A stretch of 64,000 nucleotides of DNA from Trichostrongylus colubriformis (taxonomy: Eukaryota; Nematoda; Chromadorea; Rhabditida; Trichostrongylidae): assembly GCA_963978905.1 (NCBI GenBank), contig OZ022257.1:20603664-20667663 (forward strand), read 5' to 3'. The position numbers and the translations under genes are program-made. Below are positions 1 to 64,000 of the stretch, piece after piece (positions within the stretch are counted from its first letter, which is position 1; every line of letters starts with the position of its first letter). Below the pieces are notes generated by a model, which was not told the DNA's origin, did not search any database, and was given only the letters and a program-made list of their open reading frames with translations.

Positions 1-540
1 CTCAATGGTACTATGAGGTACAGGAGCCTCAGTGAAATTGATAACGGCTTACAGTGACTGATAAGAACTGTTAGGAATTGGATGGGATGAAGACCTTCAT
101 ATCGCTTGCTACTACTATACGACCGCTTTAGCAAAAGTGTCTGATGCCATTGGGTGAACATTTTTTCTTTATGATCTGATATCACTGGCTGATGCATTGA
201 CCGCTGAATTGTCTAGCACTCCAAAAAATGGTGCATTCCTCTTGATACTGCGATCTAGATCGATAATCATGATACAATCTATAATTGTGATAGCAAAGCA
301 AGCGATTTGCTCGCAATCATTTTCTATTGGCGGCAACACTGGGTATCCACCGCTAGACTATGCAAAATCCCAAGTAGTGAAGCATGTTTACGAAAACGAT
401 AAACATAGATAAGTGAGGATATGGCTCTACCATCAATGTGTAGGAATTAGATGCTCAGCAAGTGATCTATTTGTTGCCAATCGATGCAATCGAATGAAAA
501 CTATCTATCTCTAAGCTATCCAAACCCCCAATGATGACAT
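1..540. repeat. Dispersed repeat family A, copy 1 (runs off the left edge)
   Basis: The stretch matches 19370-20760 on the same strand in many blocks. Shared blocks include GTGAACAT, GACCGCT(G/A)AATTG, CAAAAA(A)TGGTGCAT, AAAACGATAA(A/G)CAT and TAGATGCTCAGCAA, in the same order. The second copy is interrupted by a mariner element. No coding region is convincing here. The element type is not identified because the left end lies outside the window. Confidence 0.6.
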
Positions 541-812
541 AAACCAGTTGGTTGGCGCACACTACTGCGCGCGATCCATGTCGATGACGTGCAAGAGGGT
601 TCAATGCAAAGCGACCAAAGTGCATGAACACGGAAATGCTTCTTTTATAACGCCATCATCTTTGTGTTTTTCCAATGCAAAATCTTAACTGAAAGCAGAG
701 GAAGGGAAATTTCCACTCAATTAGATACACAACTGTGATCGGGCCGATCTAACCCATTTTGCACAACGTCGCCATGAATAGCGCGCAGTGGAGTGCGCCA
801 GCCAACTGGTTT
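541..812. mobile_element. Inverted-repeat MITE
   Basis: Terminal inverted repeats are visible: AAACCAGTTGGTTGGCGCAC at the left and the complement of the same motif, ending GCCAACTGGTTT, at the right. The TIRs continue inward for about 35 bases (ACTACTGCGCGCGAT against AGCGCGCAGTGGA). No coding content. A fragment of the same terminus lies at about 4918-4965. No clear target duplication was seen, so the superfamily is open. Confidence 0.65.
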
Positions 813-3307
813 TGTGATATGATTGTAGCATTAATGAATGAATGAGTAATTATTGGATGTGTACGGCAGAAGAACACACAGAATTCAACAGAAATGCATA
901 GTAGATCCAAACATGTTAGGAGCGCGACCGGGGCAGATCACGGAAGGTCATGTAATCGGGTATCCACTCAATAAGAGGTGATTGTTCATTATCAGTCCTT
1001 CACCAATCGACAACAGCCCTCTTTCTTTTTAACAATTTATCTCTTGATGCATTTAGTGGAAGCAAAAGAAATAAATATAGTGGTGGTTGCGTTGTTTTCA
1101 GCTATCATGCAAAGAAGGAGCTGCTATCCATGTGGCTGTGTTGCCAACGGCATCACTATGAAGCAAACCACTAGGAACAAGAATCTTGACCTTGTTCTCA
1201 TTGGTTCGCTGGCAATGAGAGGCTTTGTAGATGGAGCTAGAGTGGATGACGTTGTTGAAGAGATAAGCAGCTGTTGCAAGTATTATTGGTGCTCTCATAC
1301 GCTACAAGCGGTAAGATAAAAAATTTGTTACTTGTACTTCGGTGATTATCACACTCATATGGGCAGGCACAGTATATCACGGCTGAGATAATTGCTGCTG
1401 GGAGACAGCTGTCGTACTACGAAGAACCGGGGAGAGGATCAGTTGCCTACGTGACCACCAAGGGCATACCACCACATCTTGTGGAAGTGCTGAATGGGCT
1501 TAGCACTGTAGGCGTTTCCTCCTATAGTCGTCCTTCTTTCACCTGCCAGTGAGAAGAATATTTAGGGTAGCGTTGTTATCACGGCTCGCGACGTGTTTTC
1601 GTTCGTGAATGAAGCCTTGAGGAAACACTACGGGACTTTTTTGTGGCCCGATTCCTACGAAGAAGAGGTGTAACTTCGATGTTGCAGGCGTTCTGTCTAT
1701 TCTCTCACCATGAATACGTTCAGGAAGGGGTGGAGGAGGCTGTACCAGTCGTTAATGAAGTGCCGGCTGCCTGTTTGGAAGAGAAGCCAAAAGTGAAGGT
1801 GGAAGCGGTCCAGAGAAGTGTGGAAATGGAAAACGAAATTGAGGAGGACGATGAAGAGGCTGTGACTGAAGAGGTTGAGAAACTTTACAGTGCACTGCGA
1901 TGTTGGAGACAATTTATTTCAGGCGTCGGAATATGAGCCGGAAGAGATTGATGGCGACGACAGCTGTGGTGAAGGAGTGGAGGACATCGGAGAGACGGAC
2001 CCTGCCACTCTGAAGAAGTACTTCATAGTGCAGGGCCGCTCTTTGATGACGCTGTTTCGGTTCTGTCCCCAGTGTGGGCACAGAATAAGGAAGGCATAGC
2101 TGAAACCCGTCCGGACAGCAGCGACGGTTAGATTCGCATGTGAGAGCTGCACTGCGACGCCGCAAAGATGGGAAAGCCAGGACCGCGCTGTTGCCCACTC
2201 AAGGGAACGAATGCTGAGAGGGAACGTTGTAGCAGCAGTGGCTGCTATCACGACCGGCCTCCGATATGTTGTCAGTAACTAAAGCTATCTAACAATCTAG
2301 CGCATATTAGCAATTTGTAATGAATTTAGGAGTTATCTCGATGTGCCGATCAGATGAAACTGGCCATGTTTTCCAAAACATTCTTTTGGAAGATATTCGT
2401 GTGGACGAAACCGGCCATCGAGAGCTTATGTCGGTCTCAGCAGAAGATGGTGCTAGACATGGTGAAGAGGGAGTATAGGGTATGAGATTGTTGGAACAAA
2501 TCTGGCATCACCTTCATTCCTTGAGTATTTGCAGGAGGGAGAGGGGCTGCATCTTGCAGCCGATGGCGCATACGATAGCCGCGGCTATACAGCCATGATC
2601 GGCAAGGTAGTGATTTCCGATGAGCGTACTAAGCTCGTTCTCCACACTGAAGTGCTCCATCGATCGGAGACGGGTGAGAGGTCGTGAACAGTCATAGCAA
2701 TTTATCGAAGAAGATCTTCTCAGAGAACATTAGTACGCGTATGGAAGTAGAGGGTCTGAAGCGCCTGATGAGGTGGGTGGGTGGATGCGGACTTCGCGTC
2801 GCGTCAGTGACGACGGACCGCAGTCGTGCCTTAGGAGCTGCACTCCGAGAGCTGGAGCCTGAGCTCGGTGTCATCAGTCATTATTATGACGGATGGCACT
2901 TGGTGAAGTGGCTGGGGAATGAGCTCAGGAAGGTAGGACCGAGCGCTACGTCATTTCACCAACCGATTTCAACGTTCACTTTCAGGCTTCTAAGGTGCGC
3001 AACTGCGAAGAGATAGGTGTGTGGACGGAGAAGGTGAAGACACACCTATGGGCTGCCATCCATAGTGGAGTGGAGTCGGGAGCAGATATAAGAGCTCTTT
3101 TTAACACCTGCCTGATGCATGTCGCTGGTGTGAATCAGTGGCCTCTGGTTTGTTATTTCCTTGGATACACTTCTATCACGTCACTGTTTTGCGATGCTTC
3201 CAGAATGAGCTCACTGGGCGTTTCACTAGCTGCCCCCACGATTCCCTCCCAGGTCCACGGCCCCAAGACCTAATTGCGGATAGCAAGGCCTATCACAAGT
3301 TCCGCGA

Positions 3308-3357
3308 CGTTCTTAGCCTCACATATGGAGGAACCTCCATATGTGAGGCTAAGAACG
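3308..3357. repeat. Perfect 24-bp inverted repeat with a 2-nt centre
   Basis: The left arm 3308-3331 begins CGTTCTTAGCC and the right arm 3334-3357 ends GGCTAAGAACG, separated by AA. It lies inside the last exon of the transposase-like gene, and the frame stays open through it. Confidence 0.9.
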
Positions 3358-3358
3358 C

Positions 3359-3400
3359 ATTGGATAGAATATACTGCCGTAAGGAGATATTCTATCCAAT
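3359..3400. repeat. Perfect 14-bp inverted repeat with a 14-nt loop
   Basis: The arms are ATTGGATAGAATAT (3359-3372) and ATATTCTATCCAAT (3387-3400). It begins two bases after the preceding palindrome and also lies in open coding sequence. Confidence 0.9.
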
Positions 3401-3535
3401 TGCCACCTACCCGCTCTATGCCATGATGGCCACATTACACATAAATACATTGCGGCTAGCGGAAATAAGCGGGGAAAGGAAAGTGCTGATGACACGCGAG
3501 GTCCAGCGGAAATACTTGGACAGGAAGTCAAAGCA

Positions 3536-3775
3536 GGTCAAGTCGGGGGGGGGGGGGGGGGGGTGAGAGACGCAACTTTGCGTCAACGTCTAAGCTCCTT
3601 TCCCTCCCTAGGCCTAGGCTGAAATTGATATCCCCTCCTTCCACATAAAAGAGCATCTCTCAAACCATAGGTCTTATCTGCTTTAGCCTAAGCCTAGAGA
3701 GGGAAAGAAGCTTTGACGTGGGTAAAATTTGACGCAGAGTTGCGTCTCCCCCCCCCCCCCGACTTGAATTGACCC
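3536..3775. mobile_element. hAT-type MITE with poly-G/poly-C subterminal tracts, copy 1
   Basis: The right end reads CCCGACTTGAATTGACCC and the left end GGTCAAGTCGGG, followed by a run of about 20 G. Interior blocks match the copy at 12904-13145: GACGCAACTTTGCGTC, TCCTTTCCCTCCCTA, AAAGAAGCTTTGACGTGGGT. The left TIR appears to have lost about five bases and no target duplication is evident. It supplies the stop codon of the upstream transposase-like gene. Confidence 0.75.
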
Positions 3776-3944
3776 ATTTGTTGAATCATTCGTTCTTTTT
3801 CTTGTTGGGTACTTGGAAGTAGCTTCTCGCTACGCTTCAGGTTATGTAGTAGTGAATCCATTTATACAAGCAGTGGTTTAGTTTGCCATCTATAAAAAAT
3901 TGAAAGTGTTGTATAACTTTGTCTACGTTTGCAATTTGATTTAG

Positions 3945-4503
3945 ATCTGAACGTACATCTACCGCTATTGACGGTGTTTTCGTGCCTGTGATCCACGGTG
4001 CATTGTCAACACTACTTCGAAAACTTATGCTTGCATTTTTCGAGTTCGAGTGAGTTTGTTCGTTTTTCAAACTGGACAAGTGCCGCTTTATTGAACATTT
4101 TGAAAAGTTCACTCAAAAAAGTTCGAAATATTGTCACTGAAAGTGTTTTTGTTGTTTTTTAATGATGAATTTTTACTTCCAGACTTGTCGTAAAATATTT
4201 CTTTGTGGTTATGTCAGCGTCAATAGTGATCGGAGTGATTAATGGTCTGATATTGCTGCCAGTACTACTGTGTTTACACTGGACGTTCTACTCGAAAGCC
4301 TCTTCCACCAATGCTCTGTTGTCAACTGCGGGTAAGCAACTGTACAGTTCATCTTCATTTCAAAAATTCGGATTTGCTTTAAAAAATCTATCATTTATAT
4401 TCTGTTTATTACTGTGCATTACTTGCTAGTATTGTATTCATATATACATCTAATCTGCATTTTAATTTTTGAAAAACATTCATCTTCAGATCCGCTTTGG
4501 TAA
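3945..4503 (+). CDS. 3' exons of a Patched-related (sterol-sensing-domain type) membrane protein, partial
   Basis: Two exons with matching phase are clear: 3945-4049 (donor GTGAGT) and 4183-4331 (acceptor TTCCAG, donor GTAAGC). A short last exon 4490-4503 ends in TAA. The first encodes SERTSTAIDG followed by PVIHGALSTLL, the second LVVKYFFVV followed by SIVIGVINGLILLPVLLCL. This arrangement, a P-V-x-G-A-x-S-T-x-L element then an F-F turn and a helix ending GLxxLPVLL, is typical of the last transmembrane segments of Patched, Patched-related and Dispatched proteins. The tail after the helix is short. No upstream exons are seen between the MITE at 3775 and the first exon, so the rest is outside the window, interrupted, or lost. 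A free-standing fragment is possible. Confidence 0.55.
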
Positions 4504-7500
4504 TAACGTTCAAGTAATTAACTGGATTCCAAATATCTACTGTTCTTATAAGGAAAATCGACTTCGCCCTATGGCTTTTATCTTTGGTGGGGAATCTTTT
4601 GATGAAGGTATGTTTTTATAGATACGTTTTCTACCGTTTGAAGCGAGAATTATTCATTGTTCTTTTTTATGTAATAACTGATTTATTATAGTACGCGGTG
4701 GTACAGCGGTCGACCGAAACCGACCTCCGCAGTTGATCTGCGATGTTTTTTGGAGAAGGCATTTATTGCTCTTGTTATCCTGTCTGTCTCGCATTTGAAA
4801 GAAGTTCCGATAGCAACGAGGAGGTGAGGGCCGTTTCCATTAGCTTTGGTAGCAGTCAGCGTTGTAAAAGCCGTAATGGAGTCTTGACCATTCTTTGCGT
4901 TATCTATTATGAAGACAGCAGCTGGCTGGCGCACACGACTGCGCGCGATTCATGTAGATGGCGTGCTATTAGCGGATAATCCTTTGCTAGTACTTTCCAA
5001 TGATGACTCTCCAGCGTGATTAATTTTCTGTTTAGTTTGATTTACTGCATTAAAACGTTCAATTTGTTGTATTGCTCTGATTATAATAGAAATATTACCA
5101 CACTTTCGGGGCTACTGCAAGGTGATCGCCGTGCAGTAGGAATTCTTCAGGAACAAAGGTGCGATTGTTTACGGATCACACCATTTGCTTTAATTATAAG
5201 TGTTTTAACTATAAAACGCGTTCAAATGATCGCCTTACACACCACTGCCATTGGTCACGTTTGTTTCTCCCGGTTGTTCTCAACATCTGGCTTTTTTAAC
5301 ATTGCAATCTCTATGGTTTATACAGATACACCGTGGCTTTTACTTGCAGGTGTGCTGGTCCCCTCCATTTTCCATCATCGAGCAGACGAGCGTGTATGGA
5401 CATCGAATCGCTTTCTCTGAGATCAGTTGTAAGATTGTCATTTCTGAGCCCATAGCCGCTTCGAAAACGTGCCAGTTTTCTCATGCTACCTTAAATGTTC
5501 TCGTAGGCTTTGATAACCTTTTTGTATAGTATCTGTAATACCCACACCTCTTAGGTTCACTCATTGCTTGCATTTTGATTACAGATCTCAATTGGCTCTT
5601 ATGAAAAGATATGAACCGCGATTTCCTCTTGTCCTTGCATTCCGGTGGCTGCCTTATTCTTTGGATTACGGAGAACGGAGAGAAAATTTGGTGGGTAACC
5701 TACAACTTGTTTGTTTAACATGGCCATTGATCCTTTCAATGTTCGACACCTTGCTTGTGGGTGAAGCTTTTGCAATATGTCAGTTATGAGATGAACCAAT
5801 AGAGACTGCTTTTTAGTTTCTTTTCCGGATGTAGTGTAATGTTATGTGCTGACGTGAACCTCAATAATTTTCTTTAGAGCTCTTGCCGGACGTGACGTTG
5901 TGTGATGATTAAGTGAAGTCTGCATCCAGCATCCAAAGTATACTACAAGACCTATCGCAGCCTGCTATTGGCCGCTAGCCATAGACAAGTGAAACTGAAC
6001 CATGCTTCCATTCTAAAAGTTAAAATACTTCCTAGAGATTTATTTACGTATCATTTACCTATTCATTTGGTTTTAGGTGCAGTGCTTCCATAAAGAGTTG
6101 TTTGCAATACTTTTTTCTGCAACTGTGAAACCAAATCTTATATCTTTGCATTGACTGCTGTTCTACTAGTGACGCACTTTTTTCTGTTCATGCCCATGCA
6201 GCATTTCATCTCCAAGACATTTGTGTAATTCATTATTCTTACAATTTTTCCCTTCTTTATGTAATCTTAATATGTTTTGATCACCAATGTGCCAATGCAA
6301 TTTTCAAGCATTTGTGCAATGCGCTACGCGTTAACTCTCCTTTGGAAGCCGGGAAGTTCAGTGCAATTGCCTTATTTTTGTTCGTGTATGGAGATGCATC
6401 ATATGGCATCACTGAATAAGTTCCTTATGGTCTTCTTTCCTCAATTGTACGGTTAGGTCTTTTTAAATATCATTCATTGATGTTTTTTTTTCAAATCAAG
6501 CTTTGTGCTATACTCTAGGCGCTTGATCAATTTCAGACAAAGAAAGATAATTTGTACTGTCTATTGCAAATGTTGATATCAATATTGGTTTGACATATGT
6601 GATGCGCGATATGAGATTCTCTTGAGGATTTTGAAAAGGGCACATTTTTGGTTGCGTTTTTATGATGTGATTTCTTATATTTGATGCCTTTGATTCTAAT
6701 CGTAACTACAGTGTCACAGTTTTCATTAAATTCTTTGCTTTTTTGATAAGAAAATTAAATCGAATCGCTGTTGTTATATATGCAAGAATAAAGCGATTTG
6801 TGTTTGGCAATAGTGAAGAACATAGGCAGGTTGGCAGGAAGAAATACATTCTGGGGGTGTTTATGTGGGTGCGGGTGGGTTTTTGCAATATAGCTATCAA
6901 AAGCTAGATTAGAAAGCTCAAAGGAGGGTTCACGGGGATATGATGATCGGGTTTTATTGAAAAAGCAGTTCCGCTGAAAATAACAGTGGTTGCTATTTGC
7001 CTCTTTAAAGAAAAAAAAAGAAAAACAAAAAAGTGATCGAGGAAACTTAACAGGGCTCAAATAGCTAGGAATACCCGGAAACCGCCAGAGAGTGGCTGTC
7101 GGTGGTTATCAATTGTGGAGAAGCGGTGGCAATGCCTCATTAAGGGCGAAGAGGAAAAGGAAGAAGAAATCGGTAATTTACTAAAGCGACAAAAATGCAT
7201 AATTCGGAGCGACTGCTGTTTTTACAACAGTGTCAAAGAGAGTCCCTGACAAATATAGGAACACATCATAGACACTGCAGTATAACAGCTAGTCGGAAAA
7301 TAAACGATTATGACAACAAAAGGGTAAAAAACGTGCAAAAGCATGACGAAACATAATAATGTACAAAATGAAATGATCACATAATTAAAAAGCTGTGCAC
7401 AAAGTACATTCAAAAAAAGTATGGAACAACTCACCTTGTCCAAGAAATCAGCAGACAGGATACAGATAGAAGAATAGAATGACAGCTAACTCATCCAGGA

Positions 7501-8600
7501 AATCAGAAGAGCAGGAATTTCTGATGGGAATTAAATGGAAACTGCGTATTGCATGCAGAAATCAGCTGGATGATGGTTTTGTCGATCCAAGCACAAAAAC
7601 TGGCAAGAAGCCAACTTTTGGAAAGCTCGTCCGAACGTCCACTTTTGGAGGGTAATCTCCTACAATTCCCGAATGGGGAAGATCCTTTTGCCAGTGTTTT
7701 TGAAGGTTTCTCGAGGTTTCCTCTTCACTTCTTGTTCTTCAGCACATCCACAAACCGTACTTACCTCGACAATCCATCAAAATTATCGTGAATTATGCCT
7801 TTAGCCTAAATGTATACCTGAGTGTACAAACAGATGATTGTGGAACGGTTTCGAGCGCGGGACAACAGCGCGATAGCGAATGCCCCCTCCCCCCATTACA
7901 TTAGCACCTCACCTACTCCAACTTTTTGAGCATCTATACAGGAGCATTAACTTGCACCGTCCGGGAAGTAATTGTCCGATTACCAGCATACGAGGCACCA
8001 GCTTAGGTTATCCGGATTCAAGTCCGGTGTAAATGTTCGAGTACGCAGCGAGTAAATCAAAATTCGCGACTCAGACGATTATCCCTTCGGTCATGCTGAA
8101 GTTGGCTCGTCTCCTGGCGTAAGGGCCGCCAGTCCAGCACGTCTCTATGGCCATGATCAGAGCACAGAAACGGGGCTCGCATGTAGCGAAGAAGCGATTC
8201 CGGTGAAGGGATTCATGTTTTTATCTTTACCTTTCAGTCCATTTCCCGACGGCTGGCAGGGCGAAGCCTACGGACTTGTATCGATCTCTCTCTCAGCGCC
8301 ACACACTCTCACCCAACTCTGTAGGCCACGCCCTGCCAGCCTTGGGAACTGGACTGTATGTAAGTCAGCCTCGGGAAAGGAGATTTCCATCTTATACCTA
8401 CGAGAAGTGCTCAGCTCACCATTTCATCATATCTAATGCTAAAGCAAGCATCGAAGTCCGGTAATATCAAAATAGGAGTGTCATCTGTAGCCAGTAGAAA
8501 AAGTACAACAAAAACAGCTTCACCCCAAACCATTGCGCCCCGATTGTGGAGCGTGATACTCACCTCTTTGTCAGAAGACTGCTGACAGTCCTTTTTCTTG
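4504..8600. other. AT-rich stretch without a convincing gene
   Basis: A copy fragment of the MITE terminus (GCTGGCTGGCGCACACGACTGCGCGCG) lies at about 4918-4965. One open segment at 4490-4611, bounded by TTCAG and GTATGT, could be an alternative exon but matches nothing I recognise. Open frames around 5016-5789 lack recognisable domains. A block near 7850-7930 (GGGACAACAGC, a C-rich tract, then TAGCACCTC) recurs near 13985-14060 as a dispersed repeat. Confidence 0.5.
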
Positions 8601-8619
8601 TGAAGTGATTAGGCCGATT

Positions 8620-8790
8620 TTCGTTAGGAAAGGGCCCTGTTACTCAACTCAGAAAATCGTTTTGCAAATTTGGAAAGCAGATTTGAGATCAACGTCCGAA
8701 ATTACGTCGGACCATATGTATCACATTACAAACGGCCATTCGACATCAGGTCCCTGCCTTATAGGGAAACACGCGTAATTTGGGTCTAAC
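8620..8790. repeat. Dispersed repeat family C, partial copy
   Basis: Shares the ordered blocks GCAAATTTGGAA(T/A)GCAGAT, GAGATCA(A/G)CG, TCGGACCATATGTA and GGCCA(C)TTCGAC with copies near 9290-9450, 10180-10330, 28830-28960, 30420-30545 and 63660-63800. Confidence 0.6.
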
Positions 8791-9289
8791 TAAAGCGAAT
8801 TTTACGTGATTTTCACACAGAAGAATAATTCATTTGTTTCTTATCATAAGCTGACTATACGTAAGCATAAAATAACATTAAGAGCGCTTACGAGCTGAAA
8901 TCGGGCGAGGCCTATGCTTTTGTCAAGTAATCTGGACCAATTAACCATGAAATGCCCAACACGAAGAAAACTGATGAAATTTATCTAATAAGCCGAAGAT
9001 GGCTGCGGCCGTAGCAAACGAATGTGCTTACGAAAATGAGGAAAAAAGTCAATGACATAAAACATTCAAGATGACAACTGCGTTACACCAAGTGTGCCGA
9101 AACGCATTCCTTATTGTTAGCAGAGCTGCGCCCTACACCGCAGCTCGGTCATCATGGTTACCGCTTGAAGACGCGATGTAACCGAGTAAGGTGTCGCAAG
9201 GTCTGCCAGAGTGTGTACCCTTATGTCAGGACTTCGCACGACGATGAGCGGAGTGCAACGCAGTGTTTCGAACTATGCGCATCGCGGTA

Positions 9290-10330
9290 GTTGGGTCTTA
9301 CCAGGGAAGGACCCGAGTTCGAAGTGGCCATTCGGAATGGGGTACATTTAGTCCGATGTATTTCCGGACCCTGATTTCGAATCCGCGTTCCATATTTGCA
9401 GAGTGGTTATCTGAGCAGAGTTACAAGGCCGCTTTTCAACGCAAGTCGGCTCAAATACACCTCAAGCAACCTGCGCTGCTAGGAGCCGAATGGCGAAGAG
9501 GTAAGTGTCGGGCACCATGAACTGAAGACGATAGTTCGGATCTTCGAGGAGAGGCTGCAATTTGTTGAGCTTTTTCTACTGTCTACATGAAACACTCCTA
9601 CTTTGATATCACCTCATTTTGATGGTCCTCTTGGCATCAGGACGCGGATGGAGCACCGCGATCCAACTTTTTTGATAGAGCAAACTCCCATAACGTATTG
9701 ATTGCGAATTTGACGTAATTTCGCAAAACGAGTATGATATTCGCACTCAGGGGGTCGAATAACACCTCTGTGCAAACTTTCAGCCAAACGAGGTTTTGGC
9801 CCAACCTCGGAAAATTAGGGATGGCCACGTTGCAAGTGATATATATTTTTGAAACTTTCTGTAAAGAAGCCATCAACCATGACAAAGATAAGCTAGACAT
9901 ACCTATTACAGATGCCCATGACAAAAGTGTACGTAACAAGCGCTAAATAAGCGCATTTGCTCGGCAAAGATCAACGACTTCTCCATTGTTGAATGGATTG
10001 CCACCTAATAGGCCACGAATTTCCACGAAATTTGGTCAAATTCTCGACCCATGTCCCATGAGGTAGTTCGGTCCCCTGAACACGAAAATCGCTTTGGTTT
10101 GGGCGCGAAAGGCGAAAGACGCGAGAACGTCTGGCTCTCGTGTTAAGGGCTTCCAAACCTACCATATAATCCATTGTTTTCTCAAAGAAACCTCCATTGC
10201 TCCGCTCAGATAATTGTTCTGCAAATTTGGAATGCAGATTCGAGATCAGCTCTGAAAACACGCCGGACCATTTGTATCCCATTCTAATGGCCACTTCGAC
10301 CTCGGGCCCTTCCCCTGTTAGAACGATTAG
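9290..10330. repeat. Dispersed repeat family C: a partial copy and a fuller copy in opposite orientations
   Basis: 9290-9450 holds one end of the family in one orientation (GGGAAGGACCC, CGAAGTGGCCATTCGG). 9640-10330 holds a longer copy in the other orientation, with a block GCAAA(C/T)TTTCAGCC...AAAATTAGGG(A/G)TGGCCAC also seen at 14480-14920, 28990-29440 and 37320-37620. No transposase frame is visible, so the family is probably non-autonomous. Confidence 0.55.
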
Positions 10331-10461
10331 GCCGCTTCCATACTTTGCGCACCGACGCCGACACACGCGTGACGGCGTCAACTCGACGCCGTCTCCTGCG
10401 TCAATTTGACGCCGTCAAGCGCGTGACGGCGTTGGTGCGCAAAGTATGGAAGCAGCCTTAC
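10328..10461. repeat. Foldback repeat, arms of about 45-50 bp
   Basis: The left arm carries GCTTCCATACTTTGCGCAC and the right arm GTGCGCAAAGTATGGAAGC, each adjoining GACGCCG-rich sequence. The 30-nt centre is built from the same GACGCCGTC unit. GC content is well above the flanks. Confidence 0.85.
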
Positions 10462-12260
10462 ACGCTAAGGCTAAGGGCGCGATACGCAGATGACTTGTAA
10501 TCGCTTCGAAACTCAACAACATGGCGCCTTTAGCTCGTTCGCATTGTTTCGCTTGCGACAAATTCTGATATAAGGATACACACCTGGTCTGCCAGCACAA
10601 CTTACGCGGCACACCGTTCTCTTGTACAGCCTGGGATTCATTTGTAGAGAACTTGCTTTACCAGTGTTGTTCACCGAATTTCGCGGTGTCTTTAACAAAA
10701 ACCGTCAGGAGCGAGAGTGCGTGTGATACATGGCTTTATCACCTTCAACGCGAAATCATAGCGATTACCGGAATTATGCATTCAGCAGTGGTTGCCTCAC
10801 ACGCTGGCGGCAAGAGCCGCCTGCAGCGTCGCAGAGAATGAAAGGAACCCTGGTGATATGTATCTTCGCAGGTAAGGTCCTTTTTCGTACACCGCCATTA
10901 TCTTCAACGTAATGCGAACGCATGCTATCATGTTTGATGCTTCCCAGTCCTGCCGAATACTCCACGACAATGCGCTGAACTTGCTATATACCTCGTAAGA
11001 CCGCGTTTATAGTTTCCGTACCGGCACCGGCGGCGGCGAAATCCTGTGCTTGCCATCTACAACGGCGGCATTCTGGTGACGCACTCCGTTCGTAAGACTC
11101 TCAACCCAAACACACTACAGTAAGATGGTCGTGGGTGAGAGCTCAGAAATTCGAATTCAAATTTTGGCACAGCTCGGAACATGGCAAGATTTGATCTCGG
11201 ATTCGAGAGTTCTCGCCATGATCGTCATGACTAATTTAGTACTGTGCCGAGGTTCAAAATCGAATTCGTGGCTTTTGCCACGATCATCATAGTATGGTGG
11301 GTTAGGGGATACCTCGCTCGTACCGGCAAACGCCTCCTCGCAGTTGAGGGCGTGCCCTTCGCCGTCTAGAGTCTCCCGGATTTGCCTAAGCCTTTTGGGG
11401 AAGGAGCTTGGCAGCGTCGCGTACTCTGACCTGTCTGGTGATATGATACGGCGCGATGAGTGCGGGTTGTTTGTAGTTTTATCCGTTGGAACAGCAACAA
11501 CCACAACGTAACAGGACTTCCGAAACCTCCAACCTGCAATCTTTGAAAGTCCCTCACGATACCAGCCCACTGCATACTGAACGCAATTCCAACCAAATGC
11601 AGCAAGTCGTGCTGAAGGCGACCCGAAGCGAGAATTCGACAATCGACCCAGACCCGCGCGCCGCCAGGGTGCCGTCAGTCGGTGCCCTTGTGAGCGCCAG
11701 TGGCACGGCATGGCAGGCAGCCTTCAAGCGAGGCAGCGTGGCATGGGTGGAGGAGGCAGGATGGCATGGCTGCAGGAGGCAGTGAGGCATGGGTGCAGGA
11801 GGCAGTGTGGCATGGATAGAAGTGCAGAGGTGACGCAGCCACGCTCTGCCGGGCTTACGAGGAATCGATTCGGTAAGTCGTAGTGGCAGCGCCGCCAGTG
11901 CGACGCCGTAAAGCGACTTTCTTTCGTAAGTAGACACACCCATTCTCGCCCGATAAGCGTCCTAGCACACCTATATATTGCTCATACCTTTGGTTTACAC
12001 ATTTAAGGCTCACTCTGACAATTCATGTGCACCTCAGGTGAGGAAGAGTTGTAATCCCACGCGACGATGCTTCAGCGAAAACCGATAGTAATGTAGCGCG
12101 CCGCCTCATAGCCAGCCGCCGCTGCGTGATCGATCGACGATCACTCGGAGGCGACGCCATTCTACGGGTACGTCATTCCGCCAAATTTTGCTGTCTCAGA
12201 GCTTCGCTCATTTCTACCAGTTTCTGTTGATCTTAATTTCTCGTAATGAAATCCGAATAG
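10462..12260. other. Gene-poor stretch with an imperfect foldback and a minisatellite
   Basis: An imperfect inverted repeat spans about 11100-11310: CACTACAGTAAGATGGTCGTGG near the left end against CCACGATCATCATAGTATGG near the right end. Its termini resemble those of the foldback at 28380-28715. Open frames on both strands at 11157-11943 overlap each other and the repeats and look like chance frames. Confidence 0.45.
11724..11815. repeat. Minisatellite, about four units of 22-26 bp
   Basis: Units of the form GGCATGGGTG(C/G)AGGAGGCAG are repeated head to tail with small length changes. Confidence 0.75.
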
Positions 12261-12265
12261 GAATT

Positions 12266-12473
12266 GGGTCAATTCAACTGGGAGATGCGGGAGATGCAAA
12301 ATTTTCGCTGACGGAGAAGTTACTACTTTGCCTCCCGATGCTTATGCCAAAGCAGTGAAGCAGATGCTTTTTCATGTAGGAGGAGGGGATTGAATTTGAG
12401 CATAAGCCTAAGGAAGGAAGTCGTCCGCGTCGGTGGAATGTTACGTCTCCCCCTCCCCTTTATTAATTGGCCC
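12266..12473. mobile_element. hAT-type MITE, diverged copy 2
   Basis: The left end is GGGTCAATTCAACTGGGAG and the right end CTTTATTAATTGGCCC. The flanks TAGGAATT (12258-12265) and TAGAAATT (12474-12481) match at seven of eight positions, consistent with an old 8-bp target duplication. The right subterminal region (ACGTCTCCCCCTCCC) matches the other family members. Confidence 0.65.
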
Positions 12474-12903
12474 TAGAAATTTTCCATCATCGATTTTCAC
12501 ATTAGCACTGGTTGTTTTGCATAGCTTGATAGATAGCGTAGCTTGAGCTCGTAATTTTTATGCCATAATAAGCTCGTAATTTTTTATGCTATAATATTCT
12601 GACTGGGTCTAGGATGCGAAGTGCTCCGAATTGTGTTAGATTCAGATTTTGCAAATTTCGCCTCAGGGAATCGTGAAAATTTTTGATTACCTCTCGTATT
12701 GAAGACGGTCAATATTTCTAAAAATCATTCTTCAACAGTTCGTGGGAACGGGCAGAAATAAAGCCATCCATCAGCATTTTCCAGGTGCGTTTAGCATTTG
12801 CTTTTATAGTCGTCTGCTGCTTACCTTTCTACACAGCGGGCACACCTACTTTTTCTGTGTTAGGCGTATTATGGTCGTTATTCGATTGGAACAAACAATT
12901 TTT

Positions 12904-13145
12904 GGGTCAAATAAAGTCGGGGGGGGGGGGGGGGGGAGGGGGGTAGACGCAACTTTGCGTCGACGTCGAAACTCCTTTCCCTCCCTAAGCTTAGGCTAGA
13001 ATTGATATCTCCTCCTCTCACATAGAAAAACATATATAAAAGCATAGGTCTCATCTCTTAAGCCGAAGCCTAGGAGGGAAAGAAGCTTTGACGTGGGTGA
13101 AACGTCGACGCAAAGTTGCGTCTTACCCCCGACTTTATTTGACCC
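12904..13145. mobile_element. hAT-type MITE, best-preserved copy
   Basis: The 20-bp termini are perfect inverted repeats (GGGTCAAATAAAGTCGGGGG). Both sides carry an identical 8-bp duplication, CAATTTTT, at 12896-12903 and 13146-13153. Inside the left TIR is a long G run, then AGACGCAACTTTGCGTC. The interior is non-coding. An 8-bp duplication is the hallmark of hAT-superfamily insertion; the autonomous partner is not in the window. Confidence 0.9.
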
Positions 13146-13305
13146 CAATTTTTTATGGATAAGCACAAAATTTACCGCTTCATGCTTCATGACACCGCTA
13201 CCGCTTCATGACAAGGAATAAGGGAATACTCAAGCGAAAATAGCTTTCAGAAATTTACTGGTAAAATGCAGTCGTATTACTGCGTACTACTCTGTTACTG
13301 TTGTG

Positions 13306-14290
13306 GTACGGGTATCACGTATAGAGCCAAGCCGTAGCCGGGTCGTAATTGCGTACAGCACACCATTACAGTAACCCTTCCGCCTACATTTATTCAGATT
13401 AAAACGCTGTTACAGTGTCTACGATTACAGAATACTTTTTTTTCAATATTCCCAGTGTAAATGGGGTATAATGTATATGTACGTATATGTGTAGGCTATC
13501 GTGATTTATAGTGAGGGTATTTTGCGGGAGATAGGGAAAAGAATGCATTGTACTTTTCTGTGTTCGATTCCGGCGGTATAACAACAACCTGCACTGCTCT
13601 ACGTATTACAGATGACTGAGGATCTAAAAAGCACTCCAATCACGTATTCGCAAACGAACTAAACGGAAAACGGAAGAATTTACTGTGCTAATGTAGTTGT
13701 GAGCGGCTACTCACCTTCGCGCTCGCAGCTCTCACCTCATGACATCCTACTATCATAAACTTGTGCAGTCGAATGTAAATTTTTACTTGAGTCCTAGTTG
13801 AGGGAAACGGGTTATCTGCTCAGTGTTAATGTATCGGGAAGGCACTCCACCAAGCTAAGCGTGCGGCGCTATTTTTGCCTGCGAATTTGCCTAAGCCTTA
13901 CTCAAGGGGGAAGCACCTACGTTCCCCGGCTTAGGTAAATATACACTTTAATACACAGATTGGTGATTAGAAATCTGTTTTGGATTAGGGACAACAGCAC
14001 GACAATGAGTGTCCCCCCACCCCAACCACTATAATAGCACTTTCTGCTCAACTACTTTTTGAAAAGCTTAGGCTATAATAGCGCAGTATGCTGAACACAG
14101 AAGTGACCGCTCGCAACTGCACTCGCTCTATTCACACGCTTAGTACTAACCAGGAAGGGCTTTTTACTTCCCATGGAACTTTGAATAGGGACCCATATCA
14201 TTCGATAGAGCTTCGAACGCTGATTACGAATTGGAAAACTAAAAGTGCTACGGGCTGTTCCGAAGCGAGTTAGGAGGGGACAAAATTTGC
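13306..14290. repeat. Dispersed repeat family D, long copy
   Basis: Its two ends are found inverted and closer together at 15270-15540. The left end carries GAGCCAAGCCGTAGCCGGGTCG; the right end carries CAGGAAGGGCTTTTTACTTCCCATGGAA and CGGGCTGTTCCGAAGCGAGTTAGGAGGGG. About 700 bases between them are absent from the short copy, so either an insertion here or a deletion there. Confidence 0.6.
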
Positions 14291-14479
14291 TTGTGATATC
14301 TCATTGGCGAGGCACTTTGCCGTCGGCACGGCTGCTCTTGAACTATCAACGGCCACTGTGGCTTGCTGGTAGTGCTCCGGATCTGCAGCATAAAGGTTTT
14401 GTGTTTGCTCCCCGCCGGTGGAGATTTTTTTGCATTTTGTGTCTCATTGTCTACACGTTTACCTGAATGCCTAATATTA

Positions 14480-14930
14480 TTACATGGTGCGTTCGGAAGC
14501 CCATAACGCGCGAGCCAGTCGTTCTCGTGCAAAACCAGTATGATTTTCGTGTTGAGGTAATCAAGTTACCCTAGGAGACGAGCTTTTAGCCAATTCGAGA
14601 ATTTGACCAAATTTCGCAAAAATTCTCGATCTATTGGGTGGCAGCACAATGAACAGTGGAGAAGGCGTTGACTCTTGCCGAGCAAATGCTCTTATTTGAC
14701 GCTTGTTTCGTACGTTCAGTGCGATGGGCAAGTGTAACAGGTATGTGTAGGTGATTATGTTCAGGTTCCAGGATTTTTTGTAGAAGAAAATTCAAAAAAT
14801 TACCAGTTTACCCCCTAGCCACCCCTAATTTTCCTAAGTTGGACCAAAAACTGGATTCGGCTGAAAATTTGCACAGAGGGGTAATTTGACCCCCTGTGCG
14901 CGAATATCATAATCTTTTTACGCAACAACG
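14480..14930. repeat. Dispersed repeat family C, partial copy
   Basis: Shares GAATTTGACCAAATTTCGCAAAAATTC-type blocks, the CTAATTTTCC motif and GAAAATTTGCACAGAGGGGT with copies near 9640-10050, 28990-29440 and 37320-37620. Confidence 0.55.
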
Positions 14931-15269
14931 CCTAATTCGAGTGGTATGGGAGTCTCTTCGACCTGATGTGCTTCCCTTGTGAGTATTGTTAGTAGTTATA
15001 AATAAAGTGGCAGAGTAAATGATGGGTGTGATAGGTACCAGTACAAGGAAACGTTCAGAAGTGAAAGAAAAGCATTTTCTGGCCATGAAACACAAAACGC
15101 AAAAAGGCTCAACAGGCGGGGAGCATATCCAGCACCCCACGCCTGGAGACGAGGATCACTACCTTTGAGCCAACGTGGCTGTTGTGACATACATGATTAG
15201 CCGCGTTGAGGAGTCACCACTAGCAGAGTCCCCCGTCGATGAGTCTTCGCATGCGAACTTTGACCCCTC

Positions 15270-15540
15270 CTAACTCGCTTCCGAACAGCCCGTAGCACTT
15301 TTGGTTTTCACATTTGTAATGAGCGTTCGAAGCCCTATCGATCTGTAGGGGTCCCTATACGAAGTTCCATGGGAAGTAAAAAGCCCTTCCTGGTAAGCAA
15401 TATCGTAGTCGTAGTGGCGGTCGAACTGCGTCTTGAGCAATCGCTGATAAATATAGGCGGAAGGGTTACTGTAGTAGAGTGCCGTACGCAATTGCGACCC
15501 GGCTACGACTTGGCTCTATACGTAATACCCTAGTTATACT
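15270..15540. repeat. Dispersed repeat family D, short inverted copy
   Basis: Reverse complement of the two ends of the 13306-14290 copy (CTAACTCGCTTCCGAACAGC at the left, CCCGGCTACGACTTGGCTCT at the right). The remaining sequence to 16340 has no supported gene. Confidence 0.6.
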
Positions 15541-16343
15541 ATGGGGCCCATCCTTTCCATGATTAGTACACAACTGGAAAAAAGCAATTGTGTGTATAAC
15601 TTCGCAATTTCTTTCTTTCAGGCGTAGCTTTTAGCTTTTAGTCCTGTTTCATCACCACTTGAATTGCATTTCGATTCGGACCCCTACAAATTTGACGATG
15701 AGATTTTGCAGCAGAAACTCAGCTACAATTGAAATCGCCTTCCATTTTTAATGATTTAACCTGCCTTTTCTCTTTTGAATCATCTGCCTAGGTAGAAAGC
15801 TGGACTAATGGTAACGACAGCAGCGGTCGTCTCTTTTTGGAAGTGTTACAGTTCACGGGGTTGAGGTGTGTAATGAAAGCTTTGATAGCCGGAGTCTGAG
15901 TAGGAGGTATGCGCCTGTAACCACGTATGGCAATTGGTTATTATTTCTTTAAGTTCTAGTGGAACTCTGCACTACTGAGTGGTACGTATCTTATCCTGAT
16001 CAGCAGCTGTTTGAATTGTTAGAGAGCATTTCCAGATTTCTATTCTAGAGCATTTGAATGATTATTTTTATTCCATCTTCATCTCGTTGCCTTATGATTA
16101 CGTGCCTCAAGATTACTTGAATGAATGTTGATCCTGTCAGGTTAGCTTTCCGAAGGAACGTTTAAGAACCTCTTGTACTCTCGTTCACGAAACATTATCA
16201 GACAGATCTTTTGCCTCGTTGTATTGTTCTGAAAAAAAACGGATTCTCCATCGGATTTGTTTCTCAGTTTCACTGTTCTGTTTGTTTCGACTAGGCGCTT
16301 ATAGAGATCTCGATGTCAGATGGAATAGTAATGTGTATTTCAC

Positions 16344-16349
16344 TTTCAG
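16344..16349 (+). promoter_or_regulatory. Putative spliced-leader trans-splice acceptor
   Basis: TTTCAG sits 12 bases upstream of the ATG at 16362, with an AT-rich outron-like region before it. This spacing is usual for nematode trans-spliced genes. It could also be a cis acceptor of an upstream non-coding exon. Confidence 0.5.
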
Positions 16350-16361
16350 AATTCCATCAAG

Positions 16362-18446
16362 ATGGCAAAGGTGCTGTTGGGTGACCGACATGCGCTTCGA
16401 GCCTGCATCCTTTATGAATTTCTCCACGGCAACAAAGCAGCTGCAGCTCACCGCAATATATGCCAAGCCTTGGGTGAGGGTGCCCCCCAATATGATATGG
16501 TGAAGTTTTGGTTCCGCCGCTTTAAGAATGGAGAGTACAATCTAGAGGACAGGCCCAACAGGCCCAAAACACGTCGTCGCAGTGGTATAGACGATGATAT
16601 CAAAGAAGAAATAGAAAAAGACCTTGCCACTGGATGGGAGATCCCAGAAAAAGACCTTGCCACTGAATGGGAGATCCCGTCGATTCTCGGGCTCACCGCA
16701 GATGTGGTACACAGTCGTCCTACTGAAAGCGGCACAGTCGAAAGTGAAGCGATCACCACAGATGTGGTACACAGTGGTCCTACTGAAAGCGGCGCAGTCG
16801 AAAATGAATTGATCACCGCGGATGTGGTATTCAGTTGTCCTACTGACAGCGGCGCAGTCGGAAATGAATCGATCACCACAGATGTGGTACACAGTCGTAC
16901 TGCTGAAAGCGGTGCAGCCGAAAATGGATCGACACTTCACGAATTGCTAAGTGCGCAGGAAGGGCCAACATCAAGCTGCGTAAAAGAGGAAGCAGTTGTT
17001 GTGCCGGGTGAGTCAATAATATCTGCTCATCTATATTTACTTACATGTATATCTGACCGGAGTTACTTCAGTTATTCTACAGTCAGACAGCAACAGCAAA
17101 AATTCTTCGCTTTTGCGTTCTTTGTTGTCGGATAGTGGAGCGCCGTCATCTTCAAAGGAAGTTTGTGCACCAGCTCAAGGTATTTCATGGTCTTGATGCG
17201 CCTTGTTCAAAAAACGATTGGTGAGCACGATATTTATCCCTTTCAGTTGGCCAAGTACGTTCTTGCCCTCGACCGACGTATCATATCGGCCGTAGGGGAA
17301 AGCTTTATCCTGGAGTGGTGGAAGCCAGTAAAAGGGGTATCTATCCAGTTATAAAGTACACGCTTCCAGGTGAGCGTAATGAACACTCTAGTCTTTAACA
17401 ATGATAATATTTCTGTATTTAGATGGGGAGTATTGCTATGCATTCGAACATTTGCGATATATGAAGAAAGAAGGACTAGTGGTATACAGGTGTACGAGGT
17501 GTAGGAAAAAAGGCGCTAGCACTAGCATAGCGGTATTGTGAATCAAATTATCCATGCTATGCATATGTTTAGATAGCTTGTGTGTATATTGTAGGTGCAG
17601 AACGGATGCGAATTCATCGGAGATCCAGCCCTTCTCCCACATGTGTGTACTCCATTAAAGAATGCACAGGATAAAGTGACGCGAATGATGTATCAGGTAA
17701 TGAGCCAGGGTGAAGCCTAACGTCGAGGAAACTTCGGAAAATGCCACCCGAGGCTACGCCCTCCTATACTGAAATTGGTAAAGGTCTAAAAAAGATCGTA
17801 GCAATTTCTACGTGCTACTAAGTACAAAGTATAGTATGATTGTCGATTTACGGTCTCTTTCAAAGAGCGCATCATCGGCCCAAGATATTCTCGAATGGGG
17901 TGGTCGTCGCGTAATCCTCGATGAAATCGTTAAAATAGGACTCCCCCACTTTTCAACCCAAAGTGTAACCGCTGCCGTGAGGATTCCTTGACCCAAATTT
18001 GGTCATGATTGGAGCTCCTTGTACATTCACAATAGATGCCAAGCATATCTACCTAATTACTTTTATTTATTGCAGTCGTGCCGAGCCATCGCGTCGGACC
18101 CACAACTTGCCGAGGCGAAGCCTAATCAGCTATGGAAGAGCATAGCTCGGTTCATCAACGACAATGCCCCGGAAGGTTGCAAGTTTTTTTTGTCATGGTT
18201 ACTGACAGTTTAAAAGAATGGTTTAGATGAAACGCAACGCAAAATGATGCTGAGGCACTTTTATAGAAACGGATATAAATCTAGACGAACAACCATTGCA
18301 AGGTAAGAAAATTCGAGCAGTCATTAACTTTTTTACCTACAAACAAGTGATTGTATAGAGCGGCTGCGAAACTCCACCGCGCTGCCATAAAGAAGAGCGC
18401 AGAAGAGCTGGAAGATAGAACCGAAAATGCATTACTCAAGGAGTAA
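16362..18446 (+). CDS. Mariner-type HTH / repeat / FLYWCH-like zinc-binding protein, eight exons
   Basis: Exons with consistent phases: 16362-17007, 17087-17179, 17247-17369, 17423-17532, 17595-17696, 18076-18175, 18227-18302, 18359-18446 (1338 nt, 445 residues). Residues about 8-66 form a helix-turn-helix of the mariner/SETMAR type (HTH_48-like: LRACILYEF, KFWFRRFKNGEYNLEDRP). Then come two 11-residue repeats (EKDLATxWEIP) and four exact 20-residue repeats with the core ADVVHSxPTESGAVEN. The C-terminal half holds YCYAFE, YRCTRCRKKG and LLPHVCTPL: a CxxC...HxC set resembling a FLYWCH-type domain. An Ala/Lys/Glu-rich helix ends the protein. A DNA-binding role is inferred. The splicing and lack of TIRs argue for an exapted transposase domain rather than a live mariner. 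A second copy lacking a visible HTH exon lies at 38635-53928. Confidence 0.75.
16615..16680 (+). repeat. 33-bp coding tandem duplication
   Basis: Two units of GAAAAAGACCTTGCCACTG(G/A)ATGGGAGATCCC, in frame. Confidence 0.85.
16701..16940 (+). repeat. Coding tandem repeat, four units of exactly 60 bp
   Basis: Each unit begins GATGTGGTA(C/T) at 16701, 16761, 16821 and 16881 and encodes 20 residues. Units differ by scattered substitutions but the length is constant, so the frame is preserved. Confidence 0.95.
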
Positions 18447-18449
18447 GAT

Positions 18450-19480
18450 AGTTTGTAAAGCTTGAGAGGTAGACCTGATAACATATTTTGTGATATCTGT
18501 GTAGTGACAGCAATAATATTGAGGTGATGGAAGTTATGTTCCTGCGAAGCGAAGGCTCATTAACGGGCTGCAGCTTATTGTTTCTTAAAGCTTTCTGGTT
18601 ATTAATATCTCTCACGGCTTATGTTTAAGAACATATTTCGAATACTGCGATACGTAATTTGTGTAATTCTTGACATTCGATGGAAGAACTTATTGGATTT
18701 TATGATCAAGACTTTATCGAACGTTATCATGCCCTGCTGTCGGGCTGTATCTGTCATTCAATTTTTGCGAAATACAAGTTGTCGATTCATTTGCACTCAA
18801 GAATTACTCGACTCGCGGGTGAACGCAACAACAGTGGCGCTGCACCGTGTTTGAAGAAACGTCTAGTATTACGAATAACAGACACAGCGGATTATTTTCT
18901 CCGATGATTTATGGGAAAATCTCGCAACTCTGACGAAAAAAAAAATTTTCCGACTGGCTTCCCCCGAAGTAACTTCTTTCTTATCGAAGATCATGTATAG
19001 TTCAAGTAGCATTTAGAAAGCAGCAACCTCTCAAACCAAGGACAACGAGCCGACACTCACAGATTCTTTGTGGGATGGGACGGGCACATCAATAGTGTGG
19101 GATGGGACGGGGTGATCTAAATCGATAAAGGTTGATAGGATTCGATAAGATGCATCAAAAGGCAGATGTCGTTAGGTTTGTTCCCCATTCAGGTTGTTTC
19201 CAGAGCGCCGCTACTCATGGGTGTTTTGAGGGGTGGTGCGTGCACATCCATGGTGGGTGATCCAGATTGACAATGGTTGATAAGATCCAGTAAGAACTGT
19301 CAAAAGGCTAAATTCGCGGAATCCGTTTTGCTCTTCGGCTATGAGTGGAATGTTCACACTCACAGATATTACAGGGTACGGGGACCTTAATAGTGACTTT
19401 TCGAAACTGATAACGGCTTACACACGCTGATAAGAGTCATTAGCTATTGGGAAAGGACTAAAATCTGATACACCGCTTAA
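18450..19480. other. No supported gene
   Basis: Two short blocks (GTGGGATGGGACGGG and GATAAGAT(G/C)CA(T/G)) recur within about 200 bases near 19060-19300. Nothing else was recognised. Confidence 0.5.
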
Positions 19481-20760
19481 CTATTAGGTTGATTCATAAT
19501 AAATCGGACAAATTGACCAATTTTAATCATTGTCGTACAACTTTTTTACGACAACAGGGATTCACTTGAAATATACTACATTTTATCGATGACCTTCTGC
19601 CACGGTATAGGCAGATCATGGATGCCCTTGCTCCAGAAGGTCGTAAGCTGGAGCTCGAAGAAGTTGCCGAGTGCCGCCTTGACCTCGTCGCGAGTTTTGA
19701 AGTCTTGGCCGTCCAGGTGGCGTTGGCTGTGGGAGAAAAGGTGGAAATCTGAAGGGGCCAGGTCTGGGGAGTACGGTGGGTATAGAAGTACGGTCCAACT
19801 GTATGACAGCAGCTCGGCCTTAGTCGATCTTGCGAAGTGCGGTCTGTGGAAGTAGACACGTTGTCGTGCTGGAAGTAGACATGTGACCGCCGCCGTAGCG
19901 AACTTTGGACATTGGTCTTCAATTCTCGTAATTGACGAACGTAGACGTCGGCGGATACTGTGGTACCTTCATCGAGCAGCTCCCAGTACTCTACGCCGTG
20001 TACGCTCCACCAACCGCGGTTTTCGTCTTCGATGGAATAGTCGCCTGACGCAAACTTCGAATGCTACAACTACAGTGTACTTCTGCCGGGGGCATGCTCC
20101 TTGTGAACTTCCATCAGACGTCTGCCGATATCCGCGGGTTCCTGGCCAGATAGCGATATAAATAGTATGACGTTGCGGATGTGGTCTCTGGACCGCTTGA
20201 AATCGTGCGGCATTGAGGCGGAATGAATTTACTTTGGAGTGATTATTTTGCGGCACTTTGAAGAGCTTTTCATACTCATTCCAACGGTACCTCGCGCGTC
20301 CATTTTCGTTAATTCGTTACTGAGTTATGATCTCTAGAAATCATCACTACCATTTGTCCGATTTATTATGAATCAACCTAATACTATACTGCTGCAACTG
20401 CTATAGTAAATGCGCCTAATCCTCCTTCCATCGGGTGAACATATCTTCCCTATGTTCTGATATCTGCCGCCCATGTATCGACCGCTAAATTGCCCAGAAT
20501 TCCAAAAATGGTGCATGTCTTTTGTTGTAATAGCAAAGCAAGCGGTTCATTCTCTCATGCGATGGCACCAACAATACTAGTCTACCGCTAGTCTATCCAA
20601 AATTTTAAATAGTGGTGCATGTTTACAAAAACGATAAGCATCGATAATAGCATGTGGATACCACCAACATGTAGGAAATAGATGCTCAGCAACAAATTGC
20701 TACCATTTGATGCAGTTGAATCCAAAACTGTCGATCCCTAAACTCGTAAACTTCCATTAG
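19370..20760. repeat. Dispersed repeat family A, copy 2, split by a mariner
   Basis: 19370-19483 matches about 30-115 of the window (GATAACGGCTTACA, CTGATAAGA), and 20382-20760 matches about 110-535. The mariner 19484-20381 lies between the two parts, so the mariner inserted after the repeat. Confidence 0.65.
19484..20381 (-). mobile_element. Degenerate mariner-like element (898 bp)
   Basis: Termini TTAGGTTGATTCATAATAAA and its complement are flanked by TA on both sides (19482-19483 and 20382-20383). The minus strand carries scattered mariner transposase pieces in different frames (for example FQHDNV near the second catalytic Asp), with many frameshifts. About 400 bp shorter than a full mariner; not functional. 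Confidence 0.8.
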
Positions 20761-21625
20761 TGACCACTTCAGCCGAAGGGTTGACTGATTTAGATTTAAC
20801 CACGTAATTCCTGAACATCGATCGTCAATATGATTGTAACAAAAGTTACCGACCGCTAAATTATCACGTCATGTGAGAAATGGTGACCTCCCTCAGCGGT
20901 GATATTTTCGATATCGGTTAATTTCTATCACCTCTGTGTAGAAAGTAGATGCTCAGCATAAAGTCAACATAGACCATTTTCCCATCACGTAATTCTATTG
21001 GGTTATTCGCGTAGTACTGTGCGATAGCTAACTATTTGCCTGTTTGCCAGTCAAACAAAAATCAGCCAGAACATGGAATAAAGCTAGAGAATCACTTTTG
21101 GTTAGGTCCCCAAACTCTACGGAAACTTGCACTATGTCAGACATTGGAAGACGCATAGAACGATTTGTCAGCACAACTGTGCCAGTAAGAATCTCTTCTT
21201 ACTAGTGCACTACAGACGACAAAGTCAAGCAATAGTGTGAAGAATACTCAAACTCAATTTTCTTTGGAAATTGACATGTCATAGCACCATTACCTTTAAA
21301 AAATGCTACATAAGTGGAAGACAACTACTCCGTTGCCATAAAAGGACTGATATCCTTACAGAATCGGCTAAAATTGAATTAAGATCAATTGTCTTGGTAT
21401 TCCAAGATTTTGAAAGACTGTGAAGACCAAGAAATCGTCGACAGGTTTTGCAAAAAAAAACCGAGAACTATAGCTACTTGCTGTATGCTCCACTCAGCTG
21501 TGTGACGTCCACATAAGGCCACACCTCTGAAAATTGTTTTCGACGCTTCCCCTAACAAAAGTGGACGGTTCTTCTCAAATGATGTTATTTACAAAGGAGG
21601 ATCCTTCGTGAACAAAGTTCATGAT
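20760..21625. other. No supported gene
   Basis: AT-rich sequence with stops in all frames at short intervals. Nothing recognised. Confidence 0.5.
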
Positions 21626-21628
21626 ATA

Positions 21629-22909
21629 TTAGGTTGTTGCAAGATTAATTTCGGTTTCAGGGTGTATATAAATAAATTGATTTTTTACCCTAAACTACAC
21701 CATCCCAAAGAAAGCCAGGCAAAACATTTGATAGGTTATTTTCCTGCTCTTCCAAAAACTTCTATAAAAGTCGCTCTAATTTTTCCAGCCGGCCTTTTCC
21801 AGGGCTGTGTGTAATCATGAATTGACGCGTCTGCCGAGGCACAATGTTTTACGAATTCTGATTGGGACACTTTGTAGTGCAGGCAGCCCGTAATCTTCGG
21901 AGTGTTATTGGGACGAATTGTCCTTGCGAACGGACAGTGGAGCTCTAATCTAAAAAATTCGCGGTTTTGATCTCGAAGAAAGGTCGGGTTACGGGTGCAG
22001 GTCGTCGCTTAACGATGAAAATTTAAGGAGAGCCGTCGAAGCGAATTCAGAGACAAATACTTGTACGTCAGCAGGAGCGCACACTGAGAGTGATGTATGT
22101 ACTGAGGCATACATCACTCTACAGTAGCCAGACATTTGCTGGAAATCGGCACGTGAAGAAGATGTCGAAGTGGGTGCCTGGGTTGACCGATGAAAACGTC
22201 TGGCTCGTTTCGACACCTGCTCTAACTTCCTAGTTCGCTATAAAAATGAGCCATTTGTGAACGGTATCAAAACCAGAGGATGAAAATTAGATTCTTTATG
22301 ATAACAGGAAACGGGGATTAGTCTGGGTAGATAGATGCTCCTCCAAAACTTTCCTGAACCCGACCTTCACCCTGGAAAGGTTGCGATTACTGTGTGGTGG
22401 TGTTGTAGAGGTGTAATCCGTTATAGTTGCTTGCAACCTGCTCAGCCAGTCAGAGCAGAGTCTTGTTGTGATCTGGAGCAACTGTATAGAAAGTTGCAGA
22501 AGTTGCGGCCGGCGGTGATTAATAGAGGGCCGATCCTGTTGCAGAGCAAAGCAACGCCACCTCACAAATCTTTCCGCGAAAATTGACCTTATTTGGGTAT
22601 AGTAGTCCCCTCTCACCCGGCGTATTCTCCCGACCTGTCCCTCACAGACTATCACTTTTTCGACCCTCAATTCTCATCTGCGTTAGAAACAATTAACTGA
22701 TTTAGACGATGTTGAATGTGCCTTCCTTGACGTCGTAATTCTCGTGATAGTAGTTTCCATTGTGAAGTCTCAAAATCATTAACTATTCGTCGGCAAAAAT
22801 GTGTGTACTCTAATGGCTTTGACTTTGAATAATAACCTTGTGTATGAGCTGAGTTATGGTGGTTTGAAGTACGCAGTCTGTTTTCGAAATTAATTCTGCA
22901 ACAAAGTAA
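21629..22909 (+). mobile_element. Degenerate mariner, copy 1 of the TTAGGTTGTTGCAA family
   Basis: The left TIR TTAGGTTGTTGCAAGATTAA starts after TA (21627-21628). The right end reads AATTCTGCAACAAAGTAA and is followed by TA. At 1281 bp the length is normal for a mariner. The plus strand carries fragments of transposase (VWWCCRGVIRYSCL, RPAVINRGPILLQ) in several frames, so the gene is broken. It is related to the inverted copy at 25739-26966. Confidence 0.8.
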
Positions 22910-24067
22910 TACTTATTCAAAGTTGCTTTAGTAAATTCTTGTTACTATGCGGCATTGAAGCCGTATTCACACAGACAAGGCTTAGGTTTCTTTGGGTGAA
23001 AGATACTTCGAAGCCCATTATGGTCAAATATAGTACAATACCGCTTTAATCGCTTACCATTCGGCTTACCATTACTGCGACATCAAAGGTTTTAGGTGTG
23101 ACATTCGTAGCATATTCGCGTTCCACAAAGACGGATCTAGCTACAGAGAGTAGCAGAAACTTATATGTAGACAACATACTGCTTCAGAGAGAAACTGAGA
23201 GAGATATATCTGGGCGGATTGTGCTCGGCAGTGGCTGCTTCTGCTTGGGTGGTATTGTCACCACGTGAATTTGAAGGGTGTGAAAAAGAGAGGTCGTTTC
23301 TGATGATAGGTTAGTGATAGGTTAAAATGGCATAATATGTGAAAGAGAACCATATGTAAGTAACGAACCAGATTCAGTGGTTTCCACATACTCCTCGGTC
23401 GTCGTACATTGAATCGGTTATGGAAGCTGGAGGCAGATCTAGGAAACTTTCTAGGTACGTGAGGTGTCGGTTTGTGAAAAATTCGGATTAAGCAACATAA
23501 TGGGTTATGCAGCAACTCGTATGACAGTAAAATTTTGAGAAGTGATAGAATTACCCATTTACAGATACTGAGTAGAAAGCTAATAGTAGTGATAATGAGA
23601 AATGGATCAAATAGATAAGTAGTCCCAGTCAAGATCAAAGAGTAGTAGTGGTGGCAACAGCAAATTTCCAATGCGCCCGAATGGTGTCTAAAATTGGGCT
23701 AGAATCGGGCTCTCAAATTCCTGCTAACGACTCCATGAAGCTTTGTTCATGGTGGCGTTCATGGTTGAAAGTGAATACTGAATCATGTTTTTCAATATGG
23801 TAAGGAAGAGTACCATTGAGCGATATCGTTTTCATCCTAATCACAATACGTATAGCATTTGTGTCAAACCTGTAGGGGTTCTAGTAGTGCTTTCATTCGA
23901 TATTACCAAATCGTGATAGCGGTAGAGATCGACGCGAATGTGTGGAACATGACGTTCTCCTCTGATTTCTGAAGTTTGTGATAAAAATCTCCTCCTTCTG
24001 AAGAACTTCTAGAGCAATTTTAGTAATTTTTACTAACGCAAATGCCCCCATTAGTATGGGCTTTGTC
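22910..24067. other. No supported gene
   Basis: Frames on the minus strand at 23258-23671 lack recognisable motifs or splice context. No repeat match inside the window was seen. Confidence 0.45.
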
Positions 24068-24071
24068 TTAA

Positions 24072-24525
24072 AGGCACACCATGCAATAATCAAAGTGGTC
24101 CTTACCTTGGGCAGGTAGACTCTTGGATGGTTGTGAAGATTGTACCCTTTTCGCGGCGCCACGGCTCACCCCCGCCGTGCATGGCCTGGTCGACCTGAGC
24201 CGAGTTGAGCCCATCGAGCCCAGTCACACCCGGCTTATTGTTAGACGAGAGGGAAACTTGCGCTAAGACAAGATAAGACAGCGATATCAATAGCGAAGGT
24301 AGCTTCAACGGGAAGAACAGGTGAAATGGCAGCATTTTGAGCGATATCATTGAGCACAAACTCATTTCCAATTTCCCATACTCGTACGAAGACCGATGGC
24401 AGGAAGCTTTATTTTTGGTAGTTGTGAAGAGTTTTGATTCATTTCTCTTCACTGGTGGGTAATCCAGGGCATTTACATCCTGTAACACGCGCGATGGCTC
24501 TCACAATTTTTCGCGAGGTGTGCCT
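24072..24525 (-). mobile_element. TTAA-flanked MITE (454 bp) carrying a signal-peptide-like frame
   Basis: Termini AGGCACACC and GGTGTGCCT are bounded by TTAA at 24068-24071 and 24526-24529, the target preference of piggyBac- and Kolobok-type elements. The minus strand contains a frame with a hydrophobic leader (LPSLLISLSYLVLAQVSLS) followed by NNKPGVTGLDGLNSAQVDQ. The same peptide appears in the inverted copy at 27496-27945. It may be a captured gene fragment or a chance frame. Confidence 0.75.
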
Positions 24526-24539
24526 TTAATGTCAAACTC

Positions 24540-25560
24540 ATTTTCTTCCCCCTGTGCGCTGCCCACTTTGAGAGCGACAAGATGTCTCCCCAATTTTTCT
24601 ATATGTCCTCCAATGCTTAACATAACGCGCAAGTTCCGGTAGTGGTTCTGGGTAGACCTAGTCGTTCGGCAACTGTTTCTTTGATTACGGTCTTGTGTGC
24701 ACCAGTATCGACGAAAAATAGTAGTCTCTCGAATGTGTCGGTTCTATTATTCCAAACATTCCCATCAGCTGTCATTAGCACAAGCTGTTCAGAAAGGGGA
24801 TGACGCGGGCGTTCCGCAACCATTTTCAATATTGTGGTTGGAACGTAGCGGTTGATTTTGTTGGTTCAACCGATTTCGCCTCACATCATTCCAGGCATTT
24901 CGGATGCCCCTAGTCACTATCGGAGTTGTTCTCATATGTGATCTGTTGGACGGGGAATTACCGAGATATTATGGTTTTCATTCCTTCCCCAGTGATTCGC
25001 AGGAAGCGGTGGGTTCATGGCAGGTGGATATGCAGACCTTTCTTGTCTTGTACACACCGACGAGTGATGTGGACCTCCACAAATGGTACAATTCGGTTTA
25101 CTGCAATAATTACTTGCAAGGTTGCTTGCAACATTTCCAGCACGATTTACTTCTCTTTTAAAAGGTTTCGACGCCACTGGCGGTCAGCCACCGTTCTACA
25201 GTGTATGGAGAAATGATTTGACCGTCCACAAAAGAAACATTGGACTTGCTGAAAAGAGCGCTCCATAATGAGCTTCACACCCGGGTTGAATGTGTGGTGC
25301 CCAGGCGCAAGTGGACATAGTCCTTCGCGCTAATTTCTTTATCTAGGGCCTTCAAAAGATTTTTGATCTCCATAATATCCGTTTCCTTATAATTCCGAGA
25401 CTGTCCTTAACAATGTCGTGTGAAAATTTCTTTAGTATGGTTTCGGACCACATAGGGTCACATGCGTACCGTGTGGACACCATTTGGTTGACCAGGGCTT
25501 TGACCGCAGCAAATCACTCTTGACAGCCGCTCGACCAGATGCCGCCTAGAGCAAACAAGT
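24540..25560 (-). pseudogene. BEL/Pao retrotransposon fragment: gag C-terminus and protease
   Basis: On the minus strand, 25177-24932 encodes a zinc-knuckle-like CTICGGPHHSSVC, and 24829-24617 a BEL/Pao-type protease segment (LVLMTADGNVWNNRT, LLFFVDTGAHKTVIKE, DTG being the catalytic triplet). Further upstream (about 25540-25300) a gag-like stretch contains LFALGGIWSSGCQEWF. Frames are broken and there is no RT. Continuous with 27072-27487 before the mariner inserted. Confidence 0.65.
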
Positions 25561-25738
25561 TTTGTACAATTGTTTACCTGTTTTATTTGTTGGTTTATTG
25601 CCACACCTTTTTGTGATTGTTTCTACCATCCACTCACAATATTTGGAACTGGCTCTATCCCCTTTAAAACCTATCCTCTTTATAACCTAATCTGTGGGTT
25701 CCCTCAGACGGCCCTTGGGAAGGGCCATTTTTTTTCTA

Positions 25739-26966
25739 TTAGGTTGTTGCAAAATTAATTTTGGAAATGGACCGCATACTTCAAACCTCTATAACTCAGC
25801 TTAAACACAAGTTTATTAATCGAAGTAAAAACCATCAGAATCTACACACTTTTGCCAACGAACAGGCAACGAACAGGCAATATATCTAAGCCTTCACTAT
25901 AAAAACTACTATCACGAAAATCAACGAAGTCAAGGAAGGCACATTCAACATCGTCTAAATTAGTAAATTGTTTCTGACGCAGATGAGAATTGAGGGCTCG
26001 AAAAAAGTGATAGTCTGTTGGGGAAAGGTCGGGAGAATACGCTGGGTGAGGGAGAACTTCTATACCCAAGTGGGTCAATTTTTGCCGAGTGATTTGTGAG
26101 GTGTGTGGCCTTGCGTTGTCCTGCAACAGAATCGGCCCTCCTCTATTCACCACCGCCGGCCACAATTATTGCAACTTTCTATACATTTGCTCTAGATCAC
26201 AACAGTAAGACTCTGCTGTGACTGGCTGACCAGGTTGCAAGAAACTGTAATGGATTACACCTTTGCGACACCACCACACAGTAATCATAACCTTTTTAGG
26301 GTGAAGGTCGGGTTAAGGAAAAGTTTTTGGAGGAGCATCCTTATCTACCCAGACTAATCCCCGCTTCCTGTTATCATAAAGAACCCATTTTTCATCTACA
26401 GTTATAATACGGTTTACAAATGGCTCATTTTTATGGCGAACTAGGAGATTAGAGCAGGTGTCGAAACGTGCCAAACGCTGCTCATCGGTCAGGTCATGAG
26501 GCACCCACTTCGACATCTTCTTCACCTTGCCGATTGTCAGCAAATGTCTGACCAATGTAGAGTAATGTACGCCTAGGTCTTCTGCTAACGTACGAGTATT
26601 CGTCTCCGGATTTGCTTCGACGGCTCTCCTTAAATCTTGATCATTAAGCGATGACCTGCGGCCGCGATCCGACTTCTCTTCGAGATCAAAATCACCAGAT
26701 GCAAATTTTTCAAACTAGAGCTCCACTGTTCGTTCGCAAGGACAATTCGTCCCAAAAACACTGCTGAGATTACGAGCTGCCTCCGCTGCGGAGTGTTCCA
26801 ATTTAAACTCATGAAAACTTAGAGTGACATTCATAGAAGTTTCTGAAAGAGCAGAAAAAAACCCACCAAATGGTATGCCTGGCGTTCCTTGGGATGGAAT
26901 AGTTCAGGGTAAAAAATCTACTTATTTATACATACCTTAAAACCGAAATTAATTTTGCAACAATTT
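25739..26966 (-). mobile_element. Mariner (D,D34D type), moderately degenerate
   Basis: The left TIR TTAGGTTGTTGCAAAATTAA follows TA (25737-25738); the right end reads TTAATTTTGCAACAATTT. The minus strand encodes a transposase in three pieces. A helix-turn-helix region lies at about 26812-26560. The segment 26555-26313 holds the first catalytic Asp (VDEKWVLYDN). The segment 26165-25842 holds LLQDNARPHTS and AYSPDLSPTDYHFF, with Asp spacing of the D34D pattern. Frame breaks separate the pieces, so it is unlikely to be active. It interrupts a BEL/Pao fragment. Confidence 0.85.
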
Positions 26967-27071
26967 CTCCTCTCGCTGCAGTTGTGCAGGAGCGTTTGAA
27001 AAATAGCCCAAAATCCGAGAATTCCTCTTGGTTCGTGTGAAATTCGGGCAGGGTTACGGTAGGTGCCTTTA

Positions 27072-27487
27072 AGGTTCAGCATCTCCGCTCTGAGATTGTG
27101 GAACCGTCAGTAGTTGACTGGTATGGGGTGACTTCCCCGCTTCCACTGTACTGCTTGTTATTGAAGGCTGTTTTACATTTGCACGCCATTTTTGATTTCC
27201 GCTGAAGTTTTTGCAGCTCAATAGTGCCTCGATCAACATGTTTATGATCCTTATGAACGAATTGGAATCGTCCAGCAGTTCGAATATTGTGTCGTCTCAT
27301 CGAGGTCTTCTGCCTCTACTACTAATACTTTCTGTTCTGTCTTAGATTTTATCGGAGCATAGAATTCCTCCAAAAAATCTGCCTTACGTAGGAGCAATTC
27401 CCTTTCGTTATTGGCTACGCACGCTTTCAACCGCTCACTATCCTCTACAGAATATACCTGCTGTATGTACCCCTCATTTTCCAACGA
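27072..27487 (-). pseudogene. BEL/Pao gag N-terminal-like fragment
   Basis: Two minus-strand frames (27484-27251 and 27300-27076) encode a charged, helical sequence (RELLLRKADFLEEFYAPIK) like the start of BEL/Pao gag. Position and orientation fit the gag/protease remnant at 24540-25560. A TTAA-terminal motif (GGTGCCTTTAA) at about 27062-27072 suggests a further small element between this piece and the mariner. Confidence 0.4.
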
Positions 27488-27495
27488 TAACTTAA

Positions 27496-27945
27496 AGGCA
27501 CACCTCGCGAAAAATTATAGAAGCTATCGCGCGTGTTACTGGATGTAGAGGCCCTGGTTCACTCACCAGTGAAGAAAAATGAATCAAAACTCTCCACCAC
27601 TACCAAAAGTGAAACTCCCGTCTTCAGTCTTCGTACGAGTATGGGAGATTAGAACTGAGTTTTTGCACGATGATATCGCACAAGTTGCCATATCCCCTGT
27701 TCTTCCCTGTTGAAGCTACCTTCGCTATTGATATCGCTGCCTTATCTTGTCTTATCGCAAGTTTCCCTCTCGTCTAACAATAAGCCGGGTGTGATTCGGC
27801 TCGATGGGCTCAACTCAGCTCAGGTCGACCAGGCCTTGCGCGGTGGGGGTGAGCCGTGGCAAAAAGGGTGTAATCTTCACAACCATCCAAGGGTCTGCCT
27901 GCCCTAAGAAGGTGAATGCCACTTCGATTATAATGTGGTGTGTCT
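27496..27945 (+). mobile_element. TTAA MITE, inverted copy of 24072-24525
   Basis: Left TTAA at 27492-27495 then AGGCACACCTCGCG; the right end is decayed (TGGTGTGTCT then TCAA). The same leader-like frame is present on the plus strand (LPSLLISLPYLVLSQVSLS, NNKPGV, LDGLNSAQVDQA). Confidence 0.7.
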
Positions 27946-28377
27946 TCAACTGCTACTGCGGCGCTAATGATACCCTTCTTAATGAAAAACTGACATTTTT
28001 GATATTGATTATTGTATTGGTTAGCTATTGTACTTGTTTATTGTGAGTACCAGTCCATGGTACCAATAGGTTCGCGGGGCCTATTATTGAAGGGAATGTA
28101 GCGGTAGGGCAAATACAGAACACTGGCTACACAAATTTAGTAGATACTATACATAATGAGACCAAAGGACAGGAAAAGGGGAAACAAGAGAGGAAACACC
28201 GGGCTATGGCCAGGCGACCATTAAGACTTACTGCCGATTCTCCTCCGGACCTCTACCAGCTCTTGTGCCGTGAGCGACGCGTGATGGGCACTTGAATGGC
28301 ATCACTACTCACGAACAGACACGACAGCTCCACTTCTTCGGTAAGCTCGTCCTCGAGCTTAGGCTGCAGTCATACTT

Positions 28378-28715
28378 TACGTGTCTGCCGGCACGGACGT
28401 CAAACTGACACAACCATTTTGCCAGCACCAGACGACGGCGTCCATATATAATGCGCAGCTTTCGCAAGATTCTTGACCCAGTCACACTACAGTATGGTGA
28501 TTGTGGCCGCTTCGAATCTTGGGGCTGTGCCAATATGGTGATCGCAGCCGCTCCGTATATTGGCATAGTGCCAAGATCATCATACTGCAATGTGACTGGG
28601 TCAAGAATTTTGCAGACGCTGCGCATTATCTATGGACGTCGTTGTCTGCTGCTGGCAAAATGGTTGCGACAGTTTGAAGCCGGTGCCGACGTCAACTCAC
28701 GCAGTAACGATAAGT
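28378..28715. repeat. Foldback element, arms of about 145-160 bp
   Basis: Left arm blocks AACCATTTTGCCAGCACCAG, ATAATGCGCAGC and TTCTTGACCCAGTCACACTA recur in reverse order and complement on the right arm. The centre is about 25-60 bp. Both strands therefore show similar frames; no gene is inferred. Confidence 0.8.
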
Positions 28716-28829
28716 ATGACAGCGGCCATAGAGTACCATTCCAATATGCGAACGTTCCATGTGACAATACGGCTGCTGGGGCGCATTCGTGAGTAAACAA
28801 TCACGATAAAATACGACAGAAACTTCACT

Positions 28830-29440
28830 GAGAAGGGAAGGACCCCAGGTCGAAGTGGCCATTCGGAATGTGATACGTATGTTCCAACGTATTCTCGGAC
28901 GCTGATTTCGAATCTGTATTCCAAATTTCCAGAACGATCTCTGAGCGGAGTTATGGAGGTTTCTCTAAAAAAACAGTTTTATTATACAGTAGATTTGGAA
29001 GCCCATCGCACGCGAGTCAGACGTTCTCGAGCAAAACCGATGCGATTTTCGTGTTCAGAGGATCAAACTAGTCCATGAGACATGTTTTTAGTAAATGCGA
29101 GAGTTTGACCAACTTTCGAAAAATTCTTGACCTACTGCGTGGCAATCCATTCAACAAAGGAGAAGTCGTTGACCTTCGCTGTGTAAATGCTGTCATTTGG
29201 CGTTTGTTACGTACATTTTTTGTCATAGGCTTCAGTAATAGATATAGTATCTGGGTCGTCTTTGTCATGGTTGATGGGCCTTTATTGAAGTTTCAAAAAA
29301 AATATGGTCTGCAACATGTCCATCTTTAAACTTCCGAAGTTGAGCCAAAAACTCAATTTGGCTAAAAATTTGCACAGAGGAGTTATTCGACCTCTAGAAT
29401 ATTACGAAATAAATTTGCGAATATTATACGTCTTGCGAAT
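28830..29440. repeat. Dispersed repeat family C, near-complete copy
   Basis: Contains both family ends in order: GGGAAGGACCCC...CGAAGTGGCCATTCGG at the left and AAAATTTGCACAGAGGAGTTATTCGACC at the right. About 610 bp, no coding content. Confidence 0.6.
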
Positions 29441-29443
29441 TAA

Positions 29444-29960
29444 AGGCACATTCCAGGATTAAAAAAACATCGCAGTCCTTTCACATGACCTAATAGTTCC
29501 CCAAACGTGCGGGGGGCCTGTGCACATACCGAAGCGCGATGATGAGTCATCGCAGCGCGCGGAGCTCTTGAAGCCAGCTCGACCGCACCCTGGAGCTCGG
29601 GCGCGCCTATCCCGTACGTGATCGTTGGCAATGACGGTGGCAATGATGGCAACAACGTGGCAAATGAGGCATACGATTTGTGTGATAACATAAGATAAAG
29701 AAGATATGCCCATGATAAAAGAGGCATTGACATGAGGAAACAAGTGATATCCTAGAGTTCCTTCTGATACCAGCCAGTGGGAATTGATTCAAAGGCTTGT
29801 TTTCACGCGGTAAGCTCGTTCAAGGCCAGATGACAGGAGGCCTAATTTTTGCCCTTTTCGGGGACTTTTTTCGGATTTTTCTTTGTCAGCGTGTTCCCCT
29901 GCATCTCTGATTTCATAGTTTAGCGCTTAAACCCACTCAAGGTAATCCTGGAATATGCCT
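29444..29960. mobile_element. TTAA-flanked MITE (517 bp)
   Basis: TTAA at 29440-29443 and 29961-29964. Termini AGGCACATTCCAGGATTA and TAATCCTGGAATATGCCT are inverted repeats with one mismatch. The interior has a GC-rich patch near 29500-29620. Confidence 0.85.
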
Positions 29961-30419
29961 TTAAGGTCAAATTTGTGAGCTATGAGAGTCTGCTAAATCA
30001 AAGAAAGTTAGATGGCAGAGTGTTTTGCGATATTAAAAATAGGAATAGTGAGGTACACAGAAAAGGAATATAGCATTCACTGTACATGACAACATTTTGG
30101 GTGTGTTTCCCAGACATGTAAGAGGATTATAAAAAGGAAAATACCAATGCATTCAAAGTTGTGATCGGACATTATATTTGCGAAAAGTGGGTACCATCTG
30201 AATATTTCTGATCTAGAAAGATCATCAAAATAAGGTGTTATCAAAGTAGTAGTGTTTTCTGTTGTCAATAGTAAAAGTTCAACAAATTGCAAAACCAAAG
30301 CATGCTCAATGATTCGAACCAGAATCTCCAGCCTATGGGGTGGGACATTTACCTCTTAAGCAGCCGGCTGTAGCAGTGCAATCGTTTGTGGTGTATTTGA
30401 GCCGACTTCCGCCGAAAAA

Positions 30420-30545
30420 CGGCCTTGTAACTCTGATCAGGGTATCGCTCTGCAAATTTGGAATGCAGATTCGAGATCAGCGTCCGAAAATACATCGGAC
30501 CATATGTACCTTTCTAATGGCCACTTCGACTGGGGTCCTTCCCTT
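30420..30545. repeat. Dispersed repeat family C, end fragment
   Basis: CTCTGCAAATTTGGAATGCAG, ATACATCGGACCATATGTA and GGCCACTTCGAC match the other copies. It directly abuts the tandem duplication at 30546. Confidence 0.65.
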
Positions 30546-30817
30546 GTGAGTTCTTTCCTTAGTTTGACTACGGGATGGCTAAAAACACAAGGACACTGCC
30601 TATGTGTTTTCAGCTGTCCTGCACCTGAAGTGAACTCCACAGAATACATTTTACGAATGAACTAATATTTTGGTGAACATCGTGAGTTCTTTCCTTAGTT
30701 TGACTACGGGATGGCTAAAAACACAAGGACACTGCCTATGTGTTTTCAGCTGTCCTGCACCTGAAGTGAACTCCACAGAATACATTTTACGAATGAACTA
30801 ATATTTTGGTGAACATC
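30546..30817. repeat. Perfect tandem duplication, 2 x 136 bp
   Basis: 30546-30681 and 30682-30817 appear identical (start GTGAGTTCTTTCCTTAG, end TTGGTGAACATC). Each unit contains a small hairpin, AAAACACA...TGTGTTTT. Identity implies a recent event or an assembly artefact. Confidence 0.9.
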
Positions 30818-31067
30818 GCGACTTCCTCTAGTTTCTGGCGGTATACTGCCTTTTCCAATTACTGATTTCGCTTTCGTGGTATGATCCAATGAACATCAGC
30901 AGTGAATAGCATACGCATTTAGCAGACCGCAATAAAATCAGGTACAGCAGATGTCGCACACTTACACAAACAGAAGACAAGAATGAATTGAAACATATAT
31001 CCACAAATAATTTTGGCCCTATTCTTCAACACTAAACACTGAAGGTTTTCGTCTCTAGCAGATGAGA

Positions 31068-31267
31068 GTAGATTATGCAGTAAGTCAGCCATCGGTGTGG
31101 TCCTGCACATATGAGGTATTTTTCTTGTTTCGATGTCAGGAAAAGATGGAGAGCTGCAAAACGCGAGTAAGATTATGCAGTAAGTCAGCCATCGCTATGG
31201 TCCTGCACATATGAGGTATTTTTCTTGTTTTGATGTCAGGAAAAGATGGACAGCTGCAAAACGCGAA
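31068..31267. repeat. Tandem duplication, 2 x about 100 bp
   Basis: AGATTATGCAGTAAGTCAGC occurs at about 31070 and 31170, with the rest of the unit matching apart from a few substitutions. It lies about 250 bases from the 136-bp duplication. Confidence 0.85.
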
Positions 31268-31664
31268 GCACAACCAGAGCAACCAGTCCTCCATTCATTC
31301 GGGGTATTGGTCCCATAGTAGAAGGGAAGGATGAAAGCACTGTCTCGTACATCGGCTGCTCCCTGCATGGTATTATAAAGGACAATGTTCACTCACTGAC
31401 CGCCACAATACTGAACGAGACGGATACAACGAGAGTGTTCATGTTTCTGTTTTGTTCTCGACCATTTTTCAAACTAGCACCTCAGATACAGGGTCAAATT
31501 TTTTTAGGTACAGGGTCAAATTTTTCACGCAAGCGCACCCTCGTTCTCTTATCAAGCGCGTTGCCTCTGAATTTGTTGGGATCTACCATATCCGTGGGCT
31601 ATCCACTGCTGAAGTGCTCCTGAAGGCATTTACGGGAAAAGGCAGTATACATGCCAGGAACTAG
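31246..31664 (+). other. Unassigned open frames, possible exons
   Basis: Two overlapping plus-strand frames (31246-31623 and 31452-31664). The second ends in a neat block (AHPRSLIKRVASEFVGIYHI then RGLSTAEVLLKAFTGKG) that reads like protein, but I recognise no family and no convincing start. A short direct repeat, CAGGGTCAAATTTTT, lies at 31491-31526. Confidence 0.25.
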
Positions 31665-32135
31665 AGTGATGATCTTGGCGCGATCCTAATTAAAAAAGCT
31701 AGTTCACACTAATCATTCTGTGGAGCTTGTTTCGCTAACTCCATAGAACAGTTCTCCAGACATGAACTGTTTATTCAGTATCGGCATAGGACGGCTGAAA
31801 ACGTGGAGGCGGTGTTTCTGTGTTTCCAGCTGTCCCATAATAAAACTGAATATCTTTAAAAGGAGATGAGGCCGATGCGGTATGTCTTTTCTCGCACGAA
31901 TACTTATCCTATTTCGTCCCAAAATCTCTTTCTCCTTATTTCTTCTTCCAAGTTTCCAGTGAGATATGCTGGAAAACTTTCTTATGATCCAAGAAAATGC
32001 GTAGCTCATAGCAACACTCCGTAAGGAGCTACAGACGCCACCAAAACTGCAAAAGTATTTTTGCGTCACCGAGCATGCACACGCGCAACAACAACCTTCG
32101 ATCCAGAAATATAAAAGTAATTTCCTGCTTTCAGA

Positions 32136-32639
32136 ATGAGGCTAATATTCCTTGTCCTACTGCTCCTCTTTGCTGCAGTCCATGGACGTTTTGTCAACCG
32201 GATGAAACGAGAGCTTGCTGCAGGCGGCGGCACCAGCGTTCACCCTTTCGCAATTCAGCTAAAGAACGGCACCACCGTCTACCCTTACGCAATGCAACTA
32301 AAAGATATCGACATAGAAAGGAATAGCGGGGAGAGCGGCACCACCGTTTACCCTTTCGCAATTCAGATAAAAGACATCGACATAAAAGGGATTCGCGGAG
32401 AGAGCGGCGTACATGAGGGAAAGAGTGAAACGAAGAATGTACTCAAAAAGGTTTGTTTTGATTCCTTTATCTTGTTGAGCGTCCTAAGAACTCAGAAATT
32501 GTAGAAAAAACAACAAGTAAATTTTAGCGATTTATCGAAAGAACGATTGATTTTTCAGGGGATGAGGAAAGTGAAGAAGCTCAGGAAGAAGTTGGACGCA
32601 AAATTACACGCAAACAAAAAGATAAAAAAGGATAAATAA
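32136..32639 (+). CDS. Small secreted protein with internal repeats, two exons
   Basis: Exons 32136-32450 and 32559-32639 (donor GTTTGT, acceptor TTTTTCAG) give 131 residues. A TTTCAG acceptor ends at 32134, one base before the ATG, suggesting a spliced leader. Residues 1-17 are a clear signal peptide (MRLIFLVLLLLFAAVHG). MKRE follows, a possible dibasic processing site. Then come three repeats of the pattern GT(S/T)V(H/Y)P(F/Y)A(I/M)Q(L/I)K, the last two followed by DIDI. The C-terminus, encoded by exon 2, is strongly basic (KVKKLRKKL ... KKIKKDK). AATAAA at 32638-32643 overlaps the stop. No family recognised; a secreted peptide precursor or excretory product is an inference. It sits in a repeat-rich region with no conserved neighbour. 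Confidence 0.7.
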
Positions 32640-32737
32640 TAAAGTTTTTGTCGTCAAACAATCCCTTCTTGGGATGCGTCGCACATTCCAGTTCCATTCA
32701 GAATCGTGGTGGTTGGTGGGAAATTTTATTCCACAAT

Positions 32738-32890
32738 CAAAGACCCTGAAGCAACGTCCTTACCGTGTACCGCCAGAAAAGGGAAAGAAATAAAAAGGCA
32801 AATCAAGAAAATGCTTAGAAGGCGTATCATAGATCCTAGCACAAGCAAATTTGCTTTCCCGATAGTGCTTGTTAAAAAAGGCCCACATTA
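32738..32890 (+). pseudogene. Ty3/gypsy reverse transcriptase fragment
   Basis: The plus-strand frame encodes RPYRVPPEKGKEIKRQIKKM and then FAFPIVLVKK, the conserved N-terminal part of gypsy RT that precedes the first catalytic block. The frame ends shortly after. Too short to be functional. Confidence 0.65.
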
Positions 32891-33089
32891 GGATCAATGA
32901 GGACTTATAGCAAACTATCCTGGGGTGTTCCCAATTTGGACTCCATCAGGCATGGGGTATTCCATGCTATCAGAAGTGAGCAGTTCCCATTTTTTCGGAA
33001 AAGTTGTTTTAGTGGTGCCCCCAATCACACTATCAGAGCATGGTTGCGAATTGTCAGAATCCAGATAAACTGGGTTGTAGAAAGTTGAA

Positions 33090-33720
33090 GGCATTGTAGG
33101 CAGATGTTGTAAACGGGATTGTAGTGCTGCCAAAGGAAATAGTGCTGTCGTGATAGCTGATAGACACTGTTTGGGCAAATTGTGGTATAACATCGTTACC
33201 AAGAATGACGGAGAAGAGCACTTTGCATTAGAAGCGACGTAGCGAGTAATTCTGACAGTTTTTTTCTCCTGAGGTGAGAAAAGGAGTTGGCTATGATACC
33301 GTGTGCAATCGTTGATCGGAAAAGGTGTGCATCCGATTTCCGAACGACGCTAGCAGAGATTACTATTAGAGCGGTAACTCCATCGAGAAGAGCTGCTATG
33401 GCTGATTTGTCAAACAGTGCTGGAACGTAGATCATGGAGGCGGCGTCTGTGCGTTGAAAACAAGCGACATTTGGAACGGAAGACAAGAGGGGTTTTGGCT
33501 AGGATGACTTGGATCTGGATGAAGATGATTCTTCGAAAACTGTGGGCATTGGTGTCCGTTCGTGATCGGGTATGTCGATCATTGAGGTTGTTCGAATTGA
33601 AACATCAGCTGGTGCCTGAATGGCTGATGAAAGGTTGTAATTTCCACGATTTATATTCGTTGAGAAAGTGACACGAGCGCCTGTAGTATGAAGGAGTGCA
33701 CGAAGTTCCATTCGTGACGG
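33090..33720 (-). pseudogene. Degenerate gypsy-like protease region
   Basis: Minus-strand pieces read MIYVPALFDKSAIAALLDG, then IVISASVVRK, then in another frame VRITRYVASN. The order (beta strand, catalytic D-x-G-like site, a downstream VILG-like area) resembles a retropepsin, but the catalytic triplet appears as LDGVTA instead of DTGA and frames change. Opposite in strand to the RT fragment at 32738, so probably another element. Confidence 0.4.
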
Positions 33721-34770
33721 TACTGGGCTGTATTGTGTATTAGCTGACGGTTATGGATGATACAACAAGAAGGAGTCGCTGAAGATGCTCGAACTTTGCC
33801 TCTTTCTCTGAGTTTCTTTCTATCAGGGACTGGGGCTGAACGAGATGAACGACGTCAGTCGTTCTTCTACCAGGAATACAGTGATGATATGGCCTTCCGT
33901 CCGGACTCGTTAATAGTTCGGAGTCGCAACTGTTTTTTCTCAGTTGTTTTCTAGTTGTTAGAATGTTTAAGAAAGAAAAATGCAATTGACTCACTGATCC
34001 TAGGTGGCGATTTCTGGCAAGCTTGGACATATCAGGTTGAAGGGTGATCAGGCCTCACTCCGATGTGATATAGCGGCTTCCTTTATCTACATATTACTAT
34101 TAGACATGAACTCTTGTATTACATCTTTATTGCTATTATTACATTACATAATGGGATGAGGTGAGGTGAGGGAAGTGGGGGAGTTAGGTCACGGTGACGT
34201 CGAAGTGTGTTCTTGCGTCCAGCTGTCATCAGCTTATGTACCCACTACGTAGTATCAAGCGGACGGCGGTATTCCGGGTTACACCGTGGATGCGACAGAC
34301 AATTGGCACGAGCAGTTAGAGGCTGGAGCTTGTGAGGACTGGACCGTCTGCTCCAGTCGAGAACAAGTGTTGATAATGCTCTCTTCGAACTTATACCTAT
34401 CTAAAAGTGAGTTTTTGACAGGTAACACACGCGGCTACCCCTAGCTGATACCTCCCATACGCAGCTGTCAGGGTTACCGTACTTTTCCAATAACTGAGTA
34501 GAGAGTTGAGCACCACGTCTGGGGCTTCTTTCTTCTGCAAGCGCGCGCGACTATTGGCTCGCCGCTCCAGCGGCGAGCTAAGAGTCGCCTGTCTGCACCG
34601 ACTCATAAGCTCAACGAAGATCACAAGACGAGTGAGAGGGTAAAAAGTGGCGAAATGCCGTGAAATCAAGAAATTCTGAGCAACCGCGCTGAAAAATATA
34701 CACGGATCACTGTAGAAGGGTTGTGGTGCACGTGGAGCATTTGCACAAAAGCCATTGTGTTTGTAGTCTT
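33721..34770. other. No supported gene
   Basis: A minus-strand frame at 33740-34030 could be the upstream part of the degenerate gypsy remnant. The rest has no recognised content. Confidence 0.4.
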
Positions 34771-34774
34771 GCTT

Positions 34775-34985
34775 GCTTAATTCTTCATGTTCATAGACGC
34801 AACTTTCCACAGTCTTCGAGCTTCTTCCCTTCCTAGGCTGCTGCTGAAATTCATAAGTCCTTCTATATACATGACAAAGCATCTGTTTCATCTGCTTTAG
34901 CTTGAGCTTGTGAGGGAAAGAAGATTCAACGTAAATGAAAATTTTACGTCTCCCCCTCCACTTTAATTGACCAGTGCATGAATTT
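34775..34985. mobile_element. hAT-type MITE, diverged copy 4
   Basis: Shares AGACGCAACTTT at the left, CTTCCCTTCCTAGGC, GAGGGAAAGAAG, and ACGTCTCCCCCTCC(A)CTTTAATTGACC at the right with the 12904-13145 element. The left terminus is not clear. Confidence 0.6.
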
Positions 34986-35777
34986 GCTGCTTTTATTTGT
35001 GGCCCTCTTTTTTGTCTCGCTATTAATGGAATAGCTGGGAAGTCAGCTTCTGTGGTATGCCAAAGTACACTTATGCTGAACTTATTGAAATTTACATGTT
35101 TATATGTAAAAAAATAAAATACAAGTGCAGTTTTATGCGTTGCTTTTTTGTACTCTTTGAGCAGCAAGAAACACTCCAATCCACACAGTTGGTAAACTTC
35201 CTGAGAGCTAAGCTGCTGCTATTTTCGAACAATCACTATGGTTTTCGAATTCAGTCGATTTCGGACATATTTGTTTATTTTTGTTATCCATAAGTTTGCT
35301 TTTTATAGTTTATAATTAATTTGTTTGCTAGTTGTATTGCCTTCGTGCCTGTCTTTTTGTCTGCAACAACTCGGGCTCAGGAGTAGCTTGTTGCGTTCGT
35401 GCGGGTGTATGTCGTTTGGCGAGGCCACTTGCAGCTGATTTGCCAATGGGGCCCATAGTCCCTTGCTGCCAACCTAACGCCGGTCATTCGACGCATCTTC
35501 TGCGACGGATAACTCGTTCACATCACGGAACTCTCAGATGCTCCTAGTTGATAATAGTCATTCAAAAGGCTTTGTTAAACAAAAACTGCAAATTTCTGAC
35601 TTTTACAAACCTCATTTTATTACGCTGGCGAACTAGGCGGGTTATTCTCGCTTTCGGCTTTCTTGGTCTCCACTACATTCTCGACAAAGGAAAACGCTGC
35701 TTGTTTATTTCGGGGTAGTTGTACTACAACCATTTAGGAGTCATGAGCTCCCTCTCAATAATTGCAGTGCTTCTTAA

Positions 35778-36183
35778 AGGCTACATTAGGGGTAAGGGAA
35801 AACTGAGAATTGGGAGTACATGTCCTCTGAAAAAGAACCTTCTACTCTAGAAGGGGTCGTATGTGGCGAAAATCGCATTGAAAAAACGCGGCTAGGGGTC
35901 TTATGACGACCCCGCAGCACGGCATGTCGTTATGCGGTTATGCGGCCGGGGGAGTCGCCGTGGAGGGGCGTGTCAACAATCGCGGCCGGCTGGTTCAGAC
36001 TCTGGCCTGTCTTCAGTCCACTTCGGCTAGAGACGCAGAGGACGAGAGAGAGGAGGAGGATTTTCGGGTTCCTATTTCTTGGTTTTCTCGCCGTTTTATG
36101 CCATTCTTTCTCTACTGTTATATTGCTGAGGACCTCTGCTTTCGTAATCCCCCAATTTGCCGAATTTACCCCTAATGGTGTCT
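35778..36183. mobile_element. TTAA-flanked MITE (406 bp), ATTAGGGG type
   Basis: TTAA at 35774-35777 and 36184-36187. Termini AGGCTACATTAGGGGTAA and TTACCCCTAATGGTGTCT are inverted. The right end is followed by an 18-bp palindrome GGTGTCTTTAAAGACACC centred on the TTAA. Confidence 0.75.
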
Positions 36184-36189
36184 TTAAAG

Positions 36190-37315
36190 ACACCGTAAGG
36201 GAGTAATTTTGGCTTACGGTAGAACAGACGTAGTGTGGACGAGTTCAAGTGGCCGCCATTGCACAAACTCGCCAATTTGACGCCTTGGCATGGTGCCAAG
36301 AGGAGATGTTTCCATTATAAAGTTGTTCATTACTTTTACCTTCTCCTTTGTTCTTTCTTACATTGTTTCTAGATGTACTTACATGAACGTTAATGTAGTT
36401 GGGAATGGCCACTCCACTACGCTGGGAGTCAGGTGCTACAACTAAAGTTGGCCCGCGGCCGTCTCCTACAGCGGACAACTCGGAACGCCAGTGCGATGAT
36501 GCGAATGAGGCGCGAATACACACCGCAGCGATGCACTTTTGAGTTCGGGTTTTTTCACCGATTATCGCTTCTAACCTTCTGCGTTCGTTACGAAATGCTC
36601 ATTTCTTTGTATGTTTCTCTTGTTTCGGACCCCCTTCCGGTTCCTTTAAATAAGGTGCTTATGTGGTAACTATCACTCACGTAAATCTGAGGGCTCGGTG
36701 CTGTGGACGAGTTGCCCGACAGAGAAGATGCGTCAAATGGTCCGTGTTGGGGCGGCAACTACGGCCCCCATGTGCCCCAATGGCAAATTAGCTGCAAGGA
36801 GCCGCGCCAAACGACCGTCTCCCGTTCGTGCATATTGTCATTAGGAAATCTCCAGTAAACCAGTACCTAGCAGTGTCTAGCGTTGGGATTAGTAAAATTT
36901 TCGAAAAATACGACTTCATGTTACCCTTACGTCACGACTCCCTTCTTTCCACTATGAGCGATGTCGTTGATATCCACAGTTGTGTCCTTAGGGAGGGAAC
37001 TTCGTGAAAGCACCTTCGCTCACAGTGCAATTACGTACTTCCCACAACTATCGTAACCCAACGCCTGAATAAATTAAATCTGAAGCGCAGCCTTCCCTGC
37101 CGTTTTCATTTTAACCTGCAGTAGAGTTGCTTTTCGCGAAATTGAAGTTCTAAAATCGCTGCTGTAGTGTGCATGCAAATATAGTGTCCGATTGATACTT
37201 TGAATATATTAGTATTTTCCTTTCCATAATCCCCTTTTATGTCTGGGAGACATACTTAAAAGTGTTGTCATGTACAGTAAGTGTTATATTCCTTTTCTGT
37301 ATACCTCACTATTCC
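36190..37315. other. No supported gene
   Basis: Opposing chance frames at 36096-36669. No domain, splice or repeat evidence. Confidence 0.4.
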
Positions 37316-37319
37316 ATCA

Positions 37320-37620
37320 TCGCAGAACAGTCCGCGATCCAACTTATTTGATTGAGCACGCTCCCATAGCGTATTGATTGCGAAATTGACGTTGTTTCGC
37401 AAAACGAATACGATATTCGCTTTCTGGAGGCCGAACAACCCCTCTATGCAAATTTTCAGCCGAATCGAGTTTTCCGCTCCACTTCGAAAAATTAGGGGTG
37501 GCCACTTTGCAAGTAATGTATGTTTTGAAACTTTCCATTAAGAAACCATCAATCCGTGACAAAGATATCCCATATATATCTATTACAGATGCAATGACAA
37601 AAAAAGAATAGTCAAATCCT
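37320..37620. repeat. Dispersed repeat family C, partial copy
   Basis: GTATTGATTGCGAA(A)TTTGACGT, TTTCGCAAAACGA, AAATTTTCAGCC and AAAATTAGGGGTGGCCAC match the 9640-10050 copy. 37621-38630 shows no supported gene. Confidence 0.6.
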
Positions 37621-38634
37621 CGAATTGGCTAAAAACATTTTCTTAGCCCACATCATCCCTGCTACTGCCTTCAATTGACCGATTTCTGTAGCAAAGACAA
37701 GGCAGAAGTAAAGGTAAAGTAGGAGAACTAGTAAATTACTCACCTAGCTCTGCTGCTCCCTTCATCGTAAATCTCAGCAAGCGGTTTCTTTCATCGTAAA
37801 TCTCAACAAACGCTTTCCTAGAAAAACACAATAAAAAACAGATAGCAGCAACTGTAATATGAATGCGTTTAAGTGATTGGACGACGAATCTTCTACCAGA
37901 TGATAATGTTGGACCAGTGAGAGTAACAAGAAAGTTGGAAGGCCGATGAATTGCTCCATCGCAACACTGTTCAAACGACGCAACGTAACCTTTGAAGATC
38001 TTGACACCAGTGCGCTCCTCCAAACATGGCGAAAATTGGGGCTGACAATAATCTAAACAACTGCAAAATCTGAGAAAAGGTATCCATACTGAGTTCTTCT
38101 AGGTGAGAAAAATGATCCAGAACGCGAATAAACACTAGTCTAGGTAAAGGCGCCATTGGGCGTTGTAACATTTTTCACCAAGTTCTCAAAACTTATAATT
38201 AACGGCGAAAACCAGTGCCAATGTTGTTTTGGGGAAAAAACTTAAAGTGGTTTATCCAAATGAAAACAAGGTCTCTGAAAAAGTTACATGTGGCGAAATC
38301 TCTGTCAGTGGAGCGCTCCGAGCCGGAGGAGACATTTTGTGTAAGTGGCTTCCATAACAGAGTACGCCTTCTAGGGGCAACTTCGCTGAACAATGACTGA
38401 GGTTTAGAGTAAGAGTGAAGTGAAGTGATACTTTACATCGACCGAAATTACGTGGTGATTGAGGTGGTGGGAACGGGTGAGAACGTGGGTCTAGTGGTGA
38501 GAACGTCCAGCCACCGTCAAAGAATGGAATGGATAATTCAAAAGAATCATCCTTACCACTGTCTCTGAATACGTTGCATGAGTAGTATCTCTAGTTCAAA
38601 TTATGTTATCCTATAGAATACAAATTCGCTACAG

Positions 38635-39420
38635 GTACTTTAGCAGATGACGGTAATTGTGGCAAAGGTCCGACTACTTCGCGTGTTTCGACACTTGATG
38701 GTGAGCTACCAACGACTTCAAATGAAGTTCCCGAGTCAGTGCCAGGTATTTTAGTCGTTTTGGTCCACTTTACCGCTAGTGATGTGCATTAAATTAGAGG
38801 CTTTTACGCATTTTGTTCAGCTCTCGAGAGAGATAGTGTCTTCCGTCGACATTATCATATAAACCTCACTGGAGAACTTTTCCGTGGGGTAGTCGTGGCC
38901 AGTAAAAGAGGAGTTCATCCCGTGATAAAATACCCTATTTCAGGTCAGTGCATGTGGACTCCAAATAAGATAAATCGGAATAGAATGTAATATTTTGTTC
39001 CCTTTTTAGGTGGTGAATACTGTTATGCGTTCGAGCAGGTGCGTACCACAAAGCGAGGACAAGTAGTCTACCGGTGCACAAGGTGTAAGAAGAACGGCAA
39101 CACAATTAGCATAGCAGTATTGTGTATGGAACTCTTTACACTTTGCGTTCAAATGGTTTGATATTTCAGGTGAAGAATGGTTGCGACTTCATTGGAGATC
39201 CCGCCCTCATCCCACATGTGTGCACTCCTTTGAAGTATGCACAAGACAAAGTGACCAGGATGGTGTATCAGGTTACTGCTTGGCATCAATTTGCATTTCT
39301 ACTTTTTTTTTATTTATTTCAGTGTTTTCAAAAAGCATATGGCATATTTAGTCGTGCCAAGCTATTGCAACTGAGCCACAACTGGCCCAAACGAAGCCCT
39401 GTCAGTTATGGCAGAGTATA
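38635..39420 (+). pseudogene. FLYWCH-like gene paralog, exons before the LTR insertion
   Basis: Exons 38635-38745, 38821-38943, 39010-39116, 39170-39271 and 39352-39420 match exons 2-6 of the gene at 16362-18446 in order, phase and nearly in length (123, 107 against 110, 102 nt). Conserved pieces are RGVHPVIKY, YCYAFEQ, YRCTRCKKNG and LIPHVCTPLK. Exon 6 is cut after 69 nt by the LTR retroelement. No exon with the mariner helix-turn-helix or the 60-bp repeats is visible upstream. The reading frames are otherwise intact, so the gene was probably functional until the insertion. Confidence 0.8.
39416..39420. repeat. Target-site duplication of the LTR element, left copy
   Basis: GTATA, repeated at 53596-53600. 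Confidence 0.85.
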
Positions 39421-39797
39421 GTAAGTAGCGCCGCACAGTGAAAGGTGTTTTGGAATACTTCTGTGAGAGAGATAAGATGATATACTAAAGTTTATCCAAA
39501 AGGACATAAATGGATGAAAGTACGGTAGATAACCAAACGAACGAAGATACGGTATGCAAGCTATAAGGCACAGAACATAGTAACAATGTCATACAAAAGT
39601 GAAGATCACAAGCGGCTTCTGTGGTAGGGGGCATCGCCCCAGATCGTGAGAGATGAAGCGAAACGTGCGTCCACGGGACACTTCGATGGCAGACCCCTCG
39701 CAGAAGCTCGCTGCCGCTCCTCCTCCTGAAAGCATTCACATGAGTCATCATGAAAACATGCGGTGCGGCGCTGGGAGATTGCGCCGTACCGCTCACA
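39421..39797 (-). repeat. 3' LTR (377 bp)
   Basis: On the element's strand it begins TGTGAGCGGTACGGC and ends CGCTACTTAC. It differs from the 5' LTR at four substitutions with no indels. Confidence 0.9.
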
Positions 39798-39809
39798 CCT
39801 CCCTCCTTT
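39798..39809 (-). other. Polypurine tract
   Basis: AAAGGAGGGAGG on the minus strand, directly before the TG of the 3' LTR, the expected place for plus-strand priming. Confidence 0.85.
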
Positions 39810-39875
39810 ACCCAAAGTCCGACCCGGACTTTCAAAGACAAGAAAGGCGGAAAAAAAGGAATGGGCTCACCAAGC

Positions 39876-42800
39876 TTAAGGCTGGGGAAGCCGCAAGTAG
39901 CGGGGTAGGTCCGAGGCGGGGACGATAGCATTGATAAACTGCGCCCACTGTAGTAGGCGTCCCCAGGATTGCATGTCCCTGAGGCTATGCGCGTGGCCGA
40001 ACACAAATTGGCCGTGTCGGCAGCGCGTGACGGCGACGTTGAGGCGACGATAGTCGTCCAGGAAGTCGGAGGTATCTGGAGACATTTCGGTTTTAGTGGA
40101 AAGCAAAATCACTACCTCCTTTTCGCGGCCCTGGACTGAGTCAACTGTCGTCACCTCAACTCCAAGGGCGTCCAAACGTGCCGCCATCAGCCGATATTGC
40201 TCCTTGTAGAAGGTGATGACGCACATGCTGGTCCGGGGAAGGCCCTTACTGAGCAGGTGCCCTATGAAGGTCGTCGCCACCTCAGCCTCATACAAGTTAT
40301 AGTGGGAGCGATTTGCTGCGCGTACCGATTCGCCGAATAAATCGACGAAAAGGAAGGGTATGCCAGGCGTTGGGAAATCCATGATATTCAGTAATAAGCG
40401 ACGCGTTTCCGGGCGCGTGCCGCTTACTAGCGTCCCATTGTAGGCCAGCTGGTTGGGTAATTGGATAAGGGAGGGGTGACACCTAAAAGTTGTTACAAGT
40501 GGGGCCACCGGGATAGCGGGTGCGCGAAGCAGAAGGGTCATGACGCCCCGAGCACCGTGCAAAACCGGGTTAGAGTCAGGGGGGCACTTGGAGTGCGGGG
40601 ACAACTGATGCACGTCCCCAATGTAGACGTGACGGGCGTCCTGTAACCGGACTGCTATGGCTAACAGAGCCGGCTCAGGAATTTGGGACGCCTCGTCCCC
40701 TATGACTACGCGGAAGGATGGAATATATGTTTTGAAGATGCCACCGGTCGCCGTTGAGTCGAGCAGCGATGAGGTGGTCATGCACAGCACTGAGGGTCGA
40801 TAAGAGCGGAAAAGGATGCGAACCATCCTTTTGAGGGTCAGCGAAACGAATTGTTCCGCTATCTCATACTCCGCCTTATCGTCGTCGGACATCTCGGGCA
40901 CCATGTGAGGGTGCTCGAGATAGTCCTCGAGAAGCTGTCGGCACGACTTGAACCGAGCACAAACCTCGCGCTCATCCTCATCCAATTCATCGCCCAACAC
41001 GTCGCCAAGGGTCTTGAGAACCTTATTAAGGTCGACAGACGTGGGGGTCAGATTGCCGGCCGCCGCTGTGTCGGAGATATGCCTCACTACTCGCAGCTTA
41101 GGGGAATCATCCAGCGAGAGGAGGGTCTCGGTGAATTGCGCCACAGCGGCATTAGTCGACGTTGTGACTATAACGGTGGAATTCGGCTCGACCGAGGAGA
41201 GCGCTGCAATAAGGGCTCCCACAAGTGTTTTCCCGGTGCCGAAGGCAGCCTGGATGGCCACCACGGGTAAGCGGGAGGTGCCAAGACGCACCGCTTCTGC
41301 TTGATCTACGGTCAGCGACACCGGACGACCGAATACGGAGTAGGTTTGAGGTGGTGGTGGTTGCGCGGCGGCGGGTCGATGGTGCCGTGCAGCGGCTCCT
41401 TCCTGCGCAAGGCTACCGTACACGAGGTCGATAAGCGTCGCGGCAGTGGAGGTCCACCTCAAACCTGCGAAAATATCGGTGTGGGAAACGAGGTCGTAGA
41501 TTGGGTCGGCCGCGGCGGCAGACTTGCACAAGCGGAGGCAGACATCAATTACGGTATCCGCCCCAACCGTGCGGCCGTACCGATCGATATCGTCGGTGAG
41601 GGAGTTGTTAGACCATCGGAAGGCCTGAAGAACCACTGTAAGAGTCCGATCCCTCGTGGCGGCCTGAACGTCTACGACTTTGAGGCGGATCAAACGGCTG
41701 GCGCCAGGAATCCATAGGACGGCCTGACGACCGGAGGTCCACCCCGCTTCGGAAGTCATATCCGACAGGACAACTCGCAGGCGCATAGGGAACCATTCCG
41801 GCGTTACGACCGTAGCCTCACTGCGGTGCGATCTACGGTCATCCTCTGCGGAATTTACGGCCGCCAGCGCAGAACAAGCGGCATTGCAGATTTTACCAAG
41901 CCGTTTTCTGGCGAGGTCTTTATCTGCTAGGTAGCTGGTGAAGTTATTGAGGCGGTCTGAAAGCCAGTCCCGCTCCTCCTGGGTGATGCGATCCACCGAG
42001 AGGGGCAAACTGCCCTCCTCGGGGTGCATTGGGAAGAAACAGCGCACGACGTTGGCCAGGTGGTCCCTTGCCCCAAAGGAAACGGGAGGTTCCGAGAACC
42101 GCATTGCCGACGAGACGTTCGCGCGCGAACAAGCGGACACGACCTCGTATAGGGCGAGCTGATCCATCGGGAAGGTGCAAAGGAAAGGGGTGATGGTGAC
42201 GGCTTCGGGGCAGCCTTCAAAAGCTGCCCGAGCCGAAATAACGCGGCCACGACGGGTGCCCAAGGACAGGATGATACCGTAAATGGGCTCCTCGCGGTCA
42301 GTGGGTTTTGCGAAAGCGAAGTGCGATGCTCTAAAAAAGTACACCGAGGAGGTGTCAAGAGCTGTCGTGCGGGGTATACGTGATTGCTCCAGGACGGCCG
42401 CGGGATCTTTGAGCGCCTGCCGCGTGGGTTTAACATTATACACCCACGCGGCAAGCGTCTTTACAAAGTCTTTAACGGAGACCAACGACCTGTTAAAGCC
42501 GCGGCCACCGCGCAAGATCTCAATGCCTTGCTGATCGAGGGTGATGCAATGGAGATCACGCCGGTCAGACCCGATAGCAAAGAAGTCCTTCACTTCTAAA
42601 ACGACGCCGGTGCCCCATCCGGTCGACACGATCTGATACAATACGGGACGGATGCCGTTCCACAGAGTGGGAGCGATGGCGTACGGATGCTCCGTAGATG
42701 ACGTCAGTGGCTGATCGGCAACGTCGATGTCGACGTAGGTACCTGCGAAGAGATCGTTAATAACCTGCAAGGACCGTTCGCGGAAAGCGAGCGAGTCTTC

Positions 42801-43847
42801 CAAATGGGGAACCTCAATGAAGGGGATCGCAATGGGAGGTCGATCCTGTCGTAGTGTTACCTGCGGAAAAAGAGATTTATTAAAACGAATAGAGAGATAA
42901 CCCGTGTCGGGTAAATGACGATAAACGTAGATGCTCAACGTGGTTACCACCGTGGGGAGTTGTTCCCGTAGCAAACGAGTGGGGCGAGGATTAATAAAGC
43001 GCGCCCAGGGATGGCGCTGGGCCAAATAATTGGTGTAGCCCAGGGGGGTCTGCCGGGGCAACTGGCTGATATTTACCTGTGGCAGCGAGTGAGGCGACAG
43101 CGGTCGCGGACGTTTGGCGCCTCGTGCACCTGCCCGAGAACCGCGGCGTGTGTTGCCGCGTACTGAACCTGTTCCTGAAGTGGAGGCCGATCCGGCCAGA
43201 GGTTGGATTGCAGTACCTTGCGTGGCGGGGCGCCCCGCGGAGGCTCGACGGGAGGTCGAACCGCGAGCCGGTTTAGCCTCGTGTGAGGTGCGTCCACGCG
43301 AGGAGGACGGAAGCTGTGCCGCGGGGGGCGCAGAGGGGGGTTGGTCACTAAGCTCCTGCTGAGAGACGCTGAGCTGCTCCATGGACGTGGTTTTGAGAGA
43401 CAACGGCTGTAGGTCGTCCTGCGATGGCAGCCCCTCAACGCTGGTGGCCCTTCTCTCCGACGTCAGTGATTGCGGAGAGCCGCGGTTGCGCGAGGAGACG
43501 CTGCTAGTACGCGGGCGCCTCGAGTTGGGCGGGGGTGTGTACGTTACCACAATAGGGGTCCTTGCGTATGGGTCCACCGCCAAAACCACTGGAGATTCCG
43601 GCGGAGCCGAGGTATCCATGGCTTCCGCGGAGGGCTCGCCGGGGCCACCCACAGGGACCTGGGCCGCATGGGTACTAGCTGAAGAAACATTATCTGAGGA
43701 AGTCGCGGACGACTTTTCTTCTTCAACGAAACGGTTCCGATGACATGTCGCATCGCGACGTTCAACTGAATGTTCTGAAACGGAAGAGTACCTGGATGTA
43801 CCATCCGTTGAGACGGAGCGCTCCGGTGACGGTGGAGGACGGTCCAT
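39876..43847 (-). CDS. Upf1-type superfamily 1 helicase encoded by the retroelement
   Basis: 1323 residues, uninterrupted. Residues 1-250 are Ser/Pro/Arg-rich and probably disordered. Residues about 260-840 contain no domain I recognise. The helicase core follows. The Q-like start is VSLTVDQAEAV, and Walker A is AAFGTGKTLVGA near residue 868. Motif II is VVIGDEASQIPEP near 1051, followed by YIGDVHQLSPH (motif III). Motif V is VDSVQGREKEVVIL near 1234, and motif VI is LNVAVTRCRHG near 1275. This set is that of the Upf1/Mov10/Dna2-like SF1B group (5'-3' helicases on RNA or DNA). The stop lies 66 bases from the polypurine tract, so the gene is inside the element. Its frame differs from integrase; expression from a separate spliced mRNA is inferred. 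A role in replication or in countering host RNA surveillance is speculation. Confidence 0.85.
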   Translation of the reverse strand: MDRPPPSPERSVSTDGTSRYSSVSEHSVERRDATCHRNRFVEEEKSSATSSDNVSSASTHAAQVPVGGPGEPSAEAMDTSAPPESPVVLAVDPYARTPIVVTYTPPPNSRRPRTSSVSSRNRGSPQSLTSERRATSVEGLPSQDDLQPLSLKTTSMEQLSVSQQELSDQPPSAPPAAQLPSSSRGRTSHEAKPARGSTSRRASAGRPATQGTAIQPLAGSASTSGTGSVRGNTRRGSRAGARGAKRPRPLSPHSLPQVNISQLPRQTPLGYTNYLAQRHPWARFINPRPTRLLREQLPTVVTTLSIYVYRHLPDTGYLSIRFNKSLFPQVTLRQDRPPIAIPFIEVPHLEDSLAFRERSLQVINDLFAGTYVDIDVADQPLTSSTEHPYAIAPTLWNGIRPVLYQIVSTGWGTGVVLEVKDFFAIGSDRRDLHCITLDQQGIEILRGGRGFNRSLVSVKDFVKTLAAWVYNVKPTRQALKDPAAVLEQSRIPRTTALDTSSVYFFRASHFAFAKPTDREEPIYGIILSLGTRRGRVISARAAFEGCPEAVTITPFLCTFPMDQLALYEVVSACSRANVSSAMRFSEPPVSFGARDHLANVVRCFFPMHPEEGSLPLSVDRITQEERDWLSDRLNNFTSYLADKDLARKRLGKICNAACSALAAVNSAEDDRRSHRSEATVVTPEWFPMRLRVVLSDMTSEAGWTSGRQAVLWIPGASRLIRLKVVDVQAATRDRTLTVVLQAFRWSNNSLTDDIDRYGRTVGADTVIDVCLRLCKSAAAADPIYDLVSHTDIFAGLRWTSTAATLIDLVYGSLAQEGAAARHHRPAAAQPPPPQTYSVFGRPVSLTVDQAEAVRLGTSRLPVVAIQAAFGTGKTLVGALIAALSSVEPNSTVIVTTSTNAAVAQFTETLLSLDDSPKLRVVRHISDTAAAGNLTPTSVDLNKVLKTLGDVLGDELDEDEREVCARFKSCRQLLEDYLEHPHMVPEMSDDDKAEYEIAEQFVSLTLKRMVRILFRSYRPSVLCMTTSSLLDSTATGGIFKTYIPSFRVVIGDEASQIPEPALLAIAVRLQDARHVYIGDVHQLSPHSKCPPDSNPVLHGARGVMTLLLRAPAIPVAPLVTTFRCHPSLIQLPNQLAYNGTLVSGTRPETRRLLLNIMDFPTPGIPFLFVDLFGESVRAANRSHYNLYEAEVATTFIGHLLSKGLPRTSMCVITFYKEQYRLMAARLDALGVEVTTVDSVQGREKEVVILLSTKTEMSPDTSDFLDDYRRLNVAVTRCRHGQFVFGHAHSLRDMQSWGRLLQWAQFINAIVPASDLPRYLRLPQP

Positions 43848-43891
43848 CTAGCATCAAAAATACAGATAGCTGTCGGGTTCACTACAATTAC

Positions 43892-43898
43892 CTGAAAA
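43892..43898 (-). promoter_or_regulatory. Candidate splice acceptor for a helicase mRNA
   Basis: On the minus strand GCTTTTCAG precedes the helicase ATG by 44 bases. TTTTCAG fits both cis and spliced-leader trans acceptors in nematodes. There is no start codon nearer upstream in frame. Confidence 0.45.
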
Positions 43899-44256
43899 GC
43901 AGCTGTATTATAAGAGGAACCGCAATGATGTGGTAAAAAACGAGCTGCGAAAAAAAGAGGAAGGAAAACTCGCGAAATCAAGATAGTAATAGCGAACTTA
44001 ATGACGAAAATTCGACATACAGCGAAAACATGAGTGCGCGTAAAGGAGGAAAAAAGAAAAAGGTTAGTTGTAAAGAGGAGTAAAAAGTGAATAAAACGCG
44101 TCGATAGAATGAGAAGGAATTGCTTCAGGATGCTGATGAAAGTGTTATCGGAATCACGATCAGTCAATACGAAGAGGTGGCGAGCCGAACGGCGGGGAGC
44201 TGCCTGCTCTCTGAAAAAAAAGGAAGGGAAACGGCTTCTGAGAAAGGACCAACCGG

Positions 44257-45370
44257 TCAGATCGATGTTCGTCGACCCCTGAAACGAGTGTTATATGAGT
44301 GGGAAGCGCCAGCGGGCTGAGGCGGCTGGGGAGTTGGTTCTGTGACCGAGTGATCGTAGCCATCTATGGCGCGATCACTTGCCTCGCTGGCGGTGAGCGC
44401 AAGGTGTTCTACCTCTGGCAGCCATGGTGTAGTAAAAACAGGGCCAGAGAGAATATTGCACCGTTTAACCTGATTCATGTGCACCTTTTTAGGGGTGGAT
44501 TGTGGCGACGAGACACTAAGAATGGTGAGGTGGGGAGGATTGACTTCAAGGACTCGAAATTGCCCCAGCCACGGGTAGCAAAGTTTTTGAGAGAGACCTA
44601 CGGTGGGTTTTAGATTGCGAAGGTACACCCGATCGCCCACCCTGATAGGAAGGGGTTCTAAATGTGTACGATCGTATTGTTTCTTGTAGGCCTCACGCTG
44701 ACGGTCGTTGCAGCGAGCGGCAGCGCGCCAAGCGGCGTGAAGCGTCGAAACCAAATTTTGAATATAGAGTGCAGAATCGTCGAAAGACGTAACGTGGCGT
44801 TTGGAATCATGCCTGATGAGAAGGTCCACGTTAAGGACGGGATCGCGACCAAACATCAGAAAGAAGGGTGTGTTGTTGGTGCTGGAATGAATAGATGTGT
44901 TATACATGAATGCGCAAGCTGAGACAAATCGATCCCAGTCCAGTTGATTCTCATTGATATATGTTCGTAACATGGGGTGGAAAGAAGCAAAAATGCGTTC
45001 ACATGCCCCATTCCCTTCGTGGTGGTAAGGGGTACAGAAGTACCTGTGGATTCGAAGAAAGCGTCCTATTTGTGACATGACCTCGCCAGTGAAGTAGGAC
45101 GCATTATCTGAAACAAGTTTTGTCATAACACCGAACTTCAGAATACATTCAGATACTATCGCCTGAGCTACAGTAACCGCGGTGCAGTCCGGGAGCGGCA
45201 CGGCAATGACATATTTAGAATAGTGATCGATCATAGCAAGTATGTATTTGTTGCCGGCCGCTGAGGTGTGAAGGGGGCCCGTGAGGTCGACAAATACTTT
45301 GTCGAAAATAGCACCGCTAACCACCGGGATAAGTTGTTCTGATTTCTTTGGTTCGGGCGCTTGCGCTGAC
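44257..45370 (-). CDS. Integrase catalytic core and C-terminal domain (after a frame change)
   Basis: The frame opens before 45423 but the integrase homology begins at about 45365 (APEPKKSEQL). Catalytic residues are VDLTGPL (first Asp), LVSDNASYF (second Asp) and, 35 residues later, the Glu of EGNGACE: the D-D35-E triad. The C-terminal part has RVGDRVYLRNL and YPWLGQFRVLEV, a GPY/F-like module. No chromodomain is evident. The zinc-binding HHCC segment is encoded by the preceding frame (up to WACEPCQRK), so one nucleotide has been gained or lost near 45355-45365. It is either a mutation, a sequencing error, or a ribosomal shift site. Confidence 0.8.
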
Positions 45371-48236
45371 AAGGTTCGCATGCCCACACAAGGGCAAAGA
45401 CGTCCTCGGCCATGTGCGGCCAAAAATATTTACGTGCTATTTTGGCCAGCGTCTTCCGCCAGTTAAAGTGGCCACCGGACGAGGGGCTGGTGTGAAAAGC
45501 GAGGAATATAGGTTCCCTGAGCTTTTCGGGTACAACTAAGCGTTCTGATCGGAAGGGGGAGTCTGGTATCAAACGGTCGTTGTAGTATAGGCACCCGTTT
45601 CGCCGTGAGACGCACTTTTCTGCAATTTTGAGCCAAGCGGCTGTTTGTTGTTCGCTGAGGTTGTCCGGGAAGCGCTGAGTTTCGATGAAAAGCGTGATCG
45701 CTGCGCCAAAGGGGTCTTGCCTTTGTTCTTGGAGCGCGTCGTAAGGACGGATGGCATGGATGGTGCCGAGACAAAGGACGGTCGGGCGAACAGAGTAGGT
45801 TGGTGCTTGCAGAGTATTGATGCTCACGGGGAATTCCACAATGTCCTCTGCCTCCGGCGTGCCGTCTTGGAAGCGGACCTTTGGATTAGGGGCCCGGGAG
45901 AGAGCGTCTGCTACCACATTTGAAGATCCTTTTAAGTATTCAATGGTGACGTCGTAACTTTGTAACTCCACTACCCAGCGTGTGAGGTTGTCGTGCGTTT
46001 TGTGATGGGTGAGCAGGAACGTGAGCGGACGGTGGTCGGAGAAAATAGTGGTGTGATTCCCATAAATGGTGGTACGAAAAAATCGCAGTGCGCTTATTAT
46101 AGCAAAGAGTTCAATGTGTGTGGGACTCCATTTCTGCTGGGAATCGGACAAGGCCTTACTGAAGTATCCTACCGCGACCAATTGTTTATCGGAGTCGGAG
46201 CTGCGCTGAAAGAGGGCTGCACCGACGGCAGTCTGGCTGCCATCCGTATGGAGAAAAAACTCCTTATCCTGTGGGAAAGCCAGGCACGGCTTGGAGACCA
46301 AAAGGAGTTTGAGACGTTGGAATGCCTCTTCTTGTTCCTGTCCCCAAATAAACTTTGCCTTGTCTTTCAAAAGACCATATAGGGGGGAAGCTATCAGAGC
46401 AAAATTGGCAATAAATTTGCGGAAGAAATTGGCCATACCCACGAATCCTTTGACTGCTTTCACCGACGTGGGAGTGGGGAATTCTTGAATGGCTCGGATG
46501 TTCCTTTCGGCTGGCGAGTAGAAGTTACCGGAGATTTCGTGTCCTAAAAAATTGATACGTGAGCGAGCGATCTCCGTAAGTTTCTTACCAGAAGCCTTGA
46601 TATTGTACAAGCGGAACCTGTAGAATACTTTACGTAGGGACTCCAGATGGCTAGGGAAGTCTTTATCGAAAATGACGATATCGTCTAAATACGCCAGGCA
46701 GTTAGATTCCAGCCCGGCAAGGATCCGGGCCATGGCCCGCGAGAAGTACGCTCCTGCATTTTTGAGACCGAACGGGAGGTAGACGAATTGGTAAATCCCA
46801 CGATGGGTGGCCCATCCGCACTTTTCCTGGCTTTTGGTCGATAGCAATAATTGCATGTAACCAGACGCTAAGTCTAGCGTCGTGTAGAACTTGTGCCCTG
46901 AGATTTTAGCGAGAATGTCCTCTATTCGTGGCAAAGGATAATGATCCGGGATGGTCACGTCGTTAAGGGGGCGAAAGTTCAGGCAAACGCGGAGAGATCC
47001 ATCCTTTTTCTTAACCAAAACAGTGTTATGGACCCAGGGAGTGTCACTTTCGACTATCCGACCGGCCTGGAGCAGCATATTGATATGATCGTCAAGTTCT
47101 TTCTGAAATTTTATCGGGATGCGGGGAGGCCGAAACCGGGTCGGAGGGCACTCCGTAGTGGTCCGAATTACGATTTCGGAGTCTTCGTAGGAGCCTAGAT
47201 CGTAGGACCCTGAGGAGATCCGGTCCCTGAATTCCCGAAACAACTGAGCCAGTTGTTCTCGTTCGCTTTCAGAGACCTCGGCATGGGAAAGATCGACCGA
47301 GTACGATTCCAAACGGTTCTCGACACTAGGGCGGTCCGCCCGTGGTAAAACTTCGCCAACGAAAGGGGGTGGCGACAGGTGGTTGAACTCGGATAAGGTG
47401 GAATCGTCGCCCTGCAAAAGGGGGACGGCAGATGAAATCTGCTGTCCTTTATACAGGATCTCCGATCGGGGAGAAGGGTTAGCCACCAAGAGGAGTGGGG
47501 TGCCCGATCGAACTACGGCCGGTGTGACCATTAGGGACTTATCATACAGCTGTGCGCTCTGGGCCACGAGCATAAGCGAGGGGTGATCGTTGTGGTCCGT
47601 TATGCAACGGACAAAGGTTTCAGTGGATGGCGGGAGTACGGTAGTTTCAGCGACTCTGACGGTGGTCAGCTGATCGGAAGGGGGCGTGGCCGAGTCGACC
47701 TGGTCTGGGGTGGCGCACAGTATCCTCACCTGTTGGTCCGCCATAGTAAACGTGCGGTTACCGTAATCAATGGACCACGAGGGGAGTTTCCTCAGTAAGT
47801 CATTACCTAGGATGATGTTATAGGCGTTGGCCGCTTCTGGGATGCATGCGGAGTCGGTGAAATAGACGGCATGCGTGAAAGAGAGGGAACCAATTTCAAA
47901 AACGAGGGGTGCGCACCCGAGAAGTTGGACAGGAATCCCAGCCATTCCCACGGCCCTAGTGACGTCGCTGCGAGACAGTTGGAATACCCCTAATAACGGC
48001 GCTGTAGTAGCGGTGGTGACCGTAATAGAAGCCCCGGTGTCCACTAGGGCCAGTATGCGAATGCCGTTGACCCTGATCGGGATCTGGGCTACAAAGAAAC
48101 GATCGTGTCCGGTCAAATACAAAACGTTGACAGGACTGAGTGTTGCGCGGGGTGGCCACGATGAGGTTGCATCTATCTCCACTTGGGCCAACTCAATGGA
48201 TTCCGAGGCGGGTTTCACGGAAATGGGAGGAGGCAT
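45231..48236 (-). CDS. pol: Pol: protease, reverse transcriptase, RNase H and integrase zinc-binding segment
   Basis: 1001 codons, open. Protease: ALVDTGASITV with the DTG at residues 66-68. RT: VLVKKKDGSLRVCLNFRPLN and NCLAYLDDIVIF, the YLDD box near residue 513. RNase H: FFLHTDGSQTAVGAAL near 660. Integrase H-H-C-C: HTSPSSGGHFNW then ACEPCQ near 950. After CQRK the frame runs out of register and stops. It shares its frame with the last env segment (48653-48291), from which it is separated by a TAG at 48291-48293 and an open linker, so readthrough is conceivable. The ATG at 48236 is the first in frame after that stop; protease may start there or upstream. Confidence 0.9.
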   Translation of the reverse strand: MPPPISVKPASESIELAQVEIDATSSWPPRATLSPVNVLYLTGHDRFFVAQIPIRVNGIRILALVDTGASITVTTATTAPLLGVFQLSRSDVTRAVGMAGIPVQLLGCAPLVFEIGSLSFTHAVYFTDSACIPEAANAYNIILGNDLLRKLPSWSIDYGNRTFTMADQQVRILCATPDQVDSATPPSDQLTTVRVAETTVLPPSTETFVRCITDHNDHPSLMLVAQSAQLYDKSLMVTPAVVRSGTPLLLVANPSPRSEILYKGQQISSAVPLLQGDDSTLSEFNHLSPPPFVGEVLPRADRPSVENRLESYSVDLSHAEVSESEREQLAQLFREFRDRISSGSYDLGSYEDSEIVIRTTTECPPTRFRPPRIPIKFQKELDDHINMLLQAGRIVESDTPWVHNTVLVKKKDGSLRVCLNFRPLNDVTIPDHYPLPRIEDILAKISGHKFYTTLDLASGYMQLLLSTKSQEKCGWATHRGIYQFVYLPFGLKNAGAYFSRAMARILAGLESNCLAYLDDIVIFDKDFPSHLESLRKVFYRFRLYNIKASGKKLTEIARSRINFLGHEISGNFYSPAERNIRAIQEFPTPTSVKAVKGFVGMANFFRKFIANFALIASPLYGLLKDKAKFIWGQEQEEAFQRLKLLLVSKPCLAFPQDKEFFLHTDGSQTAVGAALFQRSSDSDKQLVAVGYFSKALSDSQQKWSPTHIELFAIISALRFFRTTIYGNHTTIFSDHRPLTFLLTHHKTHDNLTRWVVELQSYDVTIEYLKGSSNVVADALSRAPNPKVRFQDGTPEAEDIVEFPVSINTLQAPTYSVRPTVLCLGTIHAIRPYDALQEQRQDPFGAAITLFIETQRFPDNLSEQQTAAWLKIAEKCVSRRNGCLYYNDRLIPDSPFRSERLVVPEKLREPIFLAFHTSPSSGGHFNWRKTLAKIARKYFWPHMAEDVFALVWACEPCQRKRPNQRNQNNLSRWLAVLFSTKYLSTSRAPFTPQRPATNTYLL

Positions 48237-48290
48237 AATGGCTAAGGTTTGAACCGCCGGGGATGGTCGTGGACCAGAGGCTCGAGTTGG

Positions 48291-48660
48291 CTAAGGAAAC
48301 TGTTTCTGAAGTATGGGCAACCAGCCCGGGTAATATATGGTACAGTACAGAATGAGAATAGTTTTCAAAATAGAAAATGAAACAACGAGGCAACATAGTG
48401 ATATCCACATGTCAAAGGGGGTCCATGACCCAAAAATGGTGGACCAAAGAGAAAATGAATACGGTGTTAAAGCAGTAGGGTTAAGAGAAGAAGGCGATGA
48501 TGAGGGTGAAGCGGCACGCACAAAATGCTCTGGAGTAATGGAAGACCACAACTCAGACCACTGGTGCTCTTGGACTAACTCGCTCAAATTCGTGAGGACT
48601 AAATTGTGGAAGATAGTGAGAGGTAAGGCAAGAGCAGACGCATAGAGGAACAAGGTACCG
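48291..48660 (-). pseudogene. Env-like C-terminal segment with membrane anchor
   Basis: About 120 codons in the pol frame. A leading helical region is followed by a Ser/Pro-rich stretch and a strongly hydrophobic segment (MWISLCCLVVSFSILKTILI) suited to a membrane anchor, then a short tail. It continues the env-like region but is shifted by -1 (or +2) relative to the gag/env frame; the switch lies within the overlap 48599-48660, where no canonical slippery heptamer was seen. It ends in TAG at 48291-48293. Confidence 0.6.
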
Positions 48661-49105
48661 AAGAAGCCTCCGTGGACAAGACCCGACTCGAAGGATCAAT
48701 AAATAGGTGTAACATCATACCACTTGGTAAGGTAATTTCAACCCGTGGACGTGAAAAGCATGTACCATTGAAAGGGATGAGACGGAGATGATGCGGGGGC
48801 ACGGACATGCAGCGATGAATTTTCAAAAGGTTGTTACCCAGAAAAGAAGCTGCGATGTCCTGGCGGCCCAGAAGGTGGCGAAGGGTAGGGGTAGGATTCA
48901 AAGATAGGGAAGCATGAAGGGAGAATGCTAGAATATTGGTACGGTCACATAAGGAAGAAAGGGAATGTTGGAAGAGAGCCGATAAGGATGACGCCACGGA
49001 CCCTTCAACCGCTAACAATTGAGCCGCCAGTTGGTTGGAGGTAACTATGCCAGCGTCCGCTGCGTGAGAGCGCGGGACACGGCTGACGACTGCGACACCG
49101 TACCC
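48599..49105 (-). pseudogene. Env-like middle segment after an amber stop
   Basis: In the same frame as gag, following a TAG at 49106-49108. It opens immediately (GYGVAVVSRVPRS, NQLAAQLLAVEGSVASS) and runs to 48599. The content (heptad-like leucines, FNGTCFSRPRVEI) fits a continuing glycoprotein ectodomain. The single stop is either an inactivating change or a readthrough codon. Confidence 0.6.
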
Positions 49106-51295
49106 CTAGTCACTGTAGGTGAGAAGAGCTCCGCAGTCCTGAATGCGCTCACTGGAATCACGCCAGGATAAGGCGAATTCCTTGGAATCACTTATCCAGA
49201 CTTCTCCCAGTTGCTGTCCCCTCATTTTCATGATGGGGATGAAGCGGCAAGTTTCTTCTTGGTTGGGGGTCCACTGCAGCATGGAGCCATCCTTTAGAAG
49301 GCAGCTACCAGATCTATAGCTGCAGTGTGCGAGGTTCCCTGCGGGCGAGTCCGGAGAGGAGGAACCGTAACGAGTATGGACAACGGTCGGCACAAGATAG
49401 CAATTAGAAGCGGAAACCGTGCGGACCGTGCAACAGCCGAAGGGCGCGCTAGGCCATTCGAAGGAGAGGGAATTAGAGGTGGCCCAAACGCCATCGCTGT
49501 GAGAGAGGGTTCCGAATGTACAGATATGATGTTGTCTCATGAGCGTGCAGGCTTCGCGCGAGACAATGGAATGGGTCTCGCTGCGGTTTTCGAAACGCGA
49601 CCCAAAGAAGTTTACGGAATAGGAAATCGTTTGGGTTACTATCTTGCACAAATGAGCTGGGGTGTCATAGCGCTGCGTGTTGGGGCGGTAGACGTGGATG
49701 GTGAGGGGTCGGGGAGGCGCATCAAATGTTGGGATTAAACGAGAACAATTATAAGAATTTGGAATATGAATAATAGCATCGTTCTCGTCGTGTGGGCAGA
49801 GCCACGCCGACATAGGAGTCGCCTCACTCAGGCGACAGCACAGTAACATGCATATAGGTAGAAAGGATTTAACATGAGGTAAAGAAGGTGGTTGAGGATT
49901 CGAAGAAGAGTGAGAACGAGGGGGACTATCTCCGAAAGAGGTCTTTGCCAGCTCGTCATTGCGCCTGACCAGAGCGTCTATCCGGGCATCAGACCGTTGC
50001 AAAGCTGTTTGATTTTCACGCAGAGAGATAGAGAGCGCGTTAATTTGCTCGCGGGCTTGCAAAAGTTCCTGATTATGATCACGTCGTGAAAAACTATTAA
50101 GATGAGATGCGGAAGAAGAAGGCACAATTCTATCACGAGAACGAGTACGAAAAGCGAACCTGTCTGTGTTCCGTCGAGGAATACGAGGTGACGGGCAGAG
50201 TCTTGACATGTGTCCAATACCACCACAGTTAAAGCAGGTAGAATTCGGTCCAGGTTGTTGCGGACGTGCTGATGGGCGATTTCCACGTCTCTGAAAAGAT
50301 CTAGATGAATTCCTGGTAAAATCCGTTGGTGGCCGATTATAGGGTGGTCCCCGAGGATCGGGTCGTGGAGCCATGGCCGCCTTCACTTCGATTGGCGGGT
50401 GAGCGCTTGCAGGGCGGATGAGGCGATCCGCTGTGGCCTCAGCTAGAAGCTGCTCTACCATTTGGGCTTTAGCTACTGCCTGCTCGAAGGTTAAGGGATT
50501 GTCTAATTTCACGTAGTACCGAATATCTGGTCGCAGCCGGGCCACGAATTCTTCAAGCACCCGCTCCTTTTGGCTGGTCGCATCTTGACCGGCGGTAGCC
50601 GCCCGCACTAAGAGAAGCAAGCGGTTAGCGAAAGTCGCGGAGGATTCTCCAATCTGTTGCTGGCAGGACGAAAGAGACTGGCGAGCCATATAACGGTGTT
50701 GCGGACCTTCAAAAGACTGCTTTAGATGGGCCACAATAGTGGCAAAGTCTTCGCGTTCTTCATCTGTAAGTTCCTCCACCTTTTCACGGGCTATCCCATC
50801 AGGATTTCCAATCAGAAAATAAGCTTTCTGTTGGGCAGTCCACGAGGTGGGTCTCATGCGCATTAGGTCCTCGAGGCGTCTGAGCCAAAGGGAAAATTGC
50901 ATGGGGTCTTCGCTCGAACCCGTAAAAGGGGCCACCCGAGGTAAGGAACTTTCTGCACCCAGTGTGGCCACCACTGGGATCGAATTGATACGGTCTCCGA
51001 CGACTGCAAACGAGTGATTAAGGTCAGAAAGCAGGTTAGAGTTACCTTCGTTGATGCGCTTGGTCAACGCTGCGGTGTCCATTTTGGAGTCGTTCCGGGC
51101 CTCGGCGATGGCCAGCACCGTGGCGTCCCGTAAGGACTTCTCGTCTCTGCCGCGAACGTTGGCATGGTCATCCAGATCCGCTAATACAAGCGCGAGATTA
51201 TCAGATGCGGACGGAGGAGAACCGGTTCCTGAGATTGGGGCAACCGCCCGAGAGTCCACCGAAGTGGCACGAGAGCGGGTCACTGGAGGACCCAT
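49106..51295 (-). CDS. gag: Gag fused in frame to the start of an env-like glycoprotein
   Basis: 729 codons. Residues about 110-290 form a capsid-like region (PFTGSSEDPMQFSLWLRRLE, EEFVARLRPDI). An RNA-binding zinc knuckle, CFNCGGIGHMSRLC (CCHC), lies near residue 350. A Gln/Leu-rich coiled-coil-like stretch follows. From about residue 478 the character changes: a hydrophobic leader (SFLPICMLLCCRLSEATP), then a Cys-rich ectodomain with several Asn-x-Ser/Thr sites (SYNCSRLIPTF, FGSRFENRSETHS). This resembles envelope glycoproteins of nematode retroelements; the viral source is not determined. Fusion of env to gag without an intervening stop is unusual, since env normally lies after pol. A spliced env mRNA is possible. 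The ATG at 51295 is the first good start of the frame. Confidence 0.8.
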   Translation of the reverse strand: MGPPVTRSRATSVDSRAVAPISGTGSPPSASDNLALVLADLDDHANVRGRDEKSLRDATVLAIAEARNDSKMDTAALTKRINEGNSNLLSDLNHSFAVVGDRINSIPVVATLGAESSLPRVAPFTGSSEDPMQFSLWLRRLEDLMRMRPTSWTAQQKAYFLIGNPDGIAREKVEELTDEEREDFATIVAHLKQSFEGPQHRYMARQSLSSCQQQIGESSATFANRLLLLVRAATAGQDATSQKERVLEEFVARLRPDIRYYVKLDNPLTFEQAVAKAQMVEQLLAEATADRLIRPASAHPPIEVKAAMAPRPDPRGPPYNRPPTDFTRNSSRSFQRRGNRPSARPQQPGPNSTCFNCGGIGHMSRLCPSPRIPRRNTDRFAFRTRSRDRIVPSSSASHLNSFSRRDHNQELLQAREQINALSISLRENQTALQRSDARIDALVRRNDELAKTSFGDSPPRSHSSSNPQPPSLPHVKSFLPICMLLCCRLSEATPMSAWLCPHDENDAIIHIPNSYNCSRLIPTFDAPPRPLTIHVYRPNTQRYDTPAHLCKIVTQTISYSVNFFGSRFENRSETHSIVSREACTLMRQHHICTFGTLSHSDGVWATSNSLSFEWPSAPFGCCTVRTVSASNCYLVPTVVHTRYGSSSPDSPAGNLAHCSYRSGSCLLKDGSMLQWTPNQEETCRFIPIMKMRGQQLGEVWISDSKEFALSWRDSSERIQDCGALLTYSD

Positions 51296-53202
51296 GAGAG
51301 CACCAAGTAATATGTCGTACAGTAGAAGCTGAGTGACGATTAATGAATGAAGAAATGGCCGGCACCCAACTTATGTAGTCTTCGCGGAGATGGGGCGGAG
51401 CCAACCAATGAGTGGGCTGCCGCTACCGTAACCCTAGCCGGGTTCAAATTCCACATGTGCTGCCAGGGGGTGAGATCAGATAAGGGGATGCATAAGTAAG
51501 AGAATAAACATGAGAAGCATAATCTGATGGAATGCTTGGGAAGGATAACATCAGATAAAAAGAATGTTTACGGGTAAGAAATCATGTGGGAAAGGGACAG
51601 CGAAGCCTTGCCGCGGAGATGCTACCCGAGAAGCGCGAGAAGAAACAAAACATCGTTATGCGACAAGAAGATCCGCATGAAATGTTAAAAGCTTTGTACT
51701 TTTCTGCATGAAGTATGACGTCAACGGAGAAAGAAATGAACGGTGAGAGAAAACGGGTTAGGATGGTGCGAAAATCTTAGTGGGGGCCAAAGTGGTAGTA
51801 AGTACACGTGAGGAACAGAGGATACGAAAAGAAAGACGATAATGGTTGCAGTATACTAGGAGAAGGGGAATATAGGATAATAATGTTGTAATAGTAGCAA
51901 TGAAGGATGGGGGAAATCAAGGGCAGCATGATTTGTCGGTAAGAGGACCAAAGGGTATGATCCGCGACCCCATCAAGGAGAATGGTCCCCATACTGGGTG
52001 CGAGATGGCAATGTATTCGACGATTGCAATCGGGCAGACCCGCACAAAGGACGATGCGCCTTGCACGCGGTCTGGCGGGCAGATGTCTCGTCAGGTCGGG
52101 AAGGAAAGTTCAGAACTCAAACGAAAAGAGATGGTAGAAAACGGCTTGGAAGTAGGGGGCTATATTTGCCCGGCAGGCGTTTCCACATGCCATGACCGTT
52201 TTCTCAGCTCACGAGCGCGGTAGCCGGTGCCGTGAAGTTCTAAACGGGAAGATAGGGTACTAATTTAGGGTACTGAACTCCTCCGAAAGGAGGCGAAAAC
52301 AATGGGGAGAGCACGACAAACAGAGGAAGATACTGCCCAACAAGAAACCTGAGATCAAGTTACCAAACTTTTCCTGAACGAGGGCCCCTCGGGCCAAGGA
52401 AACTCCCACCCGATAGGCGGGGAAGTCCAGGCGAACTGAGATATACATATCTATTTATATATAGATAGTTAGCGATTAAATGAGAATTTTTTTGGGTCCG
52501 TAGTGGACTATTTTCGGTTATATATACATGTTATATTAGATCGAGAACGAAAAGAGGCTTTCAAAACAAAGGACCCGGGTCAGCGAAATTTTCACCTAGT
52601 TTACCGCACCGAAGAGGACATAATCCATTGGCTAGCCACCGAAATGCCGCGAGTACATGAAAATTCTAATAAATCTCAACATTCAACTTACAGAGCACTC
52701 TTTGCGCGGCCACACTGTCATCCGTTTCACCTAGGTGCACCCATCTACGATTCCACAACTACTTTATATCATCATACACAAGGCTCAATCCAACTATCGC
52801 TCAAGCTCGGCCAATTACTTCTCTTTTTTTTTGCGCGCCGGGGAGAAGTAGACGGTTTAGTCCCATGTCTAGGGGTTCGCATGCGAATTTGAAAAAATTG
52901 GGACAAAGGGGTACCGTACCACGATGACTCATGGATGTGCCGTTCCACGAGTTCCCAACTGCCTAAAACAAAGAAGCCAGGATTTCTATCCGCGAAAGAA
53001 AGAAAAAAAGGAAGTCAGAGGCAGAAGCTCTGATACGGTACTCTTTGTCCGGAGTCTGCTGGAAGGGCGAGTTTTTCGAATGCCGTAAAAGGTCAGCTAC
53101 CCACAACTCGCGAGCCGGCCGACTCGCACCAACAGAACTGACCAAGAAGACATAAGGAAAACTATTTACCCTCAAACCCACAGAGACAGCGAGGGGGGAA
53201 AA
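51296..53202 (-). other. Retroelement 5' leader
   Basis: About 1.9 kb between the primer-binding site and gag with no convincing coding region. It is long compared with most gypsy leaders and may hold packaging, promoter or splice-donor signals, none of which I can assign. Confidence 0.6.
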
Positions 53203-53218
53203 CCACTCGCTGCTACCA
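53203..53218 (-). other. Primer-binding site
   Basis: TGGTAGCAGCGAGTGG on the minus strand, starting immediately after the 5' LTR. It would pair with a tRNA ending CCACTCGCTGCTACCA; the tRNA identity is not determined. Confidence 0.75.
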
Positions 53219-53595
53219 GTAAGTAGCGCCGCGCAGTGAAAGGTGTTTTGGAATACTTCTGTGAGAGAGATAAGATGATATACTAAAGTTTATCCAAAAG
53301 GACATAAATGGATGAAAGTACGGTAGATAACCAAACGAACGAAGATACGGTATGGAAGCAATAAGGCACAGAACATAGTAACAATGTCATACAAAAGTGA
53401 AGATCACAAGCGGCTTCTGTGGTAGGGGGCATCGCCCCAGATCGTGAGAGATGAAGCGAAACGTGCGTCCACGGGACGCTTCGATGGCAGACCCCTCGCA
53501 GAAGCTCGCTGCCGCTCCTCCTCCTGAAAGCATTCACATGAGTCATCATGAAAACATGCGGTGCGGCGCTGGGAGATTGCGCCGTACCGCTCACA
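53219..53595 (-). repeat. 5' LTR (377 bp)
   Basis: TGTGAGCGG...GCTACTTAC on the element's strand. Identical to the 3' LTR except for four substitutions. Confidence 0.9.
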
Positions 53596-53600
53596 GTATA
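53596..53600. repeat. Target-site duplication of the LTR element, right copy
   Basis: GTATA, matching 39416-39420. Confidence 0.85.
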
Positions 53601-53928
53601 GCGCAATTCATCGACTATAGTGCTCCAGACAGTATGCTGCATTTCATGCAATACAGCGAATGAACTCCTAAGGTTTCGCCAGTCTTTGAGTTCAGATGAA
53701 GCGGAGCGTAAGACGATGCTGAAATATTTTTATGGAAGCGGATATAAGTCTAGACGAAGAACGATCGCAAGGTTAGACGATTCCTTATACTGTTTCCTGT
53801 TCATATACAGCGTGTTCAGGGCAGCCGCGAAGATACAAGACCATCGTGCCACGACAGGAAAGGGGACGGACGCGCGGGAGAAAGGATTACAAAAAATACA
53901 GAGTTTAGGATTGAATAAATGTCTATAG
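53601..53928 (+). pseudogene. FLYWCH-like gene paralog, exons after the LTR insertion
   Basis: 53601-53631 is the rest of exon 6 (31 nt, AQFIDYSAPD), 53696-53771 exon 7 (76 nt, exactly as in the intact paralog; MLKYFYGSGYKSRR) and 53820-53928 exon 8, ending in TAG. Together with 39352-39420 exon 6 totals 100 nt, the same as in the gene at 16362-18446. The C-terminal tail has diverged from the paralog. Confidence 0.8.
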
Positions 53929-53962
53929 TTTCCAATGCAAACCTTCTATGCTGTTGCCGTCT

Positions 53963-54528
53963 TTGAAGACAGTATTAGGGGTAATGTGGTAAAAGAGAAA
54001 TCCCTACAAGAAGTCACTCACATAGTAGTCCTGGACCAAAGAAGACTACCTGTGGCGAAATCCCGGTGAAAAGGCGCCCCCCCCCCCCCGATCTGTAGAA
54101 ACGCCGCGAAACGCCGCAACCGCTCATTTGTTCCGCGTCTTGATAAGTCGATCCCGCCTCCAGATGACGTAATTCCCTATTGTCTGGGGTGGGAGCGACC
54201 AAGGAGATGCGGCTGTATCGATGGTTTTGCGGCGCGCTTTCGCAGTTTTAGCTTGAAGCTCACTCCAAGAGATAGATGCTTTCGTATTTCCAAACATTCC
54301 GTTGTGTTTACTTGGCAACATGCCAATGGAAAACTGGATTGGACTACGCGCCTCTTGACGGACAGTTGGTCCGCGTCAAAAATCAACAGTGGAAAGGGGG
54401 TCCTATTTCTCGGGTTTTTGGCCAATTCCATCCATTGTTTCTTCACTGTTCTGTAACTAGGCATTTCGACTTTCACATTCACAACTTCTTTTACTTTTCC
54501 TCCGACTTTCCCCTAATGCTGCCTTCAG
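53963..54528. mobile_element. TTAA-type MITE, ATTAGGGG family, diverged copy
   Basis: Left end TTGAAGACAGTATTAGGGGTAA, right end CCCCTAATGCTGCCTTCAG; the flanking TTAA has decayed on both sides. A C-tract lies at 54069-54090. From about 54120 it matches 61467-61849, including a shared frame (SYFQTFxCVYLATCQ ... FYFSSDFPLMLP). Confidence 0.65.
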
Positions 54529-54529
54529 A

Positions 54530-55495
54530 GTCAGTGGTCATATATCATTTATTCCAACCTTCGATACTAACCGGTGGACGTGTTCACTACAAAAATCGAC
54601 ACGTCAAACACCAAGTCATTTTGAACTATACGGCATTAATACGATACAATAAGTATCATTCTGCTATCATGCCCCTTATTCTACACCTCAATCATTCTTC
54701 GGCAAAGTCGACTTTAGGAGACGAGGTTCGTCATCCGAGGGCCTCAGCTGTTAACTGCTACGCTGTCCCTGTAGCTCGGGAGTGCGGTTCTCGACGGGAA
54801 ATTTGCCACGAATAGACTCCTTAGACCACCCAACTGAACCCAGCGGACCACCCTTTATTGAAGAAGAGCCACTTGAGACTATGTGATCTTCTGTTTTCAA
54901 TTTCGCTCACTCATTCGTTCATAGTAACCACGAGAAATCGCGAGAAACGCAAAAATTTGGAGAGAAATCGCTAGTTTGTTTTAAAGTCATAGCAAATCTG
55001 CAGGTGAGCAATATTTTTTGGACTTACCAGCTATGAAAAGCACGAATAGTCGACTATTTGGATAGACAAGCAACATGTGGATAGCCGTTGGAAGATAACA
55101 GCCAGGAAAACTGTCTGCTCATGGAAATCTCTTACTTCCCAAAGTTATCTCAAGACCATAACTTGGCTATCTTAACCAGGATCTGCTAGATCACTGCCTC
55201 ATTTTGAGTGAATTGGGCGAGTGGTTAGAAAGATGCCTTTATTGCTTGCTGTGGGATGTTTATGATTACTTCTTCTTCCAAGGCCATGCCATCGAGGAGC
55301 ACACCTAAAACTGCTCAAAAATAACATGGTAAAAAATCGTTAGCTAAGTAAAACATCATTTCCGCCATTGAAGTATAAACAACGCAGGTGCGCAGTCATT
55401 GTGCTATGGAACATGGAACAAAATGCAGGTCTGAAAGGCGATTCAAACGGTGTACAGGCTAGATAGTGAGTCGGTTGGACTACCGGAAAAATATT
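54530..55495. other. No supported gene
   Basis: The plus-strand frame at 54276-54815 is mostly MITE sequence. The rest has no recognised content. Confidence 0.45.
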
Positions 55496-55499
55496 AAGT

Positions 55500-55966
55500 T
55501 TTTCGGGAAAAAATGCGCGTTTGAGTTTGTCCATTCATTTCTCTCCTACTATAGAGGATTTTTTGAAACAGTTTTGTCAATTAGAACGAGATTTTTACTG
55601 TGCATCTTTTGACTTCCATGTTCTTCGTCCTCCAAGCTTTCATTACTGTTCTTAAAACGCTGGAACCATCGTTGACACTGGCTTTCTGACAGGGCTTCCT
55701 CGTCGAATACCTCAGATGGGGCACGATGAGATTCAGCAGCCGATTTGCCTTGCTTGAAGTCGTACCACATGCAAGCTCGCATTCGAAATTTTGTACAAGC
55801 ATTTCTTAAACCTTTTCAAAAAAAACAAAGTAGACACAGACAAAAGTATATCAGAGGAAGCACAATAAAAAATCTCTTTCTCATAGAGAAAACTGTTTCA
55901 AAAATCTTCTATAGTAGAAGAGAAATGAATAAACAAATTCAACGCGCATTCTTTCCGAACAATCTA
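55500..55966 (-). mobile_element. Non-autonomous mariner-like element with about 80-bp TIRs
   Basis: The ends are inverted: AATGCGCG(T)TT...CATTCATTTCTCTCCTACTATAG at the left against CTATAGTAGAAGAGAAATGAATAAAC...CGCGCATT at the right. Between them, 55790-55549 on the minus strand encodes only the mariner helix-turn-helix domain (MRACMWYDFKQGKSAAESHR, QCQRWFQRFKNSNESLED). The catalytic domain is absent. Confidence 0.75.
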
Positions 55967-56117
55967 TTAATTATGATCGCCACTTCAGTAACGTTTTCCC
56001 GGTGGATGGTCCCTCTCCTTGTGTTTAGAAAGTCAGCTAACCATACCTTTTTCGCGAGCTCCGTACTTAAATGTGAACAGTTTGGCTGGCATGTTGGTCA
56101 CGACTATAAAATCTTAA

Positions 56118-56538
56118 AGGAATCGTCCACGGAAAATGAGTTTTTGTGTTACCCATATATTAATGTTGTATTTGCCTAATGTTGGCCTCATGCAAAATTT
56201 CACGTGAAAAAATGTGAATCTGGCTGAGATACAGCACCACAAAGTGCGGTCCAGGTGGGCGGGGCCTCCGTGTAAAAGCCTCGTCCTGTCGTCCGCCGCC
56301 GTTGGGAGCGGAGAGTGGAACTGTTTACGTGACCTTCTGTTCCTACAATGCGTCTCCGACCACGGCGGACGAAGGGACGAGGCTTTTACACGGAGGCCCC
56401 GCCCACCTGGACCGCACTTTGTGGTGCTGTATCTAAGCCAGATTCACATTTTTTCGCGTGAAATTTTGCATGAGGCCAACATTAGGCAAATACAACATAA
56501 ACATATGGGTAACACAAAAACTCATTTTCCGTGGACCT
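56118..56538. mobile_element. Palindromic TTAA-flanked foldback element (421 bp)
   Basis: TTAA at 56114-56117 and 56539-56542. The arms of about 180 bp are nearly perfect complements (for example ACAGCACCACAAAGTGCGGT on the left and ACCGCACTTTGTGGTGCTGT on the right), with a centre of about 60 bp. The inner arms are GC-rich. No coding content. Confidence 0.9.
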
Positions 56539-56549
56539 TTAACAGAAAA

Positions 56550-57640
56550 CAACGTACCAAAAGCAGGAGACAACAGACGGATAGGGCTCTCATTGTCTTC
56601 TTGAAAGTAGATGACGTCTGAAAATGTCGTAAGATCTAGTGAGCAAACAGGTGGAGACATTCTGGTCATGGCGACTTTTATAATGCTGGGTTCATGGCAA
56701 GATTATTCTCCATTATCACCCACGAACGCCCATTATGTTTCAGCTGACCATGTGCTGTCATTAGCTATTCAGAATAGTCGGGATAATGCGAAGAATTGCT
56801 CATTTCTAAATGTCGTTTATTGCTCAAAATTGACTTGCAAATGAGAGGTGACACAAGGAGCGACTTCAAAAGTCTTTATGCACAGAGTGTATCATCCATT
56901 CGTCCATTATTTCGTATCGTCTCTCTCACACAATTCAACTATTCAAAACGATCATGATGGAAAGTGCTGCTCGACTCGAATAGCTTTATTGCTAGAAACA
57001 TTCATGATAAAGGAGACTGACCGCAGCATCCTACAGTGCACAGCAACACCCTTTTGATAACTCCAAAATTTTGTTCGCTCAAACTCTATGCACCCATTCT
57101 GAGTGCAATGAAATGTAGGGTGGTACGTGTTCATCTCATGTAAGTCTTAACACGCTTAACAGTAGAGTGCGTCCACACTCCTACGAATATTAATGTATGA
57201 GGCGCAAACTTCATTCGCAGTTCCACTCTGGAATACCCACATTCATTTTGAGCTCAACGTTAAAAATAGACGAAGAGGGGACAGGATATTAGCTGTGCAT
57301 CGAACATGTAATGTGCCATGCCTTCCATGCTTCATCAACAGAAGGAAAAGAGAGAGTCACATATTTACATCACTGTGTTAAGCGTATTACCTTTAACCTT
57401 CAATTACTTTTAACATAAGCCCCATGTTCGACTTTCTATGAACCTGGGCACTGACTCGGTAGTCCTTTTTGAAAGTGAAAAAACTTTGAACTGAACGGAG
57501 GTCGTTACCAAATTTTATTGACGAACGTTTTGGCAGGCTCGCCTTCGTTGGAACCTAAAAGGGAGGAAGTCAAGTTATGACTTATCCGGCAAACTGTCTA
57601 CGGCGCACCTTACTATAGTTTCGACTACAATCTAGGACAT
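56550..57640. other. No supported gene
   Basis: Short frames only (56611-57381). No motif, splice or repeat support. Confidence 0.45.
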
Positions 57641-57650
57641 CACGTAAATA

Positions 57651-58452
57651 TTAGGTTGTTCCAGTCTTGTAGTATTTTTTCGATCATCACTTTTTATTTT
57701 TTTTCGTCCAACAAATAACAATTAGGCAACGACGTATTGACCATTGTTATCGGCAACCCTCTGCCACTTTATAGGAGAATCGTTGATTCCCTTCTCCCAA
57801 AACTCTGGGTTCTGACAGTCGAAGAAGTCAGCGATCGCCTTCGCAAGCAACTCATAATCAACGAATTTTCTCTTGACCAGGAAGAATTCGAGAGGATGGG
57901 TAAGGTGATAGCCAGAAGGGGCAATGTCTGGAGGGTATGGCTGGTGGGGCAGCACATCCCAGCCGAGCTCCTATAACTTGGCCTGGGTACTTTTCGCGAA
58001 ATGGGAGCGGGCGTCGTCATGAAGAAGGGTGACCGCGGACCTTTTCCGGCACTTTCCTCGAACAGCGACGGCGAGCTGCTGGAGCTGGTGGGTGCATACG
58101 GCAGCGGTGACTGTCTCGCCTTGTACCAGCACCTCGCGGAAAAGCATTCCTTCCGCGTCCCAGAACCAGCAGAGTCCCAAGCGTGGTTTGTCCTTCATGT
58201 CAATCTCGTCGTTGCTGAAGCTGATGAACCAGCGGCGCACGGTCAGTAGCTCACACATACACCGCGAGATGGGTGGGTATCGACAACGGGCATTGTAGCT
58301 CTCTCCACGGGATCTGGTGGGTCAATATATATTTTCCTAGAAAGCTTAGAGAACGTTCTACCATATTCCTGAACCGCCTGGACCTGCCTCGAAGTGAACA
58401 AGAGTTACTGATTTTTTTGGAAAAATACTACAAGACTTTTGGAACAACCTAA
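57651..58452 (-). mobile_element. Mariner with internal deletion (802 bp)
   Basis: Termini TTAGGTTGTTCCAGTCTTGT and the matching inverted end GGAACAACCTAA are flanked by TA (57649-57650, 58453-58454). The minus strand keeps parts of the catalytic domain: TLLHDDARSHFAKSTQAKL (58258-57971) and, in another frame, YPPDIAPSGYHL (57955-57722). The helix-turn-helix region is missing. Not functional. Confidence 0.85.
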
Positions 58453-58645
58453 TACTAGCAAAAACACACAAAATAAACCAAACCACATTTTGCAATGAAT
58501 CGCGCCATTCCGGTCAAAGGAGCACTACAGTGATCAGGTTAGTTCACTTGTCTTTTTAAGCAGAAAGACCCTCAGGTAATTATCCGGGTAGCACCCTTGT
58601 TAGGTGCTGCGGTACGTCACCACGGAGCTATCCCCGTGTGTATAC

Positions 58646-59606
58646 AATACCGCTCACATTTTTTGAAAAATCGACGGTGGTCGACGGATTAAACGGCACA
58701 AACCGTCGCACCGTCATAACTTAATTAAAAATGGTTAAAATGGGAAAACATTAGAAGCATTAGATTCGTCTGGATGCAACAAATTCAACGACCTATGAAT
58801 TGTCGAAATTTGATAAGTAGGTCACCAGCTTCTCGGTAAAAGCTGCAAAGATTTCCTTAATTTTACCCTCAGGCAAGACTCCGACATTTTTCGGCTTACA
58901 TTCACATGTTCAATTGTTGCCCGTCCATGTTCTACACAAACATCATTTCTTGGTTAGTTATCTTCAAGTTTCTGGATACTCTTCAGCACGAAATTTCCAC
59001 GAAATTTTCGAGAGTTTTTAAGCTCATTATGTCAGAATGGACGGACAAATTGAGAAGATAATTAACCTATCACAAAGTAGTGGCTATGTTCTGCAAGAAT
59101 TGCCTTGACTTCCGAATTGCAGGCAAGCACTTCTTCTATGATGAAGCTTCGAACATCGGTAAACGGCGTATTTTGAAAGCTGGATAATTTCCCTTCGCTC
59201 CCTAAAATAGCATTTTGATCAATGAAAATCGCATAAGGTCTTCGAATACAACCTACTACACTTCCAGAAAATGAAAGTGGCATTCACAATGCACAGAATC
59301 ATGGACATAAAAAGTGTATTCATTGCATATGAAGGTACGAATGTGGACGTACACTAATTAATTTCAGACGAAACTTATACTGATGTATTCAGTGTCAAAT
59401 ATGCTGCTCATCGGTGTAAAGATCATCTCACCGCAAAAGTTTCAAACTTTTACCACTGTTCTCGTTTTCTTTTCAAGCGTTGTCAGCTCCAACGCCGCTT
59501 GCTGACCCCTTAATTTCTGTGCAACGCTCAGCACAGATGAGGTCACCATACCTCGTGGTATTATCACATCACATGAATGCACACTACTGACCTTCGAAAT
59601 CGCTTA
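58646..59606. repeat. Left arm of a 2.57 kb inverted repeat
   Basis: 961 bp, starting TACAATACCGCTCAC. It matches the right arm 60246-61211 over its whole length with scattered differences. No gene is supported within it. Confidence 0.9.
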
Positions 59607-59964
59607 CTGTCCCTTGGAACCAAAGAAACTGGTTCGCAGCCTTGTACAGTTTAGCTAGATGGTAGTTTTTATGAAGAATTCGTTAAATATATAATATAGT
59701 GTGTTGCATGACTTTACCTTTTATGAGTGATTTTCTGTTTTAACGGTTCATCATAGATCGGTGGTTACGAATTTCTAGTTTGTGTATTTGTCATTTGAAT
59801 AAGTAATTTCTGCATTGTGTGCAATGTTTCCAGAAACACGATTATGTAGAATACTTCACGTGATAATTCCGCAGCTCACTTGTTCTAACGAGTCGGTTTG
59901 GTACTGTTCATTGAAATCAACTGTGAGAGTTTCCAGGTGTAAACACAATCGGTCCGTTATCACT

Positions 59965-60079
59965 ATGCTCTGGAACAGAGTTGCCTTATCAACCCGTTGG
60001 ATGGCGCAGGTCGAGTGACCGCTGTTCGCGGGTACTCATGAAGTGGTGATTCTTAGGGGTTCGAGTCCTCTGGAGCATG
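59965..60079 (+). ncRNA. tRNA-like sequence with A and B boxes
   Basis: ATGCTCT (59965-59971) can pair with GGAGCAT (60072-60078). A T-arm AGGGG-TTCGAGT-CCTCT lies directly before it, with a canonical B box GGTTCGAGTCC at 60058-60068. TGGCGCAGG at 60002 resembles an A box. At 115 nt it is too long for an ordinary tRNA and the D and anticodon arms do not fold clearly, so a tRNA pseudogene, an intron-containing or type II tRNA, or a tRNA-derived SINE are all possible. It lies in the loop of the large inverted repeat. Confidence 0.35.
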
Positions 60080-60245
60080 AAAGTTTGCAAACGTGTGTTC
60101 GTGATTAGTTGTGTGCCCCTGCGTCCTTCCGACCGATTATTAAAGCAAAACTGCGGACCAGTTTCTTCGGTACGAAGGCACTTGCCCCCCAGTCCCCTGA
60201 AAAGGAGGGGATTGGGTAGATCACTGAGTATGAATAGTAAGCGAC

Positions 60246-61211
60246 TAAGCGATTTCGAAGGTCAATAGTGTGCATTCATGTGTGTGATAATACCACGAGG
60301 TATGGTGACCTCATCTGTGCTGAGCGTTGCACAGAAATTAAGGGGTCAGCAAGCGGCGTTGGAGCTGACAACGCTTGAAAAGAAAACGAGAACAGTGGTA
60401 AAAGTTTAAAACTTTTGCGGTGAGATGATCTTTACACCGATGAGCAGCATATTTGACACTGAATACATCAGTATAAGCTTCGTCTGAAATAAATTAGTGT
60501 ACGTCCACATTCGTACCTTCACAGGCAATAAATATCCTTTTTAAATTCATGATTCTGTGCATTGTTTGGATGCCACTTTCATTTACTGGGAGTGTAATAT
60601 GTTGTATTCGGAGACCTTATGCGATTTTCATTTATCAAAATGTTATTTTAGGAAAGAGAAGCGAAATTATGCAGCATTCAAAATACGCCGTTTACCGATG
60701 TTTGAAGCTTCATCATAGAAGAAGCGCTTGCCTGTAATTCGGAAGTCAAGGCAATTCTTGCAGAGCGTAGCCACTACTTTGTGATAGGTTAATTATCTTC
60801 TCAATTTGTCCGTCCATTCTGACGAAATGAGCTTAAAAACTGTCAAAAATTTCGTAGAAATTTCGTGCTGAAAAGTATCCTGAAATTTGAAGATAACTTA
60901 CTAATAAATGATGTTTGTGCAGAACATGGACGGGCAACAATTGAACATGTGAATGTAAGCCGAAAAAAGTCGGAGTCTTGCCTGAGGGTAAAATTAAGGA
61001 AATCTTTGCAGCTTTTAACGAGAAGCTTGTGACCTACTTATCAAATTTCGACAATTTATAGGTCGTTGAATTTGTTGCATCGAGACGAATCTAATGCTTC
61101 TAATTTTTTCCCATTTTAGCCATTTTTAATTAAGTTATGACGGCGCGACGGTTTGTGCCGTTTAATCCGTCGACCACCGTCGATTTTTCAAAAAATGTGA
61201 GCGGTATTGTA
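60246..61211. repeat. Right arm of the 2.57 kb inverted repeat
   Basis: 966 bp, ending GTGAGCGGTATTGTA. Complement of 58646-59606. Confidence 0.9.
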
Positions 61212-61466
61212 TTTACATCAGGATTCTGGACTTTGGGGTGTACTACGCGTTGCATGTGAGAAGGAAGCCGCATAACTTGGGTCCTAGAGCGATCGCAGTG
61301 ACCTGCGCCTTACTTCAGCTAATCTCTATAGCACTCATTTGCAAATGCCGCTCACAAATCGCAGGCGTTACGTCGCAACTCTAACACACTGGGTAAAGCG
61401 TGGCGTTGAGGAAAATTTTCAAAACGGTAACGTACGAAGAACAAAATGCAGCGGTTCCGCCTCTTC

Positions 61467-61849
61467 GACACAGCGGTCCCGCCTCCCGATGACGTAAATC
61501 CCGATTGACTAGGGTGGGAGCGGCCAAGGAGATGCGGCAGGATCGGAGGTTTTGTGGCGCGCTTTCACAGTTTTAGCTTGAATCTCACTCTAAAAAACAG
61601 ATGATGTCGTATTTCCAAACATTCCCTTGTGTTTACTTGGCAACATGCCAACGGAGAACTAGATCAGACTACCCGCCACTTGAAGGGAAGGTCGTCCGGG
61701 TCGAGAAGTTACGGTGGGAAGGAGGTCCCATTTCTCGGGTTTTTGACCATTTCCACCCGCTTTTTCTCCACTATCCTGTTACTAGGCATCTCGACTTTCA
61801 TTTGCACTATTTCTTTTACTTTTCGTCCGACTTTCCCCTAATGCTGCCT
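61467..61849. mobile_element. TTAA-type MITE, ATTAGGGG family, copy with a clear right end
   Basis: The right end CCCCTAATGCTGCCT is followed by TTAA (61850-61853). It matches about 54120-54528 and shares its frame. The left end was not found. Confidence 0.6.
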
Positions 61850-61859
61850 TTAATCGAGC

Positions 61860-63180
61860 ACACCCACCCAATCAAATCACATCTGGGCTTAGACGAACAA
61901 ATTTCCAACGTGATGTTTTCGTAGAGAAGAAAATCGCGATAAGAGAGGATAATCCGATGAAACAGTCATTTTGATGTTGAAAGCAACTCCACAATGGGAA
62001 ATTGGTCATCTGAGGCCAAATGTGATTTGGTTGGGTGGGTTGTGTTCAAACAGGCACAGCACCGTGAGGGTGCAGCGTGCACTCGCAACAAAGATGCATT
62101 TTGAGCAGTTATCCAAGGACATCCTTGCTCCAAGGAAGTAAACCGCTAGTTTGATTTTCGTGTTGTGTGCCTTGAAAGATGGGAATTCCTACTCATTAAA
62201 CATTATTAGAAAAAAGTTCCATTGTAAAGCAGTAGGATTCCTTACAATCAGTAGATTGCTGTCTTGCTGGATGTACAGCTTTATTCAATAATACGAACAA
62301 CTCTTTCGATCACGGATTTATGAACTGTACAGCAATAATCGAAGGATGACGCCTGAAATTGTACTAATTTTCTGGCTTCAGCTACTTTTGCAGCATGCGT
62401 TTAGCCGAAGTGTGTATGCTTGGTCGTATTCCCTTACATCGAGACTGAATCCACCGAGGTGGCCGAGGCGAATGTATTGTATATCCTTGCCATCTTCTTG
62501 ATATTTCTGTAATGCTCCTTTTTCAGTTAGTGAAATCGAACCATTCTTCCGTTCCATTATCATTTCAAGACACTTCTTCATGACACATCTTCAAGATCAT
62601 GTAATTTAAGGTTCCGTAGCGCGGCTAAACAACGGGACAGCCAGGCATCAGGCGCAAAATGACCAATGTGTGTGGCGCGGTGACAAATGGGAGTGTCAGA
62701 CTATCCTTTCAAAATACAGGTTCCGCGACTCATGATACCGATGATTTTTCTAAGGGGACTGCCAATACCCCTTAATAAAAATATTTTTGATTTGAATTAT
62801 TCCTCAGGTTGCTGCAAACCTTTCGTAGGCTCAAGATCATATATTTACAAATAAGATTTTGTGTGAGGTTTATTTGATGGTGGTGTACCTTAGTTAGCAG
62901 CGGCGAAGACACATCACCGTTGAAAATCTTCGACTTTGTTCTAAAATATCAATTGTGAATTCATACCAATGGATCTTCTACGAGGTGGTCTTTAATTCAG
63001 TCTGGATCGCAGTTAGAGTAAAAGCGAGATATATTCTCAATAGAACAGAAAGAAGTCTTCCAAATGATCTTTGATGCCCGTCTATAGAAGGATTTAAAAC
63101 AACAAATTACACCTCTACCTTCAAGAAAGACGGTTTGCAAAAAGAGCGAAGCGGCTTATAAGCCACTAATTGGTGAAACT
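61860..63180. other. No supported gene
   Basis: A minus-strand frame at 62581-62378 (67 codons, containing IRLGHLGGFSLDVREYDQ) has a protein-like composition but no family I know and no splice context. Confidence 0.35.
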
Positions 63181-63189
63181 TATAGAAGA

Positions 63190-63800
63190 TGGAGCAAACA
63201 AGGGAAGGAACCTAGGTTGAAGCGGCCGTCTGCTTTCGAAATTTCCAAATTTATTCTATGAACAGACTTACAAGTTCCCTTTCCGTCGAGCGTCGGCACA
63301 ATTGCACACCATGGGAGGGGGGTGGATAGCAAAAACAATTTTCCCATTAATGACACTTTTTTTGTTGAGCAACGTGCTAGAAACGCATTGTACCATCCCC
63401 ACTCTAGTGGATGGATACTTTAGCTTTTGGTATTTTTTGAAATGTTACGTGAAACAACAAAAGAGATATCTTCAAAGAGTGCATGACTTTTTGTTTCAGA
63501 TAACGTTTCAAAGAAATACCAGAAGCTCAAAGAAACTATTTGAGAACGTGGGATCGCACTGTGCGTCCCTAGCGCGTTGTTCGACAAAACTTAATTTATG
63601 CACGGAAAATCGCTTTGGCAATCGGTTTCTTTGAATGCCTTTGTGCCGACGCTTAACGAAAAATGTCTCGTAACTCTACAGAGAATCGTTTCACAAATTT
63701 GGAAGGCAGACTTATCAGCGTTCGCTAATACATCGGACGGTATATAACGGATAAAAATGGCCACTTTGACTTCGGGACCTTCCCTTGTAAATACGGTACA
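63190..63800. repeat. Dispersed repeat family C, two end fragments facing each other
   Basis: AGGGAAGGAACC near 63200 and CACAAATTTGGAAGGCAGAC...CATCGGACGGTATATAACGG...GGCCACTTTGACTTCGGGACC at 63690-63785 match opposite orientations of the same family end. The sequence between and beyond to 64000 has no supported gene. Confidence 0.55.
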
Positions 63801-64000
63801 CATGAGTGGTTTATTTTTTGGAAGCTGTATTTATGTACATAGTGCTTCGATTAATTGTCGGTTCAGTGAGTTTTGTGGACTAGACCTCTTCGCCAACCTG
63901 AAAATGGAAGCTATTCCAACACATTTAAAATTGGTCGTGCCAGTTGGTAAAGCAGATAAATTCTCGAATTTCATGTGAAATGCTGCACAAGCTTCCTATT

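What the first reader, a model, noticed from the sequence alone, without database searches (positions are those of the whole stretch)
39421..53595. LTR retroelement with a superfamily 1 helicase after integrase
An intact 1323-residue Upf1/Mov10-type helicase lies between integrase and the polypurine tract of a recently inserted Ty3/gypsy element. I know of no standard gypsy, BEL or copia element with such a gene. The helicase frame is open while env and integrase are broken, and the LTRs differ at only four positions. The gene may serve replication of a 14 kb genome, or counteract host RNA surveillance or small-RNA silencing, in which Upf1- and Mov10-type helicases act. The functional idea is inference; gene order and motifs are visible.
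Basis: partly seen in the sequence, partly recalled or inferred. Interest (0 to 1): 0.95.

Follow-up and report, generated by a model that had tools for sequence, protein, structure and literature searches.

The report
Nematode retroelements carrying their own helicase
In a worm genome, a lineage of virus-like jumping genes carries, as its last gene, an extra enzyme of the type cells use to check and unwind RNA, and selection has kept that enzyme intact.

Summary
The window (nematode: 905 exact SL1 sites) contains a Ty3/gypsy element on the minus strand. Its 378-bp LTRs differ at four positions and are bounded by a 4-bp target duplication. An open 1323-codon SF1 helicase lies between integrase and the polypurine tract. 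It is not a one-off capture: the genome has at least 34 other places with relatives (40-98% identity). Of 30 loci fetched (the window's own included), 23 have stop-free frames of at least 1000 codons, 24 show integrase just upstream, and 28 show a PPT/LTR-start pattern downstream. Helicase and integrase distances correlate (r = 0.985). dN/dS is 0.06-0.52 in 28 close pairs (pooled 0.24 in nine pairs). LTR pairs enclose it in six subfamilies. Its core is closest to UPF1, but UPF1's zinc-binding domain was not detected. A splice-acceptor motif starts 18-113 nt before the start codon in 10 of 10 subfamilies read, as for CERV of Cer1, which occupies the same position and exports genomic RNA. My best mechanism (inference): a helicase from a spliced mRNA that exports or protects the unspliced genomic RNA. 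Nine open-access literature searches showed no such element. New variant of a known kind.

The parts
53218..53595 (-). 5' LTR (378 bp)
   Evidence: 378-bp match to the 3' LTR with 4 mismatches; GTAT duplication 53596-53599
53200..53217 (-). primer binding site, GGTAGCAGCGAG..., same first 12 bases in five other subfamilies; tRNA not identified
   Evidence: other subfamilies
49900..51370 (-). gag (capsid-like region, CCHC zinc knuckle at about 50189-50239)
   Evidence: Pfam zf-CCHC 6e-06; Ty3_capsid 4e-04, below cut-off; frame 49109-51370 46% identical over 717 aa to the gag-env frame of L036
48300..49873 (-). env-like region between gag and pol, spread over several frames here, in one frame with gag in L036
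   Evidence: only weak Monjiviricetes_fusion/Glycoprotein_B matches below cut-off; limits approximate
47790..48083 (-). aspartic protease
   Evidence: Pfam gag-asp_proteas 1e-04, below cut-off
46533..47015 (-). reverse transcriptase
   Evidence: Pfam RVT_1 7e-22; Ty3 RT structure 3.9e-92
45954..46346 (-). RNase H
   Evidence: Pfam RT_RNaseH 7e-27
45022..45533 (-). integrase zinc domain and catalytic core (two frames)
   Evidence: Integrase_H2C2 1e-16, rve 7.5e-11
43892..43897 (-). predicted splice acceptor TTTCAG, starting 50 nt before the helicase ATG
   Evidence: such motifs in 10 of 10 subfamilies read
39876..43847 (-). SF1 (UPF1-like core) helicase ORF, 1323 codons plus stop
39814..39832 (-). 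hairpin AAAGTCCG..CGGACTTT just before the PPT, conserved in most of the lineage
39798..39809 (-). polypurine tract AAAGGAGGGAGG
39420..39797 (-). 3' LTR (378 bp)
   Evidence: GTAT duplication 39416-39419

Best explanation
The window holds one recent insertion of a nematode Ty3/gypsy lineage whose usual genome is LTR - gag - env - PR-RT-RNaseH-IN - helicase - PPT - LTR. The helicase is an old accessory gene inherited along with the rest of the element (shown). I propose that it is translated from a spliced or SL trans-spliced mRNA, using the acceptor just before its start codon (sequence evidence only). I further propose that its ATP-driven, UPF1-like core binds the element's own unspliced genomic RNA and strips or replaces host surveillance proteins. 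That RNA, whose integrase stop is followed in the window by about 4.5 kb before the 3' LTR, could then leave the nucleus and escape nonsense-mediated decay (inferred). In that role it would do what CERV does for Cer1, and what HIV-1 gets by recruiting host UPF1.
For: Element gene: of 30 fetched loci (window included), 24 have integrase in the 1.5 kb upstream and 28 a PPT/LTR-start pattern downstream. Of 45 scored RT places, 27 have a listed helicase downstream, 8 more on reading and 6 more in the AAA_12 list. Integrase and helicase distances correlate at r = 0.985 in 21 loci, 0 of 2000 permutations reach it. LTR pairs around it in six subfamilies, 97-100% identical within each pair. Selection: nine pairs, each with an excess of synonymous change (p 0.005 to 1e-14), pooled omega 0.24, core 0.18. 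Helicase motifs conserved with few exceptions. Own mRNA: TTTCAG-type acceptor motif starting 18-113 nt before the ATG in 10 of 10 subfamilies read; a first exon and intron in phase with the helicase frame in L014, L015, L016 and L017. UPF1 is the best solved match. Precedents: CERV (PMC10309623: abstract, passages, section 15) lies between pol and 3' LTR, comes from a spliced mRNA with a verified TTTCAG acceptor and is needed for genomic-RNA export; HIV-1 recruits UPF1 for genomic-RNA export (PMC4693258: abstract).
Against: No RNA, protein or biochemical data; splicing is predicted from motifs. In the L023 group I chose a later ATG than the first one in the frame; the first has its nearest acceptor motif 283 nt away. 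No in-phase first exon was found in L010, L012, L013 or L022. A nuclear localisation signal is not general: K/R clusters before the conserved region in 18 of 30 loci, none in L005-L013. Three RT places keep open 2402-codon frames while their helicase is deleted or broken, so it is not needed in cis, or those copies are recent casualties. UPF1's regulatory domains were not detected. The deepest copy read (L062) has lost the Walker A lysine.
Confidence: 0.5

Rival explanations
1. The helicase is packaged or acts at reverse transcription: it unwinds RNA structure and RNA-DNA hybrids to help RT copy and strand-transfer a 14-kb genome, or remodels the particle RNA.
For: The genome is long (14,176 bp from LTR to LTR). 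Viral SF1 helicases unwind RNA-DNA, and this was proposed for TRAS LINEs (PMC5563155, passages). The gene is kept with integrase over long divergence.
Against: In the window it is a separate gene with its own ATG, in a frame that does not continue integrase, so packaging would need a further signal. Most gypsy elements and retroviruses do without one (recalled).
Confidence: 0.22
2. The helicase is a silencing suppressor: it removes small-RNA effectors or antisense RNA from element transcripts, countering piRNA/22G-RNA pathways in which SF1 helicases act in worms (recalled).
For: The helicase diverges faster than the integrase part compared (mean distances 0.45-0.51 versus 0.37), as expected for a gene facing the host. 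The silencing-suppressor idea for retroelement helicases is in print for insects (PMC5563155, passages).
Against: dN/dS shows constraint over the gene, not positive selection. No small-RNA data.
Confidence: 0.2
3. Passenger: a host helicase was captured once and is now carried without function.
For: LTR elements do capture genes (PMC6431247, passages); some copies have the helicase deleted or broken.
Against: Purifying selection in all nine pairs tested; stop-free frames of 1000 or more codons in 23 of 30 loci; motifs conserved at about 40% identity.
Confidence: 0.03
4. Assembly or annotation illusion: a host helicase family lies by chance near retroelements.
For: A nematode genome paper reports an expanded set of helicase-domain genes (Haemonchus, PMC4054779, passage).
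Against: LTR pairs with 4-bp duplications enclose it. The order IN-helicase-PPT-LTR recurs at many genomic sites.
Confidence: 0.01

Closest known systems
CERV of Cer1 (Ty3/gypsy, Caenorhabditis; PMC10309623)
   Same: Accessory gene between pol and 3' LTR of a nematode Ty3/gypsy element; own spliced mRNA (shown for Cer1, predicted here); TTTCAG acceptor
   Different: CERV is described there as unlike any known retroviral protein, with a G-protein-like domain; the word helicase does not occur in that text. The sequences were not compared here
UPF1/NAM7 SF1B helicases
   Same: Best solved match to the core (2e-54 for a 13-member profile); motifs DEASQ, TVDSxQGRE, RxNVAxTR
   Different: No UPF1 zinc-binding or 1B domain listed by Pfam; Walker A reads QAAFGTGKT; about 560 conserved residues of unknown fold before the core
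SF1H domains in TRAS/Jockey LINEs and Copia fusions of insects (PMC5563155, passages)
   Same: A retroelement that encodes an SF1 helicase, kept over long times in the LINEs
   Different: Those are virga-like viral helicases fused into LINE ORFs, or fusions with Copia proteins in two insects. Here the Pfam viral model scores below cut-off for the window protein, and the gene is a separate ORF of an LTR element lineage
Extra ORF3s (DEDDy, GDSL) of bdelloid LTR retrotransposons (PMC5408684, passages)
   Same: Enzymatic accessory ORF in LTR elements
   Different: Other enzymes; that paper reports no significant departure from neutrality within genomes, whereas here constraint is strong
Burro giant gypsy elements of planarians (PMC6431247, passages)
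   Same: env-like domain in frame between gag and pol
   Different: Much larger polyprotein with other extra domains; the passages I saw (12 of 18 places) report no SF1 helicase for Burro

Membership tests
Ty3/gypsy (Metaviridae) | PR-RT-RNaseH-IN order in pol | tested here: met
   (protease match below cut-off)
Ty3/gypsy (Metaviridae) | RT closest to Ty3 among solved structures | tested here: met
   7q5b 3.9e-92, 4ol8 1.3e-82; next 8r0s 4e-43
Ty3/gypsy (Metaviridae) | LTRs, short target duplication, PBS after 5' LTR, PPT before 3' LTR | tested here: met
   4-bp duplication in 6 of 6 subfamilies with both LTRs read (a seventh, L028: 5' LTR not found)
Errantivirus-type gypsy | env as separate ORF after pol | tested here: not met
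   env-like region lies between gag and pol in the window and L036; the post-pol gene is the helicase
SF1 helicase superfamily | Walker A, DEAx box, motifs III-VI | tested here: met
   exceptions: L002 frame ends before motif IV, L062 lacks the Walker A lysine, L063 has DNAS
UPF1 | best match of the helicase core | tested here: met
UPF1 | N-terminal cysteine-histidine zinc-binding domain | tested here: not met
   no such Pfam match listed for 13 of 13 members at E up to 0.1; a very diverged domain could be missed
MOV10 | Mov10-specific domains or best match | tested here: inconclusive
   no Mov10 entry among Pfam or PDB matches; whether a MOV10 structure is in that PDB copy was not checked
Viral (alphavirus-like/virga-like) SF1 helicase | Pfam Viral_helicase1 above cut-off | tested here: inconclusive
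   window protein 17.7 bits against cut-off 21, not met; all 13 members match weakly, best E 5e-05 (bits not shown); AAA_12 far stronger
CERV-like export regulator (function) | gene between pol and 3' LTR | tested here: met
CERV-like export regulator (function) | translated from a spliced mRNA | tested here: inconclusive
   acceptor motifs in 10 of 10 subfamilies, in-phase intron in 4 of 8 loci tried; no RNA data
CERV-like export regulator (function) | nuclear protein needed for genomic-RNA export | not testable with these tools
   needs experiment

The most novel reading that the evidence does not exclude
A lineage of virus-like nematode retroelements (gag, env and pol in one frame) has evolved its own dedicated RNA-surveillance-type helicase as a regulatory gene, an in-house counterpart of the host UPF1 that retroviruses must recruit. 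The expanded helicase set annotated among host genes in parasitic nematodes such as Haemonchus may in part be these element genes.
Probability: 0.35. Interest if true: 0.87.

Novelty: new variant of a known kind. Interest (0 to 1): 0.78.

Why it matters
Retroviruses are known to lean on host helicases; that HIV-1 encodes none is stated in PMC3484045 (abstract start in a search listing only). A lineage that has kept its own long enough for one deep copy to be only 25-27% identical gives a natural system for asking what a helicase does for an LTR element, and whether escape from RNA surveillance or export control is the limiting step. It also warns annotators that helicase gene families in nematodes may be mobile-element genes.

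Tried and rejected
Host single-copy gene: rejected. The helicase search gave 37 matches in 35 places (35 of 620 first-look candidates scored) and AAA_12 gave 151 (150 of 303 scored, list cut). Of 20 AAA_12 places that I picked and read, 17 are 48-100% identical to an element helicase over the stretch aligned, two (L045, L060) 32-38%, and one (L048) has no match and looks like a host helicase.

Phages and IMG/VR viral contigs: no relative. Structure of the helicase from the single sequence: mean pLDDT 36.5, useless, so no fold search was made; the fold of the conserved 560-residue region before the core stays unknown. A 2598-aa 'gag-helicase' frame (L042) is an artefact of N letters. A nuclear localisation signal as a general feature: not supported. 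tRNA primer: not identified. L028's 5' LTR was not in the stretch fetched. Of 45 RT places, L034 shows no helicase (the pol match there ends early) and 3 were not inspected. RT places beyond the 45 best scored, and so gypsy elements of this genome that might lack the gene, were not examined. No tree against cellular helicases was built. Copies of the deep L062 lineage could not be searched. Nine literature searches aimed at such an element (several lists cut) and one on UPF1 and retroviruses covered open-access PMC text only; most papers listed were not opened. Subscription papers and Repbase are not covered. One search read the frames of minus-strand loci on the wrong strand; one search replaces it for frames (its integrase hits stand). 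One search failed on a missing file and was rerun.
Full report
WHAT IS THERE. The window lies in contig C3 of a 331-Mb genome in 52 contigs that has 905 exact copies of the nematode SL1 leader and none of its reversed control, so the host is a nematode; no species name was available. On the minus strand, 39420-53595, is an LTR element. The 378-bp LTRs differ at 4 positions. A 4-bp duplication GTAT flanks them (39416-39419, 53596-53599). The PBS GGTAGCAGCGAG.. follows the 5' LTR and a PPT precedes the 3' LTR. Pol is Ty3-like: RT/RNase H matches a Ty3 structure at 3.9e-92, with RVT_1, RT_RNaseH, Integrase_H2C2 and rve domains. Gag has a CCHC knuckle. Between integrase and PPT lies an open frame of 1323 codons with SF1 helicase motifs. 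The rest of the window gave no match to the element by blastn (E 1e-3) or tblastn of its frames (E 1e-2). Two of seven other long frames match mariner-type transposase models.

ENV. In L036, upstream of the pol of another subfamily (L023), gag, a hydrophobic signal-like stretch, a long intervening region, a second hydrophobic stretch and the first part of the pol frame run in one frame of 1129 codons that reaches the end of the stretch. The window's corresponding pieces lie in several frames. So an env-like region lies between gag and pol. The one parallel I saw in print is Burro of planarians (PMC6431247, passages). Family matches of this region are weak and below cut-off.

THE HELICASE IS AN ELEMENT GENE. 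A search of the own genome with the helicase gave 37 matches in 35 places, the window's own included, with 35 of 620 first-look candidates scored. Of the 30 loci fetched (window included), 23 have stop-free frames of 1000 codons or more, one (L004) a shorter one of 798, and six have one or two stops. Integrase is found in the 1.5 kb upstream in 24 of 30, in a few as short pieces. Of the other six, L004, L010, L012, L013 and L019 have RT upstream, in L019 overlapping, and L009 has a gag piece. A PPT/LTR-start pattern follows in 28 of 30; L015 and L026 do not match it. In seven groups of two or more close copies, likeness ends about 460-650 nt after the helicase stop (in L002, whose frame is cut short, further on), where the copies part into different genomic DNA: the end of the 3' LTR. 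Seen from RT, 27 of 45 scored RT places have a listed helicase downstream on the same strand. Of the other 18, eight of the nine stretches I read contain helicase pieces, six more have an AAA_12 match up to 5.2 kb downstream, one (L034) has none, and three were not inspected. The window's LTR has 28 matches, among them two further pairs around helicase-bearing copies and several single, apparently solo, LTRs. In five further subfamilies the 5' LTR was found: L006 257 of 257 aligned bases identical, L023 354 of 354, L021 484 of 485, L012 324 of 328, L016 two mismatches and one gap in 348. The 4-bp duplications read from the flanks agree in each. L028's 5' LTR was not in the stretch fetched. So elements with this gene have moved recently in several subfamilies.

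CO-INHERITANCE AND SELECTION. For 21 loci with enough integrase sequence, integrase and helicase distances correlate at r = 0.985, and none of 2000 permutations reaches it; near-identical copies are among them and raise r. 29 pairs of copies exceed 70% identity. 28 have a ratio, dN/dS 0.059-0.519, the highest from a pair with only five changes; one pair has no synonymous change. In nine pairs that I chose without repeating a locus (pairs of one subfamily may share branches, and some members hold stops) synonymous changes exceed neutral expectation each time, p 0.005 to 1e-14. Pooled omega is 0.24 overall: 0.33 for the tail, 0.24 for the conserved region before the core, 0.18 for the core. Motifs are conserved at about 40% identity with few exceptions. 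Results against: three RT places with open 2402-codon frames (C1:8994620, C1:40132552, C6:48903028) have a deleted or broken helicase; the deep copy L062 (helicase 25-27%, integrase 41% identity) has lost the Walker A lysine.

WHAT KIND OF HELICASE. A 13-member profile finds UPF1 (2e-54), NAM7, a '5'-3' RNA helicase-like protein', SEN1, DNA2, ZNFX1 and SMUBP2 in that order of strength. Pfam lists AAA_11/AAA_12 for 13 of 13 but no UPF1 zinc-binding, UPF1 1B or Mov10 domain. About 560 residues before the core (window residues 267-830) are conserved and match nothing in these searches. A single-sequence fold was useless.

HOW IT MAY BE MADE. A TTTCAG-type motif starts 18-113 nt before the helicase ATG in 10 of 10 subfamilies for which a start codon could be read (L001, L003, L006, L012, L015, L016, L021, L023 group, L028, L030). 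In the L023 group I took a later ATG, not the first in the frame. L004, L009, L018, L019 and L026 were not counted because the start is unclear. The density in the same loci's first kilobase is 0.31 per 113 nt, so ten of ten would be rare by chance (about 2e-6 by the Poisson rule, my arithmetic, taking related subfamilies as independent). In L014, L016 and L017 a 29-codon exon with a donor, and in L015 a 30-codon one, is in phase with the acceptor and the helicase frame; L010, L012, L013 and L022 gave none. CERV of Cer1 has the same position, a spliced mRNA and a verified TTTCAG acceptor, and is needed for export of the unspliced genomic RNA (PMC10309623: abstract, passages, section 15). HIV-1 uses host UPF1 for that step (PMC4693258, abstract). 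Hence my preferred mechanism: a self-encoded UPF1-like remodeller that lets the unspliced RNA be exported and survive. Shown: gene, place, conservation, selection. Inferred: splicing, RNA target, export or decay role.

NOVELTY. Extra enzymes in LTR elements, SF1 helicases in LINEs and single Copia-helicase fusions are known (PMC5408684, PMC5563155, passages). A separate UPF1-like helicase as a conserved gene of a Ty3/gypsy lineage did not show in nine searches of open-access PMC text. The Haemonchus genome paper notes an expanded set of helicase domains (PMC4054779, passage); that these are element genes is my guess. I rate it a new variant of a known kind.

Noticed in passing
window 39814-39832; L003, L004, L006, L012, L016, L019, L021, L023, L028, L030, L062: A short hairpin (GTCCG-loop-CGGAC, stem extended by A-T or, in L028/L030, C-G pairs) sits just before the PPT in 12 of 12 chosen representatives, even in the deep L062 copy; L009 and L018 lack it. 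Possible cis signal.
   Followed up: partly
window 48300-49873; L036 2934-6320: env-like region between gag and pol, in one frame with gag in L036, with only weak matches to known fusion proteins.
   Followed up: partly
L063 (C3:41935000-41942000) and C3:41904772: Two places with open 1090-codon relatives of the helicase. The one read (L063) has altered motifs II (DNAS) and V (QSRE), no integrase match upstream and no PPT pattern downstream: possibly host-adopted or decayed.
   Followed up: partly
L062 (C1:36539000-36545500): Deep relative with integrase, helicase, hairpin, PPT-like tract and LTR-like start, but Walker A lysine replaced; further copies could not be searched.
   Followed up: partly
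C1:8994620, C1:40132552, C6:48903028: RT places with open 2402-codon frames whose helicase is deleted or broken; the gene may be supplied by other copies.
   Followed up: no
LTRs of L001, L004, L012, L016, L021, L023: AP-1-like TGACTCA/TGAGTCA site in the LTR, seen by eye; not seen in L006, L009, L028.
   Followed up: no
L016, L021, L009, L030 just after the helicase stop; LTRs: Donor-like GTRAG motifs right after the helicase stop and TTTCAG-like motifs inside several LTRs: a possible 3' intron that would remove hairpin and PPT from the mRNA.
   Followed up: no
window 16332-17132 (+) and 19530-20063 (-): Mariner-type transposase pieces (HTH_48, Transposase_1).
   Followed up: no
C1:31903223-32083790: Tandem SL1 copies about 450 bp apart.
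   Followed up: no
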